Shown here piece by piece: positions 1 to 56,672 of a DNA stretch of 56,672 bases. Source of the stretch: an uncultured Bacteroidales bacterium (GTDB lineage Bacteria; Bacteroidota; Bacteroidia; Bacteroidales; UBA932). The notes under the pieces are model-generated. The model was given only the letters and a program-made list of their open reading frames with translations. It searched no databases and was not told the origin of the DNA. The stretch is taken from assembly GCA_944323345.1 (NCBI GenBank), contig CALUSC010000012.1, positions 1 through 56,672 of the forward strand, given 5' to 3'. The first letter of the stretch is position 1. Every line of letters begins with the position of its first letter. The translations under genes were made by a program, and so were the position numbers.

Positions 1-11
1 GATAAAAAGAC

Positions 12-19
12 TATATTTG
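12..19 (+). promoter_or_regulatory. Promoter -7 box of the toxin-antitoxin operon
   Basis: The sequence TATATTTG matches the Bacteroidota sigma-70 -7 consensus TAnnTTTG. It lies 21 bases before the antitoxin ATG, and an AAAGGAGG stretch sits between them. The -33 element would fall outside the window. Confidence 0.6.
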
Positions 20-40
20 CGTAAAACAAAGGAGGTTGAT

Positions 41-226
41 ATGGCAACATATACGATAACGATAAACGAAAGGACAAGGGAGGGGAAAAGCCTTGTCAAT
101 TATCTGAAATCTCTTGGAGTTATAGATGTCCCAAACGATGAGACCTTACAGGCGATGAAAGATATTGAGGACGGGAATGTGACAGTCTACAAGACATTTG
201 AGGATTATCTTGAAGCATACAAGTGA
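41..226 (+). CDS. Antitoxin of a YafQ-type toxin-antitoxin pair
   Basis: A 61-residue protein that should bind and neutralise the toxin encoded immediately downstream, and probably represses the shared promoter. The N-terminal half is a predicted beta strand plus helix (YTITINERTREGKSLVNYLK), a pattern I associate with small Bacteroidota antitoxins paired with RelE/YafQ toxins; the acidic C-terminal half (DIEDGNVTVYKTFEDYLEAY) would wrap the basic toxin. I chose the ATG at 41 because an AAAGGAGG ribosome-binding stretch precedes it; an upstream in-frame start at 17 would lie inside the promoter. The stop overlaps the toxin start by one base (TGATG). The antitoxin call rests mostly on this context. 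Confidence 0.75.
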   Translation: MATYTITINERTREGKSLVNYLKSLGVIDVPNDETLQAMKDIEDGNVTVYKTFEDYLEAYK

Positions 227-510
227 TGAGACAGATAGCGACTACCAGCAAGTATAGAAAAGACTGGGAACTGGCAAAACGCAGAAATCTTCCCATTGAA
301 GAACTCAATAATGTTATCTATAAACTGGCAAACGATATTCCACTACCTAAAGAGAAGAAAGACCATGCTTTACGGGGAAATTATGTCGGTTATCGAGAAT
401 GTCATATCAAACCGGATTGGCTGTTGATATACAAAAAGACAGATAACAACGAATTACAGATACTCGAACTTGCCAGAACAGGTACTCATTCCGACTTATT
501 CAAGAAATAG
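226..510 (+). CDS. yafQ: YafQ-family mRNA interferase toxin
   Basis: A 94-residue RelE-superfamily ribosome-dependent mRNA endonuclease, the toxin of a type II pair. It carries the YafQ signature in order: KDHAL near residue 47, ECHIKPDWLLIYK near residues 60-72 and ARTGTHSDLF near the C terminus. The histidines and the Asp-Trp pair in these segments correspond to the catalytic and binding residues described for E. coli YafQ, and length and motif spacing match that family. Translation is probably coupled to the antitoxin, since the ATG shares a base with the antitoxin TGA. The GTG three bases upstream is less likely as the start. All catalytic positions look intact, so the toxin is probably functional. 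Confidence 0.9.
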   Translation: MRQIATTSKYRKDWELAKRRNLPIEELNNVIYKLANDIPLPKEKKDHALRGNYVGYRECHIKPDWLLIYKKTDNNELQILELARTGTHSDLFKK

Positions 511-522
511 TTTAACGATAGC

Positions 523-612
523 GTGGACGACCTTGACAGGAATATCTCCACCCAATATTATGAACGACGGCTGGCGGCCCAAAGGGAAAGTTCGACTTTG
601 CTGGGAGTGTAA
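523..612 (+). pseudogene. Possible fragment of a DUF1016 (YhcG-like) nuclease gene
   Basis: Read in the toxin's frame just after its stop, this stretch encodes VDDLDRNISTQYYERRLAAQ and then stops. The motif resembles the N-terminal domain of DUF1016/YhcG PD-(D/E)XK proteins, where an R/L-D-R-N-I-xx-QYYERLL pattern is typical. There is no start codon with a good context and no downstream continuation, so at most it is a remnant of about 30 codons. It abuts an inverted repeat that may be what truncated it. The family assignment is from memory of the motif only. Confidence 0.4.
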
Positions 613-644
613 ACTAAACTTGACACAGTTCAGTTTACACTCCC
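603..644. repeat. 13-bp perfect inverted repeat, possible insertion-element remnant
   Basis: The arms GGGAGTGTAAACT (603-615) and AGTTTACACTCCC (632-644) are perfect inverse complements around a 16-base spacer. No U-tract follows, so a terminator is not the obvious reading. It joins the broken DUF1016-like fragment and may be the residue of an insertion-sequence end or a small non-autonomous element. The remaining bases up to 720 show no gene. Confidence 0.5.
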
Positions 645-723
645 GCGTGGCCTGGCTACGCTCCCCAGATAGTAGGCTATGACTTCACGGAATAGAGGCC
701 GAATTCTAAGTTAAATCCAACTT

Positions 724-1578
724 TCAGTCGCTTTCGATCACCAGTCCGTCGTATGCCGGCCGTATACCGGCCGGCAATTCCCTGCAGAAATCCTCATATC
801 GAGGCAGACTGTGCGACAGATGAGTCAGCCACGAATGCCGGGCTCCTACGCGCTGCGCTACTCCGATAGCCTCCTCAAGCGAAAAATGCGAGATATGCTT
901 TCCTCTGCGGACGCAGTTTATGATGAAATGATCGAGCCCCTGCAGTTTGGCGAACTCCTCGTCCGGTATGAAATTCATGTCGGTAAGATATGCGATATTC
1001 CCGAATCTGTAGCCGAGTACCGGAAGATTGAAATGACGCCCTCTGACAGGTATGATCTTCACACTTTTCAAATGCTCCGGCCTGCTGCACGGAATCTTTT
1101 CATATCCTTTGCCTTCCACCCATGACAGTCTGACTTTAGGGACATTTTCCTCTACGGTAAACGGCCGGTCATCGATATTCGTTATCTGCCATTCAGGCAC
1201 TCCGGGATATCTGTTTTCCGCGAAGGCATAACTGTACTCCCTGCGCAAGGATTCTTCTACATACTTCTCGCAGAAAATCCGGATCGGAGCACGCTCTATA
1301 TAGTTGAAAGCCCTGACATCGTCCAGACCTCCGGTATGGTCTTTATGGTTATGAGTCAGCAATATGGCATCTACATGCCTGATACCGGCCCTGAGCATCT
1401 GCGACCGGAAGTCAGGTCCGGCATCCACGAGAATATCCAGACCTCCGTACTCCACGAATGCAGATGACCTGAATCTCTTGTCCCTGGCATCCTGAGACTT
1501 GCATACGCTGCAGCCGCATCCTATCATGGGTACGCCCTGCGAAGTCCCGGTTCCTAAAAAAGTAAGTCTTGTCTTCAT
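724..1578 (-). CDS. MBL-fold metal-dependent hydrolase, PhnP-like
   Basis: A 284-residue cytoplasmic metallo-beta-lactamase-fold protein. The metal-binding motif is THNHKDH at residues 75-81, so His76, His78, Asp80 and His81 would hold the di-metal centre. A cysteine cluster C21-x-C23-xx-C26 near the N terminus matches the structural zinc site of PhnP-type cyclic phosphodiesterases. Later histidines (RGRHF, LTHLSH) fill the remaining ligand positions. The exact substrate is unknown; PhnP acts on phosphoribosyl cyclic phosphate, but no phn genes are nearby, so a phosphodiesterase role is an inference. It is the last gene of the tamB-folB-mtaB operon and starts two bases after mtaB ends. Confidence 0.85.
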   Translation of the reverse strand: MKTRLTFLGTGTSQGVPMIGCGCSVCKSQDARDKRFRSSAFVEYGGLDILVDAGPDFRSQMLRAGIRHVDAILLTHNHKDHTGGLDDVRAFNYIERAPIRIFCEKYVEESLRREYSYAFAENRYPGVPEWQITNIDDRPFTVEENVPKVRLSWVEGKGYEKIPCSRPEHLKSVKIIPVRGRHFNLPVLGYRFGNIAYLTDMNFIPDEEFAKLQGLDHFIINCVRRGKHISHFSLEEAIGVAQRVGARHSWLTHLSHSLPRYEDFCRELPAGIRPAYDGLVIESD

Positions 1579-1580
1579 GT

Positions 1581-2837
1581 CTATAATATCACCTCCGCGA
1601 TTTTCCCGGTCATATCCGTATCGAAAGGCCGCTCCACCCTGATATAATTTTCCGTGTATCCGGACATCATCCCGTCTTTTTCCGAACTCTCGAACAGTAC
1701 ATGCGCTTTCATTCCTTTATGGCTGGCTATGAATTCATTGTGAAGCTCGGAACTCAGTTTTTCCAGAATGCCCGCTCTTTCCGTCTTGACTGAATCCTGC
1801 ACCTGATCCGGCCTTGCCGCAGCTCTCGTCCCTTTCCGTCTGGAATAAGGGAAAATGTGGATGAATGCAGGTCTTATCCTGTCCTTGAGAAACCTGTAGG
1901 TTTCCTGGAAAAGTCCGTCAGTTTCACCGGGGAACCCGACTATGACATCTATCCCGAAAAAGACTTTCAGTCCTCCTGGTTTTTCGAATTTTTCCCTGAT
2001 ATATTTGATTTTGGCTTCGAAAGCCGCAGTGTCGTACCTTCGTCCCATTTCCCGCAGTACGGTGTCGCTGCCTGACTGGAGCGGAATGTGGAAATGCGGC
2101 AGGAACTTGGTCCCCGATGAAATCCAGTCCACTATGGGCTCTGTGAGCAGGTTCGGTTCTATGGAAGAAATCCTGTACCGTTCTATCCCTTTGACTTTAT
2201 CCAGCGCTTTCAGAAGATCCAGGAAACTTTCGCCGGTACTCTTTCCGAAATCTCCGGTATTCACTCCGGTAAGTACGATTTCCCTGATTCCTTCAGACGC
2301 TATCTCTTCAGCCTGGGCCACAATGTCGGCTATCGGGGCGTTCCTGCTTCGCCCTCTGGCATAAGGTACGGTGCAATACGCACAGAAATAATCGCATCCG
2401 TCCTGCACTTTCAGAAAAGACCGCGTGCGCTCTCCGGAAGAATAGGCAGGGAAGAAATCGGTCGCAGCCGGACCGTGCACGGCTTCTGTCCCCGATTTCA
2501 TAATTCCGGACAGGACCGTCGGAACTACAAGAGCCTTCTCATCGGCCCCGAAGACATATTGAACGCCTTCGATTTTCCTGATGGCATCCTTTTGCAGCTG
2601 TGCATAGCAGCCAGTCACCGCTATGACAGCATCAGGCCTGAGCCTGTGAAGTTTCCTGATGATATTCCTGCATTTCTTGTCCGAATGCTCGGTGACAGTA
2701 CATGTATTTACCAGAAAAATATCAGCATCTTCATCCCAGGATACCGGGACCAGCCCGTTTCTTACGAATTCTCTTTCGTATGTCGATGTTTCGGCGTAGT
2801 TCAGTTTGCAGCCGAGCGTTACAAATGCTATCTTCAT
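1581..2837 (-). CDS. mtaB: tRNA t6A37 methylthiotransferase MtaB
   Basis: A 418-residue radical-SAM methylthiotransferase that converts t6A at position 37 of ANN-decoding tRNAs to ms2t6A. The N-terminal UPF0004 domain supplies the auxiliary iron-sulfur cluster cysteines (Cys10 in GCKLNYAE, Cys46 in VNTCTVTE, Cys77 in TGCYAQ). The radical-SAM cluster CxxxCxxC is at Cys148, Cys152 and Cys155 (DGCDYFCAYC), followed by the YARGRSR motif. A TRAM-like segment ends the protein. GCKLNYAE and the overall length favour MtaB over MiaB or RimO. Its start overlaps the folB stop in an ATGA tetranucleotide. TsaD, which makes the t6A substrate, is encoded about 6 kb away on the divergent transcript. Confidence 0.9.
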   Translation of the reverse strand: MKIAFVTLGCKLNYAETSTYEREFVRNGLVPVSWDEDADIFLVNTCTVTEHSDKKCRNIIRKLHRLRPDAVIAVTGCYAQLQKDAIRKIEGVQYVFGADEKALVVPTVLSGIMKSGTEAVHGPAATDFFPAYSSGERTRSFLKVQDGCDYFCAYCTVPYARGRSRNAPIADIVAQAEEIASEGIREIVLTGVNTGDFGKSTGESFLDLLKALDKVKGIERYRISSIEPNLLTEPIVDWISSGTKFLPHFHIPLQSGSDTVLREMGRRYDTAAFEAKIKYIREKFEKPGGLKVFFGIDVIVGFPGETDGLFQETYRFLKDRIRPAFIHIFPYSRRKGTRAAARPDQVQDSVKTERAGILEKLSSELHNEFIASHKGMKAHVLFESSEKDGMMSGYTENYIRVERPFDTDMTGKIAEVIL

Positions 2838-3223
2838 TTTCCAAGCCGTTTCATTTTACCGTGCCCGCCGAACATTGTCACGCGGGACCATGCGCATAGT
2901 CCGTCTACAGGAGGATTTTTCTTCGATACCCTGACGGAAAATGTCTTGAATACAGGCATTTCAGCTTCGACAGCCTCCACTATTCTGCCGGCGACATTCT
3001 CCAGCAGATCGGACCTGCGCATCATTTCCCTTTCCACGATATTGAAAAGCAGTCCGTAATCGGCAGTATCTTCAAGAGCATCGCTTGCGGCGGCCTGTCT
3101 CATATCCAGCATACCCTTGAAATCCACCGTAAACGTATTGCCTTCCTTCTGTTCTTTTTCAAAACATCCGTGAAAGGCATGAAATACCATTCCCTCCAGT
3201 TCTATTATACCGTTTTTCTTCAT
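2834..3223 (-). CDS. folB: Dihydroneopterin aldolase
   Basis: A 129-residue FolB-type enzyme that cleaves 7,8-dihydroneopterin to 6-hydroxymethyl-dihydropterin and glycolaldehyde in folate synthesis. Family features are visible: the N-terminal FHAFHGCFEKEQKEGNTF segment (substrate loop and strand), the helix with NIVEREM and the VAGRIVEAV segment, and the C-terminal VRVSKKNPPV strand bearing the conserved lysine. It lies in the tamB operon, ten bases after the methylase gene, and overlaps mtaB by four bases. No other folate genes are in the window. Length is close to the usual 115-130 residues. Confidence 0.9.
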   Translation of the reverse strand: MKKNGIIELEGMVFHAFHGCFEKEQKEGNTFTVDFKGMLDMRQAAASDALEDTADYGLLFNIVEREMMRRSDLLENVAGRIVEAVEAEMPVFKTFSVRVSKKNPPVDGLCAWSRVTMFGGHGKMKRLGK

Positions 3224-3233
3224 AATATCCGCT

Positions 3234-3944
3234 TTATGCCATCAGCAGGAAGACGCAAGGTCTTTTGCCGATGGCAATATTTTCCTTTTTCCATTCAGCT
3301 ACAGTCAGGGTCCTTATATATGCCTCCGGCAATGTCAGGTCTGCCGCTATGCAGATGCGTGTACCGGGATGGCATACGTCCAGGATATCTTTCATGAGCG
3401 CATCGTTTCTGTAAGGGGTCTCGATGAATATCTGGGTCTGGTGTGCGGATGCCGATATTTTCTCGATGGCTTTCAGCCGGGATTTCCTTTCATCGGACTT
3501 TGCCGGCAGATAGCCGCAGAATGCGAAGCACTGTCCGTTCATTCCTGAGCCCATGAGCGCAAGCATGAGGGATGAGGGGCCCGTCGCCGGGATTACCTCG
3601 ATTCCGTGTTTGTGTGCCAATGCCACGAGCTGAGCTCCCGGATCCGCTACCGCCGGAAGTCCGGCCTCGGAAATAAGGGCTACATCGTTGCCGTCTTCGA
3701 AAAGAGACAGGTAACTCTCTATCTGCGCCTGACCGGTATGTTCGTTGAGTTCATGAAATTCCAGTTCTCCGATCTTTCCTTTCAGGCCTGCCTTGGAAAG
3801 ATATCTTCTCACGGTCCTTATTTCTTCCGCTATGAAAATCCTGAAGCCCTGCAGTGATTCCAGAACGGGGCCCGGAATCACTTCTGCCGGGTCATTGTCG
3901 CCCAATGGCGACGGTATCAGATATAATTTGCCTTTAGATTCCAT
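3234..3944 (-). CDS. RsmI-like SAM-dependent methyltransferase (tetrapyrrole methylase fold)
   Basis: A 236-residue protein of the tetrapyrrole/RsmI methylase superfamily. It opens with LYLIPSPLGD, matching the LYxVxTPIGN opening of RsmI, and carries VALISEAGLPAVADPG and PATGPSSLMLALMGSG, which are the SAM and substrate loops of the fold. True RsmI methylates the 2'-O of C1402 in 16S rRNA. Bacteroidota encode a shorter relative besides RsmI, and the altered opening motif suggests this one, so the target is uncertain. Its start overlaps the end of tamB by 11 bases, and folB follows after ten bases. Confidence 0.8.
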   Translation of the reverse strand: MESKGKLYLIPSPLGDNDPAEVIPGPVLESLQGFRIFIAEEIRTVRRYLSKAGLKGKIGELEFHELNEHTGQAQIESYLSLFEDGNDVALISEAGLPAVADPGAQLVALAHKHGIEVIPATGPSSLMLALMGSGMNGQCFAFCGYLPAKSDERKSRLKAIEKISASAHQTQIFIETPYRNDALMKDILDVCHPGTRICIAADLTLPEAYIRTLTVAEWKKENIAIGKRPCVFLLMA

Positions 3945-6900
3945 ATTCGGGGAAAATTATAATAATATTCTTTTTCTGTTCGGTATTTGCGGCAGAATCT
4001 CCGGCGGCTTTTTCCTTTTTCTTTTTTCTGCCGGTGAACAGATTAGATAGAAATTCCTTGAATGTGTTGAATTCCTGCTGATAAGCGAGACCGATACCGT
4101 TTCTCTGCGAATCGTCCAGATAATTGGTGTACTGGTCGGACGAATGTGAGAAAAGATTAAGTCTGAAAAGTCCGGCACGGTCCAGCTTTATCTCGATGTC
4201 CAGGTCGCCGACTACATCACTGGCCGATGCCCCGGACGTATACTGACGGTTACCCAGGTTTCCGTTCACCACGACTCTGTTATTGAACAATTGCGTGGAT
4301 ATGGCCACGTCGAATATGTCTTCGCCGCGTTCATTAGGCTGGTAGCTGAGTCCCAGGTCGAGCGGGATTTCCAGTTTCTGGAAAATATTGTTCAGCTGGT
4401 TGTACATGATACCCATTACATTCGAGTACAGCATAGAGGCATTGTTCACGATACCCGACTGGTCGTCAGGAAGAAAACTGTTGAACATGATGAGGGACAG
4501 GAACTGTTTCTGTATCTTGTCCTCCGTACTCAGCGCGCTTTCCACCCTCGATTTCACTGTAGGGTCGATGTCAGGAATGTCTATGGAGAAGGACAGCCGC
4601 GGATTCCTGATCTTGTCCGATATGTAAATGCCGCAGTCCACGGTCCTTCTGGTAGAGACGGATGATGTGTCCGCAATAAGAGTGGCGAGGGAGGTCTTCG
4701 TCCTGTAGCTTGCGTTTATACTGAGGTCGCTGTCCATGATATCGCCGTTGAATTTGATGGAACTTCCGTCGCTGATGGTAAAGTCCCTGTATGCGAGTCC
4801 CTGGGCTACGAACCTGTAGCTTCCGCTTGTCAGGGTATAGTCTCCGAGAATGCTGAAATCATCACCCTGGAGTTCCAGTTCGATATTGCCGGCACCGCGG
4901 CCTCTGAGAACATTCCCGGACGCCTTGTCGATTTCCACGAAAGCTTCGACTTCCGGTGCGGTTTCTACATTGAGCCTGAGACTGAAATCTCCGGAAGTTT
5001 CCCTTTCGGTCTTGATTTTTTTCATCATCAGGTCATACGGGTCGATATATTCTTCCTTTTCTATTTTCTTGAATGTAAGCAGGTTGCTGCTTATGGCCGT
5101 TGCCGATGACGGTATAGGTATGTGGATTTGTCCGGCTCCTGAAGTCCTGGCATCGATATCCATTCTGATGGAGTTCAGAGCTCCTGTTATGGCCAGATCA
5201 CCGGTAGCGGACAGATTCCCGTAGAACGAACTGTTGTCCTGTTCCTGCGTATCCAGACATTCCATGTCTTCTATACTGATGTGTGTGTCCAGTTCGATGT
5301 CCCGCAGTTTGTCGTACTTTATCCCTCCGGTAATCCGTCCCGTGTTCCCGGCCATGTCGCTCAATGTGATATTGTCGAAATGGACGCCAGTATCGTCCAG
5401 ACTGAATTCTCCGCCTGCATTGTAAGGGACATTCGTGAACGCGATTTTCAGCCTGGAATCGTCGATTCTGGCTTTTTCGCTGGTAATGCTCAGATCGTCG
5501 AGAGGCCCCTCGGCCCTGATCAGCCCTGACACGTGTCCTGAAACTTCGCTGAATATTGATTCAAGGAACGGTTCGGCATAAGAAATATCTGTCTTTTCCA
5601 GTTCTGCCGCTGCATTCAGATATTTGTCTGAAGGCAAATAGCTGCCTGAAATATTGAATGTCCGCATTCCGTCCATTTCGTTGGAAACCGATACGTCTAT
5701 TCTGTCGGACTCCTTGTTCCATTGGCCGGCGAGCCTCAAAGTCCCGACGTCTGCTCCGGCTACTTTGGTAGAGTCTATCAGAAATCTGACGGACAGCCCC
5801 TGGTCCCGTGATGTGATGCCGGCTTCTCCAGTAGCGGCTCCCTGGATGCCGAAGCGGTTCTTCAACAATGGATTTATGATGGATATGTCGAATCGCTCCA
5901 GCCTTACGCTCAGGGTATCCCTTCTGTCGTCCGAGTATCCTCCGGCTATCCTGATAGACTGGTCTCCGCTCGTAAATTCCACTTTGCCGACCTCTATTTC
6001 CTTTCCAGCTATGTCCAGTGAGGAAGGATTGATGCTCCATTCCCTGGAATTCAGCAGGACACGCGAAGGAAGCATTTCTATATGGTGGTTCGCTTTCCCG
6101 GTGCCCGTGCGGCTGATATTGTCCGTAATGAAGACTTCGCCCTTGTTGATTAGCGCTCCGGGATTCTCGTACGTATATCCGAAGCCGATGAAATTGTCTT
6201 TGGCGAACATCTTGAATACGTTGTTTTCGAATGTGACGGTAGCGATGTTTATGGCGTCGCCTGTCAATTCTCCGGTCAGACTCCCGTTGATATTGTCTAT
6301 CCTCATTCCCATATCCTTGATGTAGTGCTCGTTATAGGCTATTCTCGGAGATTCCATCTTCGCCTTGAACACGCCAAGCGTATCTATCGTGATATCCAGC
6401 GATGTGCTGTCGGAAATATAAAGTCCGGGCGACAGGAAAGCCAGCAGGTCCATGGAGTTTTTTCCACGGTAAGATATTCTGTATCTGTCATTTTGCCGTA
6501 CCTGTACCGTATCTCTGAAAAGGTCGGGGAGCTCCCTTTTCAATGTCACGTCCCTGATGTCCTGGAAAAACCTTGTGATCTGGGCGGAGCCTGCATAGGA
6601 TGCGTCCGCGAAAGATGACGTCATGTTCATCCTGTAAAGGTCATCCCCGAAATATGAATTGATGTCGATGTCGCCTATATCATATTTCCCTGCACTGTTT
6701 TCCAGTGCAATGTCGGAAATCTGCATGCTTCCGAGGATGTCTCCTGCCTGCCTCCTGTTGAAATTGGCGGTCGCCTCCAGACTTACTTTCGATATGCCTC
6801 TTTTGTCGATGTTCAGGGCATTAAGGTCTGCATAACCCAGGTTCGCATAGAATTTATATATCGAATTTCTGGTTTTTGCCGAAAGCGAGAACACGCCCTG

Positions 6901-8442
6901 GAACATGAAGTTCAGATTCGGGTCATTGCTTATGAGCCTTCCGTCGAACGCGTGCTTTTTCATAGTGCCGGCAGCGGCAATGTTGCTATAGTCGTATCCG
7001 TTTACATTCAGCCGTTCTACAAAAAGAGAGTCTATCCGGAGTTCCGGTCCGTCCTCCTTATTGCCGATATCTGCCCTGATTCCTGCACGCATGCTGCATT
7101 CCCTTACCAGATCGCTGCCCAAAAGCCGGCTCAGATCGAAATCATGCGAAAGAATGTTCCCTTCGAATCTTACGGCTCCCTTGCCAGACAGCAGGTCCGA
7201 TATTTTCAAGTCCGATTTTATGTATCCTGCCCCCAGGCTTGCGACGAAGTCTGTCTGCAGATCATCAGGAATGCCTGATGCATGGCCGCGCAGTCTGAGT
7301 TCGGCATTCCCGGCCATACCGCTGATATCCAGTTCCGCTTCGGGAACGAAAGACCTGACGGATGCTTCCAGGCCTGCAGCCGTAGCCCTCAGCTGGTGAA
7401 GGTCAAGGGAAATACTGGTTTTGCCGATATCCGGCAGTCCTGTCATCCTCCCGTCGAAATCCAGTTTCAGACCGTCGGTAGTGCTGATGTTCATGTCTGT
7501 GAATGTCAGGTCGCGTACATACCCTGTCACGCGGCCTGACAATGCTGTTTTCAATTCTATATCTTCCAGGCCGGGAGCGAAAAACGACAGGGTTTTCATA
7601 TCCAGGAAAGAATCCTTGATGATTCCGTCCATCCGGATTTTCCCTATATAGTCCGAGAAGCAGGTCGGATCATCATAGCTCATGCAGTATGAAGGAAGAT
7701 AGAGTTCCGACCATGGGTCTGAGATGCGGATTTCTTCTATCAGGCTTCTTCCGTTCCCGACTGTCGCCTTGCCTGTCAGGGAATTGCATATATAGCCGCT
7801 CTTTTCCGTGAAAGACATGTAGTCCACAGCTCCGGTCATTACGTTTCCCGTGAGGTCCAGCCCTCTGGCTTCGATATTTATGTCGTTGACTTCCATGTCG
7901 CTCCAGTTAATGCCGTGTCCGGAGTAGACAAAGTCTGTGTCTTTAGTGTTCAATAGTCTGAATGTCATGTCATAGACGGATGCTCTCCTGATGCTGAAGA
8001 CATGGCTGCTGTTTTTCGGCTTGTCGGGATCCGGCAGCGGAATCCTGAATATTCTGGTAAGGTTTTCTCTGTCTTCCTCTACTACCAGAGTCATTTCCGC
8101 ATTTGAAACGTATGCCCGGCCGATATACAGGCCGTCATTCCTGAACAGACCCTGAAGGGAAAACCTTGCTATGACATATTCAGCTTTGAAAAGTGTGTCT
8201 GCCCCTTCCGTGACAGGATTTTTGTCTGTGACTGCAATATTTTTTATAATCAGGGCATTGAATGGCCTGACATGGATTTTCTCAAAAGTAATCTCTCCGT
8301 CCAGGGCACCGGCAAGCCGCTCTGCAGCCTTGTCTGCAATGTACGTCTGGACCAGCGGCAGCTGGATAGCCAGTATTGCAGCCAGTGTCAGGGCGGTCAG
8401 CGCTACGAATGTCAGCCAGATTATTTTAAGTATCTTTTTAAT
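3934..8442 (-). CDS. tamB: TamB-like translocation and assembly module protein, probable non-ATG start
   Basis: A very large (about 1502-residue) inner-membrane-anchored protein with the repetitive beta-strand architecture of AsmA/TamB proteins and a C-terminal DUF490 region (GSYRF, the NIFQKLEIPLDLGLSY segment, VVVNGNLG). The family spans the periplasm and is implicated in outer-membrane protein assembly and lipid transport. The first in-frame ATG is at 8094, but the frame is open another 116 codons upstream and encodes an obvious signal anchor (KKILKIIWLTFVALTALTL) and a conserved-looking N-terminal region. A stop at 8457 bounds the frame, and no ATG, GTG or TTG lies between, so I infer an ATT start at 8442. 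Some 20 bases upstream is a good -7 box, consistent with this. It is the first gene of a five-gene operon. Confidence 0.85.
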   Translation of the reverse strand: MKKILKIIWLTFVALTALTLAAILAIQLPLVQTYIADKAAERLAGALDGEITFEKIHVRPFNALIIKNIAVTDKNPVTEGADTLFKAEYVIARFSLQGLFRNDGLYIGRAYVSNAEMTLVVEEDRENLTRIFRIPLPDPDKPKNSSHVFSIRRASVYDMTFRLLNTKDTDFVYSGHGINWSDMEVNDINIEARGLDLTGNVMTGAVDYMSFTEKSGYICNSLTGKATVGNGRSLIEEIRISDPWSELYLPSYCMSYDDPTCFSDYIGKIRMDGIIKDSFLDMKTLSFFAPGLEDIELKTALSGRVTGYVRDLTFTDMNISTTDGLKLDFDGRMTGLPDIGKTSISLDLHQLRATAAGLEASVRSFVPEAELDISGMAGNAELRLRGHASGIPDDLQTDFVASLGAGYIKSDLKISDLLSGKGAVRFEGNILSHDFDLSRLLGSDLVRECSMRAGIRADIGNKEDGPELRIDSLFVERLNVNGYDYSNIAAAGTMKKHAFDGRLISNDPNLNFMFQGVFSLSAKTRNSIYKFYANLGYADLNALNIDKRGISKVSLEATANFNRRQAGDILGSMQISDIALENSAGKYDIGDIDINSYFGDDLYRMNMTSSFADASYAGSAQITRFFQDIRDVTLKRELPDLFRDTVQVRQNDRYRISYRGKNSMDLLAFLSPGLYISDSTSLDITIDTLGVFKAKMESPRIAYNEHYIKDMGMRIDNINGSLTGELTGDAINIATVTFENNVFKMFAKDNFIGFGYTYENPGALINKGEVFITDNISRTGTGKANHHIEMLPSRVLLNSREWSINPSSLDIAGKEIEVGKVEFTSGDQSIRIAGGYSDDRRDTLSVRLERFDISIINPLLKNRFGIQGAATGEAGITSRDQGLSVRFLIDSTKVAGADVGTLRLAGQWNKESDRIDVSVSNEMDGMRTFNISGSYLPSDKYLNAAAELEKTDISYAEPFLESIFSEVSGHVSGLIRAEGPLDDLSITSEKARIDDSRLKIAFTNVPYNAGGEFSLDDTGVHFDNITLSDMAGNTGRITGGIKYDKLRDIELDTHISIEDMECLDTQEQDNSSFYGNLSATGDLAITGALNSIRMDIDARTSGAGQIHIPIPSSATAISSNLLTFKKIEKEEYIDPYDLMMKKIKTERETSGDFSLRLNVETAPEVEAFVEIDKASGNVLRGRGAGNIELELQGDDFSILGDYTLTSGSYRFVAQGLAYRDFTISDGSSIKFNGDIMDSDLSINASYRTKTSLATLIADTSSVSTRRTVDCGIYISDKIRNPRLSFSIDIPDIDPTVKSRVESALSTEDKIQKQFLSLIMFNSFLPDDQSGIVNNASMLYSNVMGIMYNQLNNIFQKLEIPLDLGLSYQPNERGEDIFDVAISTQLFNNRVVVNGNLGNRQYTSGASASDVVGDLDIEIKLDRAGLFRLNLFSHSSDQYTNYLDDSQRNGIGLAYQQEFNTFKEFLSNLFTGRKKKKEKAAGDSAANTEQKKNIIIIFPEYGI

Positions 8443-8467
8443 TCCGCGTAACTTTTAAGACAACTTA

Positions 8468-8475
8468 CAAAATTA
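8468..8475 (-). promoter_or_regulatory. Promoter -7 box of the tamB-folB-mtaB operon
   Basis: On the minus strand this reads TAATTTTG (TAnnTTTG). The expected transcription start is near 8461-8463. A short reading frame beginning at an ATG at 8480 would start upstream of the transcript, which rules it out as the tamB start and supports the non-ATG start at 8442. Confidence 0.6.
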
Positions 8476-8498
8476 ATCATTTTATCGAATAAATATCT

Positions 8499-8506
8499 TA
8501 ATTTTG
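8499..8506 (+). promoter_or_regulatory. Promoter -7 box of tsaD
   Basis: TAATTTTG on the plus strand, 39 bases before the tsaD ATG and divergent from the tamB promoter, whose -7 box lies 23 bases away. Confidence 0.6.
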
Positions 8507-8545
8507 CGGTCTTGAGCGTGTTTAATCTATTCATTGGCTTTTATA

Positions 8546-9580
8546 ATGGCTGATATTATATTAGGTATAGAATCTTCGTGCGATGACACTTCCGCAGCTG
8601 TCATCAGGGACGGTTATCTGCTGTCGAACGTGCTGGCCAGCCAGGATGTTCACAAGGCTTACGGCGGCGTGATTCCGGAACTTGCTTCCCGCGCCCATCA
8701 GTTGAACATAGTCCCTGTGGTCAGCCAGGCCATAGACAGGGCCGGAATAAGGGCGGAGGATATCACTGCCATCGCCTTTACCCGCGGTCCCGGACTTTTG
8801 GGGTCGCTGCTGGTAGGGACATCTTTCGCAAAGGGGCTTTCGGTCGCACTCGACAGACCGCTTGTGGAAGTGAATCATCTCCAGGGCCATGTCCTGGCCA
8901 ATTTCATAAAACAGTACGGCCAGGAAAACAGACATCCGGAGTTTCCGTATCTATGTCTGCTCGTTTCAGGGGGCAATTCACAGATAGTCAAGGTGAACAG
9001 TCCGCTTGATTTCGAGATTCTGGGACAGACGATCGATGATGCGGTGGGAGAGGCTTTCGACAAGTGTTCCAAGATGATGGGGCTCGGTTATCCGGGAGGC
9101 CCGGTGGTGGACCGTCTTGCCAGGCAGGGAAATCCTGACAGATTCCATTTTGCGAAGCCTCACGTTCCGGGGTATGACTACAGTTTCAGCGGCATAAAGA
9201 CTTCTCTTCTGTATTTCGTGCGCGACCAGCTGGCTTTGGACCCGGAATTCATGGAGAAGAATAAGGAAGATATTTGCGCAAGTTTTCAGAGGACTCTCAT
9301 AGAGATACTTATGGACAAGCTTATAAAGGCGGCGAAAGCCACCGGTATCCGTCAGGTGACAATAGGCGGAGGCGTATCTGCGAACAGCGGGCTGAGGACG
9401 GCAGTCACGGAAGAAGGCCGGAAGCGGGGCTGGACTACTTATCTGCCTGAATTCAAGTTCACTACGGACAATGCCGCTATGATAGCCATTGCAGGTTATT
9501 TCCATTATCTTCATGGGGAGAGGACTGGTCTGGACGTGGCGCCGGTATCACGTATCGCAGATTTTGATGCAAGGACGTAG
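8546..9580 (+). CDS. tsaD: tRNA N6-adenosine threonylcarbamoyltransferase TsaD
   Basis: A 344-residue ASKHA-fold enzyme that transfers the threonylcarbamoyl group from TC-AMP to A37 of ANN-decoding tRNAs, working with TsaB and TsaE. Visible family motifs are the opening GIESSCDDTSAAV, the metal-binding HLQGH (about residues 109-113), the nucleotide loop LVSGGNSQ, the GEAFDKCSKMMGLGYPGGP segment, GGGVSANSGLR and the late DNAAMIA with the second metal ligand. I start at the ATG at 8546, which gives the usual MADIILGIESS N terminus; an in-frame TTG at 8534 adds four residues without support. It shares a function with mtaB on the divergent operon. The FAD protein gene follows after 21 bases. Confidence 0.95.
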   Translation: MADIILGIESSCDDTSAAVIRDGYLLSNVLASQDVHKAYGGVIPELASRAHQLNIVPVVSQAIDRAGIRAEDITAIAFTRGPGLLGSLLVGTSFAKGLSVALDRPLVEVNHLQGHVLANFIKQYGQENRHPEFPYLCLLVSGGNSQIVKVNSPLDFEILGQTIDDAVGEAFDKCSKMMGLGYPGGPVVDRLARQGNPDRFHFAKPHVPGYDYSFSGIKTSLLYFVRDQLALDPEFMEKNKEDICASFQRTLIEILMDKLIKAAKATGIRQVTIGGGVSANSGLRTAVTEEGRKRGWTTYLPEFKFTTDNAAMIAIAGYFHYLHGERTGLDVAPVSRIADFDART

Positions 9581-9601
9581 AACGCTTCAAATAAGGATGT
9601 C

Positions 9602-11134
9602 ATGAAAGAATTTGAGATATCTGTACCTATAGGGAAGGAACTTGGCAGGGACCAGATGACGGCAGCGGCAGCCAGAGCTCTCGGTGTGCCTGTCTCCAAA
9701 GTGGCCCGCTGCCGTATCCTGAAACGTTCGGTAGATGCCAGGGGAGAGATTCTGTACAGGTACAGGGTCGAGGCATACGCGGCAGGAGAGCAGTTTTCGG
9801 AATATTCGGTCGGGGAATATCAGGATGTATCTTCCTGCGAGCCTGTCATCATTATAGGCGCCGGACCTGCAGGAATGTTTGCTGCGCTGAAATTGCTGAC
9901 AAGGGGATTCAAGCCGGTGATATTGGAACGGGGAAAGGATGTCCACAAGCGCAAACTCGATATTGCGGCCCTTTCCCGCAGGGGAGAGGTGAACGAGGAT
10001 TCCAATTATTGCTTCGGCGAAGGCGGAGCAGGGACGTTTTCAGACGGGAAACTATATACGAGGTCGTCGAAAAGGGGAGATATCAGAGAAGTCCTGTATC
10101 AGCTGGTGTCTTTCGGCGCCGATCCCGACATACTGGTGGATGCTCATCCGCATATCGGCAGCGACAGGCTTCCGGCCATAGTGGAGAATATCCGCAAATG
10201 TATCGAAGAACATGGCGGCGAATATCATTTCGGGGCCAGAGTCACTGATATCGTGAAGGGGAGGAACGGCAAATTTTCCATATCGGCATCCGACGGTTCC
10301 GTATGGGAGTCCGGAAATGTGATTTTGGCTACCGGGCATTCTGCAAGGGATATTTACGAGATGTTCGACAGAAAAGGGTGGGCCATTGAGCCTAAGGGAT
10401 TTGCTCTCGGAGTCAGGGTGGAACATCCGCAGTCCGTCATCAACAGGATACAGTATCATGGCAAGTATCAGCCATATATGCCGGTGGCAGAGTATTCTTT
10501 CGTTACTCAGGTCAATGGCAGGGGAGTCTTTTCTTTCTGCATGTGCCCGGGAGGTATACTGGTCCCTTCCGCTACCGGACCTGGAGAGGTGGTGCTTAAC
10601 GGAATGTCGAATTCGGTGAGAAATTCCAGATGGGCCAATGCCGGTGTCGTAGTGTCCGTAGAGCCGGAAGATGTCCCTGAATATGCCCGTTCCGGTGCTC
10701 TGTCCCTTCTGAATTTCCAGCGTGACATTGAACGGAAAATGTTCGGATTTACAGGTTCCTTACAGGCACCGGCGCAGAGAATGATGGATTTCTGCAGGCA
10801 GACCCTATCTTCCAGCCTTCCTCAGACTTCGTATCATCCCGGAGCGGTGAGCGCTCCTTTGCACCAGTTGTTGCCTGAAAGCATTGCACTGCGTCTGAAG
10901 TATGCCTTTCCTGAAATAGGCAACAGGAAGATGAAAGGATATTATACAAACGAGGCGCTGCTTCTCGGTGTGGAGTCCAGGACATCTTCACCTGTCCGTA
11001 TTCCGCGTGACCCGGAGACGTTGGAGCACCCTTCATTACCCGGTCTGTATCCGTGCGGCGAGGGAGCGGGATATTCCGGAGGTATCGTATCGTCTGCCCT
11101 GGACGGCATAAACTGTGCTTCCAGAATAGGCTGA
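9602..11134 (+). CDS. FAD-dependent oxidoreductase (COG2509-type)
   Basis: A 510-residue cytoplasmic flavoprotein. An N-terminal domain of about 75 residues rich in GxPVSKVARCRILKRSVDAR is followed by a Rossmann dinucleotide fold, VIIIGAGPAGMFAALKLL (about residues 80-97), with the ribose-binding Glu in VILERG. The conserved segments NYCFGEGGAGTFSDGKLYTR, ATGHSARDIYE and the C-terminal PCGEGAGYSGGIVSSALDG match the uncharacterised FAD-dependent dehydrogenase family COG2509. The reaction is unknown; related folds reduce C=C bonds or dehydrogenate alicyclic acids. It probably shares a transcript with tsaD and converges on the lytic transglycosylase gene 19 bases away. Confidence 0.85.
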   Translation: MKEFEISVPIGKELGRDQMTAAAARALGVPVSKVARCRILKRSVDARGEILYRYRVEAYAAGEQFSEYSVGEYQDVSSCEPVIIIGAGPAGMFAALKLLTRGFKPVILERGKDVHKRKLDIAALSRRGEVNEDSNYCFGEGGAGTFSDGKLYTRSSKRGDIREVLYQLVSFGADPDILVDAHPHIGSDRLPAIVENIRKCIEEHGGEYHFGARVTDIVKGRNGKFSISASDGSVWESGNVILATGHSARDIYEMFDRKGWAIEPKGFALGVRVEHPQSVINRIQYHGKYQPYMPVAEYSFVTQVNGRGVFSFCMCPGGILVPSATGPGEVVLNGMSNSVRNSRWANAGVVVSVEPEDVPEYARSGALSLLNFQRDIERKMFGFTGSLQAPAQRMMDFCRQTLSSSLPQTSYHPGAVSAPLHQLLPESIALRLKYAFPEIGNRKMKGYYTNEALLLGVESRTSSPVRIPRDPETLEHPSLPGLYPCGEGAGYSGGIVSSALDGINCASRIG

Positions 11135-11153
11135 CCGGGATGCACCGGACAGT

Positions 11154-12863
11154 TTACAGTTTCGGTATCCTGATTTTCATCCCTGGTTTGATTTTGCTGC
11201 TTATGCCGTTGAAGTCCATTATGTTCTGGGCGCTGACACCAGGGTAGTTCTTCGCTATGAGATATAGCGAATCGCCGGATTTTACTGTATAGACCGTATA
11301 GTCGGCATCCATAGGTACCGAGGATTTGTGCGGCGGAGCAGGCTTGTCCGTATTCTGCTGTTTCCTTGTAGAGGATGATGCGGTAACCGGAGCGTTCCCT
11401 CCGCGGTAGATTACAAGCCTCTGGCCGATTCTGATATTGTCGCTCCGGAGATTGTTCCACCTCTTGATCTGACTGACTGTCACCCTGTAGCGGATGGCTA
11501 TTTTTCCGAGAACTTCTCCGCTTCTGACCCTGTGCACTATTCTTTCACCATCGCCTCCGTCCTTTATTTTCTTGATGACTACAGGGTTGAAGAATTCGTC
11601 TGCCTTGTATGCGTACAGAGAGTCTTCATGGTCGATGAACGAATTGGCGTAGTTATACGGAATACGCAGTATGTACTCTTTCTCGTTTCCTGGTATAATC
11701 TCATGTTTGTACTGCGGGTTCAGGTTCTTGAGATCTGCCAGGGGAATGCCGGCGAGTTCGCTCACCTGCTTGAAATGGAGCATCCTGTTTATCCTGAAAG
11801 TATCGACGTGGACAGGCATTTCCACTGCTGCAGGCTCTATTCCGTGCTCCTTGTAGTACGTCATGGTGTACAAGGCACCTACAAAGGCCGGGACATATCC
11901 TCTCGTTTCTCTCGGCAGGTACGGGTAAATGTCCCAGAAGGCCCGCTTGCCTCCGCTGCGTCTTATGGCGCGGTTCACGTTTCCTGCTCCGCAATTATAT
12001 GACGCTATTGCCAGATTCCAGTCTCCGAATATATTGTATGAATCCTTGAGGTATTCCGCAGCGGCATGCGCAGCCTTTACGGGATCCAGTCTTTCGTCCA
12101 CGAACGAGTCGATGCCCAAGCCGTATAGTTTGGCCGTACTGTACATGAACTGCCACATTCCCTTGGCTCCTGCCCTGGATACGGCAGTAGGGTTCAATGA
12201 TGATTCGATAACTGCCATAGCCTTGAGTTCCAGCGGTATGCCGTGTTCGTCGAAAATTTCTTCTATTATCGGCATGTAGTATGAGCACAGCCCCAGCACC
12301 TGGCCCATCTGCTTGTTCATTTTCTCTGAATACAGGATGATGTAGTTCCGGACTATGGAATTATATGGCAGATCGATGAAGGAATTCATGGCTTTTATCC
12401 TTTCGACATATACCGAGTCGGGCACATCGGATCTGAACCTGACCGTATCCATGTCGTATTCCATTTTGCCGGAATCGCTGATCTTCTGCTGCAGATACCA
12501 TATATTCAGCAGACTGTCCGATACTTCTGCATTATAATCCTCCGGATTCAGCCCGGCCGCGCTCTTGTCCTCGTTTTCGTCATACAGATCTTCGAGCATC
12601 TCCATGCCGAGACTGTCCAGACCGTTCATTTCTTCCCTGATACGGGCGATTTCGGCTCTCAGCGAATCGAGTTCCATCCGCAGGTCGCGGTTTTCCTTTA
12701 TCAGGTCGGACTTTTTGCGCGGAGCCTTTGCCGCATTCTCGACATCGTCCTTGTTTTCCCGCATGTCCGGCAATGCTTCCGCATGTCCGGCAGTGCATGC
12801 AATGATCAGCAATGATACAATCGTACAATATCTCAATATATCCATAGTCGGTAACATAATCAA
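11154..12863 (-). CDS. Membrane-bound lytic murein transglycosylase D-like protein with LysM repeats
   Basis: A 569-residue exported protein that cleaves the MurNAc-GlcNAc bond of peptidoglycan with 1,6-anhydro formation. In order: a signal peptide (an internal ATG at 12845 gives a cleaner one), a coiled-coil stretch at about residues 50-85, an SLT domain with catalytic Glu220 in AMAVIESSLNP, the SRAGAKGMWQFM and IASYNCGAGNVN motifs, and two C-terminal LysM domains (the second is YTVKSGDSLYLIAKNYPGV). This is the MltD layout. It is the last gene of the parA-parB-DUF5683 operon, starting one base after its neighbour ends, an arrangement that couples chromosome segregation and cell-wall genes. 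Confidence 0.9.
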   Translation of the reverse strand: MIMLPTMDILRYCTIVSLLIIACTAGHAEALPDMRENKDDVENAAKAPRKKSDLIKENRDLRMELDSLRAEIARIREEMNGLDSLGMEMLEDLYDENEDKSAAGLNPEDYNAEVSDSLLNIWYLQQKISDSGKMEYDMDTVRFRSDVPDSVYVERIKAMNSFIDLPYNSIVRNYIILYSEKMNKQMGQVLGLCSYYMPIIEEIFDEHGIPLELKAMAVIESSLNPTAVSRAGAKGMWQFMYSTAKLYGLGIDSFVDERLDPVKAAHAAAEYLKDSYNIFGDWNLAIASYNCGAGNVNRAIRRSGGKRAFWDIYPYLPRETRGYVPAFVGALYTMTYYKEHGIEPAAVEMPVHVDTFRINRMLHFKQVSELAGIPLADLKNLNPQYKHEIIPGNEKEYILRIPYNYANSFIDHEDSLYAYKADEFFNPVVIKKIKDGGDGERIVHRVRSGEVLGKIAIRYRVTVSQIKRWNNLRSDNIRIGQRLVIYRGGNAPVTASSSTRKQQNTDKPAPPHKSSVPMDADYTVYTVKSGDSLYLIAKNYPGVSAQNIMDFNGISSKIKPGMKIRIPKL

Positions 12864-12864
12864 A

Positions 12865-13866
12865 TCAGAAGCGCAGTCCCAGTCTGAGTCCGATACTGTT
12901 CATGCCGAAGGCGGCAGCTGGCGTACCTGACGCATAATAGTTGTCCGCAGGCAGAACGGCCGGTTCCAGCTTCATCGAAATCGAGTCGGATACCTCGAAA
13001 TCGTGCATGTATGCAAATACGTTGGCATCTATTATCTGCAGAAGATAGAACAGAGCCGTCGCCACGATAGAGTAGTCCCTGTATCTGCGGTAGACATCAC
13101 GGTACCATACGGCCGTTTCCGCAGGAATCGGCCCCGTATATTCAATGTCCGGATTCGTAGCCTCGTTATGGATTCTTTTGAATCTCTGGTAATTCGTATT
13201 GTTTGTATACAGGAAGTGGATGGAGCCTGCTATGCAGCCCCAGTATATGGGTATCTTCCAGTATTCTCCGTTGTATGCCTGTCCGAGACCCGGCAGAAGT
13301 ATGGAGTAAATCGTAGCGCGTCCCGGATGCGGGTGAACGTCGCTTTTGTAGCTGGCCACTCCGTCCATGAGGCTGCCCCAGTAGACAAGTCCGGCTCCTA
13401 TGAGAAACCATGTACCTTTCTGCCTGGCCCCGTAATCGATTCTCAGGGGTGTGGACGGGTCCGCCGCATAAGCCGTTTCGTATGCTTTTTTCGAAAGGTT
13501 GTACTGATGCAGGTAATATCCTCCCAGTCCGGCGCAGGCGCCGATTCCTCCGTAAACTACCGGAAGTTTCCACCAGTCCCTGTTGTATATCTGTGAAATT
13601 CCGGGTATAATCATCGAACTGGCGAACATGGTACCGATACGCAGGTCTGTCTTATGGGCAAGACCTCCGAAGAGTTCCTTGAATGTGAACATCTTGTCTG
13701 ACGTGTCGGTGGTGGCCGTCGTATCGGTCTGGTCATTATATGTCTGTGTGAAAGCCTCTTCCCTGAACTGCCCGTGCGAGACAGAGGAGAAGCCGAGTAG
13801 ACAGATTATGGTGACTGCCAGATATTTAGCTGCTTTTTTCACGATAACGAAATTATGACTGTCCAT
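12865..13866 (-). CDS. DUF5683 domain-containing membrane protein
   Basis: A 333-residue protein with an N-terminal signal peptide (VTIICLLGFSSVSHGQ) and several hydrophobic segments. Glycine/proline-rich turns such as SMIIPGISQIYNRDWWKLP and ILLPGLGQAYNGEYWKIP are internal repeats of one unit: PGxxQxYNxxxWKxP occurs twice, about 95 residues apart. This matches the DUF5683 family that commonly follows parB in Bacteroidota. No biochemical role is known; the repeats suggest a duplicated membrane module. The gene sits two bases after parB and one base before the transglycosylase gene. Confidence 0.75.
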   Translation of the reverse strand: MDSHNFVIVKKAAKYLAVTIICLLGFSSVSHGQFREEAFTQTYNDQTDTTATTDTSDKMFTFKELFGGLAHKTDLRIGTMFASSMIIPGISQIYNRDWWKLPVVYGGIGACAGLGGYYLHQYNLSKKAYETAYAADPSTPLRIDYGARQKGTWFLIGAGLVYWGSLMDGVASYKSDVHPHPGRATIYSILLPGLGQAYNGEYWKIPIYWGCIAGSIHFLYTNNTNYQRFKRIHNEATNPDIEYTGPIPAETAVWYRDVYRRYRDYSIVATALFYLLQIIDANVFAYMHDFEVSDSISMKLEPAVLPADNYYASGTPAAAFGMNSIGLRLGLRF

Positions 13867-13868
13867 GA

Positions 13869-14789
13869 TCAGATTCCGGAATTTTCCAGAGTTTCCAGGA
13901 ATTTCCGGATTTCCTCGTCTGATGAGAAGTGAATAGTCATCGTACCTTTTCCGTTAGGTGTCCGTTTCAGGCTTATGTTGTTCTCGAAATATTTTCCTAC
14001 TATGTCAAGAACCCGGAAGTAGTGTTCAGGCAGATCCTGATCTGTTTCTTCTTTCTGTACCGGATTCGCCGCTTTCTTGATTTTGTCTTCCAGCTGTCTT
14101 ACCGAAAGTCCGTTCCTGATAACCAGGTCGCACAACTGTTCCTGCAGTGCCGGATCTTCTATACCCAGCAGCACCTTGGCGTGTCCTACGGAAAGAAGTC
14201 CTACCTTCAGGTCGTGCTGTACCTTCGCCGGCAGCTTAAGCAGCCGCAGGTAGTTGGTGACGGAGGCTCTTTTCTTGCCCACCCTCATGGCCATCTGTTC
14301 CTGTGTAAGATGGCATTCCTCTATGAGCCTTTCATAACTCATGGCCACTTCGATAGGGTCCAGGTCTTCTCTCTGGATGTTCTCCACGATCGCCATTTCG
14401 AGCATCCCCTGATCATTGGTGTCCCTGATGTAGGCCGGAATTTCTTCCATACCGGCCATGCGACAGGCCCTGAATCTGCGTTCTCCGCTTATTATCTGAT
14501 ATTTGTCTTGTGATTTCCTTCTTACTGTCACCGGCTGGATCAGTCCGAGCGACCTTATGGATTCAGCCAGTTCTTCAAGGGCTTCATTGTCGAATGACAT
14601 CCTCGGCTGGAACGGGTTCGGCTCTATCATGTCGACTGGTATGAGCATGATATCGGCGCTGCTGCGTTCCGAATCGGGGGAAACCACACTTTTGCGGACA
14701 TATTCTACAGGTTTCCTTATCTGGCTCAGGTCAGCGTCTCCGAGCAGGGCTCCGAGCCCTTTTCCTAATCCTCTCTGCTGTTTGCTCAT
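13869..14789 (-). CDS. parB: Chromosome-partitioning protein ParB
   Basis: A 306-residue CTPase and DNA-binding protein that loads at parS sites and spreads along DNA for origin segregation. After a basic N-terminal tail (QQRGLGKGLGALLGD) come the ParB/Srx CTP-binding domain with NPFQPR near residue 60 and GERRFRACRMAG near residue 105, a helix-turn-helix (LTQEQMAMRVGKKRASVTNYLRLL shows its turn), and a C-terminal dimerisation domain. The stop of parA and the ATG of parB overlap by four bases. No convincing palindromic parS was found nearby. Confidence 0.95.
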   Translation of the reverse strand: MSKQQRGLGKGLGALLGDADLSQIRKPVEYVRKSVVSPDSERSSADIMLIPVDMIEPNPFQPRMSFDNEALEELAESIRSLGLIQPVTVRRKSQDKYQIISGERRFRACRMAGMEEIPAYIRDTNDQGMLEMAIVENIQREDLDPIEVAMSYERLIEECHLTQEQMAMRVGKKRASVTNYLRLLKLPAKVQHDLKVGLLSVGHAKVLLGIEDPALQEQLCDLVIRNGLSVRQLEDKIKKAANPVQKEETDQDLPEHYFRVLDIVGKYFENNISLKRTPNGKGTMTIHFSSDEEIRKFLETLENSGI

Positions 14790-15559
14790 ATCATATTGTT
14801 TTTTTCAAGCACTTCTTTGGCCAGGTTGAGATAATTCGTAGTCCCGTTGCAGATCACGTCGTACAGGATGATAGGCTTTCCGTGCGACGGAGCTTCGCTC
14901 AGCCTGATGTTTCTCTGTATTATGGTCTTGAATACCATGTCCTTGAAGTGTTCCTTCAGTTCATTTACCACCTGGGTATGGACTTTTGTCCTTCCGTCGA
15001 ACATCGTGACGACAAACCCTTCTATGCCGAGTCCGGGATTTACGCCGTTCTGGACCAGCCTGATAGTCTGCAGCAGCTTTCCGAGCCCTTCCAGTGCGAA
15101 AAATTCCGGCTGGACCGGTATCATCACGGAATCTGCGGCAGTAAGGGAGTTGACGGTAATCAGCCCCAAAGAAGGGGAGCAGTCGATTATTATGAAGTCA
15201 TAGTCGTCCCTGATGGGGGCGAGAGCCTTTTTCATGACGGATTCCCTGTCTTCATCCTCAAGCATTTCTATCTCCGCTCCTACCAGATTTATGTGCGACG
15301 GTATCATGTGGAGATTCGCGATTTCAGTCTGGATCAGGGCATCCCTTATATCCAGTTTCCCGATCATCACTTCATACAGGGTACGTTTCTGGTCATCGTC
15401 AGGCGAGAAATTCAGCCCCGATGTCGTATTGGCCTGCGGGTCGGCGTCTATAATCAGCACTTTCTTTTCCAGAACTGCCAGTGACGCAGCCAGATTGATG
15501 GCTGTAGTAGTCTTCCCGACACCTCCTTTCTGGTTTGCTATGGCTATCGTTTTTCCCAT
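14786..15559 (-). CDS. parA: Chromosome-partitioning ATPase ParA (Soj)
   Basis: A 257-residue deviant Walker ATPase that forms a nucleoid-bound gradient driving ParB-parS movement. The deviant Walker A box KGGVGKTTTAINLAA is at residues 11-25, DADPQANTTSG follows at about residue 39, and IIDCSPSLGLITVNSL holds Walker B. The C-terminal SEAPSHGKPIILYD is typical of Soj. It is the first gene of a four-gene operon. Confidence 0.95.
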   Translation of the reverse strand: MGKTIAIANQKGGVGKTTTAINLAASLAVLEKKVLIIDADPQANTTSGLNFSPDDDQKRTLYEVMIGKLDIRDALIQTEIANLHMIPSHINLVGAEIEMLEDEDRESVMKKALAPIRDDYDFIIIDCSPSLGLITVNSLTAADSVMIPVQPEFFALEGLGKLLQTIRLVQNGVNPGLGIEGFVVTMFDGRTKVHTQVVNELKEHFKDMVFKTIIQRNIRLSEAPSHGKPIILYDVICNGTTNYLNLAKEVLEKNNMI

Positions 15560-15594
15560 AATTCCAATCCGTTTTGATTAAGACAAAATCCTTG

Positions 15595-15602
15595 CAAATT
15601 TA
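15595..15602 (-). promoter_or_regulatory. Promoter -7 box of the parAB operon
   Basis: Minus-strand TAAATTTG, 36 bases upstream of the parA ATG. The divergent lipid-kinase promoter lies about 30 bases away in the same intergenic region. Confidence 0.6.
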
Positions 15603-15633
15603 TAAAAAAATTTCGTTAGTCCCCGTTAATTAG

Positions 15634-15641
15634 TATTTTTG
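15634..15641 (+). promoter_or_regulatory. Promoter -7 box of the lipid-kinase gene
   Basis: Plus-strand TATTTTTG (TAnnTTTG), about 63 bases upstream of the kinase ATG. Confidence 0.55.
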
Positions 15642-15703
15642 TTCCCGCAATTTTGAGATAACTCATCAGGTGGAACAGCGGGAATCATCGGAAATACAGT
15701 AGT

Positions 15704-16699
15704 ATGATGGATAACGGACAGATGTGGCTTGCGGTCGTGAATCTTCATGCAGGAAGCGGAAAGACGGCGTCAATATGGAGGGAAGCCGAAAGATTGCTAG
15801 AGGAAAAAAAGGTACTGCATGACAACAAATATACGGATTTCAGGTATCACGCAGCGGAAATTTCTTATGAGGCTGCGTCACAGGGATTCCGCAAATTCAT
15901 CGCGGTCGGAGGTGACGGCACTGTTCATGAAGTGCTGGAAGGCATCATGAGATATGTGGAGGAGTCATCCGGGACCTCCGGTGCAGCGGGTATCTCTGAT
16001 TTTACCCTGGCAGTCATTCCTATCGGATCCGGCAATGACTGGATCAGGATCCACAACATCAGTTACAATATAGAAGATACGGTATCATTGATAAAGGCCG
16101 GCTCCTTTGTCCGTCAGGACATAGTGAAGATCAGTATTCTTCCGGAAGACTGTACTGACGGTTTCGGGACTGCCATGCCGCAGAAAGTTTCATATATGGT
16201 GAATATAGGCGGTGTCGGTTTCGATGCGAGGGTGTGTGAGCGGGTCAACGCCCGCAAGGCACATGGCAAACGAGGGAAATTGCTGTATGTAAATGCATTG
16301 CTTTATCTTTTCTTCCATTATGAATCCGTGCCGATGGCTGTATTCTGCGACGGGGAGAAGGTCTTTGACGGGAAGTGTTTTTCCGTGGCTCTCGGAAACG
16401 GGAAATATTGCGGTGGCGGGTTGAGGCAGACCCCTGATGCTGTCTATGATGACGGTCTTCTGGATCTGACAGTGATTCCGGACTATTCGCTGCCGCGTAT
16501 CCTTATGGAACTGCCTAAGTTTTTCAGTGGCAGACTGTCGTCGGTAAGGGGGATAGAGACCAGGCGGGGCCGCTCGGTAACGGTAGTTCCGAAATCCGAC
16601 AGGCGCGAACTTATAGAAGTGGACGGTGAGATCATCGGAAATACTCCTGTAAGGTTCGAAGTCCTGGAAGAGCAGATAAACGTGCTGCACAAGCCTTGA
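15704..16699 (+). CDS. Diacylglycerol kinase-family lipid kinase (YegS/BmrU-like)
   Basis: A 331-residue soluble kinase of the DAGK catalytic family, which phosphorylates diacylglycerol or a related lipid with ATP. It shows the NLHAGSGK opening, the glycine-rich nucleotide motif VGGDGTVHEVLEG at about residues 68-80, the IPIGSGNDWIR motif near residue 106 and the C-terminal beta-sandwich ending EVDGEIIGNTPVRFEVL. Length is near the family's 290-330. The ATG is doubled at 15704 and 15707, so either codon may start translation. It has its own promoter and converges on priA with no gap. The lipid substrate cannot be told from sequence. Confidence 0.85.
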   Translation: MMDNGQMWLAVVNLHAGSGKTASIWREAERLLEEKKVLHDNKYTDFRYHAAEISYEAASQGFRKFIAVGGDGTVHEVLEGIMRYVEESSGTSGAAGISDFTLAVIPIGSGNDWIRIHNISYNIEDTVSLIKAGSFVRQDIVKISILPEDCTDGFGTAMPQKVSYMVNIGGVGFDARVCERVNARKAHGKRGKLLYVNALLYLFFHYESVPMAVFCDGEKVFDGKCFSVALGNGKYCGGGLRQTPDAVYDDGLLDLTVIPDYSLPRILMELPKFFSGRLSSVRGIETRRGRSVTVVPKSDRRELIEVDGEIIGNTPVRFEVLEEQINVLHKP

Positions 16700-18910
16700 T
16701 TATTCCGGGTCTGCGTCAATGGCGATATGGCCTTGATACCTCGACGATTTTTCGAATCCGGCCACGGTGACGGCCAACAGTTTTTTCATTTCCCTGAGAG
16801 TCTTGTCTTTGTTCAGGGTTATCCGTATGATTCTTATATGGTTTCCCGCTATTTTGTCTACGGAAGGACTGTATGGGGCAGATACCGTTTCGTGTTTCCA
16901 TGAGGAAGCATGGGAGGCGAGAGTCCTTTTCAGCGTTTCCGCCAGTTTTCCGGACATCATGTCCGCCCGGTACTCTTCCGTATCTTTTACGGTCAGGTTG
17001 ACAAGTCTCGTATACGGCGGATATCCGAACTCTTTCCGTTCGGCCAGAAGTTCCGTATACAGATTTTCGGCATCACCTTTTTCAAGATGTCTGAATACCG
17101 GGTGTTCCGGCCTGTTGGTCTGTATGACGAGATGACCTTTCCGGTCTCTTCTGCCGCATCGCCCGCGCAGCTGTTCCAGTGTCTGCAGCGCCTTTTCATC
17201 CGCCCTGAAATCCTGCAGTCCGAGCAGGGAGTCGGCAGAAATGGCGGCGACGAGTGCAAGTCCGGGAAAATCGAATCCCTTGGTTATGATCTGCGTACCG
17301 ACAAGCATGTCTGTCTCTCCGGAATTGAATGCCCGTATCGTGGCTTCAACGACGGATTTCGGGGTGTCGCTGTCCAGCCTGGCCGTTCTGGCGGACGGGA
17401 AAAGCGTCCGTATTTCCTCTTCTATCTTCTGTGTCCCGCTTCCGAGTCCCTGGAGGCGGCTTCCGCATTTCCGGCACCGTCCGTCGAATGCCGCAGTGAA
17501 TCCGCAGTGGTGACAGACCATCCTGTCCGGACTTTTATGGTAGGCCAGGCTCACATTGCAGTTCGGGCATTTGGGTATGTCACCGCATTCCGGACATTGC
17601 AGTACCGGTGAAAAGGCCCTTCTGGCCCGGAGAATGAGGACCTGGCCACCGCTTTTCAAGGTTTCTTCTATCCTGAAGATAAGTTTTCTGGAGAATGAAC
17701 CTGTCATGCCTCTCTTTTTCCTCTCCGCAGCAGTGTCTATGATTTCCACCCCGGCTTCCTCCGCCCTGTAATATTTTTCATCGAGAGTCAGCATGGAGTA
17801 TTTTCCGCACCGGGCGTTGAACACCGATTCGAGCGACGGAGTGGCGGAACCGAGTACGGCCAGACTATGGTGTATGGTAGACAGCATGATGGCGGCATCC
17901 CTGCCGTTGTATCTCGGCGCCGGTGAATCCTGCTTGTAGGATGAATCGTGTTCTTCGTCTATGATGATGAGCCCCAGATTATGGTGAGGCAGGAAAATGG
18001 CCGATCTGGTTCCGAGAACGATGTATCTGTTACCAGTATTGCGGCATTCCCGGATATACTCTGCCGTCTTCCCTCTGGCTGAAGGCGTTTCCTCCGAATG
18101 GAAGGTATGCAGCTTCTCTCCGAAAACAGTCCTGATTCTTTCTCCCAACTGCCTGCTGACAGCGATTTCCGGTACGAGATAAAGTACGTTTCTGCCTTCC
18201 GCCATGACCTTTTGAGCCAGGCTGAGGTAGATTTCTGTTTTGCCTGAGCCTGTGACACCCTTGACCAGTACCGGTTTTCCATTGCCGTTCCCGGCAATGA
18301 TATCGTCGAATATGCTTTTCTGGGCGGCCGTAAGCACGATTGACGACGGTCCTGCTCCGGATGCTTCAGATTCCGGCGTGCCTCCGGCAATGTCCGGCCC
18401 TGTAATGGCTGCAATTCCGGCTTCCGTCTCGCGGAGCTCCGCAGTGAGTCTGGCAATGTCTTCCGGCCGCTTTTTCTTTTCTATCCGGGCTTTGATGCGT
18501 GCAGCCCTTGCGAGCAGTTTGTCCAGGGCTTTCTGTTTCCTGGCCTTTTCCTTTTCCCTTAGTCTGGCCATCGTTTCCAGCCGGGAAATCTTCAAATAAG
18601 GATATGCTACCCTGAACACTTCTCCTATGGAGCACATATAGTATTCCGAGATCATATCCCATAATCTGATTTCTTCTTCGGTGACCGGGCTTATATTCCG
18701 TTCGATGGAAGCGAGCGGTTTTATTTTCCCCGTGTCGGTATCGGGAGAAATCCCGGTTTCCCTGATGATTCCGCAATAACTTCTTCCGGCAAAGTCCACG
18801 CGTACCCAGTCTCCCGGAGAGACTGTTTCTCCCTGCGGGATTTCATAGGAGGGAGTCCAGTCCAGCCTCAGGGGGAGGATTACGGATGCGTATGTCCTGT
18901 TTTCCGTCAT
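16700..18910 (-). CDS. priA: Primosomal replication restart helicase PriA
   Basis: A 736-residue superfamily 2 helicase that recognises stalled forks and reloads the replisome. The N-terminal DNA-binding domain (VDFAGRSYCGIIRE) is followed by Walker A GVTGSGKTEIYLSL, Walker B IIDEEHDSSYKQ, the GSATPSLES motif, and a zinc-binding insertion with paired CxxC units (CPECGDIPKCPNC and CHHCGF...CRKCG). The C-terminal helicase motifs include GTQIITKGFDFPGL and LEQLRGRCGR. All eight zinc cysteines appear present. A weak -7 box (TAACTTCG, 18918-18925, minus) lies just eight bases before the ATG, so the transcript may be almost leaderless. Confidence 0.95.
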   Translation of the reverse strand: MTENRTYASVILPLRLDWTPSYEIPQGETVSPGDWVRVDFAGRSYCGIIRETGISPDTDTGKIKPLASIERNISPVTEEEIRLWDMISEYYMCSIGEVFRVAYPYLKISRLETMARLREKEKARKQKALDKLLARAARIKARIEKKKRPEDIARLTAELRETEAGIAAITGPDIAGGTPESEASGAGPSSIVLTAAQKSIFDDIIAGNGNGKPVLVKGVTGSGKTEIYLSLAQKVMAEGRNVLYLVPEIAVSRQLGERIRTVFGEKLHTFHSEETPSARGKTAEYIRECRNTGNRYIVLGTRSAIFLPHHNLGLIIIDEEHDSSYKQDSPAPRYNGRDAAIMLSTIHHSLAVLGSATPSLESVFNARCGKYSMLTLDEKYYRAEEAGVEIIDTAAERKKRGMTGSFSRKLIFRIEETLKSGGQVLILRARRAFSPVLQCPECGDIPKCPNCNVSLAYHKSPDRMVCHHCGFTAAFDGRCRKCGSRLQGLGSGTQKIEEEIRTLFPSARTARLDSDTPKSVVEATIRAFNSGETDMLVGTQIITKGFDFPGLALVAAISADSLLGLQDFRADEKALQTLEQLRGRCGRRDRKGHLVIQTNRPEHPVFRHLEKGDAENLYTELLAERKEFGYPPYTRLVNLTVKDTEEYRADMMSGKLAETLKRTLASHASSWKHETVSAPYSPSVDKIAGNHIRIIRITLNKDKTLREMKKLLAVTVAGFEKSSRYQGHIAIDADPE

Positions 18911-18936
18911 ATCGCCGCGAAGTTATAAATTTTCCG

Positions 18937-18944
18937 TATGTTTG
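18937..18944 (+). promoter_or_regulatory. Promoter -7 box in front of the lysO remnant
   Basis: TATGTTTG (TAnnTTTG). The ATG at 18938 is part of this box, so translation must begin later, at 18959 or 18965. Confidence 0.5.
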
Positions 18945-18958
18945 CGAGCTCAAAATGC

Positions 18959-19505
18959 ATGAATATGTTTTTTCTGATTATGACGATGTTTTCCGGTGTG
19001 GCCGCCGGTTATTTCCTGCGCAAGTGGAAACCTCTTGCGCACATAGGCAGGGCCATATCCGTGACAATATTGGTGATGTTGTTTATCCTCGGCATGGAAA
19101 TCGGGTCCGATGATCAGGTGCTGGGCAATCTGTCCGTACTCGGGGTGGGGAGTGTCCGACTGTCTTGCGGTAGGTAGCGGCCTGGGGTATTATTCCCTGT
19201 CGTCAGTACTTATTTCACAGTTCAAGGAAGTGTCTCTCGGTGCGAGTATGGCTGCCGAGCTGGGGACTGTGGCTCTCCTTTCAAATATTTTCAGGGAAAT
19301 GTTCACTCTTTTAGGGGCGCCTCTTCTGGGCAGATGGTTCGGTCCGTTCGCCCCTGTAGCCTCGGCAGGAGCTACGGCATTCGATGTCTGCCTTCCGGCA
19401 ATATTGAAATCTGCCGGAGACAGGATGCTTCCGGCTGCTATCGTAAGCGGCATCGTATGCGACGTGAGCGTGCCTTTCCTTGTCCCGTTTTTCTGTTCGT
19501 TCTGA
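18959..19505 (+). pseudogene. lysO: Broken LysO-family lysine exporter (internal deletion plus frameshift)
   Basis: Two frames together look like the two ends of a LysO/DUF340 inner-membrane exporter. The first (from 18959, stop near 19177) encodes the N-terminal membrane segment MFFLIMTMFSGVAAGYFLRK to LGMEIGSDDQVLGNLSVLG. The second, shifted by one base from about 19150 to the stop at 19505, encodes the conserved C-terminal half: DCLAVGSGLGYYSLSSVL, MAAELGTVALLSNIFRE, ATAFDVCLP and VPFLVPFFCSF. E. coli LysO is about 300 residues; here the ends amount to roughly 180, so about 100-130 central residues are missing at the junction. A functional exporter is unlikely unless this reflects an assembly error. 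Confidence 0.75.
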
Positions 19506-19581
19506 CGTCTCTTATAACCGTAGGCGCGGTTTTCTGTCTTCGGAAACAGCAGTTTTTTTTTGCAGGATAAATCATCTTGCG

Positions 19582-19589
19582 TATATTTG
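19582..19589 (+). promoter_or_regulatory. Promoter of the queuosine operon
   Basis: TATATTTG as the -7 box, with TTTG at 19559-19562 spaced by 19 bases, matching the Bacteroidota TTTG-N19-21-TAnnTTTG promoter. Transcription would begin just ahead of the preQ1 riboswitch. Confidence 0.7.
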
Positions 19590-19601
19590 CACCGCTTTCG
19601 G

Positions 19602-19645
19602 GCCGGGTGTGCTTGGGAACCACCCGTTATAATCAAAACAAGATA
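19602..19645 (+). promoter_or_regulatory. PreQ1 class I riboswitch
   Basis: A compact H-type pseudoknot. Stem P1 is CGGGTG (604-609) with CACCCG (621-626). The 11-base loop contains CTTG (612-615), complementary to CAAG (639-642) in the A-rich tail, forming P2. The loop end AAC (618-620) and the tail CAAAACAAG (634-642) match, as I recall it, the Thermoanaerobacter tengcongensis preQ1-I aptamer: its U6, A13-A14-C15 and C-AAAA-CAAG elements all have counterparts. C620 would pair with preQ1. The P2 strand ends six bases before the ATG at 19648, so ligand binding should hide the initiation region and repress translation. It sits directly before a queuosine-precursor transporter gene. Confidence 0.85.
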
Positions 19646-19647
19646 AT

Positions 19648-20343
19648 ATGGATCAGAATTTTTCCGGCAGACATACGCTGTCTGTTTCCTTTATGCTGAT
19701 GGCCATTGTGTTCAATGTCTGCCTGATAGCATCCAATCTTTTCGAGACCAAACTTTTCATGGTGGGGAACATTGCCCTTACCGGCGGTGTCATCATTTTT
19801 CCCGTTTCGTATATCATCAATGACTGCCTGGTGGAAGTCTACGGGTACAGGAAAGCCAGGCTGGTGATCTGGTCGGGTTTCCTGATGAATTTCTTTGTCG
19901 TGGCTATGGCACAGATAGTAAGGGTGCTTCCGGCTGCCCCGTTTTGGGACGGCGGTCCGCATTTCGACTATGTATTTGCGATGGCACCGAGAGTCACGGC
20001 AGCCTCAATGCTGGCGTTTTTGTGCGGATCGACAGTCAATGCATGGATAATGAGCCGGATGAAGGTAGCTACCGCCGGGAGGAAATTTTCAGTCAGGGCT
20101 ATAGTTTCGTCTCTCGGAGGCGAGGCCGTGGATTCCCTTATTTTCTTCCCGATAGCTTTCTGGGGGCTCGGCGCCGGAGAAATGCTTATGCTGATGGTTA
20201 CCCAGGTGGTGCTGAAGACTATGTATGAGGTCCTGATTTTGCCGGTCACCGCCCTGGTGGTGCGCAAGCTTAAAGCTTTCGAGAGAATAGACACATTCGA
20301 CGAAAGCATTTCATATAATCCGTTCAGGATTTTCGATATCTGA
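19648..20343 (+). CDS. yhhQ: Queuosine precursor transporter (YhhQ/VUT family)
   Basis: A 231-residue inner-membrane protein with about six hydrophobic segments, importing queuosine precursors such as preQ0 or preQ1. Family marks are [21 protein letters not shown] near residues 32-52, the conserved [14 protein letters not shown] near residue 60 and ALTVD-type charged residues around the last helices. The gene lies directly behind a preQ1 riboswitch and in front of queC and queF, which secures the specificity. Translation is predicted to be shut off when preQ1 is plentiful. It ends five bases before the first in-frame GTG of queC. Confidence 0.9.
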
Positions 20344-20378
20344 TCATTGTGCCGGGGCACGTGAAACAAGCTGTGATT

Positions 20379-21068
20379 ATGACAAGAGATAAAGCTCTGG
20401 TGGTATTCAGCGGAGGGCAGGATTCCACTACATGCCTTTTCTGGGCATTGGAGCACTTCAGGGAAGTGCATACTATTACATTCACTTACGGGCAGAAACA
20501 TGGTATCGAGGTGGAGGCTGCAAGAAAGATTGCGGATATGGCCGGGGTGGATTTTCATCTGACGGATATTTCCGGCATTGCCTCGATAGGCAGGAATTCC
20601 CTGACAGACAGTAGTATGGCTATGGATCAGGAAAAGCCGGAGAATGCCGTGCCGAATACCTTTGTGCCTGGCAGGAATCTGTTTTTCCTCAGTATTGCGG
20701 CTGTTTATGCCAGGGAAAACGGGATATACGATATGATTGCCGGGGTCTCCCAGACTGATTTCAGCGGTTATCCAGACTGCCGTGATTCATTTATCAGGTC
20801 ATTGAATGTCACTCTGAATCTGGCGATGGATGCGCAGTTCGTCATACATACACCTCTGATGTGGATGGACAAGGCCCGGACATGGGCTCTTGCCGATCGG
20901 CTCGGTGTCTTTGAACTGGTCAGGGACGAGACTGTCACATGCTACAATGGTGTAAAAGGGGAGGGGTGCGGGCACTGTCCGGCATGCCATCTGAGAAACG
21001 AAGGGCTGAGGAAGTATTCCGAACATCGGGAAGTTATTTTGAAATCATTGGAGGATATGGAGTTATGA
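20379..21068 (+). CDS. queC: 7-cyano-7-deazaguanine synthase QueC
   Basis: A 229-residue ATP-dependent enzyme converting 7-carboxy-7-deazaguanine and ammonia to preQ0. The PP-loop ATP site [16 protein letters not shown] is at residues 7-22. The C-terminal zinc site is formed by cysteines in [20 protein letters not shown]. The ATG at 20379 puts the PP-loop at the usual distance from the N terminus; an in-frame GTG at 20349 adds ten unsupported residues. The stop overlaps the queF start in ATGA, so translation is probably coupled. QueD and QueE are not in the window. Confidence 0.95.
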
Positions 21069-21535
21069 ATGAAAGTGTAACGAACAGGGCCGCCGACCGA
21101 CTGCAGGCGCTCGGCAGCAGGACAGTGTACAGGGACGATTATGCTCCTGAGGTTCTGGAGACATTCGAAAACAGGCATAAGGACAATGACTACTGGGTGA
21201 AATTCAACTGTCCTGAGTTTACGAGTCTTTGTCCCATCACCGGACAGCCTGATTTTGCCGAAATCGTCATCAGTTATATCCCCGATGTCAGGATGGTGGA
21301 AAGCAAAAGCCTGAAACTGTATCTTTTCAGTTTCCGGAATCACGGAGATTTCCATGAGGACTGCGTAAATATCATCATGAAGGACCTGATACGGCTGATG
21401 GACCCGAAATATATCGAGGTCACGGGACTTTTTACTCCGAGGGGAGGTATCTCGATACACCCTTATGCGAACTATGGCCGTCCCGGTACGGAATACGAGA
21501 CTCTTGCCGCAAGGCGTTTCGCATCGCATCAGTGA
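21065..21535 (+). CDS. queF: NADPH-dependent 7-cyano-7-deazaguanine reductase QueF
   Basis: A 156-residue unimodular T-fold enzyme that reduces the nitrile of preQ0 to the amine of preQ1. The nucleophilic cysteine is in [11 protein letters not shown] (about residue 57). The QueF signature [24 protein letters not shown] follows at about residues 79-102, containing the substrate Glu, the catalytic Asp region and the NADPH-binding loop. It ends with the [13 protein letters not shown] motif. Length fits the short YkvM type, not the two-domain E. coli type. It is the last gene of the riboswitch-controlled operon, whose product preQ1 is the expected ligand. Confidence 0.95.
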
Positions 21536-21562
21536 AGCCTGTATAATTTCCGGAAAAATCAG

Positions 21563-21570
21563 TATTTTTG
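21563..21570 (+). promoter_or_regulatory. Promoter -7 box of the DsbD N-domain gene
   Basis: TATTTTTG (TAnnTTTG) 38 bases before the chosen ATG at 21608, separating this gene from the queuosine operon. Confidence 0.5.
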
Positions 21571-21607
21571 TCTCCATATCGGAAAACCGGTGAAACTAGC
21601 TAAAAAC

Positions 21608-22063
21608 ATGAATGTATTAAGATCTATTCTAATCAGCGCGCTCCTCATCGTCGCAGGAGCGGAAATGACAGCCCAGAACAGCTCTCCTGTCAGTTTTCAG
21701 GTGACACAGGAAAAAGTGTCCGATGATATGGTCCAGGTAATATTCAAGGCCGACATCGCCCCAGGCTGGCATGTATATTCCGTAGAAATGCCTGAAGACG
21801 GGCCCGTATCGGCTTCCGTAACGGTCGATTCGGCTGAAGGAGCCGAACCTGAAGGCGGCCTCGTGGCAGAGGGAAATGAAATCAGCATTTTTGACGGCAT
21901 GTTCGGAATGGATGTCCGTTATTTCGAAAACAGCGTGACATTTATCCAGAAGTTCAGGGTAAATTCACCGTCATGTCATGTCAAGGGCTATCTTGAATAT
22001 GCCGCATGCAATGATTCCATGTGCATTCCACCTTCCACGGTGGAATTTACGGTGGAATTATAA
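21608..22063 (+). CDS. Stand-alone DsbD N-terminal domain protein (exported)
   Basis: A 151-residue protein with a signal peptide (MNVLRSILISALLIVAGAEMTAQ) and one immunoglobulin-like DsbD alpha domain, the part of DsbD that hands electrons to periplasmic partners. The conserved region with W-HVYS near residue 50 and the active-site pair in AACNDSMCIPP are both present; the pair is CX4C, as I recall for Bacteroidota DsbD proteins, rather than the CX5C of E. coli. The membrane electron-channel and C-terminal thioredoxin domains of full DsbD are missing. It lies next to a locus with three TlpA-type proteins, which could be its partners (inference). An in-frame GTG at 21590 is an alternative start. 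It overlaps the convergent hydrolase gene by six bases. Confidence 0.8.
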   Translation: MNVLRSILISALLIVAGAEMTAQNSSPVSFQVTQEKVSDDMVQVIFKADIAPGWHVYSVEMPEDGPVSASVTVDSAEGAEPEGGLVAEGNEISIFDGMFGMDVRYFENSVTFIQKFRVNSPSCHVKGYLEYAACNDSMCIPPSTVEFTVEL

Positions 22064-23152
22064 CCCTATTTCATCAGCTATCCAGTCACAGACAGTTTCA
22101 AGTGCCTCGGCAGATACCGGGGCGCTTATTTTTGCATATTCATCCGGCATCCCGGTTTCGCATGGCAGCATCAGGTGGTTCACATCCGGAATAGCTACAG
22201 TCGTGACACGCCTGTTGTGTGCCAGATATTTCCTTACGTTCCCCAGATTCTGCGAACAGTTGACCATCACGTCTTTTGTGCCGTTTATGGCCAGCACCGG
22301 TATCCTCACCCGCGACAGGTATCGCCCGGGTTCATACCTGATGAAGAATCTGTACCAGGGGGAAGTGGCCTGTATCGCAAACATGTATACAGGATATCTG
22401 AAGTGATCGTCTTCAGGACGAATGCCGAGTTCCCTCATTCTGGCGTCGTCCTTCGCTTTCCAATTTTCATAAGCTTCGAAAAGTTTGCCGGAAAGAACGG
22501 TGCTGTCGGAATCGGCATATTCATACGCCGTCCGGAACATTATTCCGTTGATCTCGTCGAACCTTTGTCTGTTCAGATCCGTAATTCCGGGAGTCGATGC
22601 CACTATGTCTTGGTTCTGCCGGATGACGGAACTGAGCCCGTCTGTTATCAGCCCTGCCACTGATATCAGGAACTTTATGTCCCTGCATTCCGAAGCGGCT
22701 ATGGAACATGAAGCACCGCCTTCGCTATGTCCGAGCACGCCTATCCTGTTTTTCCGGATATCCTTTCTTGATTTAAGATATTCGACGGCTTCCATGACAT
22801 CCCGGGCGAAATCAGCGGTCGTCGCTTCTTCATATATTCCGCCCGATTCCCCGACACCTCTGTCGTCCACACGCAGGACTGCTATCCCGTGTTTGCCGAG
22901 ACAGTCGGCGAATTCCTTGTATATTTTGTGTCCAGCCATGGTCCCGTCACGGTCCTGTGGATAAGAGCCGGAGGCAATGACTACGGCCGTATGCCTTCCC
23001 GGAGCATCAGGCAGTGTCAATGTCGCTCCATACCGGAGTGAATCCTTCCCATGGAAAACCAGCCTTTCTTCGTGAAATCCGTTCCCTGTCCCGTCAGCCC
23101 ATACGCTGACGCAGGAGTATAGGATGCATATAAATGCGGACAAACGTTTCAT
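22058..23152 (-). CDS. Exported alpha/beta hydrolase (serine aminopeptidase S33-like)
   Basis: A 364-residue periplasmic alpha/beta hydrolase. It has a signal peptide (MKRLSAFICILYSCVSVWADG), an oxyanion-region VVIASGSYPQDRDG, the VLRVDDRGVGESGG segment, and the nucleophile elbow GHSEGG. A late Asp in LAINGTKDVMV and His in IPDVNHLML complete the triad. The nearest described families are dienelactone-hydrolase-like or S33 peptidase-like esterases, so it may hydrolyse esters or peptides. Its start overlaps the end of the large TlpA-domain gene (ATGA), placing it in the left arm of the SusCD-thioredoxin locus and suggesting it processes the same substrate. Confidence 0.8.
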   Translation of the reverse strand: MKRLSAFICILYSCVSVWADGTGNGFHEERLVFHGKDSLRYGATLTLPDAPGRHTAVVIASGSYPQDRDGTMAGHKIYKEFADCLGKHGIAVLRVDDRGVGESGGIYEEATTADFARDVMEAVEYLKSRKDIRKNRIGVLGHSEGGASCSIAASECRDIKFLISVAGLITDGLSSVIRQNQDIVASTPGITDLNRQRFDEINGIMFRTAYEYADSDSTVLSGKLFEAYENWKAKDDARMRELGIRPEDDHFRYPVYMFAIQATSPWYRFFIRYEPGRYLSRVRIPVLAINGTKDVMVNCSQNLGNVRKYLAHNRRVTTVAIPDVNHLMLPCETGMPDEYAKISAPVSAEALETVCDWIADEIGL

Positions 23153-25161
23153 TTTCTTATTTCATTGATTATTATGCTGATTTCATCAGCCAATGCCGTC
23201 GGTGAGCCGTGATATCCTGTAGCAATCCAGCGGACATTCCCTTCGCCGTCAATAATCATCTTCTGCGGTATCCCTGAGAAATGGAATTGCTTTGCATAAT
23301 GGGAATAAACTGCCTGTCTTCTGCCTTTTTCATCCGGATTGTCGAGCAGGACCTGGAAATCATACCCTTTTTCTTCAATGAAATCCTTTATGACCTGAAC
23401 ATAATCTTTTCTGGTTTCCATGGTGGAAATGAAAAAGAAGTCTATATTCGGGTCGTCCTTGTATCTGTCTACAGCCATCTGCATTCCAGGCATGGCTGCC
23501 TTGCACGGCCCGCACCAGGTAGCCCAGAAATCGAGGACTATGATGTGTCCTTTGAGGTCTTTCATATCCACCGTGCCGCCTTCCAGTTTTTCCATGCTGA
23601 ACAGTTCTGCCGGAACATTTATCATGCTTGATATGAGAGCCGCTTTCTGAGCCTGCATCACGGCATCGGATTTCATGTCTTCCACATAGCCGTCGAAACC
23701 GGACTCGTCCCCGCCGTTTTTCAGGTATTCTTCTTTGAGCATGCCGAGCATTTCAGGTGTAGCCTGGTTGTCGGCTATGGCAGCTTTTATCCGGGCCAGA
23801 GCTTCATTTTCCCGGCCGTTCCTGCTGAGAAGCCTTGTGTAGTAATCGTTGAATCCGGCATCCCCGGTGCCGAAGTATCCTGACAGAGTGTCGGCAAGCG
23901 CCATGGCGTGGGCATGTCTCCCCGTTTCTTCCAGAATCTTGGAATAATCGAGACAGGCCTGACGGTTCGTGCTGTAGAAAAGATCTTTCCATTCATCGGG
24001 AGACCATACCATTTCGGCTTTTGTCCGCGGACGGGAAATCATTTCATCATAAATCATTGCAGCATAAGGGTACAGCTTTTCGGCAGATGCATCGCCTCTC
24101 ATATACGGTATCTGGATTATATGCCAGAAATATGTGGCCAGATTGCCGCGAGGGGACGCACCGAGATATTCTTCCAGTCTGGAATAGTCGTTCCGGCCGA
24201 TGATGGCACCATATATATACATGCGGAAAAGATTGCTGTAATAGTGTTCGAACATTCCGTCTTCAATGAAGGAATCCCTGAATTTTTCAGGCGGGAATCT
24301 CTTTATGAATTCTCTGAACCTGTCGTCAAAGCCTTCGTCATTCCCTGACATGAACAGTTCCCTTGCGGCCTTCTCCCGGAAAAATTCCCCGTCGGGATAT
24401 CTTTCAGCAAGTTCGTTTTCTATTTCAGCTTTCATCGTAGAGTCCGGAATGACTGAAGATACGAGCTGATGCGCTTTCATAAGCTGTTCCTCGTCGAGCC
24501 TGGAGTCTGCCTTGTCCTGATCCAGAATATTCCGCAGGATAGCCTTCATGTTCTCTTTTGATACTGTGGTGTCGCGGGACATGGCCATTGTGGCATACCA
24601 GAAAACGTTGTCCAGCTCCTGCGGCCAGTCACGCAGTTCGTAGTTTATCCACATGCGTATCACTTCATCGTCTTTCCTGTCGAATCCGGCTTTCTGAAGG
24701 GATGGGATTCCTGCCAGATCCTGGGTGTTCCTGCCTCTGAGCAGCCCCCATCCTATATTGGCCGAAGGCTTGTTCCGGCCGTTTGCGTCGAGAACATATT
24801 TGGCGTAACCGAATCCGGGACCTCCGACGTCCACAGTATCACGATCATAGAATTTCCACACTATAAGCGATGCCTGACCGGGAATCGCGAAGCGTGTGGC
24901 AAGTGTCCCGTCTTCGTCCTTTTCCAGTGTCATGTCTTCCGCTATCCAGCGGTAATCTTCCCAGCTGTAATATACTCCCCGGATATCTCCTTCGAGGAAT
25001 GACAGTTCAGGCCGGTAGCGGAGTGTGACCGTATCTCCTTCGGAGAATGTCTCCGGAGAGCATTCGCAGACGCTCTGGGCATCTGCATTGGCCGAGGCCA
25101 TGAATATCATGGCCAGGCCGATATAAAATTTCCCGTACATATTCATTTTCTGATATTGCAA
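23149..25161 (-). CDS. Large exported protein with C-terminal TlpA-type thioredoxin domain
   Basis: A 670-residue protein with a signal peptide (start at 25161, with alternatives at 25146 and 25140), a beta-rich N-terminal region to about residue 130, a helical TPR-like middle, and a C-terminal thioredoxin domain with active site WCGPC (Cys550 and Cys553). It should act as a periplasmic disulfide reductase or isomerase coupled to a substrate-binding front part. Its thioredoxin domain is clearly paralogous to that of the 472-residue protein at 31204: both have FWATWC, a GMQ-AV-KY stretch, SGIPQK and GY-GSP--L-DEIS. The gene diverges from susC across about 135 bases. Confidence 0.85.
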   Translation of the reverse strand: MQYQKMNMYGKFYIGLAMIFMASANADAQSVCECSPETFSEGDTVTLRYRPELSFLEGDIRGVYYSWEDYRWIAEDMTLEKDEDGTLATRFAIPGQASLIVWKFYDRDTVDVGGPGFGYAKYVLDANGRNKPSANIGWGLLRGRNTQDLAGIPSLQKAGFDRKDDEVIRMWINYELRDWPQELDNVFWYATMAMSRDTTVSKENMKAILRNILDQDKADSRLDEEQLMKAHQLVSSVIPDSTMKAEIENELAERYPDGEFFREKAARELFMSGNDEGFDDRFREFIKRFPPEKFRDSFIEDGMFEHYYSNLFRMYIYGAIIGRNDYSRLEEYLGASPRGNLATYFWHIIQIPYMRGDASAEKLYPYAAMIYDEMISRPRTKAEMVWSPDEWKDLFYSTNRQACLDYSKILEETGRHAHAMALADTLSGYFGTGDAGFNDYYTRLLSRNGRENEALARIKAAIADNQATPEMLGMLKEEYLKNGGDESGFDGYVEDMKSDAVMQAQKAALISSMINVPAELFSMEKLEGGTVDMKDLKGHIIVLDFWATWCGPCKAAMPGMQMAVDRYKDDPNIDFFFISTMETRKDYVQVIKDFIEEKGYDFQVLLDNPDEKGRRQAVYSHYAKQFHFSGIPQKMIIDGEGNVRWIATGYHGSPTALADEISIIINEIRK

Positions 25162-25171
25162 AATTTATGTA

Positions 25172-25179
25172 CAAAAATA
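25172..25179 (-). promoter_or_regulatory. Promoter -7 box of the leftward TlpA-hydrolase transcript
   Basis: Minus-strand TATTTTTG, 10 bases upstream of the first ATG at 25161, so the leader is very short or translation starts at a later ATG (25146 or 25140). Confidence 0.5.
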
Positions 25180-25212
25180 GATTTTTCTGTTCCAAGATTT
25201 ACAGAATTTCTC

Positions 25213-25220
25213 TAATTTTG
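25213..25220 (+). promoter_or_regulatory. Promoter -7 box of the SusCD transcript
   Basis: Plus-strand TAATTTTG, which leaves a leader of about 70 bases before the SusC ATG at 25298. The divergent promoter lies 33 bases away, so one regulator could control both arms. Confidence 0.6.
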
Positions 25221-25297
25221 TGGAATGTGCGCACCCCAAAGCATCTTCATGAAAGAAGATGCGGTTTATTATTAACAACTTAACAAATTACAGACTT

Positions 25298-28200
25298 ATG
25301 AAAGCATTCTTATCAGCATTGCTTCTGTCAGCAATGGCTGTTTCTTTGCCGATGAATGCGGCAGGAGTCCGGACTGAAAATCTTCAGCGGTCCGTCCCCG
25401 ACGATGTTTCTCCCAGAAAAGGACATATTATAGGTAAAGTCCAGGACAGGAACGGTGTGGCTCTTCCGGGAGTGGCAGTCATGATCAAGGGTACAAGTAT
25501 CGGTACGGAGACCAACACGGTCGGAAACTATGATCTTGACCTGAAAGGCAGGTCATCGGGAGTGATAGTCTTCTCATGTCTCGGCTATTCTATTCAGGAG
25601 ATAAATTATACCGGACAGACCCACATGAACGTGACTCTCCAGGATGATGCCCAGGCTCTGAATGAAATCGTAGTGACCGGTTACGGCAACTACAACCGCA
25701 GCGAATATGTAGGAGCTGTCACCCAGATCAAGGCGGAAGATATTCTCGTGCCGGGCGAGTTGACCATAGACCAGATGCTCCAGGGTGTCGTTCCCGGCAT
25801 GTCGGTCATAAATACGACCGGTAAAGTCGGAGGTACGCCCAAGATCAGGATCAGAGGTACATCTACCATACTCGGAAACCAGGAGCCGCTGTGGGTAGTC
25901 GACGGTGTCATCCAGACTAACCCGACACCGATCCCTAATGACGCCAGTCCAATATCCGGTGATATGGAAGACCTGGCGCAGACTGCAGGTAACGCCATTT
26001 CATGGTTGAATCCTGCGGATATCGAGAGCATTACCGTCCTCAAGGATGCTGCTTCCACAGCCATCTACGGTTCACAGGCGGCGAACGGTGTGATCGTGAT
26101 TACAACGAAAAAAGCTTCGGGAGGGGGTCTTTCAGTTAATTACAGCGGGAGCGTGAATGTCAGCCAGAGACCTACTTACGGGCTTTATGACATGATGAAT
26201 TCCCAGGAGTGGATGCTGTTCCAGCAGGAAATGTACGAGGACAGGAACCAGTATACCCAGGCTATACTCCCAGTCGGATACGGAGGTCTGATCCAGAGGC
26301 TGCAGAACAAGGAAATTACTGTCCAGGAATTCGAGCAGGAATTCCGCAAGATGGAAAACATGAATACGGACTGGTTCGACATCCTATTCCGTTCGGCTGT
26401 CAGCCATACTCACAATGTCAGCGTGTCTGCAGGAGGCGAGAAGGTGCAGAGCCGTTTTTCCATCGGTGTCAATGATACGCAGGGAGATGCCAAAGGCAAT
26501 GACCAGCTCCAGTTCACGGCAAGTTCCAATACGACATACCGTCCGAACACTAAACTGTCCATTGATCTCTCGATGAACGGCAGTTACAGAAAGGTCAATG
26601 ACTTCGCGTTCGGAGTCGATCCGTATGACTATGCCATGAATACTTCCAGGGCAATTCCCGCCTATAATGAGGACGGCAGTTATTTCTATCATGAGAAATA
26701 TGGTCTTACCAGCCACTCCATACCTCAGAAGAATTACTATAACTATAATATTCTGAATGAGATAGAGAATACAGGCGCCGAGACTGTCACCCATACTTTC
26801 CAGACAAACCTCAGTATCAGATGGGATTTCCTCAGGCATTTCCAGTTTCAGGGCGATGTGAGCATGTCGCTGGCTTCTGTCAACATGAAGTCATGGGCTA
26901 CGGAGTATTCGAATTACATCACATCCATAAGAGGCTATGAATACGGTTCGGTATTGCCGAATTCCGCAGAGGAACTGGCCAGTCCGCTTCCTTACGGAGG
27001 ACTTCTCAATACCCAGAGCAACAGTACGTTCAACTGGTCTGTCAGGGCAGCATTCGTTTATAATAACACCTTTAAGGAAAAACATCGCCTGACCATGAAT
27101 CTGGGATTCCAGATGACCTCGAACAAAATCGACGGTTTCACGAACATGAGATACGGTTATCTGAAATACAGGGGAGAGGCTTATGCCAACGTGCCGACAT
27201 CCATTACTCCTGTGACAGGTGCCAATTCTCAGGAAACTACGCTTCACGAGGACATGAAGAACGGTTCCAGCGTCGTCAATACGATATCCAACCAGTTAAG
27301 TGAATATTTCACCGCTGTCTACAGTTATGATGACCGTTATGTGGTGAACATGAATGCGCGTCTGGACGCATCCAACAGATTCGGACAGGACCAGAATAAA
27401 AGATTCAACCCGACATTTTCACTTGGCGGCAAATGGAGGATAGGAGAGGAACCGTTTATGGATTTCGCTGAAAACTGGTATGACATGTTCGATATCTCTT
27501 TCGCTTACGGATGGAGGGGAAATGCGGTGACTGCCGTATCTCCGTATCTGATAGCCCAGGACGGAGGTATCCACGATTATTTCCATCAGTATTATCTGAC
27601 CATCAAGTCTCTTCCTTACCCTGACCTGGGATGGGAGCGTACGCGTGACTGGAATGCCGGCGTATCTTTCTCGTTCTTCAAGGGAAGGCTGAGCGCCGAC
27701 TTCAACTATTACGACAAATATTCGTCCGTATTGTCCTCTCATGATATTCCTGTAGAATACGGAGACCTGAATGCCTATATCGACGGTTCCATCATGAAGA
27801 ACCGGGGATATGAGTTCATCATCAGCGCCACGCCTGTCCGCACCAAGGACTGGACCTGGTCTTTGTCATTCAATACCAGCCGCGAACACAATACGGTGGA
27901 GAACAATAACCGCATCAATTCTCCTGAAGACTATCTGACCGGTGCGGCCATCGTGCCGGGTGAGTCATACGGTACTTTCTGGGCATTCGACTTTACAGGT
28001 CTGGACCACGAAACAGGACATCCTACATTCAGTAATATGGATGAGACTCCGGAAGACTTCAGGGAATTCCTGGTAAAAGCCGGATGTACGGAGCCGGATA
28101 TATACGGAGGTATCAATACTTCCCTGAGGTACAAGAATCTGCATCTGCGTGCAGCGTTCGCCATTTCACTCGGAGCCCAGGGCTGGCTTCCGTCATATTA

Positions 28201-28633
28201 TGCAACCAGCGGTATGCCGAGACCGGAAGTAAACGTGCCGCGTTATATGTTCGACAGATGGCGTGAGCCGGGAGACGAGTTGTATACGGATATTCCTGCC
28301 ATCCCGGAAGGAAATACGAATGCCACTTATGTTACATTGTATTACGGTGATGACGGTACTTCACAGTACAGCACTTCCATCTATTCGATGTATAACCAGT
28401 CTACGGCCCGCATCGCCAATACGGATTTTATCCGCTGCCGTTCCATTTCCCTGCAGTATGACCTCCCTAAGGATTTTGTGAACAGGATAGGGATGATCAA
28501 TGCGTACGTCACTGCCACTCTGACCAATCCGTTTGTGGTGGCATTCGACAAGAGATGGGAAGGACGTGATCCTGAGACCATGTCCTGGCCGACAAGACGC
28601 ACTTTCTCCATTTCATTGAGCCTCAGTTTCTGA
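25298..28633 (+). CDS. SusC/RagA-family TonB-dependent outer-membrane receptor
   Basis: A 1111-residue outer-membrane transporter. In order: signal peptide, an N-terminal carboxypeptidase-regulatory-like domain (GKVQDRNGVALPGVAVMIKGT...VFSCLGY), the SusC TonB-box region LNEIVVTGYG near residue 120, the plug with VDGVIQT and TVLKDAASTAIYGSQAANGVIVITTKK, and a long beta barrel ending in SISLSLSF. It imports a ligand captured by the SusD partner, powered by TonB-ExbBD. I start at the ATG at 25298 because it gives a proper signal peptide (MKAFLSALLLSAMAVSL); the ATG at 25259 does not. With proteases and thioredoxins next door, RagAB-like peptide uptake is more likely than glycan uptake. Confidence 0.95.
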   Translation: MKAFLSALLLSAMAVSLPMNAAGVRTENLQRSVPDDVSPRKGHIIGKVQDRNGVALPGVAVMIKGTSIGTETNTVGNYDLDLKGRSSGVIVFSCLGYSIQEINYTGQTHMNVTLQDDAQALNEIVVTGYGNYNRSEYVGAVTQIKAEDILVPGELTIDQMLQGVVPGMSVINTTGKVGGTPKIRIRGTSTILGNQEPLWVVDGVIQTNPTPIPNDASPISGDMEDLAQTAGNAISWLNPADIESITVLKDAASTAIYGSQAANGVIVITTKKASGGGLSVNYSGSVNVSQRPTYGLYDMMNSQEWMLFQQEMYEDRNQYTQAILPVGYGGLIQRLQNKEITVQEFEQEFRKMENMNTDWFDILFRSAVSHTHNVSVSAGGEKVQSRFSIGVNDTQGDAKGNDQLQFTASSNTTYRPNTKLSIDLSMNGSYRKVNDFAFGVDPYDYAMNTSRAIPAYNEDGSYFYHEKYGLTSHSIPQKNYYNYNILNEIENTGAETVTHTFQTNLSIRWDFLRHFQFQGDVSMSLASVNMKSWATEYSNYITSIRGYEYGSVLPNSAEELASPLPYGGLLNTQSNSTFNWSVRAAFVYNNTFKEKHRLTMNLGFQMTSNKIDGFTNMRYGYLKYRGEAYANVPTSITPVTGANSQETTLHEDMKNGSSVVNTISNQLSEYFTAVYSYDDRYVVNMNARLDASNRFGQDQNKRFNPTFSLGGKWRIGEEPFMDFAENWYDMFDISFAYGWRGNAVTAVSPYLIAQDGGIHDYFHQYYLTIKSLPYPDLGWERTRDWNAGVSFSFFKGRLSADFNYYDKYSSVLSSHDIPVEYGDLNAYIDGSIMKNRGYEFIISATPVRTKDWTWSLSFNTSREHNTVENNNRINSPEDYLTGAAIVPGESYGTFWAFDFTGLDHETGHPTFSNMDETPEDFREFLVKAGCTEPDIYGGINTSLRYKNLHLRAAFAISLGAQGWLPSYYATSGMPRPEVNVPRYMFDRWREPGDELYTDIPAIPEGNTNATYVTLYYGDDGTSQYSTSIYSMYNQSTARIANTDFIRCRSISLQYDLPKDFVNRIGMINAYVTATLTNPFVVAFDKRWEGRDPETMSWPTRRTFSISLSLSF

Positions 28634-28652
28634 TGATCTAAAAATTACTTGC

Positions 28653-30182
28653 ATGAAAACTATATTATATATCATATCGGCATTTTCCGGAATTCTGCTT
28701 GCAGGCGGCTGCGGCTTTCTTGAAGAAGAATCGCAGAGTGAAATGATACCCCGGACTACGGAGGATTTTTCCGAACTTCTCATTGGCTCCGGTTATCCGG
28801 ACGCCACAAGTCCTGATATTTCCATACTTACCTATCTGGATGATGATTGCGCCCAGATGCTGAACTTGTCGAAATCCATGTCGAATTGGCAGACAGGCGG
28901 AGTGGATGTCTTTGCACCTGATGAATATGCAGGTGAAGAACAGACTGTTACGGTATCCCCATATTATCAGTGGCAGCCGGATATGGTGGATTTCAACGGC
29001 TTCCAGGAACGTATAAACGAAAATCCTTCGGAGACCATGTACTACCAGTTCTATCAGAAGATAAAGGGATGCAATGCAGTACTTGATCTGATCGATTCCG
29101 CCATAGGAAGCGACGAGCAGAGGGATAGGGTAAAAGCCGAGGCCCTGGCCATACGCGCCCTGCTTTACTTCCAGTTGGTCAATATATACGGTGAACCGTA
29201 CAACTATAACAAGGAATCTCTTGGAGTGCCTCTGAAACTGGACGCGAACCTGAGCAACGAGCCTATCGCACGTTCTACAGTGGCGGATGCTTACGAAAAT
29301 GTCATAGTCCCGGATCTGGTGGAAGCTGCCAGGCTTATGGACCCGCTTCCTTTCGTGGAGCATAACTACAGGATAAACCAGCCTGCTATCCATATCATCC
29401 TGTCCCGTGTCTATCTGTACATGGAGCGCTATCAGGACTGCGTGGATGAGGTGGAAAAGGCTATGGATTTCGGAATCCGAGTGATGAACCTCCTTACGGA
29501 ATTCAATCCTGCCGATGCGACTATGTACGGTTTCGCCCCGTTCACATATTCGAATCCTGAAGTGCTCTGGATGTTCGGGCCGTCTCCGCGTGTGGAGAAT
29601 TCCGGTTACAAGCCGGGACTCAATCCTGATTTCCAGGCCCTGTGGGACAGTACGAATGATCTCAGATACACCATGTTCAAACTTTCTGCACCGGCTGCGA
29701 CCAGTACTACGGATTATGATAACAGCAATTTCTATATCACCAAGCCATATTCTTCCATGGAGCTGTGCCAGCTGGTCCGTACTTCGGAAGCGGTGCTGAA
29801 TGCCATGGAAGCTAATGCGCTTCTCGGAAATGAAACGGAAGCCCTGCAGGCCCTGAATGATTTCCGGGCTACCAGAATCACAGGGTATACGGCCGAATCA
29901 CTGGCCGGAGAAGAACTTCTGAAAGCCATAAGGACTGAAAGACGCAAGGAATTATGCTATGAAGGACATCGCTGGTTCGATCTCAGGCGTCAGGGAATGC
30001 CGGAAATCAGGCATACGTACAGGCCTGAGCAGGGCGGACAGGATTATGTCTATACTCTCAGGAAAAACGATCCGATGTACACTCTGCCGCTGCCGAGCTG
30101 TATTCTGGAGCAAAACAGCGCACTGGTACAGAATGAGAGCCGTAACAGCGGTGTACGTTCAGGTGAACTGGTTACAGAATAG
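28653..30182 (+). CDS. SusD/RagB-family substrate-binding lipoprotein
   Basis: A 509-residue surface lipoprotein that caps the SusC barrel and binds the imported ligand. A lipoprotein signal peptide ends in the lipobox LAGGC (Cys20). The alpha-helical TPR framework of the family follows, with RALLYFQLVNIYGEPYNYNKESLGVPL near residues 170-195 and the C-terminal SusD signature LKAIRTERRKELCYEGHRWFDLRRQG. It starts 19 bases after susC, in the same transcript. The ligand cannot be inferred from sequence alone. Confidence 0.95.
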   Translation: MKTILYIISAFSGILLAGGCGFLEEESQSEMIPRTTEDFSELLIGSGYPDATSPDISILTYLDDDCAQMLNLSKSMSNWQTGGVDVFAPDEYAGEEQTVTVSPYYQWQPDMVDFNGFQERINENPSETMYYQFYQKIKGCNAVLDLIDSAIGSDEQRDRVKAEALAIRALLYFQLVNIYGEPYNYNKESLGVPLKLDANLSNEPIARSTVADAYENVIVPDLVEAARLMDPLPFVEHNYRINQPAIHIILSRVYLYMERYQDCVDEVEKAMDFGIRVMNLLTEFNPADATMYGFAPFTYSNPEVLWMFGPSPRVENSGYKPGLNPDFQALWDSTNDLRYTMFKLSAPAATSTTDYDNSNFYITKPYSSMELCQLVRTSEAVLNAMEANALLGNETEALQALNDFRATRITGYTAESLAGEELLKAIRTERRKELCYEGHRWFDLRRQGMPEIRHTYRPEQGGQDYVYTLRKNDPMYTLPLPSCILEQNSALVQNESRNSGVRSGELVTE

Positions 30183-30200
30183 TCAAAAACCCAAGGTGAA

Positions 30201-31181
30201 ATGAAAACACGAAATATAATATCATTATTTGCAGCCATTTCAAGCATAATGGCGACAGTATCCGTTGTCTCCTGCAGCAAGGATGTGCCTGTGGGTGATC
30301 CGGTAGAGATAACAGGCGGTTATGTGCTGCCTCAGAGCGGAGCATCCGACGAGGACAATGCCAGAATTATGGAGATTTACGAAAAGTGGAGTTCATACGT
30401 ATTGTATGATGTCGATTCCGTCGATGTTTACTGGAAACAGATATCCGGAAACGCTTCAAGCGGCGGAATGGTCTATATCTTCAAGGAAGGTGATCCAAAA
30501 TATGTGGGTGATATGCTTGACTATCTCGACGAGATTTGGTGGCATTATTTCCCGGATGAATTCCTGCAGAAAGGAGGCATTCCGTTCCGCGTTTATCTGG
30601 TGGAAGAGTATTATTCATATAGGGATTGGGGCGGCGGCCAGACTTCTGCCCCTCAGTACATGGATTATCAGATCAATGACAATTCGATAATGCTGAGCGG
30701 AATGAGTCAGGTAGCCTCTTACGATGCCGATACGAAGCGTGCCAAGAAGGTCGCTCTGTTGAGTGATCTGTTCACTAACTGGATTTCCAAATCCATCATC
30801 GGGACCCCTTCCGAGTTTTATAATGTTTCCGATTATAATACCGAACCTGAAATGACTACCGATGACGGATATTCCTATTACTATACCGACGAGCAGCTCA
30901 AAGCGCTCCGGAACCGCGGCTTTATCCCGAAATACAATTCCTACGGTTATTCTGTATATGACGAGATTTATATGGCATATTCTGGCGGAACGAGCTCCTG
31001 GACTTATAATGACCCGCGAAGCAATGACTTCAATTACTATATTTCCCAGATTTTCCACGCGACGGAAGAGCAGGTTGCAGATTTCCTGCAATATGAAACC
31101 GTGAAGACCAAATGGAATATCATTTTGGATTATTATAAGGACAATTACGGTATCGATCTCAGGGCTATGGCTACTGAGTGA
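30201..31181 (+). CDS. Surface lipoprotein resembling Mx1 zinc peptidases without the zinc site
   Basis: A 326-residue lipoprotein (lipobox VVSC, Cys25). Its layout resembles the putative zinc-binding metallopeptidases that often follow SusD in Bacteroidota: a YEKWSSYVLYDVDS opening, the paired segment TDEQLKALRNRGFIPKYNSYG, and the C-terminal KWNIILDYYKDNYGIDLRAM. The HExxH helix expected in the middle is absent; the corresponding stretch reads ALLSDLFTNWISKSI. So it is probably a non-catalytic relative, perhaps a ligand-binding accessory lipoprotein of the SusCD complex. The family link is from motif memory and needs a profile search. It is co-transcribed with susD. Confidence 0.6.
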   Translation: MKTRNIISLFAAISSIMATVSVVSCSKDVPVGDPVEITGGYVLPQSGASDEDNARIMEIYEKWSSYVLYDVDSVDVYWKQISGNASSGGMVYIFKEGDPKYVGDMLDYLDEIWWHYFPDEFLQKGGIPFRVYLVEEYYSYRDWGGGQTSAPQYMDYQINDNSIMLSGMSQVASYDADTKRAKKVALLSDLFTNWISKSIIGTPSEFYNVSDYNTEPEMTTDDGYSYYYTDEQLKALRNRGFIPKYNSYGYSVYDEIYMAYSGGTSSWTYNDPRSNDFNYYISQIFHATEEQVADFLQYETVKTKWNIILDYYKDNYGIDLRAMATE

Positions 31182-31203
31182 TCTTATTTTCAGATTTACG
31201 TAC

Positions 31204-32622
31204 ATGAAGAAAACAATTGTATTGACGGTACTGGCTGTGGCTTTGGCTTCATCAGCCAGTACATCTTTTGCTCAGGATGTCCAGACTGACGAGAGCAGGC
31301 TGGCGCAAGAATATTATTCTGCACTTTACGGTAAAAAAGATACTTTGAAGGCCGAAGGTCTGAAGTCCGAAATCCTTGCAAAGTATCCGAAAGGAGCATT
31401 CGCCCGCAGGCTTTCCGCCGAGGCCGTGAACATGGCGTCCGATTCTCTGGATTATATCAGGCGTGCGGATGAATTCAGGAACGGCTTCCCGATTTCCGAA
31501 TGGATAGAAAATCCTGACGGACAGGGATTTGTCTATATGAATTTTTACAGGAACTACGCCAGGATGCTGTATGCATCCCGTCAATGGGACAAACTTCGCG
31601 AAATCATGCCGGAGATGACCTATTCGATGCTGTCGGATCTTTATGCTCACGGGCCTATGTTTTATATCATGAAAGCTCCCGTGGATCCGCGTGAGTATGT
31701 CGACATTGCCCAGGATATCATCAGTGAGATGTGGCGGAAGAAAGACATGGATATCGACATGTATTCCGCTACGGCGGAAACAAGAAGCGGTGCGGAGTCC
31801 ATGAAATATTATCTGGCCGTCCAGACGGAAGTCCTGCAGCGCAGCGGCCGTCCTGAAGATGCCGTGGAATGCATGGAGAAAATTTGTCCGGAAGACAGAT
31901 ACAACCAGTATCCCGCGGGAAATGAAGCTTATGTAGCGGCTCTCGAGTCTATGGACAGAAATCAGGAGGCGACAGATGCGATTATCGGTTCGGCTGCAGT
32001 AGGGCGCCTGACTCCTGTCCTGTTTTCGAAATTACGGAAGTACTATCTTTCATCGGATCCGAAGCCGGCACCTACATTCGATGATTATTATTCATCTTTG
32101 AAAACAGACAAGGCCAGGGAAAATCTCCGGGCAGCCGTACAGGCGGGATTGATGGATGAACCGTTCGATACCTTTTCACTTACCTCAATTGACGGGAAGA
32201 TTGTCGATTATTCGACATTCGGACCGGATGATATCGTGGTCCTGGATTTCTGGGCTACATGGTGCGCTCCGTGTATAGCGGCATTGGCCGGCATGCAGCT
32301 GGCCGTAGAAAAATATGCCTCTGACGAGCATGTGCATTTTTACTTTATCTGTACTCAGGATGAACCGGACAAGGACAGGGTGGAGCGTATCTGGGCGAAA
32401 GGAAAATATCATGATATGACTGTCCTGTTCGACGAGTGCCGGGATGGCGGCAAGGAGTATGACAAAGTCTACAGAAGCATTATCCACGGCACATCCGGAA
32501 TTCCCCAGAAAGCCGTCCTGAAAGACGGCCGGGTACGTTATGTCGCCGAGGGATACGGCGGAAGTCCGAGCGAACTTATGGATGAGATATCCGCTGTAAT
32601 AGAAATTCTTAAAACCGAATGA
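31204..32622 (+). CDS. Exported TlpA-type thioredoxin-domain protein
   Basis: A 472-residue periplasmic protein: a signal peptide (MKKTIVLTVLAVALASSASTSFAQD), a helical repeat-like region to about residue 320, and a C-terminal thioredoxin domain with active site WCAPC (Cys354 and Cys357). It should reduce or rearrange disulfides. The thioredoxin domain is the paralogue of that in the 670-residue protein on the divergent arm, which ties both transcripts to one process. It lies in the SusCD transcript, 22 bases after the preceding lipoprotein gene, and its stop overlaps the S41 protease start. Confidence 0.85.
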   Translation: MKKTIVLTVLAVALASSASTSFAQDVQTDESRLAQEYYSALYGKKDTLKAEGLKSEILAKYPKGAFARRLSAEAVNMASDSLDYIRRADEFRNGFPISEWIENPDGQGFVYMNFYRNYARMLYASRQWDKLREIMPEMTYSMLSDLYAHGPMFYIMKAPVDPREYVDIAQDIISEMWRKKDMDIDMYSATAETRSGAESMKYYLAVQTEVLQRSGRPEDAVECMEKICPEDRYNQYPAGNEAYVAALESMDRNQEATDAIIGSAAVGRLTPVLFSKLRKYYLSSDPKPAPTFDDYYSSLKTDKARENLRAAVQAGLMDEPFDTFSLTSIDGKIVDYSTFGPDDIVVLDFWATWCAPCIAALAGMQLAVEKYASDEHVHFYFICTQDEPDKDRVERIWAKGKYHDMTVLFDECRDGGKEYDKVYRSIIHGTSGIPQKAVLKDGRVRYVAEGYGGSPSELMDEISAVIEILKTE

Positions 32623-33935
32623 TTATGAAACCGTACTTTTTCCTGGCGGCAGCCGTCATGGCGTTTGGTATCCCTTTTAAGGCCGAAGCACAGAAATCGC
32701 CTGAGGAGAAACTGAATATGACCATGTACGCGATAATGAACATGTATGTGGATACTGTGGACAAGGCTTCTTTCGTGGATGATGTGATAGCGAGGACGGT
32801 CAAGACTCTGGATCCTTTTTCCGCTTATCTTACTCCTGAAGAGGTCAGGGCCAATGAGGCTGTGCTGTTCGGGCCTGTGGCGATGGGTGCGGATTCGCTT
32901 TCAGTACAGGCAGGAGGTTCTTCACGGGCACGTGCTGTCCGCTCTTCATATATGGTGGATGACAGGACGGGGTATGTATGTCTGACTGTATTTTCCGGTT
33001 CTGCTCCTGAAGAATTCCGTTCTGCCGTAGCCGGATTGAGAAAAGCCGGCATGAAAAATCTTATCCTCGATTTGCAGGGAAATCCCGGAGGATTCGTCGA
33101 GTCTGCCGTGGAGATTGCGGATGAATGTCTGTCAGGCGAAAAGACCGTAGTCACGACATCTGGCGCACATGTACCTGCCAATTCGGTCATGACACGTAAC
33201 GAGGGCTGTTTTGAAAACGGCAGATTGGTCCTGCTGGTGAACGGACAGACCATGTCTGCCGCCGAGATTCTTTGCGGGGCCCTCAGAGACTGGGACAGGG
33301 CTGTGCTTGTCGGCAGCCGCACCTATGGGAAAGGGCTTATCCAGGAGACTTTGCCATTCGAGGACGGATCTGCTCTGAGGATTACCGTAGCAAGATATCT
33401 GACGCCGTCAGGAATGATTATCCAGAAACCCTATGAAGGATATGGCAGAGTCTATGCTGATACTGCAGCGACATACAGGACTCTGTCAAATGGCCGGCAG
33501 ATGAAAGCCTGCGGAGGAATTGATGCCGATGTGGAGGTGATGCAGGATACATCTTTTATGACTTCCTGGTATTATAATCTTACATTCAACGGATTCCAGA
33601 AAACAATAGTTTCTTCGTACATCGACAGGAACAGAGATGCGCTTTTGAAGGAATTCAGGACTTCCGATTCGTTTTTCAGAAAGTTCCATGGAGAAGACGG
33701 GATGTTGGCTGAACTTGTCGATGCGGCTGATGCTGCAGGCTTGTCAGTATCCGAGGTTGAGTACGACAGGACTGCACCTGCATTGAAAACACAGCTCAAG
33801 GCATTGCTCGCCCGGGAACTTTATCCTGAAGACCTTAATATATATTACAGAATACTCAATACTGCCAGTCCTTTGATGATACGCGCAGTCGAAATTATCA
33901 ACAGTGACGGTTATGACGATATTTTAGGACTATGA
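32619..33935 (+). CDS. Exported S41 (tail-specific protease-like) peptidase lacking a PDZ domain
   Basis: A 438-residue periplasmic serine peptidase of the CtpA/Tsp family. A signal peptide is followed by the N-terminal helical region (LDPFSAYLTPEEV), then the catalytic core with DLQGNPGG, catalytic Ser213 in GQTMSAAEI and Lys238 in TYGKGLIQ. The usual PDZ domain between the helical region and the core is replaced by about 50 residues with no PDZ pattern, so substrate selection probably differs. The start overlaps the previous stop (ATGA; a second ATG lies at 32625). Within this locus it probably cleaves the imported substrate (inference). Confidence 0.85.
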   Translation: MIMKPYFFLAAAVMAFGIPFKAEAQKSPEEKLNMTMYAIMNMYVDTVDKASFVDDVIARTVKTLDPFSAYLTPEEVRANEAVLFGPVAMGADSLSVQAGGSSRARAVRSSYMVDDRTGYVCLTVFSGSAPEEFRSAVAGLRKAGMKNLILDLQGNPGGFVESAVEIADECLSGEKTVVTTSGAHVPANSVMTRNEGCFENGRLVLLVNGQTMSAAEILCGALRDWDRAVLVGSRTYGKGLIQETLPFEDGSALRITVARYLTPSGMIIQKPYEGYGRVYADTAATYRTLSNGRQMKACGGIDADVEVMQDTSFMTSWYYNLTFNGFQKTIVSSYIDRNRDALLKEFRTSDSFFRKFHGEDGMLAELVDAADAAGLSVSEVEYDRTAPALKTQLKALLARELYPEDLNIYYRILNTASPLMIRAVEIINSDGYDDILGL

Positions 33936-35059
33936 TGTCTCGCTGGTTTTCTATTCTTTTTTTTGTCGCGGCATTGCATGCATGCAGCCCGGATTTTTCC
34001 CTTGATGCAGAAATCGGTTCGGACGCTTATGATGGTGTGACGGTATATATGATCAGAAAGCATCCTGTCGAGCGTTCTGAAGACTTTGTCATGGACAGTA
34101 CGGTCATTGCCGGAGGCCGCTATTCCTTTTCTTGTCCGGTGACGGACGGGGCTTTCATTGCCGGTTTCGAACTGGCACCGAAGGATACTGTAGGACATAC
34201 GGTCTTTTATTATGATCTTCCTGATGCCAGCTGTGTGGTGGAGCCGGGCAAGGTCAGTCTGGTATATACGGAATACGGTGTTTCAGTGTCAGGTACGCCG
34301 TGGAACGAGGATTATGAACGGCTGGTGTTGGCTCCTTCGAGGCGGGCACGTGCCAGTTCTGCTGAATATGTGGACAGGACTTCTCTTTCAGATTCCGTAA
34401 GCGTCTTCTATGAGCGTGTCAAGCCTGATTTCGTGTCATTTATACGGAAATATGCTGGTACCGGCCCTGGAATTACCCTGTTCTTCAGCAGGAGCAGACA
34501 GTTTTATGCCGATTCCCTGTATGATGAACTGTGCAGTTCGGTGCCTCAGGAGTATATTGCCATGGAGCTGGCCGGAGAAAAGCGTAGGAGTGCGGAAATG
34601 GAGGCTGAAGCTGCTGCGAAAAAAATGATAAGAGTCGGGAATCCGTATGTGGATTTCATTTCCAGGACTTTTGACGGGGAGACTGTCAGACTGTCTGATT
34701 TCGTCCGCCCGGGACATGTGACGCTTCTGGATTTCTGGGCTTCATGGTGTCGTCCGTGCCGGGCGGAAATACCGGAGCTGAAACGGCTGTATGAAAAATA
34801 TCATGAAGCCGGTCTGCAGATTATCAGCGTATCTTTGGATACTGACAAGAATGCGTGGAGCGGGGCAGTGGCGGAAGAAAACATGCCATGGCCCCAATGG
34901 TCTGTCCTGGATGGATTCGAGAGCAGTTCTGCAAAGGCTTATGCGGTGCATTCTATCCCGTTTGTCGTACTGATAGATGCGGACGGGAAGATTGCGCTGG
35001 TGAATATCCACGGTCAGTCCCTGGAAGACAAGATCAGGGAATCAGTAGCTGTTCCATGA
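33932..35059 (+). CDS. TlpA-family thiol-disulfide oxidoreductase lipoprotein
   Basis: A 375-residue lipoprotein (lipobox LHAC, Cys18) with an N-terminal beta-rich DUF4369-like domain, a helical linker and a C-terminal TlpA thioredoxin domain with active site WCRPC (Cys273 and Cys276) and the cis-proline segment SIPFVVLIDADG. This is the common Bacteroidota layout for periplasmic thiol-disulfide reductases. It ends the SusCD transcript, starting with an ATGA overlap, and its tail overlaps the convergent nitroreductase gene by 18 bases. It is the third thioredoxin of the locus but less like the other two. Confidence 0.85.
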   Translation: MMSRWFSILFFVAALHACSPDFSLDAEIGSDAYDGVTVYMIRKHPVERSEDFVMDSTVIAGGRYSFSCPVTDGAFIAGFELAPKDTVGHTVFYYDLPDASCVVEPGKVSLVYTEYGVSVSGTPWNEDYERLVLAPSRRARASSAEYVDRTSLSDSVSVFYERVKPDFVSFIRKYAGTGPGITLFFSRSRQFYADSLYDELCSSVPQEYIAMELAGEKRRSAEMEAEAAAKKMIRVGNPYVDFISRTFDGETVRLSDFVRPGHVTLLDFWASWCRPCRAEIPELKRLYEKYHEAGLQIISVSLDTDKNAWSGAVAEENMPWPQWSVLDGFESSSAKAYAVHSIPFVVLIDADGKIALVNIHGQSLEDKIRESVAVP

Positions 35060-35575
35060 TGATATTTCTTCGAGGGGTTTTCTGATTTTCTTCCTTATTT
35101 CGCAGTCAGGGTAACCCATGGTGATCAGAAGCGGTATTCTTTTATTCCCCGGTACTCCGAGAATTCCGGCGACTTTCTTTTCGTCGAACCATCCGAGTAT
35201 GCAAGTGCCAAGTCCTTTTTCGGCAGCCTGGAGGCAGAAATGTTCCACGGCAATCCCCAGATCCAGCATGCAGTAGTCTTTGTTTTTCAGCATGCTGCCT
35301 ATCTTGGCCGTGAAGTTCATTTTTTCGAGTACTACTGCTATGATGACAGGAACATCGGCGGCGAACTTGTTCATGCCGAGGCTTGCTGCAGCAGTTCCTA
35401 TTTCCTTTATCTTGTCCTTGTCATCCACGGCGATGAAGTGCCACGGCTGCGAATTGCATGCTGAAGGTGCGAGCCTGGCGGCTTCAATACATTCCGTCAC
35501 AAGTGTTCTGTCTACATCGTCCGGCAGATATTTCCTGGTACTCTGGCGGTTCAGGATCAGTTCATGAAAATCCAT
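35042..35575 (-). CDS. Nitroreductase-family FMN oxidoreductase
   Basis: A 177-residue FMN-dependent NAD(P)H oxidoreductase. It shows the nitroreductase opening LILNRQSTRKYLPDDV with the FMN-phosphate arginines, the APSACNSQPWHFIAV motif near residue 36, and the C-terminal glycine-rich GLGTCILGWFDEKKVAGILGV. Substrates in the family range from nitroaromatics to quinones and flavins; this one is not known. It is a single-gene unit with its own promoter and overlaps the convergent TlpA gene. Confidence 0.9.
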   Translation of the reverse strand: MDFHELILNRQSTRKYLPDDVDRTLVTECIEAARLAPSACNSQPWHFIAVDDKDKIKEIGTAAASLGMNKFAADVPVIIAVVLEKMNFTAKIGSMLKNKDYCMLDLGIAVEHFCLQAAEKGLGTCILGWFDEKKVAGILGVPGNKRIPLLITMGYPDCEIRKKIRKPLEEISSWNSY

Positions 35576-35600
35576 TTCTGCAATTTTTTCGAATTCTTCG

Positions 35601-35608
35601 CAAATTTA
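35601..35608 (-). promoter_or_regulatory. Promoter -7 box of the nitroreductase gene
   Basis: Minus-strand TAAATTTG, 26 bases upstream of the ATG. Confidence 0.55.
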
Positions 35609-35705
35609 GTGTTTTATTTGACAGATACTATGCCGGTGTGCAGGATCTTCAAATGCAACACAAAAAAAAGAGAGTCACATTTTTGCAACTCTCTGATTTT
35701 CAGTG

Positions 35706-35778
35706 TGGTGTCACCGGGAATCGAACCAGGGACACAAGGATTTTCAGTCCTTTGCTCTACCAACTGAGCTATGACACC
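35706..35778 (-). tRNA. tRNA-Phe (GAA)
   Basis: A 73-base cloverleaf on the minus strand. The acceptor arm is GGTGTCA with TGACACC, the D arm contains AGCTCAGTTGGTAGAGC, the anticodon loop CTGAAAA reads GAA, and the T arm contains GGTTCGATTCC. The discriminator is A, and CCA is not encoded. Confidence 0.95.
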
Positions 35779-35816
35779 GACTTTAATGAACTGCCCTCAC
35801 TTTTTGTTTGGGATTG

Positions 35817-35824
35817 CAAAGATA
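35817..35824 (-). promoter_or_regulatory. Promoter -7 box of the tRNA-Phe gene
   Basis: Minus-strand TATCTTTG (TAnnTTTG), 38 bases upstream of the tRNA 5' end. Confidence 0.5.
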
Positions 35825-35872
35825 GTCAACATTTCTTTGCCTGCAAATTTTTTTTGACTTTTTTCGCAAAAA

Positions 35873-36862
35873 TCATCGGATATACTCATAAGCTATCTCC
35901 GAAATACGCGCTATCGTTTTTTCGCACTCCTCAGGGCCGCATCCGGCTCCGGTAATGAAAACCGCTATGGAATAATGCCTCCCGTCAGGCAGCTCGACTA
36001 TACCGATGTCGTTTACAGCCATGATTTTCCCGTCAGGATCCATGTCTCCGGTGCCGGTCTTGTGGGCAATCGTTGTTCCGTCGTCAGGAATCGGGGCAGG
36101 AATCCTTTTCTGTCCCGTATGGCATCCGCTCATGGTTTTCCATACGAATTCCGAATATTCATCTGAATGGCGCATCCTGTAGAATTTTTCCAAAAGCGAT
36201 ACCGCCGACAGGGGAGTGCTCCAGTTGTCATGGCATAGGGCCTGGTTTTCATGCATCTCCGCTTCTGTATATCTGATCCTGAAACCGTCTGTTCCCAAGC
36301 TTCTGACGTATGAATCCGTATACTCAGGTCCGCCGGTCAGTCCGAAAAGGATATCGCATGCATTGTTGTCGCTCCAGACCAGCGTATATTCCAGCAATTC
36401 TTCCCATGTGAATACTCCGCCGTCGGGGAATGAATCCCGTAAAGGACTCCAGGTATTTTCCTGAAGCTGCCCTTTTGCGACCTCGATAGCGGAAGAAAGC
36501 TCTGTTCCTGAATCTTTCAGCCATCCGCACACGGCCAGAGCCTGATGAAACTTGAATACGCTCAGCATCGGAAATCTCCAGCCGTTGTCTGTTTCCCGCT
36601 CCCGGACACTGCCGGCGGCAATACATAAGGTATCACTGCCATATATCAGGCCGATACCGATACAAGCATCGACCGAATCGGCAGCTGCTTCCATTCTGCC
36701 GCGCATTTCTTCCAGATTGAGCCGGCTGCCATGACCGGAATATGACTTATAGAGCCATCCGGCAATGATCCCTATTGCCGCGGCTGCGGCAATATTCAAG
36801 ACTGCGAGAACGATGGCTTTATTCCTGGACGGATTTTTCCGGTATCTTTTCATATCTTCCAT
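35873..36862 (-). CDS. Class A beta-lactamase, subclass A2 type
   Basis: A 329-residue serine beta-lactamase. The active-site motifs are SVFK (Ser101, Lys104), SDN (Ser164-Asn166), a Glu-rich omega-loop stretch TEAEMHEN near residue 200, and KTG (Lys268-Gly270). The extended omega-loop and the DNWSTPLSA segment are characteristic of the Bacteroidota-associated A2 group (CfxA, CepA, CblA, PER relatives). The N terminus has a charged stretch and then one long hydrophobic segment (residues 15-37) without a clear cleavage motif, so the enzyme may stay membrane-anchored. Whether it confers resistance cannot be told from sequence. It has its own promoter, back to back with the next gene's. Confidence 0.88.
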   Translation of the reverse strand: MEDMKRYRKNPSRNKAIVLAVLNIAAAAAIGIIAGWLYKSYSGHGSRLNLEEMRGRMEAAADSVDACIGIGLIYGSDTLCIAAGSVRERETDNGWRFPMLSVFKFHQALAVCGWLKDSGTELSSAIEVAKGQLQENTWSPLRDSFPDGGVFTWEELLEYTLVWSDNNACDILFGLTGGPEYTDSYVRSLGTDGFRIRYTEAEMHENQALCHDNWSTPLSAVSLLEKFYRMRHSDEYSEFVWKTMSGCHTGQKRIPAPIPDDGTTIAHKTGTGDMDPDGKIMAVNDIGIVELPDGRHYSIAVFITGAGCGPEECEKTIARISEIAYEYIR

Positions 36863-36885
36863 GACATTCTGTTATAAGGCGGGAA

Positions 36886-36893
36886 CAAAGATA
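36886..36893 (-). promoter_or_regulatory. Promoter -7 box of the beta-lactamase gene
   Basis: Minus-strand TATCTTTG, 23 bases upstream of the beta-lactamase ATG and separated by one base from the opposing plus-strand box. Confidence 0.6.
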
Positions 36894-36894
36894 C

Positions 36895-36902
36895 TATATT
36901 TG
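36895..36902 (+). promoter_or_regulatory. Promoter -7 box of the 36960 exported-protein operon
   Basis: Plus-strand TATATTTG, 57 bases upstream of the ATG at 36960. Confidence 0.6.
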
Positions 36903-36959
36903 CAAAATTGTTTTTATGGATAATAATGACTACTTTTAAGCCAAATTTGCATGACCGTT

Positions 36960-37523
36960 ATGAAAAAAATATTGTTTGCTCTGCTGGTGCTCTTTTGCGC
37001 TATACCTTCTTTTGCACAAAATGGCTTGACATTCAAGGGGATACCTGTCGAAGGAAGAGCCGAAAGATTCGTAGCCAGGCTGAAAGCCCAGGGATGCATC
37101 CTGATCCGGCGCAGTTTTAACGAATACACTCTGGCGGGAAGTTTTACCAGTTTCAAGAACTGTATGATCATCGTTTCCGCATCGGATGACAGGAAAGTGG
37201 CTTCCGTCAGCGTCCTGCTTCCGGAACAGGAAACATGGAGCGGAATAGAACGCCAGTATTTCCTGTATAAGGATTCGTATATCGCCAAGTACGGGAATCC
37301 GGTAATGTCCTGCGAGGATTTCGAGACAGAATCTGACGGCATCGAACTCCGGCTGCTCAACAGCGGCAAGTGCCATTATGCCACTCTGTTTGAACTCAAG
37401 GGGAAAGGGCGAATTGCCATTTCCATCGTCGAATCAGGCTACATGCAGCCGCGGCTCGGAATCGTCTATGTGAACCAGGATGAAATCAGCCATCAGAGGC
37501 TGCAGATGTTCAGGGACATATAA
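36960..37523 (+). CDS. Exported protein of unknown function
   Basis: A 187-residue protein with a clear signal peptide (MKKILFALLVLFCAIPSFAQ) and otherwise no motif I recognise. The mature part alternates beta strands and charged turns (LTFKGIPVEGRAERFVARLKA near the front, then RLLNSGKCHYATLFELKG), with two cysteines about 20 residues apart in the second half that could form a disulfide. The ATG at 36960 gives the better signal peptide than the one at 36951. It is probably the first gene of the run leading to trkH, with 10 bases to the next ATG. The opening GIPVEG-A-RF-A-LK may indicate a small Bacteroidota-specific family. Confidence 0.7.
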   Translation: MKKILFALLVLFCAIPSFAQNGLTFKGIPVEGRAERFVARLKAQGCILIRRSFNEYTLAGSFTSFKNCMIIVSASDDRKVASVSVLLPEQETWSGIERQYFLYKDSYIAKYGNPVMSCEDFETESDGIELRLLNSGKCHYATLFELKGKGRIAISIVESGYMQPRLGIVYVNQDEISHQRLQMFRDI

Positions 37524-37533
37524 TATCGGCCCT

Positions 37534-38397
37534 ATGTTCAAAAAGTTTTTCAGAAAGTTTTTTCCGGTGAAAATGTCGATGAGTGTAAAACTGACATTTG
37601 CACTCGGCGCGATAGCTGTCATTCTCCTGCTGTCGAGCATCATTTCCATTATGGAATACAGGAGGATGAGCGATTATGTATCCAATCTTATAGCTTCGAA
37701 TATAAACTGCATCAATATCGCCCAGAAACTGGCCAATGAAAGCGACAGTTACAATCTCCAGCTGCTCGCCATCATCGGCGAGAATGATCCGGAAATGATT
37801 CCTGAGATAGACCACAATGCATTTCTCGAAGAATATGACAGCCTTAAACTGACGCTGGACAGCAGGGAGGCTGTGGCCCGTGCGGATTCCGTGATATATG
37901 CATATTCTGCTTACATGTTGACATCCATGGAATTCGAGAAAGTCATCATGAACGATTTCATAGACAACAGGGACTGGTATTTCAAAAGGCTTCAGCCCAA
38001 GTACCAGAGACTGAAATCGGATATCGAGAAACTGAACGACGTCATTTATCTCCAGCTTAAAGAAAATTCGCAGACATTCCAGGACGGATTTTACAGAAGT
38101 ATAATTCCGGGTGTAGTTTCAGTGGGAGCCGGACTCCTGCTCGTCCTTCTGCTGCTTGTCTTCATTCTCATATATTATATCAGGCCGCTGAAGAAAATGC
38201 TGGCCGGTATAACCGAATATCAGGCGGCCGGACGACGCTATAACTACGAGTTTGAAGGAGACGACGAACTGGTCCGGCTGAATTCCGGACTCGGAGATCT
38301 CATAGAGGAGAATGCCGAACTGAAGAAACGTGTCTCCAGGCTCAGGGAAGAGCGGGAGAAACTGATAGAGTCGACATCCGCGGCTCAGGAATTATAA
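37534..38397 (+). CDS. Two-helix membrane sensor-like protein with HAMP-like segment and coiled-coil tail
   Basis: A 287-residue inner-membrane protein. One transmembrane helix (LTFALGAIAVILLLSSIISI) precedes a periplasmic helical domain of about 150 residues, resembling the four-helix sensor of chemoreceptors. A second helix (VSVGAGLLLVLLLLVFILIYY) follows, then a HAMP-like stretch starting IRPLKKMLAGITEYQAAG and a coiled-coil end (ENAELKKRVSRLREEREKL). It then stops: no kinase, cyclase or methyl-accepting domain follows, so it resembles a sensor truncated after HAMP. I begin at the ATG at 37534, since the earlier ATG at 37480 lies inside the upstream gene. It lies 13 bases before trkH and may modulate it (inference). 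Confidence 0.65.
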   Translation: MFKKFFRKFFPVKMSMSVKLTFALGAIAVILLLSSIISIMEYRRMSDYVSNLIASNINCINIAQKLANESDSYNLQLLAIIGENDPEMIPEIDHNAFLEEYDSLKLTLDSREAVARADSVIYAYSAYMLTSMEFEKVIMNDFIDNRDWYFKRLQPKYQRLKSDIEKLNDVIYLQLKENSQTFQDGFYRSIIPGVVSVGAGLLLVLLLLVFILIYYIRPLKKMLAGITEYQAAGRRYNYEFEGDDELVRLNSGLGDLIEENAELKKRVSRLREEREKLIESTSAAQEL

Positions 38398-38410
38398 AGG
38401 GAGTCCGGGC

Positions 38411-39862
38411 ATGGATATCAAGGTTATATCTCGTAATGTGGGACAGGCGCTGCTCATCAGCGCTTTGTTCATGTTCTTTTCTCTTATAGTTTCTGTCGCC
38501 AACGGCAAGGATTCCGCATTCGGCCCGTTGGCCATCAGTTTCATCATTACGTTCGTAGTGGGCATATTCCCGTTTATCTTCGTCAGGAAAGCTTCTTCGA
38601 TTTCCCTTCAGGACGGTTTCATGATCATAGTCCTGTCCTGGCTCCTGTCCTTCATATTCGGAATGTTGCCCTATGTCCTGTGGGGCGGAGAATTTACGCT
38701 CATCAACGCATGGTTCGAGAGTGTGTCCGGATACACCACTACAGGTTCCACCATCCTTACGAATGTGGAAGGCTTGCCGGACAGCCTTATATTCTGGCGC
38801 TCTTCCACGCATTTCATCGGCGGATTGGGTGTAGTGGTTTTCCTGCTGTTGATCATTCCGGACGCCAGCCCGTTCCGCATGCGTCTGACGAACATGGAAC
38901 TGTCCTCACTTTCGAGAGAAGGATACAGGTTCCGTTCCATCAAGACAGTCCACGTCATAGCTTTTGTATATGTCGGACTCGCTGCAGTAGAGACCCTGCT
39001 CCTGATGCTTGCAGGCATGTCTTTCTTCGATGCCGTGAACCATTCTTTCAGTACAGTCGCCACGGGAGGATTCAGTACGAAGAATGCCTCCATTGCATAT
39101 TATGATTCGGCTGCCATCGACATTATCCTGATAGTATTCATGATATTGTCGTCCATTCATTTCGGTCTGCTTTTCGGAGTGTTTGCCAGCAGGTCCCTCA
39201 AGCCTTTCAGGCATCCCGTAGTCAGATTTTTCCTGGGGACGATCCTATTGCTGACTGTGCTTGTATCCATATCCCTGAAGGTATCCGGAACATATTCCAG
39301 CTGGGGAAACGCCATTCTCGACTCTGCTTTCCAGGTTACCACTTTCATTACCACTACCGGATTCGGCACGGCAGACAACAACGGATGGCCGGTATTCGCG
39401 AACATCCTCCTTTTGTATGCTGCTTTCCAGTGCGGATGCTCAGGATCTACTACCGGAGGTGTCAAGTCCGACAGAATGTACATCGTATTCAAGTCGATAG
39501 CCCGTCAGGTAAAACAGAACCTGCATCCTTCATCGATAATGCAGCTCAGGGTGGGAAACCATTTCATGAAAGACGATGCCGCATCAGCCGCAGTATTGTA
39601 TATAGTATTCTACATGATAGTACTTATGATCTCTTTCTTGCTTCTGGTCATGTTCGGCGTAGATGTGTCGGAAGCCGTTTCGGGTGCCCTGACCTCTTTG
39701 GGAAATGCCGGTCCGGGGCTGGGTTCCATAAGTACCATGGGAAATTATGCTTCCCAGCTCGGTATCGCCAAATTCATTTATTCCGTGGACATGATACTGG
39801 GCCGTCTGGAAATTTATCCCATGTTCATCGTTTTTTCTTTAATTTTCAAAAGAAGTAAATGA
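38411..39862 (+). CDS. trkH: TrkH-family potassium uptake protein
   Basis: A 483-residue inner-membrane ion-conducting subunit of the Trk/Ktr family. The four pore-loop repeats with central glycines are visible: GYTTTGST near residue 110, STVATGGFS near 217, TTTGFGT near 318 and SLGNAGPGLG near 435. K+ uptake normally requires the cytosolic NAD/ATP-binding TrkA (or KtrA) subunit; no TrkA gene is adjacent, unlike the usual trkA-trkH order. The HAMP-like membrane protein upstream is co-transcribed. The stop overlaps the helicase gene by four bases. Confidence 0.92.
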   Translation: MDIKVISRNVGQALLISALFMFFSLIVSVANGKDSAFGPLAISFIITFVVGIFPFIFVRKASSISLQDGFMIIVLSWLLSFIFGMLPYVLWGGEFTLINAWFESVSGYTTTGSTILTNVEGLPDSLIFWRSSTHFIGGLGVVVFLLLIIPDASPFRMRLTNMELSSLSREGYRFRSIKTVHVIAFVYVGLAAVETLLLMLAGMSFFDAVNHSFSTVATGGFSTKNASIAYYDSAAIDIILIVFMILSSIHFGLLFGVFASRSLKPFRHPVVRFFLGTILLLTVLVSISLKVSGTYSSWGNAILDSAFQVTTFITTTGFGTADNNGWPVFANILLLYAAFQCGCSGSTTGGVKSDRMYIVFKSIARQVKQNLHPSSIMQLRVGNHFMKDDAASAAVLYIVFYMIVLMISFLLLVMFGVDVSEAVSGALTSLGNAGPGLGSISTMGNYASQLGIAKFIYSVDMILGRLEIYPMFIVFSLIFKRSK

Positions 39863-41295
39863 TGGGAAGCGCCGATTTCCTTTATTCCGGTTTTATCAAG
39901 GCTTTGAAATTCGAACCGACGGCCTGCCAGAAAAATTTGTTCAGGAATCTTTCCGATTTCCTGAACAATGACGGGAGCGACATAATGGTGGTGAACGGCT
40001 ATGCCGGTACCGGAAAGACTACCGCCATTTCTGCGGCCATATCTTTTCTGAAGAGCCTGAATGTGAAATGCATCCTTCTGGCTCCGACCGGCAGGGCGGC
40101 CAAAGTGCTTGCCGGCTATGCCCACAGTCCGGCATATACTGTCCATAAACATATTTACAGACAGAAGTCGGTGACCGGAGCAGGTTTCGGAGAATTTGTC
40201 ATCGGTCCGAACAAGGACAAGGATGCTGTATATTTCGTGGATGAGGTCTCTCTCATAGGGTTCGACAGCGGCATGCAGCCGAATATGTTCGGCTCAGGGA
40301 ATCTTCTGGAAGATCTGGCGGAATATGTCAGAAAAGGCGCCGGAAACAAACTGATACTTATAGGCGACAAGGCCCAGCTGCCGCCTGTGGGACTGGATGT
40401 GAGTCCGGCCTTGTCACCGGACTATATGTCATTGCTCGGAGACGCGGCCTGGTCCGAACTGACGACAGTCGTGAGGCAGCAGTCCGGCTCCGGCATCCTG
40501 AAAAACGCGACGATGCTGCGGAGCATGATAGGCAGGACGGAGAATATGGGGGCGGATGACATTAAAATAGAACTGGATGTGGGCAAGTCTCCTGATATCG
40601 AAAGGATTTCCGGTGCGGAACTCATAGAGAAACTGACGGAAGCCTATTCAGAATACGGGGATGAAGAGACGGTAGTCATCTGCAGGTCCAACAGGCGGGC
40701 CATCAAGTATAATCTCGGCATCAGGGCATCCGTGCAGTTCAAGGAAGAAATGCTGGTCCGCGGAGACAGGCTGATGATAGTCAAGAACTGTTACCAGTTT
40801 ACGGAAGGCCTGAAAGACGTAGACTATATCGCGAACGGAGACATTGCCGTACTGGAAAGCATCTCCGGTTATGAAGAGCGGTACGGGCTGCATTTCGCCA
40901 AAGCCCGGCTTTCGTTTCCGGATTACGGGGACCAGGAGATAACGGCCACTGTCATACTCGATACGCTGACTTCAGAAAGCCCGTCTCTGACTGCAGAACA
41001 GCAGAATATGCTGTATGAAGGTGTCAATGAGGATTATTCGCATATCAGCGGCAGAAAAAAGCGCTACGAAGCCGTCAGGGAGGACAAGTATTTCAATGCC
41101 CTGCAACTGAAATACGCTAATGCCATAACCTGCCACAAGTCCCAGGGCGGCCAATGGAAATGTGTCTTTATCGACAATCCGTTCTGGCAGGACGGCCTTA
41201 GCCCGGATGACCTGAAATGGCTGTACACTGCGATTACCAGAAGCACCTCAAAAGTATATCTGGTAAATTTCAAGGATTCTTTTTTTACAATATAA
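39859..41295 (+). CDS. RecD2-like AAA ATPase / superfamily 1 DNA helicase
   Basis: A 478-residue cytosolic ATPase with Walker A GYAGTGKT (residues 47-54), a Q-motif-like TACQ before it, Walker B VDEVSLIG and GDKAQLPPVG, all typical of RecD-type helicases. A C-terminal UvrD-like domain has NAITCHKSQGGQWKCVFID and YTAITRSTSKVYLV (motifs V-VI). It lacks the RecB/RecC partners and the long N-terminal region of RecD2, so it is a short stand-alone relative, probably a 5'-3' helicase for repair. It overlaps trkH by four bases; the link to ion transport is probably just operon packing. Confidence 0.85.
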   Translation: MMGSADFLYSGFIKALKFEPTACQKNLFRNLSDFLNNDGSDIMVVNGYAGTGKTTAISAAISFLKSLNVKCILLAPTGRAAKVLAGYAHSPAYTVHKHIYRQKSVTGAGFGEFVIGPNKDKDAVYFVDEVSLIGFDSGMQPNMFGSGNLLEDLAEYVRKGAGNKLILIGDKAQLPPVGLDVSPALSPDYMSLLGDAAWSELTTVVRQQSGSGILKNATMLRSMIGRTENMGADDIKIELDVGKSPDIERISGAELIEKLTEAYSEYGDEETVVICRSNRRAIKYNLGIRASVQFKEEMLVRGDRLMIVKNCYQFTEGLKDVDYIANGDIAVLESISGYEERYGLHFAKARLSFPDYGDQEITATVILDTLTSESPSLTAEQQNMLYEGVNEDYSHISGRKKRYEAVREDKYFNALQLKYANAITCHKSQGGQWKCVFIDNPFWQDGLSPDDLKWLYTAITRSTSKVYLVNFKDSFFTI

Positions 41296-41308
41296 CCAAC
41301 TGAACGAG

Positions 41309-43378
41309 ATGAAAGCCAGTAATATTTTTCTCTCTATTTTATTCGGTACGGCTGTTTTGCCGGCAGTGGCCGAGGATTTCAGGGAAGTCCCTTCCGCATG
41401 GAAATGGATTTCCGACCATGAGGTCGTGTTTTCGTACAACGGAAAATATACTGATTCGACCGCCTTTTCTTATGATACCCGGAAGTCTGTGATACGCAGC
41501 GGTGTGACTGCTCCGGAAAAGTACGGAAGTTTCCCCGTCAGGCCTGAGAATGCCGTAAATCTTACATATTCCCCTGATTCTGCCATGATTGCGTTTACAC
41601 GCAATAACGACTTGTATGTGACGGATATTGCCACCGGCACCGAGCATCGGATTACGTATGACGGCAGCAGCCTGATCTTGAACGGATACGCTTCCTGGGT
41701 CTATTATGAAGAAATATTCGGCCGTCCTTCCGAGTACCGCGCGTTCTGGTGGTCGCCTGACAGCCGCAGACTGGGCTTTTACAGGTTCGACAATACGGAA
41801 GTCCCTCTTTTCCCTATTTATTCACCGTTCGGTCAGGACGGCAGCCTGAAGGAAACCAGATATCCGAAAGCAGGGGAGAAGAACCCTGTAGTGACGATAG
41901 GGATAGCCGATCTTTCCGATTTCAGGGAAAATCCCCGGAACTGTCCGGATCAGGATATTCTGTGGCTGGATTTCGGAAACGACCCTGAACAGTATTTCGG
42001 TACGCCGTTCTGGGGGCCTGACGGCGATTCTTTCTTTGTCTCCAGGATGCCGCGGTCCCAGCAGTCGCTCGAACTTTACGGCGTCTCGGCTGCAGATGGT
42101 ACCAAGTCCATGATCTACAGTGAATCGTCTTCTACATGGGTAGACTGGATCTCCGGCGCGCTTTTTACCCGGGACGGTCTTTATATGCCGAGGTGTCTGG
42201 ATTCGGAATGGCAACAGGTGTATTTCCTTTCGTATGACGGGAAAGAACTCCGGCAGCTGACCGACGGGAAATTCTGGAATATTTCATTGCTCCATGTGGA
42301 CCCTACAGGAAAAGAAATCTTCTTTTCATCTAAGAACGAATCCACTGTCAGAGCTTCCGTTTACAGGACAGACAAGAAAGGCAGAACTTCGATACTTACC
42401 GATCCTGCATACGATGTCCGCTCTGCTGTTTTTTCTCCTGACGGAAAATATTTCGCCGCATCATATTCGAATTCCGTGACGCCTGTCAGAGTCGCGGTAT
42501 TCCCTGCTTCCGGCAAAGTGCCGTCCGGCAATATCGTCGCCGACATGGCCGGGGCTGATTTCGATCCGTCCGATTATGCTTTGCCTGAAATTATTTACAT
42601 TGAAACGGAAGACGGTTTCCGTCTGCCGGCTTCAATAGTATATCCGAAAGATTTCGACACTACCGGGAAATATCCTGTCCATTTCGATATTTACGGCGGT
42701 CCGGACTTGCCTCTCGTCTGGGACAGATGGAATACTCCTTCGGAAAAGAATCAGTGGTGGTCGGAGAACGGTATTATCCAGATTACGGCCGACTGCAGGG
42801 CTGCAGGGCATAACGGCAGGCGTGCACTGGACATGATATACCGTCAGCTTACAGTATATGAGGTACAGGATTTCATAGCATGGGCCGACTATATGAAGTC
42901 TCTTCCATACGTCGATGCCGGAAAGATAGGCGTTGAAGGATTTTCTTTCGGCGGGACCATGACGGCCATGCTGCTTTTCCAGGCTCCGGACAGTTTCCAT
43001 TACGGGATCGCCGGCGGGGGAGTGTATGACTGGGCCCTCTATGATTCGCATTACACCGAACGTTATATGGGAACGCCTCAGGATAATCCTGAAGGCTACG
43101 CCAAAGCATGTGCGCTCAGATATGCCAGACATTATCCGGCTTCTGCGGATGACATGTCCGGAGCCAGGCCGGTGTATCTGAAACTGACGCACGGGACCGG
43201 GGATGACAATGTGCATTTCCAGAATACGCTGCAACTGGTGAATGCCCTTCACAGGACAGGCAAGAGTTTCGAACTTATGGTATATCCGGACGGAAAACAC
43301 GGTTACCACGATTATCAGGGAGAGCATTTCCTGAATGAGAACCGGCAGTTCTGGCTGAAGTACCTGTGCGGACGTTAA
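41309..43378 (+). CDS. Exported dipeptidyl peptidase IV-like S9 peptidase
   Basis: A 689-residue serine peptidase with a short signal peptide (FLSILFGTAVLPAVAE), an N-terminal eight-bladed DPPIV-type propeller (YSPDSAMIAFTRNNDLYV, FWWSPDSRRLGFYRFD with the substrate glutamates in YYEEIFGR) and a C-terminal alpha/beta hydrolase domain. The triad is Ser546 in GFSFGGTM, Asp632 in GTGDDNVHFQ and His664 in KHGYHD. The family removes N-terminal X-Pro dipeptides from peptides in the periplasm. It is 13 bases after the helicase gene. A perfect 17-bp terminator follows, shared with the convergent L31 gene. Confidence 0.93.
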   Translation: MKASNIFLSILFGTAVLPAVAEDFREVPSAWKWISDHEVVFSYNGKYTDSTAFSYDTRKSVIRSGVTAPEKYGSFPVRPENAVNLTYSPDSAMIAFTRNNDLYVTDIATGTEHRITYDGSSLILNGYASWVYYEEIFGRPSEYRAFWWSPDSRRLGFYRFDNTEVPLFPIYSPFGQDGSLKETRYPKAGEKNPVVTIGIADLSDFRENPRNCPDQDILWLDFGNDPEQYFGTPFWGPDGDSFFVSRMPRSQQSLELYGVSAADGTKSMIYSESSSTWVDWISGALFTRDGLYMPRCLDSEWQQVYFLSYDGKELRQLTDGKFWNISLLHVDPTGKEIFFSSKNESTVRASVYRTDKKGRTSILTDPAYDVRSAVFSPDGKYFAASYSNSVTPVRVAVFPASGKVPSGNIVADMAGADFDPSDYALPEIIYIETEDGFRLPASIVYPKDFDTTGKYPVHFDIYGGPDLPLVWDRWNTPSEKNQWWSENGIIQITADCRAAGHNGRRALDMIYRQLTVYEVQDFIAWADYMKSLPYVDAGKIGVEGFSFGGTMTAMLLFQAPDSFHYGIAGGGVYDWALYDSHYTERYMGTPQDNPEGYAKACALRYARHYPASADDMSGARPVYLKLTHGTGDDNVHFQNTLQLVNALHRTGKSFELMVYPDGKHGYHDYQGEHFLNENRQFWLKYLCGR

Positions 43379-43389
43379 CGGCAGGCGGA

Positions 43390-43433
43390 AAAGAAGAGAG
43401 GGAGATCCGTATTTGAATCTCCCTCTCTTCTTT
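43390..43433. terminator. Bidirectional rho-independent terminator
   Basis: A perfect 17-bp inverted repeat, 43390-43406 with 43417-43433, around a 10-base loop. It is rich in GAGAGGGAGAT/ATCTCCCTCTC and ends in A and T runs that serve both the peptidase gene and the convergent L31 gene. Confidence 0.85.
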
Positions 43434-43450
43434 GTCTTCGAAAAACTATG

Positions 43451-43699
43451 CTATTTGTTTTTCTTGTATCTCTGATAGAATTTGTCGACACGTCCTGCAG
43501 TATCCACAAGCTTCATCTTACCGGTATAGAACGGGTGTGAAGTGTCTGAAATTTCGACTTTCACTACCGGATACTCTACTCCGTTCACTTCGAGAGTCTC
43601 CTTGGTGTTTGCGCAGGAACGGGTGATGAACACCACGTCATTCGACATATCCTTGAAAGCTACAAGACGGTAGTTTTCGGGATGAATTCCTTTTTTCAT
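43451..43699 (-). CDS. rpmE2: 50S ribosomal protein L31 type B
   Basis: An 82-residue protein of the large ribosomal subunit. It begins MKKGIHPENYRLVAFKDMSN and has TRSC and HPFYTGKMKLVDTAGRVDKFYQRYKK, all L31 marks. The CxxC zinc pair of type A L31 is missing, which is the type B (zinc-independent) form. In Bacteroidota this form is often the only copy, so its presence does not by itself imply zinc regulation. It is a single-gene unit with its own promoter. Confidence 0.97.
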   Translation of the reverse strand: MKKGIHPENYRLVAFKDMSNDVVFITRSCANTKETLEVNGVEYPVVKVEISDTSHPFYTGKMKLVDTAGRVDKFYQRYKKNK

Positions 43700-43732
43700 T
43701 TCCTTAATTTTTTAGTTAACTAAATCAGCGCG

Positions 43733-43740
43733 CAAAGTTA
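43733..43740 (-). promoter_or_regulatory. Promoter -7 box of rpmE2
   Basis: Minus-strand TAACTTTG (TAnnTTTG), 34 bases upstream of the L31 ATG. Confidence 0.6.
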
Positions 43741-43778
43741 GCACTTATTTTCCGTTCTGCAAATATTTCAGTCAGATT

Positions 43779-44843
43779 TTATTTGATCCTGTACGGCTGG
43801 TCATCGTAAAGGCAGAATTTTTTCGCTTTCCTGATCCATTTCTGTTCTTCTACCTTGATATGTTCTCTTGCTTCATCCCAGGTGGTCAAGCCGTTTATAT
43901 ATGAAAGCAGGATGTCGTCCGACAGCCTGAGCCTGAAATCAGGCTTCATTTCGAATGCCGGGTATCTGTCCTTGAAGTATCTCATAAGCTGGAGCGTATG
44001 CATCAGTGAATGGTATTCGGCCCCCGGTTCAAGCATGATTTGATAGCCTGGACAGGCCGACCCTGCATATTTGCCGAAAGCCGGAGAGAATGAACACGGC
44101 CGCATCATTACCTGCGGAGGTGCCGGCGGAAGATTTGCTGAGTCTGTCCTGATGAACGGTGCACCGAAATATTCGTACGGACGCGGCGTCCCTATTCCCG
44201 GAGTGATGCTGGTTTCGTTCCAGAGCCCTCCTCCGCTGTACATCTCACACGTGAAGAGTCCGGGAATATCGGAGGCTGGGGCGATTGTCCATGGCATAAG
44301 CTGTCTGTTGGAGTCGGTGGCCTGTGCCGAAATGACATGCAGGGGAAATTTCGCCCCTATTTCCGAATAGTACAGGCCTGCCAGTTCTCCCAGTGTCAGA
44401 CCGTGCCTGTGCGCTACCTTCGGAACGTCATCTTCGGTTTCGGCAGATGGCATGGCCCCTTCCACCACCCGTCCTGCCGGATTTATATGGTCTACGATGT
44501 ACAATGCCGGAGGGTTTTCCATTTCCGTGAGCTGCCTCATCAGACGGCACACGTCGCGCGTATACCTGAAATACCTGGTACCGACGTCCTGTATTTCCAC
44601 TACCACGGCATTGAGTTCCGCAAGCTGTCCGGGTTCGGCACAGATACGGCTTTCCTGCAGGGAAAGTTCCGGATTTCCCGGCGAAAACACGGCCTTGAGA
44701 TTTCCCCTGCTTCGGAATATGTCTGTCATGTATCTTTCCTTGTCGGTGTCCCAGCAGTTCTGTGTGCAGAAACATCCGACATTGCCGTCGGTCAGTGCCT
44801 TGTCCAGCTGATCTTCCAGCGGAGTAGTCCTGAATGAAAACAT
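43779..44843 (-). CDS. Divergent DUF1343 (NamZ-like) protein without signal peptide
   Basis: A 354-residue protein of the DUF1343 family, whose described member NamZ is an exo-beta-N-acetylmuramidase. Family motifs are VVVEIQDVGTRYFRYTRDV near residue 85, HRHGLTLGELAGLY near 145, and NETSITPGIGTPRPYEYFGAP near 210. Two features differ. There is no signal peptide, so it should be cytoplasmic. The FGPEHG motif expected near residue 55 is replaced by FSPGNPELS. Activity on peptidoglycan fragments is therefore doubtful; it may use another sugar or act in recycling. It follows the glmM-like gene across a terminator, with no clear promoter of its own. Confidence 0.8.
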   Translation of the reverse strand: MFSFRTTPLEDQLDKALTDGNVGCFCTQNCWDTDKERYMTDIFRSRGNLKAVFSPGNPELSLQESRICAEPGQLAELNAVVVEIQDVGTRYFRYTRDVCRLMRQLTEMENPPALYIVDHINPAGRVVEGAMPSAETEDDVPKVAHRHGLTLGELAGLYYSEIGAKFPLHVISAQATDSNRQLMPWTIAPASDIPGLFTCEMYSGGGLWNETSITPGIGTPRPYEYFGAPFIRTDSANLPPAPPQVMMRPCSFSPAFGKYAGSACPGYQIMLEPGAEYHSLMHTLQLMRYFKDRYPAFEMKPDFRLRLSDDILLSYINGLTTWDEAREHIKVEEQKWIRKAKKFCLYDDQPYRIK

Positions 44844-44862
44844 CTGGTGCTGTTGTCAAAAA

Positions 44863-44903
44863 ATCAGAGGGTGTCCCAAAGCCCTTTTGAGCCACCCTCT
44901 GAT
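44863..44903 (-). terminator. Rho-independent terminator of the GlmM-type mutase gene
   Basis: Inverted arms ATCAGAGGGTG (863-873) and CACCCTCTGAT (893-903), with a T-run on the minus-strand downstream side (GATTTTTTG). It ends transcription from the mutase gene ahead of the DUF1343 gene. Confidence 0.75.
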
Positions 44904-44921
44904 ATAATTATTGTATGATGA

Positions 44922-46334
44922 TTATCCTTTAATGATTTTTTCGGCGATGGATTTGATGTCGGATGCCAGTTTCTCCGCAGATTCCTTTGTGGCGGATTCT
45001 GCATAGATTCTGATGATAGGCTCTGTGTTTGACTTGCGCAGATGCACCCATTCTTTCTTCGCCTCGAAGGAGATCTTCACTCCGTCGATATCGTTTATGT
45101 CTTCTGATGCGTATATGTTCTTCATCTCGGAAAGTATCTTGTCGATGAGAGACTTGTCTGAGAGGTCTATACGGTTTTTGGTGATATAGTACTGAGGGTA
45201 TGTCTTCTGGAGCTCCGATACTTTCATCTTCTTGTATGCCAGGTTTGTAAGGAAGAGGGCGGCACCCACGATGGCGTCGCGGCCGTAGTGGAGGGCGGGA
45301 TAAATGACTCCTCCGTTACCTTCTCCGCCTATGACGGCCCCGCATTCCTTCATCTTTGTGGTCACGTTCACTTCACCTACCGCAGCTGCGAAATACTGTC
45401 CTCCATAGCTCTCTGTGACGTCCCTCAGAGCCCTGGACGATGAGAGGTTGGATGAAGTGGCGAGCTTTTTCCCGTCTTTTTCGCGCGAAAGAATGTAGTC
45501 CGCAACGCTTACCAGAGTATATTCTTCTCCGAACGGCTGCCCGTTTTCGCAGATGAGCGCCAGCCTGTCCACATCAGGGTCTACTGATACTCCCAGGTCT
45601 GCCTTCTCCTTCACGACAGTCTCGCAGAGCTCCACCAGGTTTGCCGGAAGCGGTTCAGGATTGTGTGCGAAGTGCCCTGTCGGTTCGCAGTTCACTTTCA
45701 CGCATTCCACTCCCAGCCTTTCGAAGAGTTTCGGCATGATGATGCCGCCCACGGAATTCACTGCATCGAGGGCCACCTTGAATCCGGCTTTCTTCACAGC
45801 TTCCACATCCACTGCATCCAGAGCCAGGACCGCATCTATGTGTGCATCGGTGAAATCTTTTTCCGTAACGGTTCCGAGCGAATCCACGTCAGCGAAATCG
45901 AAATTCTCCTGTTCGGCGCATTCGAGTATGGCTGCACCTTCCGCGGCATTCAGGAATTCGCCTTTCTCGTTCAGGAGCTTGAGCGCATTCCACTGTTTCG
46001 GATTGTGCGAAGCAGTCAGTATGATGCCTCCGTCTGCCTTCTCGAATATGACGGCCATTTCCGTAGTCGGTGTCGAAGCGTATCCGGCCTTGATTACATC
46101 CACGCCGCAGGCTATGAGAGAACCGCAGACGAGCTCTTCCACCATCTGTCCCGATATTCTGGCATCCTTGCCTACGACTACGCGATAACGTTCACCGGCC
46201 GGCTTGGGCCTGCGTTCCCTGAGTTTTACGCAGTATGCATATGTGAATTTTACGATGTCGATAGGGGTCAGGGCCTCTCCGGGATTTCCGCCTATGGTTC
46301 CGCGGATACCGGAAATAGATTTAATGAGTGTCAT
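44922..46334 (-). CDS. glmM: Phosphoglucosamine mutase-type phosphohexomutase
   Basis: A 470-residue alpha-D-phosphohexomutase, most likely interconverting glucosamine-6-phosphate and glucosamine-1-phosphate for peptidoglycan and LPS. It has the SISGIRGTIGG opening, the active-site phosphoserine loop TASHNPKQWNALK near residue 105, the metal loop DPDVDRLALI near 255, the sugar loop GEGNGG near 340, and the phosphate-binding RKSNTEPIIRIY near the C terminus. Bacteroidota carry this 460-residue form. Specificity between glucosamine and other hexoses is not certain from sequence. The DUF1343 gene downstream suggests an amino-sugar context. Confidence 0.88.
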   Translation of the reverse strand: MTLIKSISGIRGTIGGNPGEALTPIDIVKFTYAYCVKLRERRPKPAGERYRVVVGKDARISGQMVEELVCGSLIACGVDVIKAGYASTPTTEMAVIFEKADGGIILTASHNPKQWNALKLLNEKGEFLNAAEGAAILECAEQENFDFADVDSLGTVTEKDFTDAHIDAVLALDAVDVEAVKKAGFKVALDAVNSVGGIIMPKLFERLGVECVKVNCEPTGHFAHNPEPLPANLVELCETVVKEKADLGVSVDPDVDRLALICENGQPFGEEYTLVSVADYILSREKDGKKLATSSNLSSSRALRDVTESYGGQYFAAAVGEVNVTTKMKECGAVIGGEGNGGVIYPALHYGRDAIVGAALFLTNLAYKKMKVSELQKTYPQYYITKNRIDLSDKSLIDKILSEMKNIYASEDINDIDGVKISFEAKKEWVHLRKSNTEPIIRIYAESATKESAEKLASDIKSIAEKIIKG

Positions 46335-46382
46335 GATAATTATGTTTTGGAAAGTTCAGTAAAGGTTATGTCCATATCTTTA

Positions 46383-46390
46383 CAAAATTA
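46383..46390 (-). promoter_or_regulatory. Promoter -7 box of the GlmM-type mutase gene
   Basis: Minus-strand TAATTTTG, 49 bases upstream of the mutase ATG. Confidence 0.55.
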
Positions 46391-46420
46391 ACTAAAATGA
46401 AATCAATTCCAAATTTTTAT

Positions 46421-46428
46421 TACATTTG
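46421..46428 (+). promoter_or_regulatory. Promoter -7 box of the DUF486 gene
   Basis: Plus-strand TACATTTG, 72 bases upstream of the ATG at 46500. Confidence 0.5.
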
Positions 46429-46499
46429 CAGCCCATTTCCGGAAATATCCGGAATGAGCGTGCAATGGCAATGTAAATTACGGATTATAAAGACAATAC

Positions 46500-46871
46500 A
46501 TGATGAAAGCGTTTTATACGGTCCTTTTGCTCATAACATCCAATGTATTCATGACTTTCGCCTGGTACGGCCATTTGAAACTCCAGGAAATGAAAGTCAC
46601 TACGGGCTGGCCGGTCATACTGGTCATACTCCTGTCATGGGGCATAGCGTTTTTCGAATATTGCGCGCAGGTCCCGGCCAACAGAATAGGTTTTGCCGAC
46701 AACGGCGGTCCGTTCAATCTTATCCAGCTCAAGGTCATCCAGGAAGTGATTTCCCTGACTGTCTTCACCGTAATAGTTACCTTGCTGTTCAAGAACCAGG
46801 CTCTGCAATGGAATCATTTCGTAGCCTTTTTCCTTCTGATAATGGCTGTGTTTTTCGTCTTCCTGAAATAA
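46500..46871 (+). CDS. DUF486 (DMT-like) small membrane protein
   Basis: A 123-residue protein with four hydrophobic helices. It matches the DUF486/DMTs family: the segment SNVFMTFAWYGHLK in the first helix, WGIAFFEYCAQVPANRIG between helices two and three, and LIQLKVIQEVISLTVF in the third. These are small relatives of drug/metabolite transporters with no known substrate. It is monocistronic and ends 66 bases before tRNA-Glu. A second ATG at 46503 is equally possible. Confidence 0.85.
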   Translation: MMKAFYTVLLLITSNVFMTFAWYGHLKLQEMKVTTGWPVILVILLSWGIAFFEYCAQVPANRIGFADNGGPFNLIQLKVIQEVISLTVFTVIVTLLFKNQALQWNHFVAFFLLIMAVFFVFLK

Positions 46872-46909
46872 CGCCGGAAAATAAATTTGGAAATAAAAAA
46901 TTATTGACA

Positions 46910-46917
46910 TACCTTTG
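46910..46917 (+). promoter_or_regulatory. Promoter of tRNA-Glu
   Basis: TACCTTTG as the -7 box, with TTTG at 46886-46889 spaced by 20 bases, a full match to the Bacteroidota promoter consensus. The tRNA begins 20 bases downstream. Confidence 0.65.
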
Positions 46918-46937
46918 CAATCCCAAAATCGTAAAAC

Positions 46938-47009
46938 GCTCGGCTCGTATAACGGTTAGTACTCAAGATTCTCAATCTTGCAATCGGAGTTCGATTCTCC
47001 GGCCGAGTA
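46938..47009 (+). tRNA. tRNA-Glu (CTC)
   Basis: A 72-base cloverleaf. The acceptor is GCTCGGC with GCCGAGT (the end pair is G-U), the D arm is GTA-TAACGGTTAG-TAC, the anticodon stem is CAAGA/TCTTG with loop TTCTCAA reading CTC, and the T arm is CGGAG-TTCGATT-CTCCG. CCA is not encoded. A tyrosine recombinase gene lies just beyond its 3' end. Confidence 0.9.
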
Positions 47010-47017
47010 CTACAGAA

Positions 47018-47047
47018 TTGCCCGGAAATCATCTGATTTCCGGGCAA
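47018..47047. terminator. Hairpin between tRNA-Glu and the recombinase gene
   Basis: A 13-bp perfect stem, TTGCCCGGAAATC (018-030) with GATTTCCGGGCAA (035-047), and a four-base loop. It can terminate both convergent transcripts; the following T-run is weak. Confidence 0.7.
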
Positions 47048-47060
47048 TCCGTTTTCAGGC

Positions 47061-47999
47061 TTATTCCGTTCCGGCTTTCAATGATCTGGCCATCTGTTCT
47101 ATACATTTTTTCTGGTGGTCGATTCCCGGATGTACGTACAGATTCAGGGTCGTGCTGATATCCGAATGTCCCAGCAGGACGCTTACCGTCTTGTAGTCGC
47201 ATCTGCTTTCTATGCACCTTGTGGCGAAACTGTGGCGGAGACCGTGGAATTTCAGCGGAGGAAGCCCCAGGTCCAGCATCAGTTTCCTGTAATAGTTCCG
47301 GTACCTCACGGGTTCCACCGGCCTGTAATCATTGCTGAGCACATAGAAGTTCCTGTCAGCAGTCTTCATGAAGGGCCTGAGCATTCCTGAAAGTTCTTTT
47401 GTCATCGGTATGTCGCGTATGGAATTTCCGGTTTTGGGTGTATCTATGACAAGTTCGGTGCGGCATTTCCCTCTGTCCGGGATATAAATCCTTCCTATGG
47501 AGCGGCGGACGCGAATCACGCCTTTTGCCATGTCGATATCCGACCATTTCAGTGCGCAGATTTCTCCTATCCTCAGTCCTGTGTTCAGGCAGATGTAAAT
47601 GCCGAGATTCCTGACTGTGACATGATTGCATATATATTCCATCAGTTTTCTCTGGTCTCTCCTGTCCAGGACAACCGGGGTGCGTACCTTGTCTCCGGAA
47701 GGAAATCTGACGGACCATTCGGGGCACCGGAGCATTTTGTGCCGGTGTCCGAATTTCAGTATCATCCTGAGTACGGTCAGTATGTCCCTGACGGATTTTC
47801 TTCCGAGTCCTTCGTCCATCTTCTTCAGGGCGAATTCCTGTATTTCATTTTCCATGACGCAGCGTCTGTTCCCGAAATGTGGAATGATGTGGTTCCTGAT
47901 GATCAGCGCGTAAGCCGAAATCGTAGACAGTTTCACATATCGTTTCCTGTCATCTTGCCACAGCTGTGCTGTTTCTCCGATAGTTTTGCCTCTTGTCAT
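47061..47999 (-). CDS. Tyrosine recombinase / site-specific integrase
   Basis: A 312-residue tyrosine recombinase with an N-terminal SAM-like core-binding domain (STISAYALIIRNHIIPHFGN) and a complete catalytic domain: Arg in NTGLRIGEICALKW, HGLRHSFATR with the His-xx-Arg pair, LLGHSDIS with the third histidine, and the nucleophilic Tyr in TLNLYVHP. It should recombine short repeats by a 3'-phosphotyrosine intermediate. I take the ATG at 47999 (MTRGKTIGETAQLW); the ATG at 48056 adds a basic leader of 19 residues that looks intergenic. It sits between tRNA-Glu and a repeat-rich region, with no other phage or conjugation genes, so it may be an element remnant or a dedicated DNA-inversion enzyme. 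Confidence 0.88.
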   Translation of the reverse strand: MTRGKTIGETAQLWQDDRKRYVKLSTISAYALIIRNHIIPHFGNRRCVMENEIQEFALKKMDEGLGRKSVRDILTVLRMILKFGHRHKMLRCPEWSVRFPSGDKVRTPVVLDRRDQRKLMEYICNHVTVRNLGIYICLNTGLRIGEICALKWSDIDMAKGVIRVRRSIGRIYIPDRGKCRTELVIDTPKTGNSIRDIPMTKELSGMLRPFMKTADRNFYVLSNDYRPVEPVRYRNYYRKLMLDLGLPPLKFHGLRHSFATRCIESRCDYKTVSVLLGHSDISTTLNLYVHPGIDHQKKCIEQMARSLKAGTE

Positions 48000-48070
48000 A
48001 ATTGCAGTATTTGTGATTTTTAATAAATTTACGCGGAAGTTTTCCTTTGGAATCACAGAAAAATCTAAAA

Positions 48071-48281
48071 TAACGTGAGTTCGATGAAAAGAACGCAGTG
48101 AATTTCAGAGAACTACCTCTTTTATAGGATTCGGGAAACGAATCCGTAGGTAAGTCCTCCCATACGAAGGGGAGGATTTAGGAGGGGTGGCACGTAAAAG
48201 GAAAGAGATTTCGAAGAAATCGTAACGTCAGTTCGACGAAGTCTCTGGTCCTGAGTATAATAGTTCGTCGAACTGACGTTA
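48071..48281. repeat. Three copies of an 18-bp repeat, one inverted
   Basis: TAACGTCAGTTCGACGAA occurs at 48223-48240, and its exact inverse complement is at 48264-48281. A 16/18 match in direct orientation with the first (TAACGTGAGTTCGATGAA) is at 48071-48088. The close pair forms a long hairpin with a 23-base loop. The outer copies (48071 and 48264) are inverted around about 175 bases. They lie between the recombinase and the GH43 gene and could be recombination sites or members of a dispersed Bacteroidales repeat. Confidence 0.7.
48113..48176. repeat. Double-hairpin intergenic element
   Basis: The first hairpin has stem GGATTCG (127-133) with CGAATCC (139-145), enclosed by TACCT (114-118) and AGGTA (148-152). 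The second has TCCTCCC (155-161) with GGGAGGA (170-176). It looks like a mobile palindromic repeat or a structured RNA; I cannot say which. No reading frame is seen, and no TAnnTTTG box on either strand. Confidence 0.45.
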
Positions 48282-48293
48282 AAATACAAGCAG

Positions 48294-49430
48294 ATGGGAA
48301 AAAATTATCTATGCCACATCGTATGTGCCTTATTGTTGGTCTCCTGTACATCTTCAGGAAAATACGACTCATTCACTCCGGGGCGGACATGGGAAGATAC
48401 TGACGGAGTCCATATCAATGCCCACGGAGGCGGTATCCTGTACCACGACGGTAAATATTACTGGTACGGCGAGCATAAGTCGGAGAACACTTCATCCGCG
48501 CTGGTCGGAGTCAATGTGTATTCTTCGGAAGATCTCTATAACTGGAAAAAGGAAGGTGTCGCATTGTCCGTGATGCCTGAAGGCAGCGGACACAAGATAG
48601 AGAAAGGATGCATAATCGAGCGTCCGAAGGTAGTGTATAACCGGAAGACGGATAAATTCGTGATGTGGTTCCACCTTGAGCTGAAAGGCATGGGATATTC
48701 GGCCGCTGAATATGGCGTGGCCGTGAGTGACAGTCCGGAAGGTCCGTTCGAGTTCCTTTATGCTCAGCGTTCATGTCCTGGAATATGGCCTGTGAATATG
48801 ACTGAGGAGGAAATATCCGCGGCGAAGGCCATAACACAGGCCGATCTCGATTCTGACAGAAGACATGATTATGTCGTGGCCGGAGCGTGGCTTGCCAGAG
48901 ATATCGAAGGAGGACAGATGTCCCGCGACATGACGGTATTCGTGGATGACGACGGAACGGCATATCATATTTTCGCTTCCGAAGAGAACCAGACTCTGCA
49001 TGTCGCCAGGCTTACTGACGATTATCTGTACCATGACGGGGTATATGCCAGGGTGCTTCCGGGAAAATCGAACGAGGCTCCTGCGATATTCAAGAAAGAC
49101 GGTGTCTACTGGATGATCACTTCCGGCTGTACAGGCTGGTCCCCGAATCCTGCACGGCTGTCCTGCGCCACCGACATAATGGGGGAGTGGACCTCATATC
49201 CGAATCCGTGCTCCGGACCTGACGCGGAGATTACATTCGGCGCACAGAGTACGTTTGTACTTCCTGTCCACGGGAAAAAGGACTGCTGGATTTTCATGGC
49301 TGACATCTGGACTCCGGACAGGCCGATAGATGCCCGTTATGTATGGCTTCCAGTAACCTTCGGCGAGGACGGCGTGCCTGAACTGGTATGGAGGGACAGC
49401 TGGAGTCTTGATGACATGTATGCCCGATAA
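48294..49430 (+). CDS. Glycoside hydrolase family 43 lipoprotein
   Basis: A 378-residue lipoprotein (lipobox LLVSC, Cys18) with a single five-bladed GH43 propeller. It opens INAHGGGILYHDGKYYWYGEH, where the first acidic residues sit, followed by ERPKVVYNRKTDKFVMWFH and SRDMTVFVDDDGTAYHIFASE, then the proposed acid residue in KSNEAPAIFKKDGVYWMITSGCTGW. The INAHGGG opening is typical of the subfamilies acting on galactans (such as GH43_24 or GH43_34). Substrate is probably a galactan or arabinogalactan side chain, not proven. It stands alone: no SusCD pair is adjacent, and the promoter is unclear in the repeat-rich region upstream. Confidence 0.85.
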   Translation: MGKNYLCHIVCALLLVSCTSSGKYDSFTPGRTWEDTDGVHINAHGGGILYHDGKYYWYGEHKSENTSSALVGVNVYSSEDLYNWKKEGVALSVMPEGSGHKIEKGCIIERPKVVYNRKTDKFVMWFHLELKGMGYSAAEYGVAVSDSPEGPFEFLYAQRSCPGIWPVNMTEEEISAAKAITQADLDSDRRHDYVVAGAWLARDIEGGQMSRDMTVFVDDDGTAYHIFASEENQTLHVARLTDDYLYHDGVYARVLPGKSNEAPAIFKKDGVYWMITSGCTGWSPNPARLSCATDIMGEWTSYPNPCSGPDAEITFGAQSTFVLPVHGKKDCWIFMADIWTPDRPIDARYVWLPVTFGEDGVPELVWRDSWSLDDMYAR

Positions 49431-49456
49431 TATTGCCTGAAATCGGCAGGATTTAT

Positions 49457-49464
49457 TATCTTTG
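49457..49464 (+). promoter_or_regulatory. Promoter -7 box of holA
   Basis: TATCTTTG, only six bases before the holA ATG, with ATTG (432-435) at a -33-like spacing of 21. Transcription would begin at or next to the ATG. Confidence 0.6.
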
Positions 49465-49470
49465 CCGGAT

Positions 49471-50511
49471 ATGGCTAAAGGTTTTGCAGAGACTCACGCG
49501 TTGTGCCGTGATATAGTTGAAGATGCAGTCAGGGGCAACTTCAGTCCCGTGTATCTTCTGATGGGGGAGGAACCGTATTATCCCGAACAGGTTTGCAATG
49601 CTATCATTAAATATGCCCTCGACGACAGTGAAAGGGACTTCAACCAGACTGTCTGCTACGGGACGGATACGGATGCGGACAAGGTGGTGACTGCCGCCAT
49701 GCGCTATCCTGTGTTTGCGGCCCGCCAGCTCGTGGTAGTCAAGGAAGCACAGGCCATGAAGAATCTCGATGCGCTGGCACGCTACTGCCAGAATCCTCTT
49801 CCGACCACCGTACTGGTGCTGTATCTGCACGGAGCTGTCCTGGATAAAAGGAAGGAACTGTACAAAAATATCAGGAAAAACGGAACGGTGGTCGAGTCTG
49901 CTCCAGTCAGGGATTACGAAATGGGGCGCTGGATCTCGTCCTTCTTTCATGAAAAAGGCCTGGACATAACCCCGGATGCTGCGGCACTGCTGGCTGAATT
50001 TGCCGGTACCGACCTGAACAAGATCGCGGTGGAAACCGACAAGATGCGCAAGAACCTGCCTGAGAGCAAGACCGATATAACAGCGGAAGATATAGAAAAC
50101 AATGTCGGCATAAGCCGCCAATACAGTATTTTCGAACTGACCAGAGAACTCTCTTCCAAAAATTCCGCCAAGGCTCTCAGGATTGCCGCATATATCGGGA
50201 ATGCCCCCAAGTTCATGATGCTCATGGCTACCGGTCCGCTCTTCAACCATTTCTACAGGATATTGCGGTATGAGGCCCTTCTGATGAAGAATCCCGGCGC
50301 CGGTACCGCCGAAAAGGCTGCGCTGCTGGGGGTGAATCCCTATTTCTTGCGGGAGTACGATACTGCTGCCGCCAATTATCCTGCACGCAAGTGCATCTCC
50401 ATAATTTCCCTTATCAAGGAATATGATTTCAAGGGGAAGGGAGGAAATGCCGGGGAAGCCTCGCAGCCTGAACTTCTGATGGAACTTGTAGCCAAAATAT
50501 TGAATTGTTGA
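49471..50511 (+). CDS. holA: DNA polymerase III subunit delta
   Basis: A 346-residue clamp-loader subunit that opens the beta sliding clamp and works with DnaX and delta prime. Visible features are FSPVYLLMGEEPYYPEQVCNAI near residue 25, DFNQTVCYGTD, AARQLVVVKEAQ near residue 85, and the helical domain IENNVGISRQYSIFELT near residue 210. The collar domain ends the protein. I use the ATG at 49471; earlier in-frame starts fall in the promoter. Its mRNA appears to be leaderless. The gene runs into the ABC-exporter genes after 28 bases. Confidence 0.92.
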   Translation: MAKGFAETHALCRDIVEDAVRGNFSPVYLLMGEEPYYPEQVCNAIIKYALDDSERDFNQTVCYGTDTDADKVVTAAMRYPVFAARQLVVVKEAQAMKNLDALARYCQNPLPTTVLVLYLHGAVLDKRKELYKNIRKNGTVVESAPVRDYEMGRWISSFFHEKGLDITPDAAALLAEFAGTDLNKIAVETDKMRKNLPESKTDITAEDIENNVGISRQYSIFELTRELSSKNSAKALRIAAYIGNAPKFMMLMATGPLFNHFYRILRYEALLMKNPGAGTAEKAALLGVNPYFLREYDTAAANYPARKCISIISLIKEYDFKGKGGNAGEASQPELLMELVAKILNC

Positions 50512-50539
50512 ATAATCAGGAAGAATCCCATAACATACC

Positions 50540-51460
50540 ATGGAAGAATATAAGATACAGTGCCAGGACGTGTGCAAGAGCTTCGGCGAGAAAATCGCGC
50601 TGGACCACGTTTCGGTAAATATCCCGAAAGGAAAGATTTTCGGCCTGCTCGGCCCTAACGGTGCGGGAAAGACTACCCTTATCAGGATAATCAACAGGAT
50701 AACCATACCTGGAAGCGGGACTATCCTTTTCGACGGCAGTCCCATAACGCAGGAGGATGTGAGGAAGATAGGCTATCTTCCGGAGGAGCGTGGCCTTTAC
50801 CGTAAAATGAAGGTAGGGGACCAGGCCATGTATTTCGCACGCCTTAAAGGAATGAGCGCCAGGGATGCCGCATCCGAACTGAAGAAATGGTTCGTCAGAT
50901 TCGGCATAGAGAACTGGTGGGGGAAGAAGGTGGAGGAACTGTCCAAGGGTATGGCCCAGAAAGTCCAGTTCATCACCACTGTAGTGCACCGGCCGTCCCT
51001 TCTTATTCTCGATGAACCGTTTTCCGGTTTCGACCCGGTCAACGCCCGGATTATAAGAAACGAGATTCTCAAGCTCAGGGAAGACGGGGCCACCATCGTG
51101 CTTTCCACGCATAATATGGAGTCGGTAGAAGAATTGTGCGACAATATCGCACTTATAAACAAATCCCGTGTCGTGATCACCGGAGGTGTGGATGAAATCC
51201 GGCACAAATACGGGAATAACCATATCGAACTGATATATACTGCCGATGCTCCTCTGTCTTCTGTTCCGGGAATATACAGGGTCCTGTCGGACAATGACGA
51301 ATCCGGGCGCCATACTGCAGTGCTGGCCGTGGACGATGCATCCGACAAGCCTGCGGTGCTGGAAAATCTGATACGGCAGCCGCTTGTCATAAATTCGTAC
51401 AGGGAACTGATACCGAGGATGAACGACATATTCATAAAATTAGTTACAGAGGAGGAGTAG
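50540..51460 (+). CDS. ABC transporter ATP-binding protein (NatA-like)
   Basis: A 306-residue ATPase with Walker A GPNGAGKTT (about residues 38-46), the ABC signature region LSKGMAQKVQ, Walker B LLILDEPFSGFDPV and the H-loop STHNMES. A C-terminal extension of about 80 residues is typical of NatA/DrrA-type exporters. It drives the membrane subunit encoded two bases downstream. The substrate is not identifiable; related pairs export sodium, drugs or lipids. No signal or regulatory domain is present. Confidence 0.9.
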   Translation: MEEYKIQCQDVCKSFGEKIALDHVSVNIPKGKIFGLLGPNGAGKTTLIRIINRITIPGSGTILFDGSPITQEDVRKIGYLPEERGLYRKMKVGDQAMYFARLKGMSARDAASELKKWFVRFGIENWWGKKVEELSKGMAQKVQFITTVVHRPSLLILDEPFSGFDPVNARIIRNEILKLREDGATIVLSTHNMESVEELCDNIALINKSRVVITGGVDEIRHKYGNNHIELIYTADAPLSSVPGIYRVLSDNDESGRHTAVLAVDDASDKPAVLENLIRQPLVINSYRELIPRMNDIFIKLVTEEE

Positions 51461-51462
51461 TC

Positions 51463-52803
51463 ATGAACATACGTACGGTAAATGTCATCATAGCGAGGGA
51501 GTACCTTACCAAGGTAAAGAAAAAATCTTTTCTCCTGACTACCTTTCTCGGCCCTATATTCTTCGCTGCCCTGTGCATCCTGCCGAGTCTGATCATGCTC
51601 ATGGCAGAAGACAAGGGAAAGAGGGTCGGTGTCGTGGACGAGTCGGGAATCGTCATGCCGTATATGACAGACAGCGGGCAGATGACTTATGTGGATTATT
51701 CCGGCAGTCCTGCAGATTCCGTCAAAAACAGATATTTCGAACTGGATCTGGATGCACTGGTGCTTATTTCGGAGCTGGATACGGTGTCCAGGACGGTTTC
51801 AGTGTCGGCCTACTCCCAGAAACCTCTCAGCGTGGACATGAAAGAAGCCCTGAGGGCCAATGTGAACAATGCCGTGGAAGAATACCGCCTGGCCACGTAT
51901 GATATCAAAGGTCTGAAACAGATATTGGAGGAAGTCAGGGCCGATGTCCCCGTATCGACATATACCATGGATGACAGCGGACAGGAGAAGATCACTTCAT
52001 CGGAGGTATACATGATCGTTTCCCTGGTCCTGTCCGTGATTATCTATATGTTCATAGCCATGTTCTCGGCCATGGTCATGCAGAGTGTCATCGAGGAAAA
52101 ATCCACAAGAGTCGTGGAAGTGCTCATATCATCCGTGAATTCACTGGAACTGATGTTCGGGAAAATCATGGGTGTGGCGGCCGTGGCCCTTACACAGTTT
52201 TTCCTGTGGATAGTCCTGACAGCTGTCATCGTGCTGGGAGTCAGTCCTTTCATAGGCATAGACGCCATCATGGCATCAGCTGCCATGCAGGGCGATCAGA
52301 TGTCCATGATGACAGGTACCGACATGCTTGCGGTATCTTCCGGCAGCGAGCTTCCAGCAGTGATGTCCACACTTGCCGGACTGAACTACGGCGAGATACT
52401 TCTGAGTTTCGTGATATATTTCGTATTGGGATATCTGCTGTATGCATCGCTCTTTGCGGCCATAGGTTCTGCCGTGGAGAACGAGGCTGACACACAGCAG
52501 CTGCAGATGCCTGTGACAATACCTCTGCTCATAGCCTTTTTCATAGCATTCTATGCTTTCAAGGCTCCGGACAGCCAGGTGGTTTTCTGGGGTTCCATGA
52601 TCCCTTTCACTTCGCCTATCGTGATGATGGCGCGTATTCCGTTCGGTGTCCCGGTATGGGAACTGGCTCTTTCCATCGGACTGTTGCTGGTGACATTCGT
52701 GGCGATGGCATATATTTCCGCAAAAATTTACAAGGTGGGCATTCTCATGTATGGGAAGAAGACTACGTTCAGGGATTTGTATAAATGGTTGAAACAGAAA
52801 TGA
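51463..52803 (+). CDS. ABC transporter permease (NatB-like, ABC-2 type)
   Basis: A 446-residue permease of the ABC-2 type. A first membrane helix (FFAALCILPSLIMLMA region) precedes a large extracytoplasmic domain of about 150 residues. Five or more helices follow from about residue 180 (VYMIVSLVLSVIIYMFIAMF), with the conserved segment EEKSTRVVEVLISSVNSLELMFGKIMG that docks the ATPase. It pairs with the ATP-binding protein upstream. The stop overlaps the next gene in ATGA. Confidence 0.88.
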   Translation: MNIRTVNVIIAREYLTKVKKKSFLLTTFLGPIFFAALCILPSLIMLMAEDKGKRVGVVDESGIVMPYMTDSGQMTYVDYSGSPADSVKNRYFELDLDALVLISELDTVSRTVSVSAYSQKPLSVDMKEALRANVNNAVEEYRLATYDIKGLKQILEEVRADVPVSTYTMDDSGQEKITSSEVYMIVSLVLSVIIYMFIAMFSAMVMQSVIEEKSTRVVEVLISSVNSLELMFGKIMGVAAVALTQFFLWIVLTAVIVLGVSPFIGIDAIMASAAMQGDQMSMMTGTDMLAVSSGSELPAVMSTLAGLNYGEILLSFVIYFVLGYLLYASLFAAIGSAVENEADTQQLQMPVTIPLLIAFFIAFYAFKAPDSQVVFWGSMIPFTSPIVMMARIPFGVPVWELALSIGLLLVTFVAMAYISAKIYKVGILMYGKKTTFRDLYKWLKQK

Positions 52804-53675
52804 ATTTGATTGACAGAATAATTAAGTGCGCACTACTTCCGGCACTATTGTCCTGTGTCGTTTCCCTGCCTTCGGCTGCAGATGGCGATGATTTCAGGAT
52901 AGAATGGTCCCGCGTAATCATGAACGGCTCCAGGACAGGCTGTATTTCTCCGTCAGCCGACGATATTCCACAGTCGCTTGGAAAAGTGAAAGGAAAGACA
53001 TACTACGCGCCCAACGGAAAAGTCTACAGGAAAGGTACGGCGGCGTCAGTAGCTTCGACAGTGCTTGCAGCCCAGCCGCTTATGGCTCCCGTGAAAAAAG
53101 TCATCGGTCATTCTCCAGAAGCGATGATACTGGCCGAACCGGAAAGCGCCCTCTCCAATATGTTCATAGACAAGATAATGGAGGCTGTCGAAAAGAAATC
53201 CGGAAGGCATGTGTCAATGGGAATCGGAAATTTCGGCGGCATCAGAGTAGACATGCCTGAGGGTGACATACTGCTGGATGACATGCTTTCCATGTTCCCT
53301 TTCAAGAACAGTATCGTTTATGTGGCATTGAAAGGAAAGGATATCAGGGTGATATTGGAGGAAATGGCCGCTACCAGAATCCAGGTTCTCGGAGGCGTCA
53401 GGATAGAAGTTTCTGACGGAAAGCTGGTATCCGTACTCATAGACGGGCAGCCGCTCGACGATGACAGGATTTACGGAGTCGCCACCATTTCGTTCCTTAT
53501 GGACGGAGGCGACAATCTCCACGTAGGAAGAAATGCCGTTGAGGTCCTGGAGTACAAGGATATTGACATAATCGACATTATGCTCGATTATGTCAATTCG
53601 GAAACCGCTGCAGGACGGGACATAGTGTACAGGACGGACGGAAGAGTAAGGATTTTAGACAAGGACGAACAATGA
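52800..53675 (+). CDS. 5'-nucleotidase C-terminal domain protein (exported)
   Basis: A 291-residue exported protein consisting of the C-terminal substrate-specificity domain of UshA-type 5'-nucleotidases. A signal peptide is followed by a region with no known domain, then NMFIDKIMEAVEKKSG, NFGGIRVDMPEGDI, MFPFKNSIVYVALKGKDI and the nucleobase-stacking region FLMDGGDN. The metal-binding catalytic domain is absent and is instead encoded by the next gene, overlapping in ATGA. Together they probably hydrolyse nucleotides in the periplasm. I chose the ATG at 52800, which overlaps the permease stop; the frame is open to 52785. Confidence 0.85.
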   Translation: MNLIDRIIKCALLPALLSCVVSLPSAADGDDFRIEWSRVIMNGSRTGCISPSADDIPQSLGKVKGKTYYAPNGKVYRKGTAASVASTVLAAQPLMAPVKKVIGHSPEAMILAEPESALSNMFIDKIMEAVEKKSGRHVSMGIGNFGGIRVDMPEGDILLDDMLSMFPFKNSIVYVALKGKDIRVILEEMAATRIQVLGGVRIEVSDGKLVSVLIDGQPLDDDRIYGVATISFLMDGGDNLHVGRNAVEVLEYKDIDIIDIMLDYVNSETAAGRDIVYRTDGRVRILDKDEQ

Positions 53676-54502
53676 GAAAGCATGTTTTTGCAATATTTAT
53701 GATTTTCCTGTGCACGTGTGCCGGGGCGCAGGACCTGGTCATTCTGCATACCAATGATACTCACAGCCACATAGATCCTGTGCGGGCAGGTGAAGAAGCC
53801 GGACTCGGAGGAGTCATCGAAAGGGCGGTTTTCGTGGACAGCGTGCGCAATGCGGCGGGAAAAAACGGCGTACTTCTTCTGGATGCCGGAGATTTCAGCC
53901 AGGGAACATCATATTTTACCCTGATGAAAGGGGATGTAGAGGTGGACTGTATGAATGCCATGCGTTATGATGCCGCGTGCCTTGGAAACCACGAATTCGA
54001 CAACGGACTCGATGAACTGGCCAGACGTATCGCGCGGTGCAGGTTTCCCGTGGTATGCGCCAATTACGATTTTGACAACGACGCTCTCGAAAAGCTGGTC
54101 AGACCTTACTGCATATTGCGCAGGGGAGGGATGAAAATCGGCATAATAGGCCTGCTTACCGATCTTTCCGTCGTAGTGGACAAGCCTATTGCCGACAAGA
54201 TCAGGTATCTGGACCCATTGGAATGCGCGAACAGGTATGCTGAAATCCTTAAAGAAGAGAAACGCTGCGATCTGGTGATATGCCTTACGCATCTCGGATA
54301 TGAAGGCGAATCCTTTACTGATCCGGAGCTGGTGGCAGGTCTCAGGAATGTCGATCTGGTGATAGGAGGACATTCGCATACTTTTCTGGAAGAGGCGGCA
54401 GAGGTGACAGATGCGACGGGCAGGGAAATTCCGATAGTCACCGACGGATGCTGGGGACTGTATGTCGGAAAGATAGAATTATGGAAAACTGATAACCGAT
54501 AA
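53672..54502 (+). CDS. Exported metallophosphatase (5'-nucleotidase catalytic domain)
   Basis: A 276-residue calcineurin-like phosphoesterase with a signal peptide (MRKHVFAIFMIFLCTCAGAQ). The metal ligands lie in ILHTNDTHSHI (Asp and His), LLDAGDFSQG, LGNHEFDNG, CLTHLGYEGE and IGGHSHTF, the standard UshA layout. It lacks the C-terminal domain encoded by the preceding gene. Together the two proteins would form a split 5'-nucleotidase that dephosphorylates nucleotides for nucleoside uptake. The heparinase-type gene follows after five bases. Confidence 0.9.
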   Translation: MRKHVFAIFMIFLCTCAGAQDLVILHTNDTHSHIDPVRAGEEAGLGGVIERAVFVDSVRNAAGKNGVLLLDAGDFSQGTSYFTLMKGDVEVDCMNAMRYDAACLGNHEFDNGLDELARRIARCRFPVVCANYDFDNDALEKLVRPYCILRRGGMKIGIIGLLTDLSVVVDKPIADKIRYLDPLECANRYAEILKEEKRCDLVICLTHLGYEGESFTDPELVAGLRNVDLVIGGHSHTFLEEAAEVTDATGREIPIVTDGCWGLYVGKIELWKTDNR

Positions 54503-54507
54503 TTGTT

Positions 54508-56583
54508 ATGAAACAGACGAGACTTTTGGACCTGATGCTTTCCGCAGCGGCATGCATGGTCATGACCATGCTGGTATCCGCAAGAGCGGAAGCGTATGAA
54601 GAGAGAAACTATATTTCCACCGCGTATTATGCCGCATTGGCTGAAAACGGAGGGGAAAGCCTGGTCAGGACGGGCGGAGACTGGTTCCCTTATCCACAGT
54701 ACGGCGACCGTGAAGGGTGGTCGGAGGTTTTCGGCAAAGATGCCGCACGTATCATATCCCAGGGTGAGAAATATCTCGGCTATGAGTGGAAAGTGATTCC
54801 TGCAAGCGCTTATCTCGAATATGAGAGGACCGGGAACAGGAAAATCATGGAAGATCCGATGGAGGCCAACAGAAAAGCGCTGAATACATTGATAATGGCG
54901 GAACTGGCCGAAGGTGAGGGTCGTTTTATCGATCAGATAGCCAATGGCCTCTGGATGAGCTGTCAGATGACTTCATGGGTGCTGTCGGCTCATAATCCGA
55001 GGCAGTCCAGCCACAGGTCGCTGCCTGATCCGAGGGAGTATATCATCGATCTGGTATCTGGACAGTATGGCGCGACAATGGCTATCGCATATCACTTTTT
55101 CAATGAAGAACTGCAAGACCTGGACCCGTCCATAAATTACTGCGTGGAAACCGCGATAAAGGAAAGAATACTGAATCCGTTTTTCGACGAGTCGGTCCGG
55201 AAGGCAAACTGGTGGATGGCAGATGACTGGCAGCCTGGGCAGATGGTGAACAACTGGAATCCGTGGTGCAATTCGAATGTCCTGCTGTGTTTCCTGCTGA
55301 TGGAGCAGGACCAGGAGAGGCTCGATGAGGCACTGAAACTTTCCGTCAGGTCTGCGGACAGGTTCGTGAATTTCGTGAAAAGTGACGGTGCATGTGAGGA
55401 AGGACCTTCATATTGGGGACATGCTGCAGGTAAACTGTTTGATTATCTGGAAATTCTGTATGATGCAACGGGCGGTAAGGTATCTTTGTTCGACAATCCG
55501 CAGATCCGTAACATGGGGGAATATATTTCGCGTTCATACATAGGAAGTTCGAGGGTGGTGAATTTTGCCGACGCCACTGCGACCATGACTCCGGACATTT
55601 ATCTTACATATCGCTACGGAAAGTCCATGGGCAGCCGTGAAATGATGGATTTCGCCATATACCTGCTTTATTACAAGGATCATTTCAGGACCCCGGCCAT
55701 TCCTTTGGGCAATGACACATACCGTTCTCTCGAAGCGGCGAAAGTGCTTTCAGAGATGAATGCCAGAGTTTCCGGACTCAAAGAGGAAATGAAGACTGCC
55801 CCGGCTGAAGAAGTGCTTGCAGGACTGCGGACTTCCGTCCCTGCCGCGTCATGGTATCCGGAGACGGAATTTTTCTATATGAGGGACAAGTCCGGTATTT
55901 TCTTCGCTGCCAAGGGCGGGTTCAACGATGAAAGCCACAATCACAACGATGTCGGTACCTTCATCCTGTATTCGGATGACATGCCGCTGTTCGTCGATGC
56001 CGGAGTAGGGACATACACGAAGAAGACATTCAGTTCGGAGAGATATACCATCTGGACAATGCAGAGCGACTGGCACAGCCTTCCTGTGATAAACGGAGTC
56101 TCCCAGAGCTATGGCCGGGAATACCGTTCGGGCGATGTGAAAAGCGACTTGAAAAAACGCGAGTTCAGCCTGGATATATCCGGTGCTTATCCTGAAGCAG
56201 CATCATGCGATGTATGGAAAAGGTATTACAGGCTTTCCGGAGGAAAACTTTCCATCAGGGACAGTTTCAGCCTTTCGGAAAGGAAAGGGGCCGATGTGGA
56301 GAATTTCCTGGTTCTCGGCGACGTATTCCTCCCGGGTACGTCCTACAGTCTGGACGGGGAACGGAAGACTGTGGCCGAAGGTCGTGTAGTGATTCTCGGA
56401 GAAGGAGTGGCTGCGGAAATGTCCTATCCGGCATCGTTAGCCCCGTCAGTGACTGTCCGGCATCTCGACGATCCGCGTCTGTCCGGAGTCTGGGGAGATG
56501 AATTGACCAGGATTTCTTTCACTTCATCGCCGGATGCCCCTGCATCAGGGCAATACATTTTCAATATAAGGATACTGGAATGA
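54508..56583 (+). CDS. Heparinase II/III-family polysaccharide lyase-like protein
   Basis: A 691-residue exported protein with a signal peptide (LMLSAAACMVMTMLVSARAEA), an N-terminal alpha/alpha-toroid domain (NPWCNSNVLLCFLLMEQD, CEEGPSYWGHAAGKLFDYLE) and a C-terminal beta-sandwich domain. The heparinase II/III signature GGFNDESHNHNDVGTFILY at about residue 470 is intact, including the metal-binding His-Asn-His-Asn-Asp. The family cleaves uronic-acid polysaccharides by beta-elimination; the actual polymer is unknown, and some members act on alginate or other glycans. No SusCD or sulfatase is adjacent. It closes the run from holA, ending at a strong terminator. Confidence 0.88.
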   Translation: MKQTRLLDLMLSAAACMVMTMLVSARAEAYEERNYISTAYYAALAENGGESLVRTGGDWFPYPQYGDREGWSEVFGKDAARIISQGEKYLGYEWKVIPASAYLEYERTGNRKIMEDPMEANRKALNTLIMAELAEGEGRFIDQIANGLWMSCQMTSWVLSAHNPRQSSHRSLPDPREYIIDLVSGQYGATMAIAYHFFNEELQDLDPSINYCVETAIKERILNPFFDESVRKANWWMADDWQPGQMVNNWNPWCNSNVLLCFLLMEQDQERLDEALKLSVRSADRFVNFVKSDGACEEGPSYWGHAAGKLFDYLEILYDATGGKVSLFDNPQIRNMGEYISRSYIGSSRVVNFADATATMTPDIYLTYRYGKSMGSREMMDFAIYLLYYKDHFRTPAIPLGNDTYRSLEAAKVLSEMNARVSGLKEEMKTAPAEEVLAGLRTSVPAASWYPETEFFYMRDKSGIFFAAKGGFNDESHNHNDVGTFILYSDDMPLFVDAGVGTYTKKTFSSERYTIWTMQSDWHSLPVINGVSQSYGREYRSGDVKSDLKKREFSLDISGAYPEAASCDVWKRYYRLSGGKLSIRDSFSLSERKGADVENFLVLGDVFLPGTSYSLDGERKTVAEGRVVILGEGVAAEMSYPASLAPSVTVRHLDDPRLSGVWGDELTRISFTSSPDAPASGQYIFNIRILE

Positions 56584-56603
56584 GTCTGAATCTCTGAGTC
56601 AAA

Positions 56604-56644
56604 GTAAAAGAAAACGGAGCCGTCAGGACTCCGTTTTCTTTTAC
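56604..56644. terminator. Bidirectional rho-independent terminator
   Basis: Perfect 16-bp arms GTAAAAGAAAACGGAG (604-619) and CTCCGTTTTCTTTTAC (629-644) around a nine-base loop, with A and T runs on the outer edges. It ends the lyase gene and a convergent minus-strand gene. Confidence 0.85.
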
Positions 56645-56670
56645 AATATATTCAAGCTCTGCTCCTTGAT
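56641..56670 (-). CDS. Possible C-terminal tail of a gene entering from the right edge
   Basis: On the minus strand the last codons before the terminator read I-K-E-Q-S-L-N-I-L and then a TAA stop, which overlaps the terminator stem. The gene would extend beyond the window. Other frames also remain open, so this is a guess based on the terminator's position. Confidence 0.3.
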   Translation of the reverse strand: MKEQSLNIL

Positions 56671-56672
56671 TT

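Follow-up and report, generated by a model that had tools for sequence, protein, structure and literature searches.

A SusCD locus with thioredoxin-fold proteins and peptidases in an uncultured Bacteroidales bacterium

Introduction

What does a SusC/SusD pair take up when its neighbours are thioredoxin-fold proteins and peptidases? SusCD loci without sugar enzymes have so far been explained poorly, and the question is raised by a locus of an uncultured Bacteroidales bacterium (UBA932) that is a little-studied relative of the sugar-uptake SusCD systems. The window, by which we mean the whole stretch of DNA analysed here, covers positions 1 to 56,672 of the forward strand of contig CALUSC010000012.1 (assembly GCA_944323345.1). 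RagAB and BT2263-BT2264 are reportedly peptide-loading SusCD transporters. No paper describing SusCD-thioredoxin-peptidase loci was found by titles and abstract openings in the open-licence PMC literature.

Results

Layout and conservation of the locus

Eight genes for exported proteins form a divergent locus, in which an alpha/beta hydrolase and a TlpA-domain protein (TlpA-670) are encoded leftward, and SusC, SusD, an Mx1-like lipoprotein (pMx1), TlpA-472, a PDZ-less S41 peptidase and a TlpA lipoprotein (TlpA-375) are encoded rightward in this order. The original prediction, made from the sequence alone, had placed all eight open reading frames correctly, and its family assignments were borne out by Pfam and NCBIfam except for the Mx1-like gene, which is treated below. 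A ninth member, absent from its gene list, is a stand-alone gene for an exported DsbD N-terminal domain (nDsbD-like; 21590-22063, plus strand), convergent with the hydrolase gene. Genes of the locus overlap by 4 bp or are separated by 18-22 bp.

Conservation of the gene order, proposed as a check on the prediction, was found: the set is present in at least four other genomes of the genus (at least 5 of 200 including the source genome), with gene-by-gene identities of 41-89%, the lowest value coming from a TlpA-375 truncated where its contig stops. Two of the related loci, L036 and L037, have all nine genes, SusC being split in L037; contig ends interrupt L038 and L039, which come from one genome, as well as L040. 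A single run of ECF-FecR-SusC-SusD-pMx1-TlpA472-TlpA670-S41 genes was seen in another family (G672, L043). The genome searches behind our counts score 2 to 8 candidates per genome, so that the tallies are lower bounds.

The two gene groups diverge from a gap at 25162-25297, which is 136 bp long when counted from TlpA-670 to the likely SusC start at 25298; this start was picked by eye from that of L036, and the longest reading frame begins at 25259. Promoter boxes had been predicted on both strands of the gap, and TAnnTTTG motifs are indeed present, TATTTTTG at 25172-25179 (minus) and TAATTTTG at 25213-25220 (plus). Over the window the motif occurs 32 times against 25 expected, i.e., without enrichment. 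In the matching gaps of relatives, boxes were recognised by eye leftward in L036, L037 and L039 and rightward in L036, L037 and L038, and another TATTTTTG box lies at 21563-21570, near the DsbD N-domain gene. A scan for sigma-70 type promoters, with 22 sites where 20 were expected, was set aside.

The adjacent susC and susD homologues make this a SusCD nutrient-uptake (PUL-like) locus, but it lacks both operon-encoded carbohydrate-active enzymes and a linked regulator, the two further hallmarks of a polysaccharide utilization locus. Pfam and NCBIfam detected no carbohydrate-active enzyme in the eight genes and one flanking gene per side, and the predicted lack of a sugar enzyme was upheld by the absence of glycoside hydrolases from the eight genes. 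Scans of 20 window proteins brought up no linked regulator (ECF/anti-sigma, HTCS or SusR type). The predicted lack of an ECF regulator thus holds for the window but not as a typical trait, because ECF or FecR matches occur in 11 of 18 SusCD-pMx1 loci.

SusC, SusD and pMx1

The SusC-type TonB-dependent transporter (25298-28633, plus strand; TIGR04056, 2.8e-188) has no STN domain match in Pfam, and its G672 homologue has one. Its closest solved structure is 8ypu (6.9e-89), with RagA (6sli, 6sml) and BT_2264 (5fq6) scoring lower. The SusD-type lipoprotein (28653-30182, plus strand; PF14322 and PF07980, lipobox by eye) best matches a solved protein named as a putative sugar-binding protein, and no RagAB or BT_2264 entry is among the solved-structure matches listed for it.

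The next gene (30201-31181, plus strand) encodes pMx1, which has no direct match in Pfam or NCBIfam. Comparison with a profile of nine PF15890 proteins by hhalign related it to that family (probability 98.1, E 1.3e-13; probability 99.6, E 3e-24), and, with E values up to 1 allowed, direct PF15890 matches were obtained for five of 13 relatives (best E 7.1e-5) but not for the window protein. The HExxH motif is present in eight of the nine PF15890 rows and in none of 22 pMx1 proteins. The predicted Mx1-like lipoprotein therefore stands as a relative of PF15890 but not as an active protease; without HExxH, its sequence suggests that pMx1 is probably a binding protein rather than a peptidase. When the PDB was searched with the pMx1 profile, a single weak PF15890 match (0.0043) and one likely chance match came up. 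A single-sequence structure model of pMx1 was poor (pLDDT 37) and was set aside.

Thioredoxin-fold proteins and hydrolytic enzymes

Three proteins carry an AhpC-TSA domain (Pfam) and belong by thioredoxin fold and CxxC motif (CGPC, CAPC and CRPC) to the TlpA/ResA type. For TlpA-670 (23149-25161, minus strand; WATWCGPC, 6e-17), the AlphaFold2 model (pLDDT 85.9) predicts an Ig-like domain, a TPR-like solenoid and a ResA-like thioredoxin domain, the first two folds being named from the secondary structure of the model. Foldseek gave ResA as its best match (7.2e-9), the 50 matches listed are thioredoxin-fold proteins, and the CxxC motif is invariant in 10 of 10 sequences. TlpA-472 (31204-32622, plus strand; WATWCAPC, 5e-8), an N-domain followed by a thioredoxin domain, shares 30% identity with TlpA-670 over the C-terminal two-thirds of the latter, and is 65-71% identical to its own orthologs. 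TlpA-375 (33932-35059, plus strand; WASWCRPC, 2.3e-18) is a lipoprotein, its lipobox recognised by eye, with a DUF4369-like N-domain (9e-4, under the family cut-off).

Three of the 12 AhpC-TSA domains of the genome fall inside 11.8 kb at the locus; any such trio has a probability of about 0.019 by chance alone. Our argument rests on the conservation of the whole set and not on clustering. TlpA-670 was rejected as a marker of SusCD loci. Among the best 40 of its 61 relatives outside the source genome, 11 lie near SusC or a related TonB receptor and 29 have no SusC match nearby, some stretches ending at contig ends, which suggests that the family has other jobs too. Matches listed for TlpA-472 in a contig search were mostly generic TlpA proteins, with no close whole-locus relative among them; the neighbourhoods of ten of the at least 80 loci were viewed.

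The DsbD N-domain protein (PF11412, 1.4e-11) has 157 residues and consists of this domain alone, the membrane domain and the C-terminal periplasmic domain of DsbD being missing; a full DsbD is encoded elsewhere in the source genome. C140 and C145 are invariant in 7 of 7 sequences, full DsbD proteins among them. The gene adjoins the hydrolase gene in all three relatives whose contigs reach that far (L036, L037 and L039).

The hydrolase (22058-23152, minus strand; S33/S15/S9-like by Pfam) retains S143 (in GHSEG), D294 and H326 in all 8 sequences compared, and from family knowledge we take these residues to be the catalytic triad. In the S41 peptidase (32619-33935, plus strand; PF03572, 2e-42), S213 and K238, which lie 25 residues apart, are invariant in 5 of 5 sequences, a Ser-Lys spacing as in Prc and CtpB. 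It has the Ser-Lys dyad of a C-terminal processing peptidase but no PDZ domain by Pfam, and it could be a processing rather than a digestive peptidase.

Thioredoxins and peptidases in other SusCD loci

Thioredoxin-fold genes were found in 14 of 18 types of SusCD-pMx1 locus, whereas none was present in nine SusCD loci whose Mx1 is of the HExxH clade, drawn from four related genomes (Fisher p 1.5e-4). Peptidase genes were present in 10/18 and 1/9, respectively (p 0.042); because the loci share kinship, both Fisher values overstate their independence. Either a thioredoxin fold or a peptidase was seen in 16 of the 18 types, and neither in the runs of L249 and L255. In this count the window and the four other genomes with its locus form one type, L005 was added from a separate search, and L251, L253 and L254, which lack a SusC or SusD match, are omitted.

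The predicted company of thioredoxins and proteases around a SusCD pair thus recurs in relatives, and a few proteins fuse both functions: a thioredoxin domain is joined to DPPIV_N and S9 domains in L005 and L041, and to an Asp-protease-like domain in L046, with a homologue in L047. Such fusions are rare. The peptidases in relatives' runs belong to the S41, S9, M16, S8, Asp protease and Met-zincin families. Beside SusCD-TlpA670 genes, S9 occurs in L169-L173 and M16 in L169-L174 (phmmer; Pfam on the L050 references), and full-length DsbD adjoins TlpA-670-type and TonB-receptor genes in L052 (Pfam) and in L174, L175, L195, L197 and L200 (phmmer).

Comparison with known systems

As with RagAB and BT2263-BT2264, the locus has a SusC/SusD pair and no glycoside hydrolase, and the RagA and BT_2264 structures match its SusC; unlike them, it adds dedicated genes for TlpA proteins, a DsbD domain, an S41 peptidase and a hydrolase, together with an Mx1-like lipoprotein that is probably catalytically dead. 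SusCD-PF15890-DUF4302 loci share the order of SusC, SusD and a PF15890-superfamily lipoprotein, but theirs has HExxH in 8/9, DUF4302 is present in 6 of 6 loci scanned and a thioredoxin in 0/9, whereas the window combines an HExxH-less protein with thioredoxins and peptidases. Loci L169-L175 and L048-L052, arranged as ECF-FecR-SusC-SusD-TlpA670-S9-M16 or ECF-FecR-SusC-SusD-TlpA670-hydrolase-DsbD, resemble the window in SusCD, TlpA-670, a hydrolase or peptidases and, in some, DsbD; they differ in having ECF and FecR, a single direction of transcription and no pMx1 match. The DsbD-CcmG/ResA thiol reduction branch serves cytochrome c maturation. It shares with the window a ResA-like CxxC domain and a DsbD N-domain with a Cys pair, but here the thioredoxin domains are joined to large scaffolds and belong to a locus for outer-membrane uptake. 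The Flavobacterium psychrophilum SusCD pair THC0290_2100/2101, proposed to import oligopeptides together with a collagenase and Dcp2, is likewise seen as a partner of peptidases; likened by description, it differs in that no thioredoxin or DsbD gene is named where the pair is described (PMC9723704).

Discussion

We consider the chances about even that the locus serves TonB-dependent SusCD uptake of peptides or small proteins with a reduction and proteolysis line of its own in the periplasm. SusD and, at the cell surface, the presumably dead lipoprotein pMx1 would capture the (poly)peptide and SusC would carry it inward. The three ResA-like TlpA proteins, two with long N-terminal scaffolds and one a lipoprotein, would then reduce its disulfides and open the chain, leaving it to be cut by the S41 peptidase together with the S33/S9-like hydrolase. 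Reducing power may come from the separate full DsbD of the genome, with the stand-alone N-domain as an extra shuttle. We infer the substrate class, the localisation, the electron flow and the order of these steps, including disulfide-bonded peptides as the substrate.

The reductases may instead maintain cysteines of the uptake machine itself (SusD, SusC or the hydrolase) for a substrate that has no disulfides. SusD has four invariant non-lipid cysteines (5 orthologs), so that the locus reductases could serve the uptake proteins; SusC has two (4 orthologs) and the hydrolase four (three close orthologs). However, no non-lipid Cys is invariant in pMx1 or S41, the nine HExxH-clade SusCD loci, which need folding too, have no dedicated thioredoxin by gene content, and thioredoxin-protease fusions point to a common substrate. 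We regard such upkeep as unlikely. The substrate could also be an ester, a lipopeptide, a glycopeptide or another small molecule, the hydrolase being an esterase and S41 a housekeeping processing peptidase. The best NCBIfam match of the hydrolase is esterase EstD (2e-28; 99.6 bits, with the cut-off at 600), the hydrolase accompanies TlpA-670 where no S41 match is found (L049, L051, L052 and L136), an alpha-L-fucosidase lies just past the L048 (Pedobacter) run on the opposite strand, and the name of the nearest solved SusD relative fits a sugar. The several unrelated protease families in relatives' runs and the missing glycoside hydrolase speak against this explanation, which we find improbable.

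A role under iron limitation, in which iron- or haem-carrying proteins are imported or degraded and peptidases and reductases free the metal, is a live rival, albeit an improbable one as well. The Riemerella anatipestifer run B739_0096-0103, which includes SusC, RagB and a "substrate import-associated zinc metallohydrolase" and resembles a SusC/RagB/Mx1-type set, appears in an iron-limitation table with values of 3.06-3.81, presumably log2 fold changes (PMC5429918), and a solved protein matching the PF15890 profile carries the same name. This name, by which alone the Riemerella protein is known here, denotes PF15890 proteins, however, whereas the window pMx1 belongs to the HExxH-less clade. 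Moreover, scans of 20 window proteins revealed no haem or siderophore gene, and for Bacteroides thetaiotaomicron an iron table gives negative values for a DUF4302 gene, BT3961, and for the nearby BT3958-59 pair (PMC10434189).

Returning to peptide uptake with reduction in the periplasm, we put forward a wider reading only tentatively and with more doubt than belief: that these loci represent a widespread, unrecognised class of SusCD systems, in which import is coupled to on-site disulfide reduction before or during periplasmic proteolysis. Electrons would pass from DsbD through the free DsbD N-domain and the scaffolded ResA-like reductases to the imported disulfide-bonded peptide, for example a defensin or a cystine-rich bacteriocin. 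A surface Mx1 metallopeptidase would have given up catalysis and turned into a capture subunit while reduction and proteolysis shifted to the inside, which would make HExxH loss a marker of the class. As a marker, an HExxH-less Mx1 combined with genes for thioredoxins and peptidases, in some cases fused, could separate such loci from glycan loci by sequence, and it would allow the handling of disulfide-bonded peptides by Bacteroidota, for instance of host defence peptides or bacteriocins, to be tested directly.

Layout of the divergent locus

The predicted divergent locus of eight genes, all for exported proteins, was borne out by ORF positions and family calls. The leftward genes encode the TlpA/ResA-like protein TlpA-670 (named, like TlpA-472 and TlpA-375, by residue length; 23149-25161) and an alpha/beta hydrolase (22058-23152), and the rightward run carries SusC (most likely start 25298), SusD, an Mx1-like lipoprotein (pMx1, 30201-31181), TlpA-472, a PDZ-less S41 peptidase and the TlpA lipoprotein TlpA-375, extending to 35059. 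Adjacent genes overlap by 4 bp or are spaced by 18-22 bp, which fits two operons. A further gene at 21590-22063, absent from the original prediction, encodes a 157-residue stand-alone DsbD N-terminal domain (PF11412, 1.4e-11) that retains both cysteines found in full DsbD; full DsbD is also present in the genome, on a different contig. By eye, signal peptides end before Gln in TlpA-670, TlpA-472, the S41 peptidase and the DsbD N-domain protein (for this Q-rule, see PMC10653852), and lipoboxes are seen in SusD, pMx1 and TlpA-375.

The -7 boxes noted on both strands are present in the 136-bp divergent gap as TATTTTTG (minus) and TAATTTTG (plus), matching TAnnTTTG, the sigma-A consensus as given for Flavobacterium in PMC9723704. 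Together with SusCD, this promoter type suggests a member of the Bacteroidota. By eye, the equivalent gaps of relatives contain them on both sides in L036 and L037, rightward in L038 and leftward in L039. An inverted repeat, GCATCTTCATGAAAGAAGATGC, lies ahead of SusC at 25241-25262; in the equivalent intergenic region the palindrome GTCTTCATGAAGAC occurs in L037 and L039, and TTCATGAA is absent from L036. Near the locus end the minus strand encodes a beta-lactamase-like protein (PF13354, 9e-25; 35873-36862), and a DPPIV/S9 peptidase gene (41309-43378, plus strand) lies 6 kb downstream.

Conservation of the genes and their residues

When the gene order was sought in other genomes, L036 and L037 proved to contain all nine genes, that of the DsbD N-domain among them, arranged and oriented as in the window; SusC of the latter (L037:8425-11783) is split across two reading frames. 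In G189 a contig end separates one operon (L038) from the other (L039) and the hydrolase ORF is partial, and in G258 (L040) contig ends cut SusC and TlpA-375. The DsbD N-domain gene adjoins the hydrolase in all three relatives with contigs reaching it (L036, L037, L039). In that comparison no flanking ORF of these loci matched any window protein beyond the set, so the resemblance to the window cannot be put down to simple synteny. The gene adjoining TlpA-375 is, however, shared by L037 and L038.

TlpA-472 was found in at least 5 of 200 genus genomes including its own, the other four proteins being 65-71% identical. Among 344 order genomes, full-length TlpA-472 (E up to 1e-40) was found only in its own and in G672, and G606 has the TlpA-670 type. 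The G672 locus (L043) runs in one direction as ECF-FecR-SusC-SusD-pMx1-TlpA472-TlpA670-S41, with an STN domain in SusC; ECF, FecR and STN were all undetected in the window-type locus. Since 7 of the 18 SusCD-pMx1 locus types have no ECF or FecR match (11 do), the window type has probably lost them, but it is not the only type without them.

The active sites are intact: Ser and Lys of the S41 peptidase (5/5), Ser, Asp and His of the hydrolase (8/8) and the CxxC of TlpA-670 (10/10), in whose model (pLDDT 85.9) we read Ig-like and helical solenoid parts N-terminal to a ResA-like domain. SusD has four invariant non-lipid cysteines and SusC two invariant cysteines; beyond CxxC, TlpA-472 has two, TlpA-375 one non-lipid and TlpA-670 none (four orthologs), and neither the S41 peptidase nor pMx1 has an invariant non-lipid one.

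The Mx1-like protein and the company of its loci

Alone, the window pMx1 had no Pfam match. Profile alignment with nine genuine PF15890 (Peptidase_Mx1) proteins gave a probability of 98.1 with close orthologs and 99.6 with the wide family; TlpA-472, compared as a control, scored 1.1. HExxH is found in 0 of 22 pMx1 rows, the window protein included, whereas 8 of 9 PF15890 rows have it; the window protein thus lacks the zinc site of an Mx1 peptidase and, from its sequence, is probably a binding subunit. In a tree with long branches and a midpoint root, a branch supported at 100/99 has all pMx1 on the same side. One genuine PF15890-family protein (L215:1360-2361) has likewise lost HExxH; it lies in a SusCD locus without thioredoxin matches (L261).

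We counted 18 SusCD-pMx1 locus types (20 search places minus three without SusC/SusD matches, plus L005 from a separate search, with the window type entered as a single type). Thioredoxin-fold genes accompany 14, peptidases 10 and either 16; the runs of L249 and L255 contain neither, an S41 match about 7 kb from L255 on the other strand being left out. The controls were nine SusCD loci, taken from four related genomes, that carry genuine PF15890; phmmer found no thioredoxin match in them, and one peptidase, an S8 (L260), was present; the control Pfam scan covered ten downstream proteins from six of these loci. Fisher tests gave p values of 1.5e-4 (thioredoxin), 0.042 (peptidase) and 1.7e-4 (either), which are optimistic because the loci are related, the test loci supplied the references and the scan of control genes was less complete.

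Some loci join these functions in single proteins. Two ECF-FecR-SusC-SusD-pMx1-metalloprotease loci close with such a protein (L005:12616-15819 and L041:14759-17932), in which a thioredoxin domain is fused to DPPIV_N and S9; Pfam identifies the L005 metalloprotease as a Met-zincin. In SusCD-pMx1-subtilase loci, L046:14664-15959 joins an aspartyl-protease-like domain (8e-5, just under the Pfam cut-off) to thioredoxin (5.8e-24), and L047:3663-4958 is its homologue (2e-97, by homology only). The thioredoxin-S9 fusion is rare: searched against 295 order genomes, with two candidates scored in each, it gave a full-length match in G630 alone.

TlpA-670 relatives occur in at least 50 of 395 genomes across the phylum, its own included (E up to 1e-50). 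Among the 40 fetched places, the higher-scoring of 61, SusC or a related TonB receptor is near 11, all with ECF and FecR matches, together with SusD (7), full DsbD (5), S9 (5), M16 (6) or hydrolase (2); the other 29 had no SusC match. TlpA-670 and the hydrolase adjoin SusCD in L049, L051, L052 and L136, and L052 has full DsbD in addition. Four ECF-FecR-TonB receptor-TlpA670 loci (L194, L195, L197, L200) had no SusD match and three contain full DsbD, suggesting that the TlpA-DsbD link may be older than SusCD. Just past the SusCD-TlpA670-S9 run of L048, on the opposite strand, lies an alpha-L-fucosidase (14385-15902, minus), which counts against the peptide picture and may point to a connection with glycans or glycopeptides in that relative.

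Possible function of the locus

By definition this is a SusCD locus, and it is not a polysaccharide locus because, as originally noted, the proteins scanned yielded neither a sugar enzyme nor a linked regulator. Its mode of action may resemble that of RagAB-type peptide uptake, although a PDB search with the window SusD gave no match to RagAB entries. The reductases might instead serve SusCD itself, which the SusD cysteines would support but which we consider unlikely. A role in iron limitation seems a still slimmer prospect, even with a SusC/RagB/metallohydrolase run of Riemerella listed under that condition in PMC5429918. An ester or glycopeptide as substrate is a rival of similarly low probability.

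Substrate, location and electron path we infer from the observed genes, their conservation, residues and company. The most economical reading, to which we give an even chance, is that SusCD-pMx1 would import a peptide or small protein, the TlpA proteins would reduce it with electrons from DsbD via the free N-domain, and the S41 peptidase and hydrolase would cut it.
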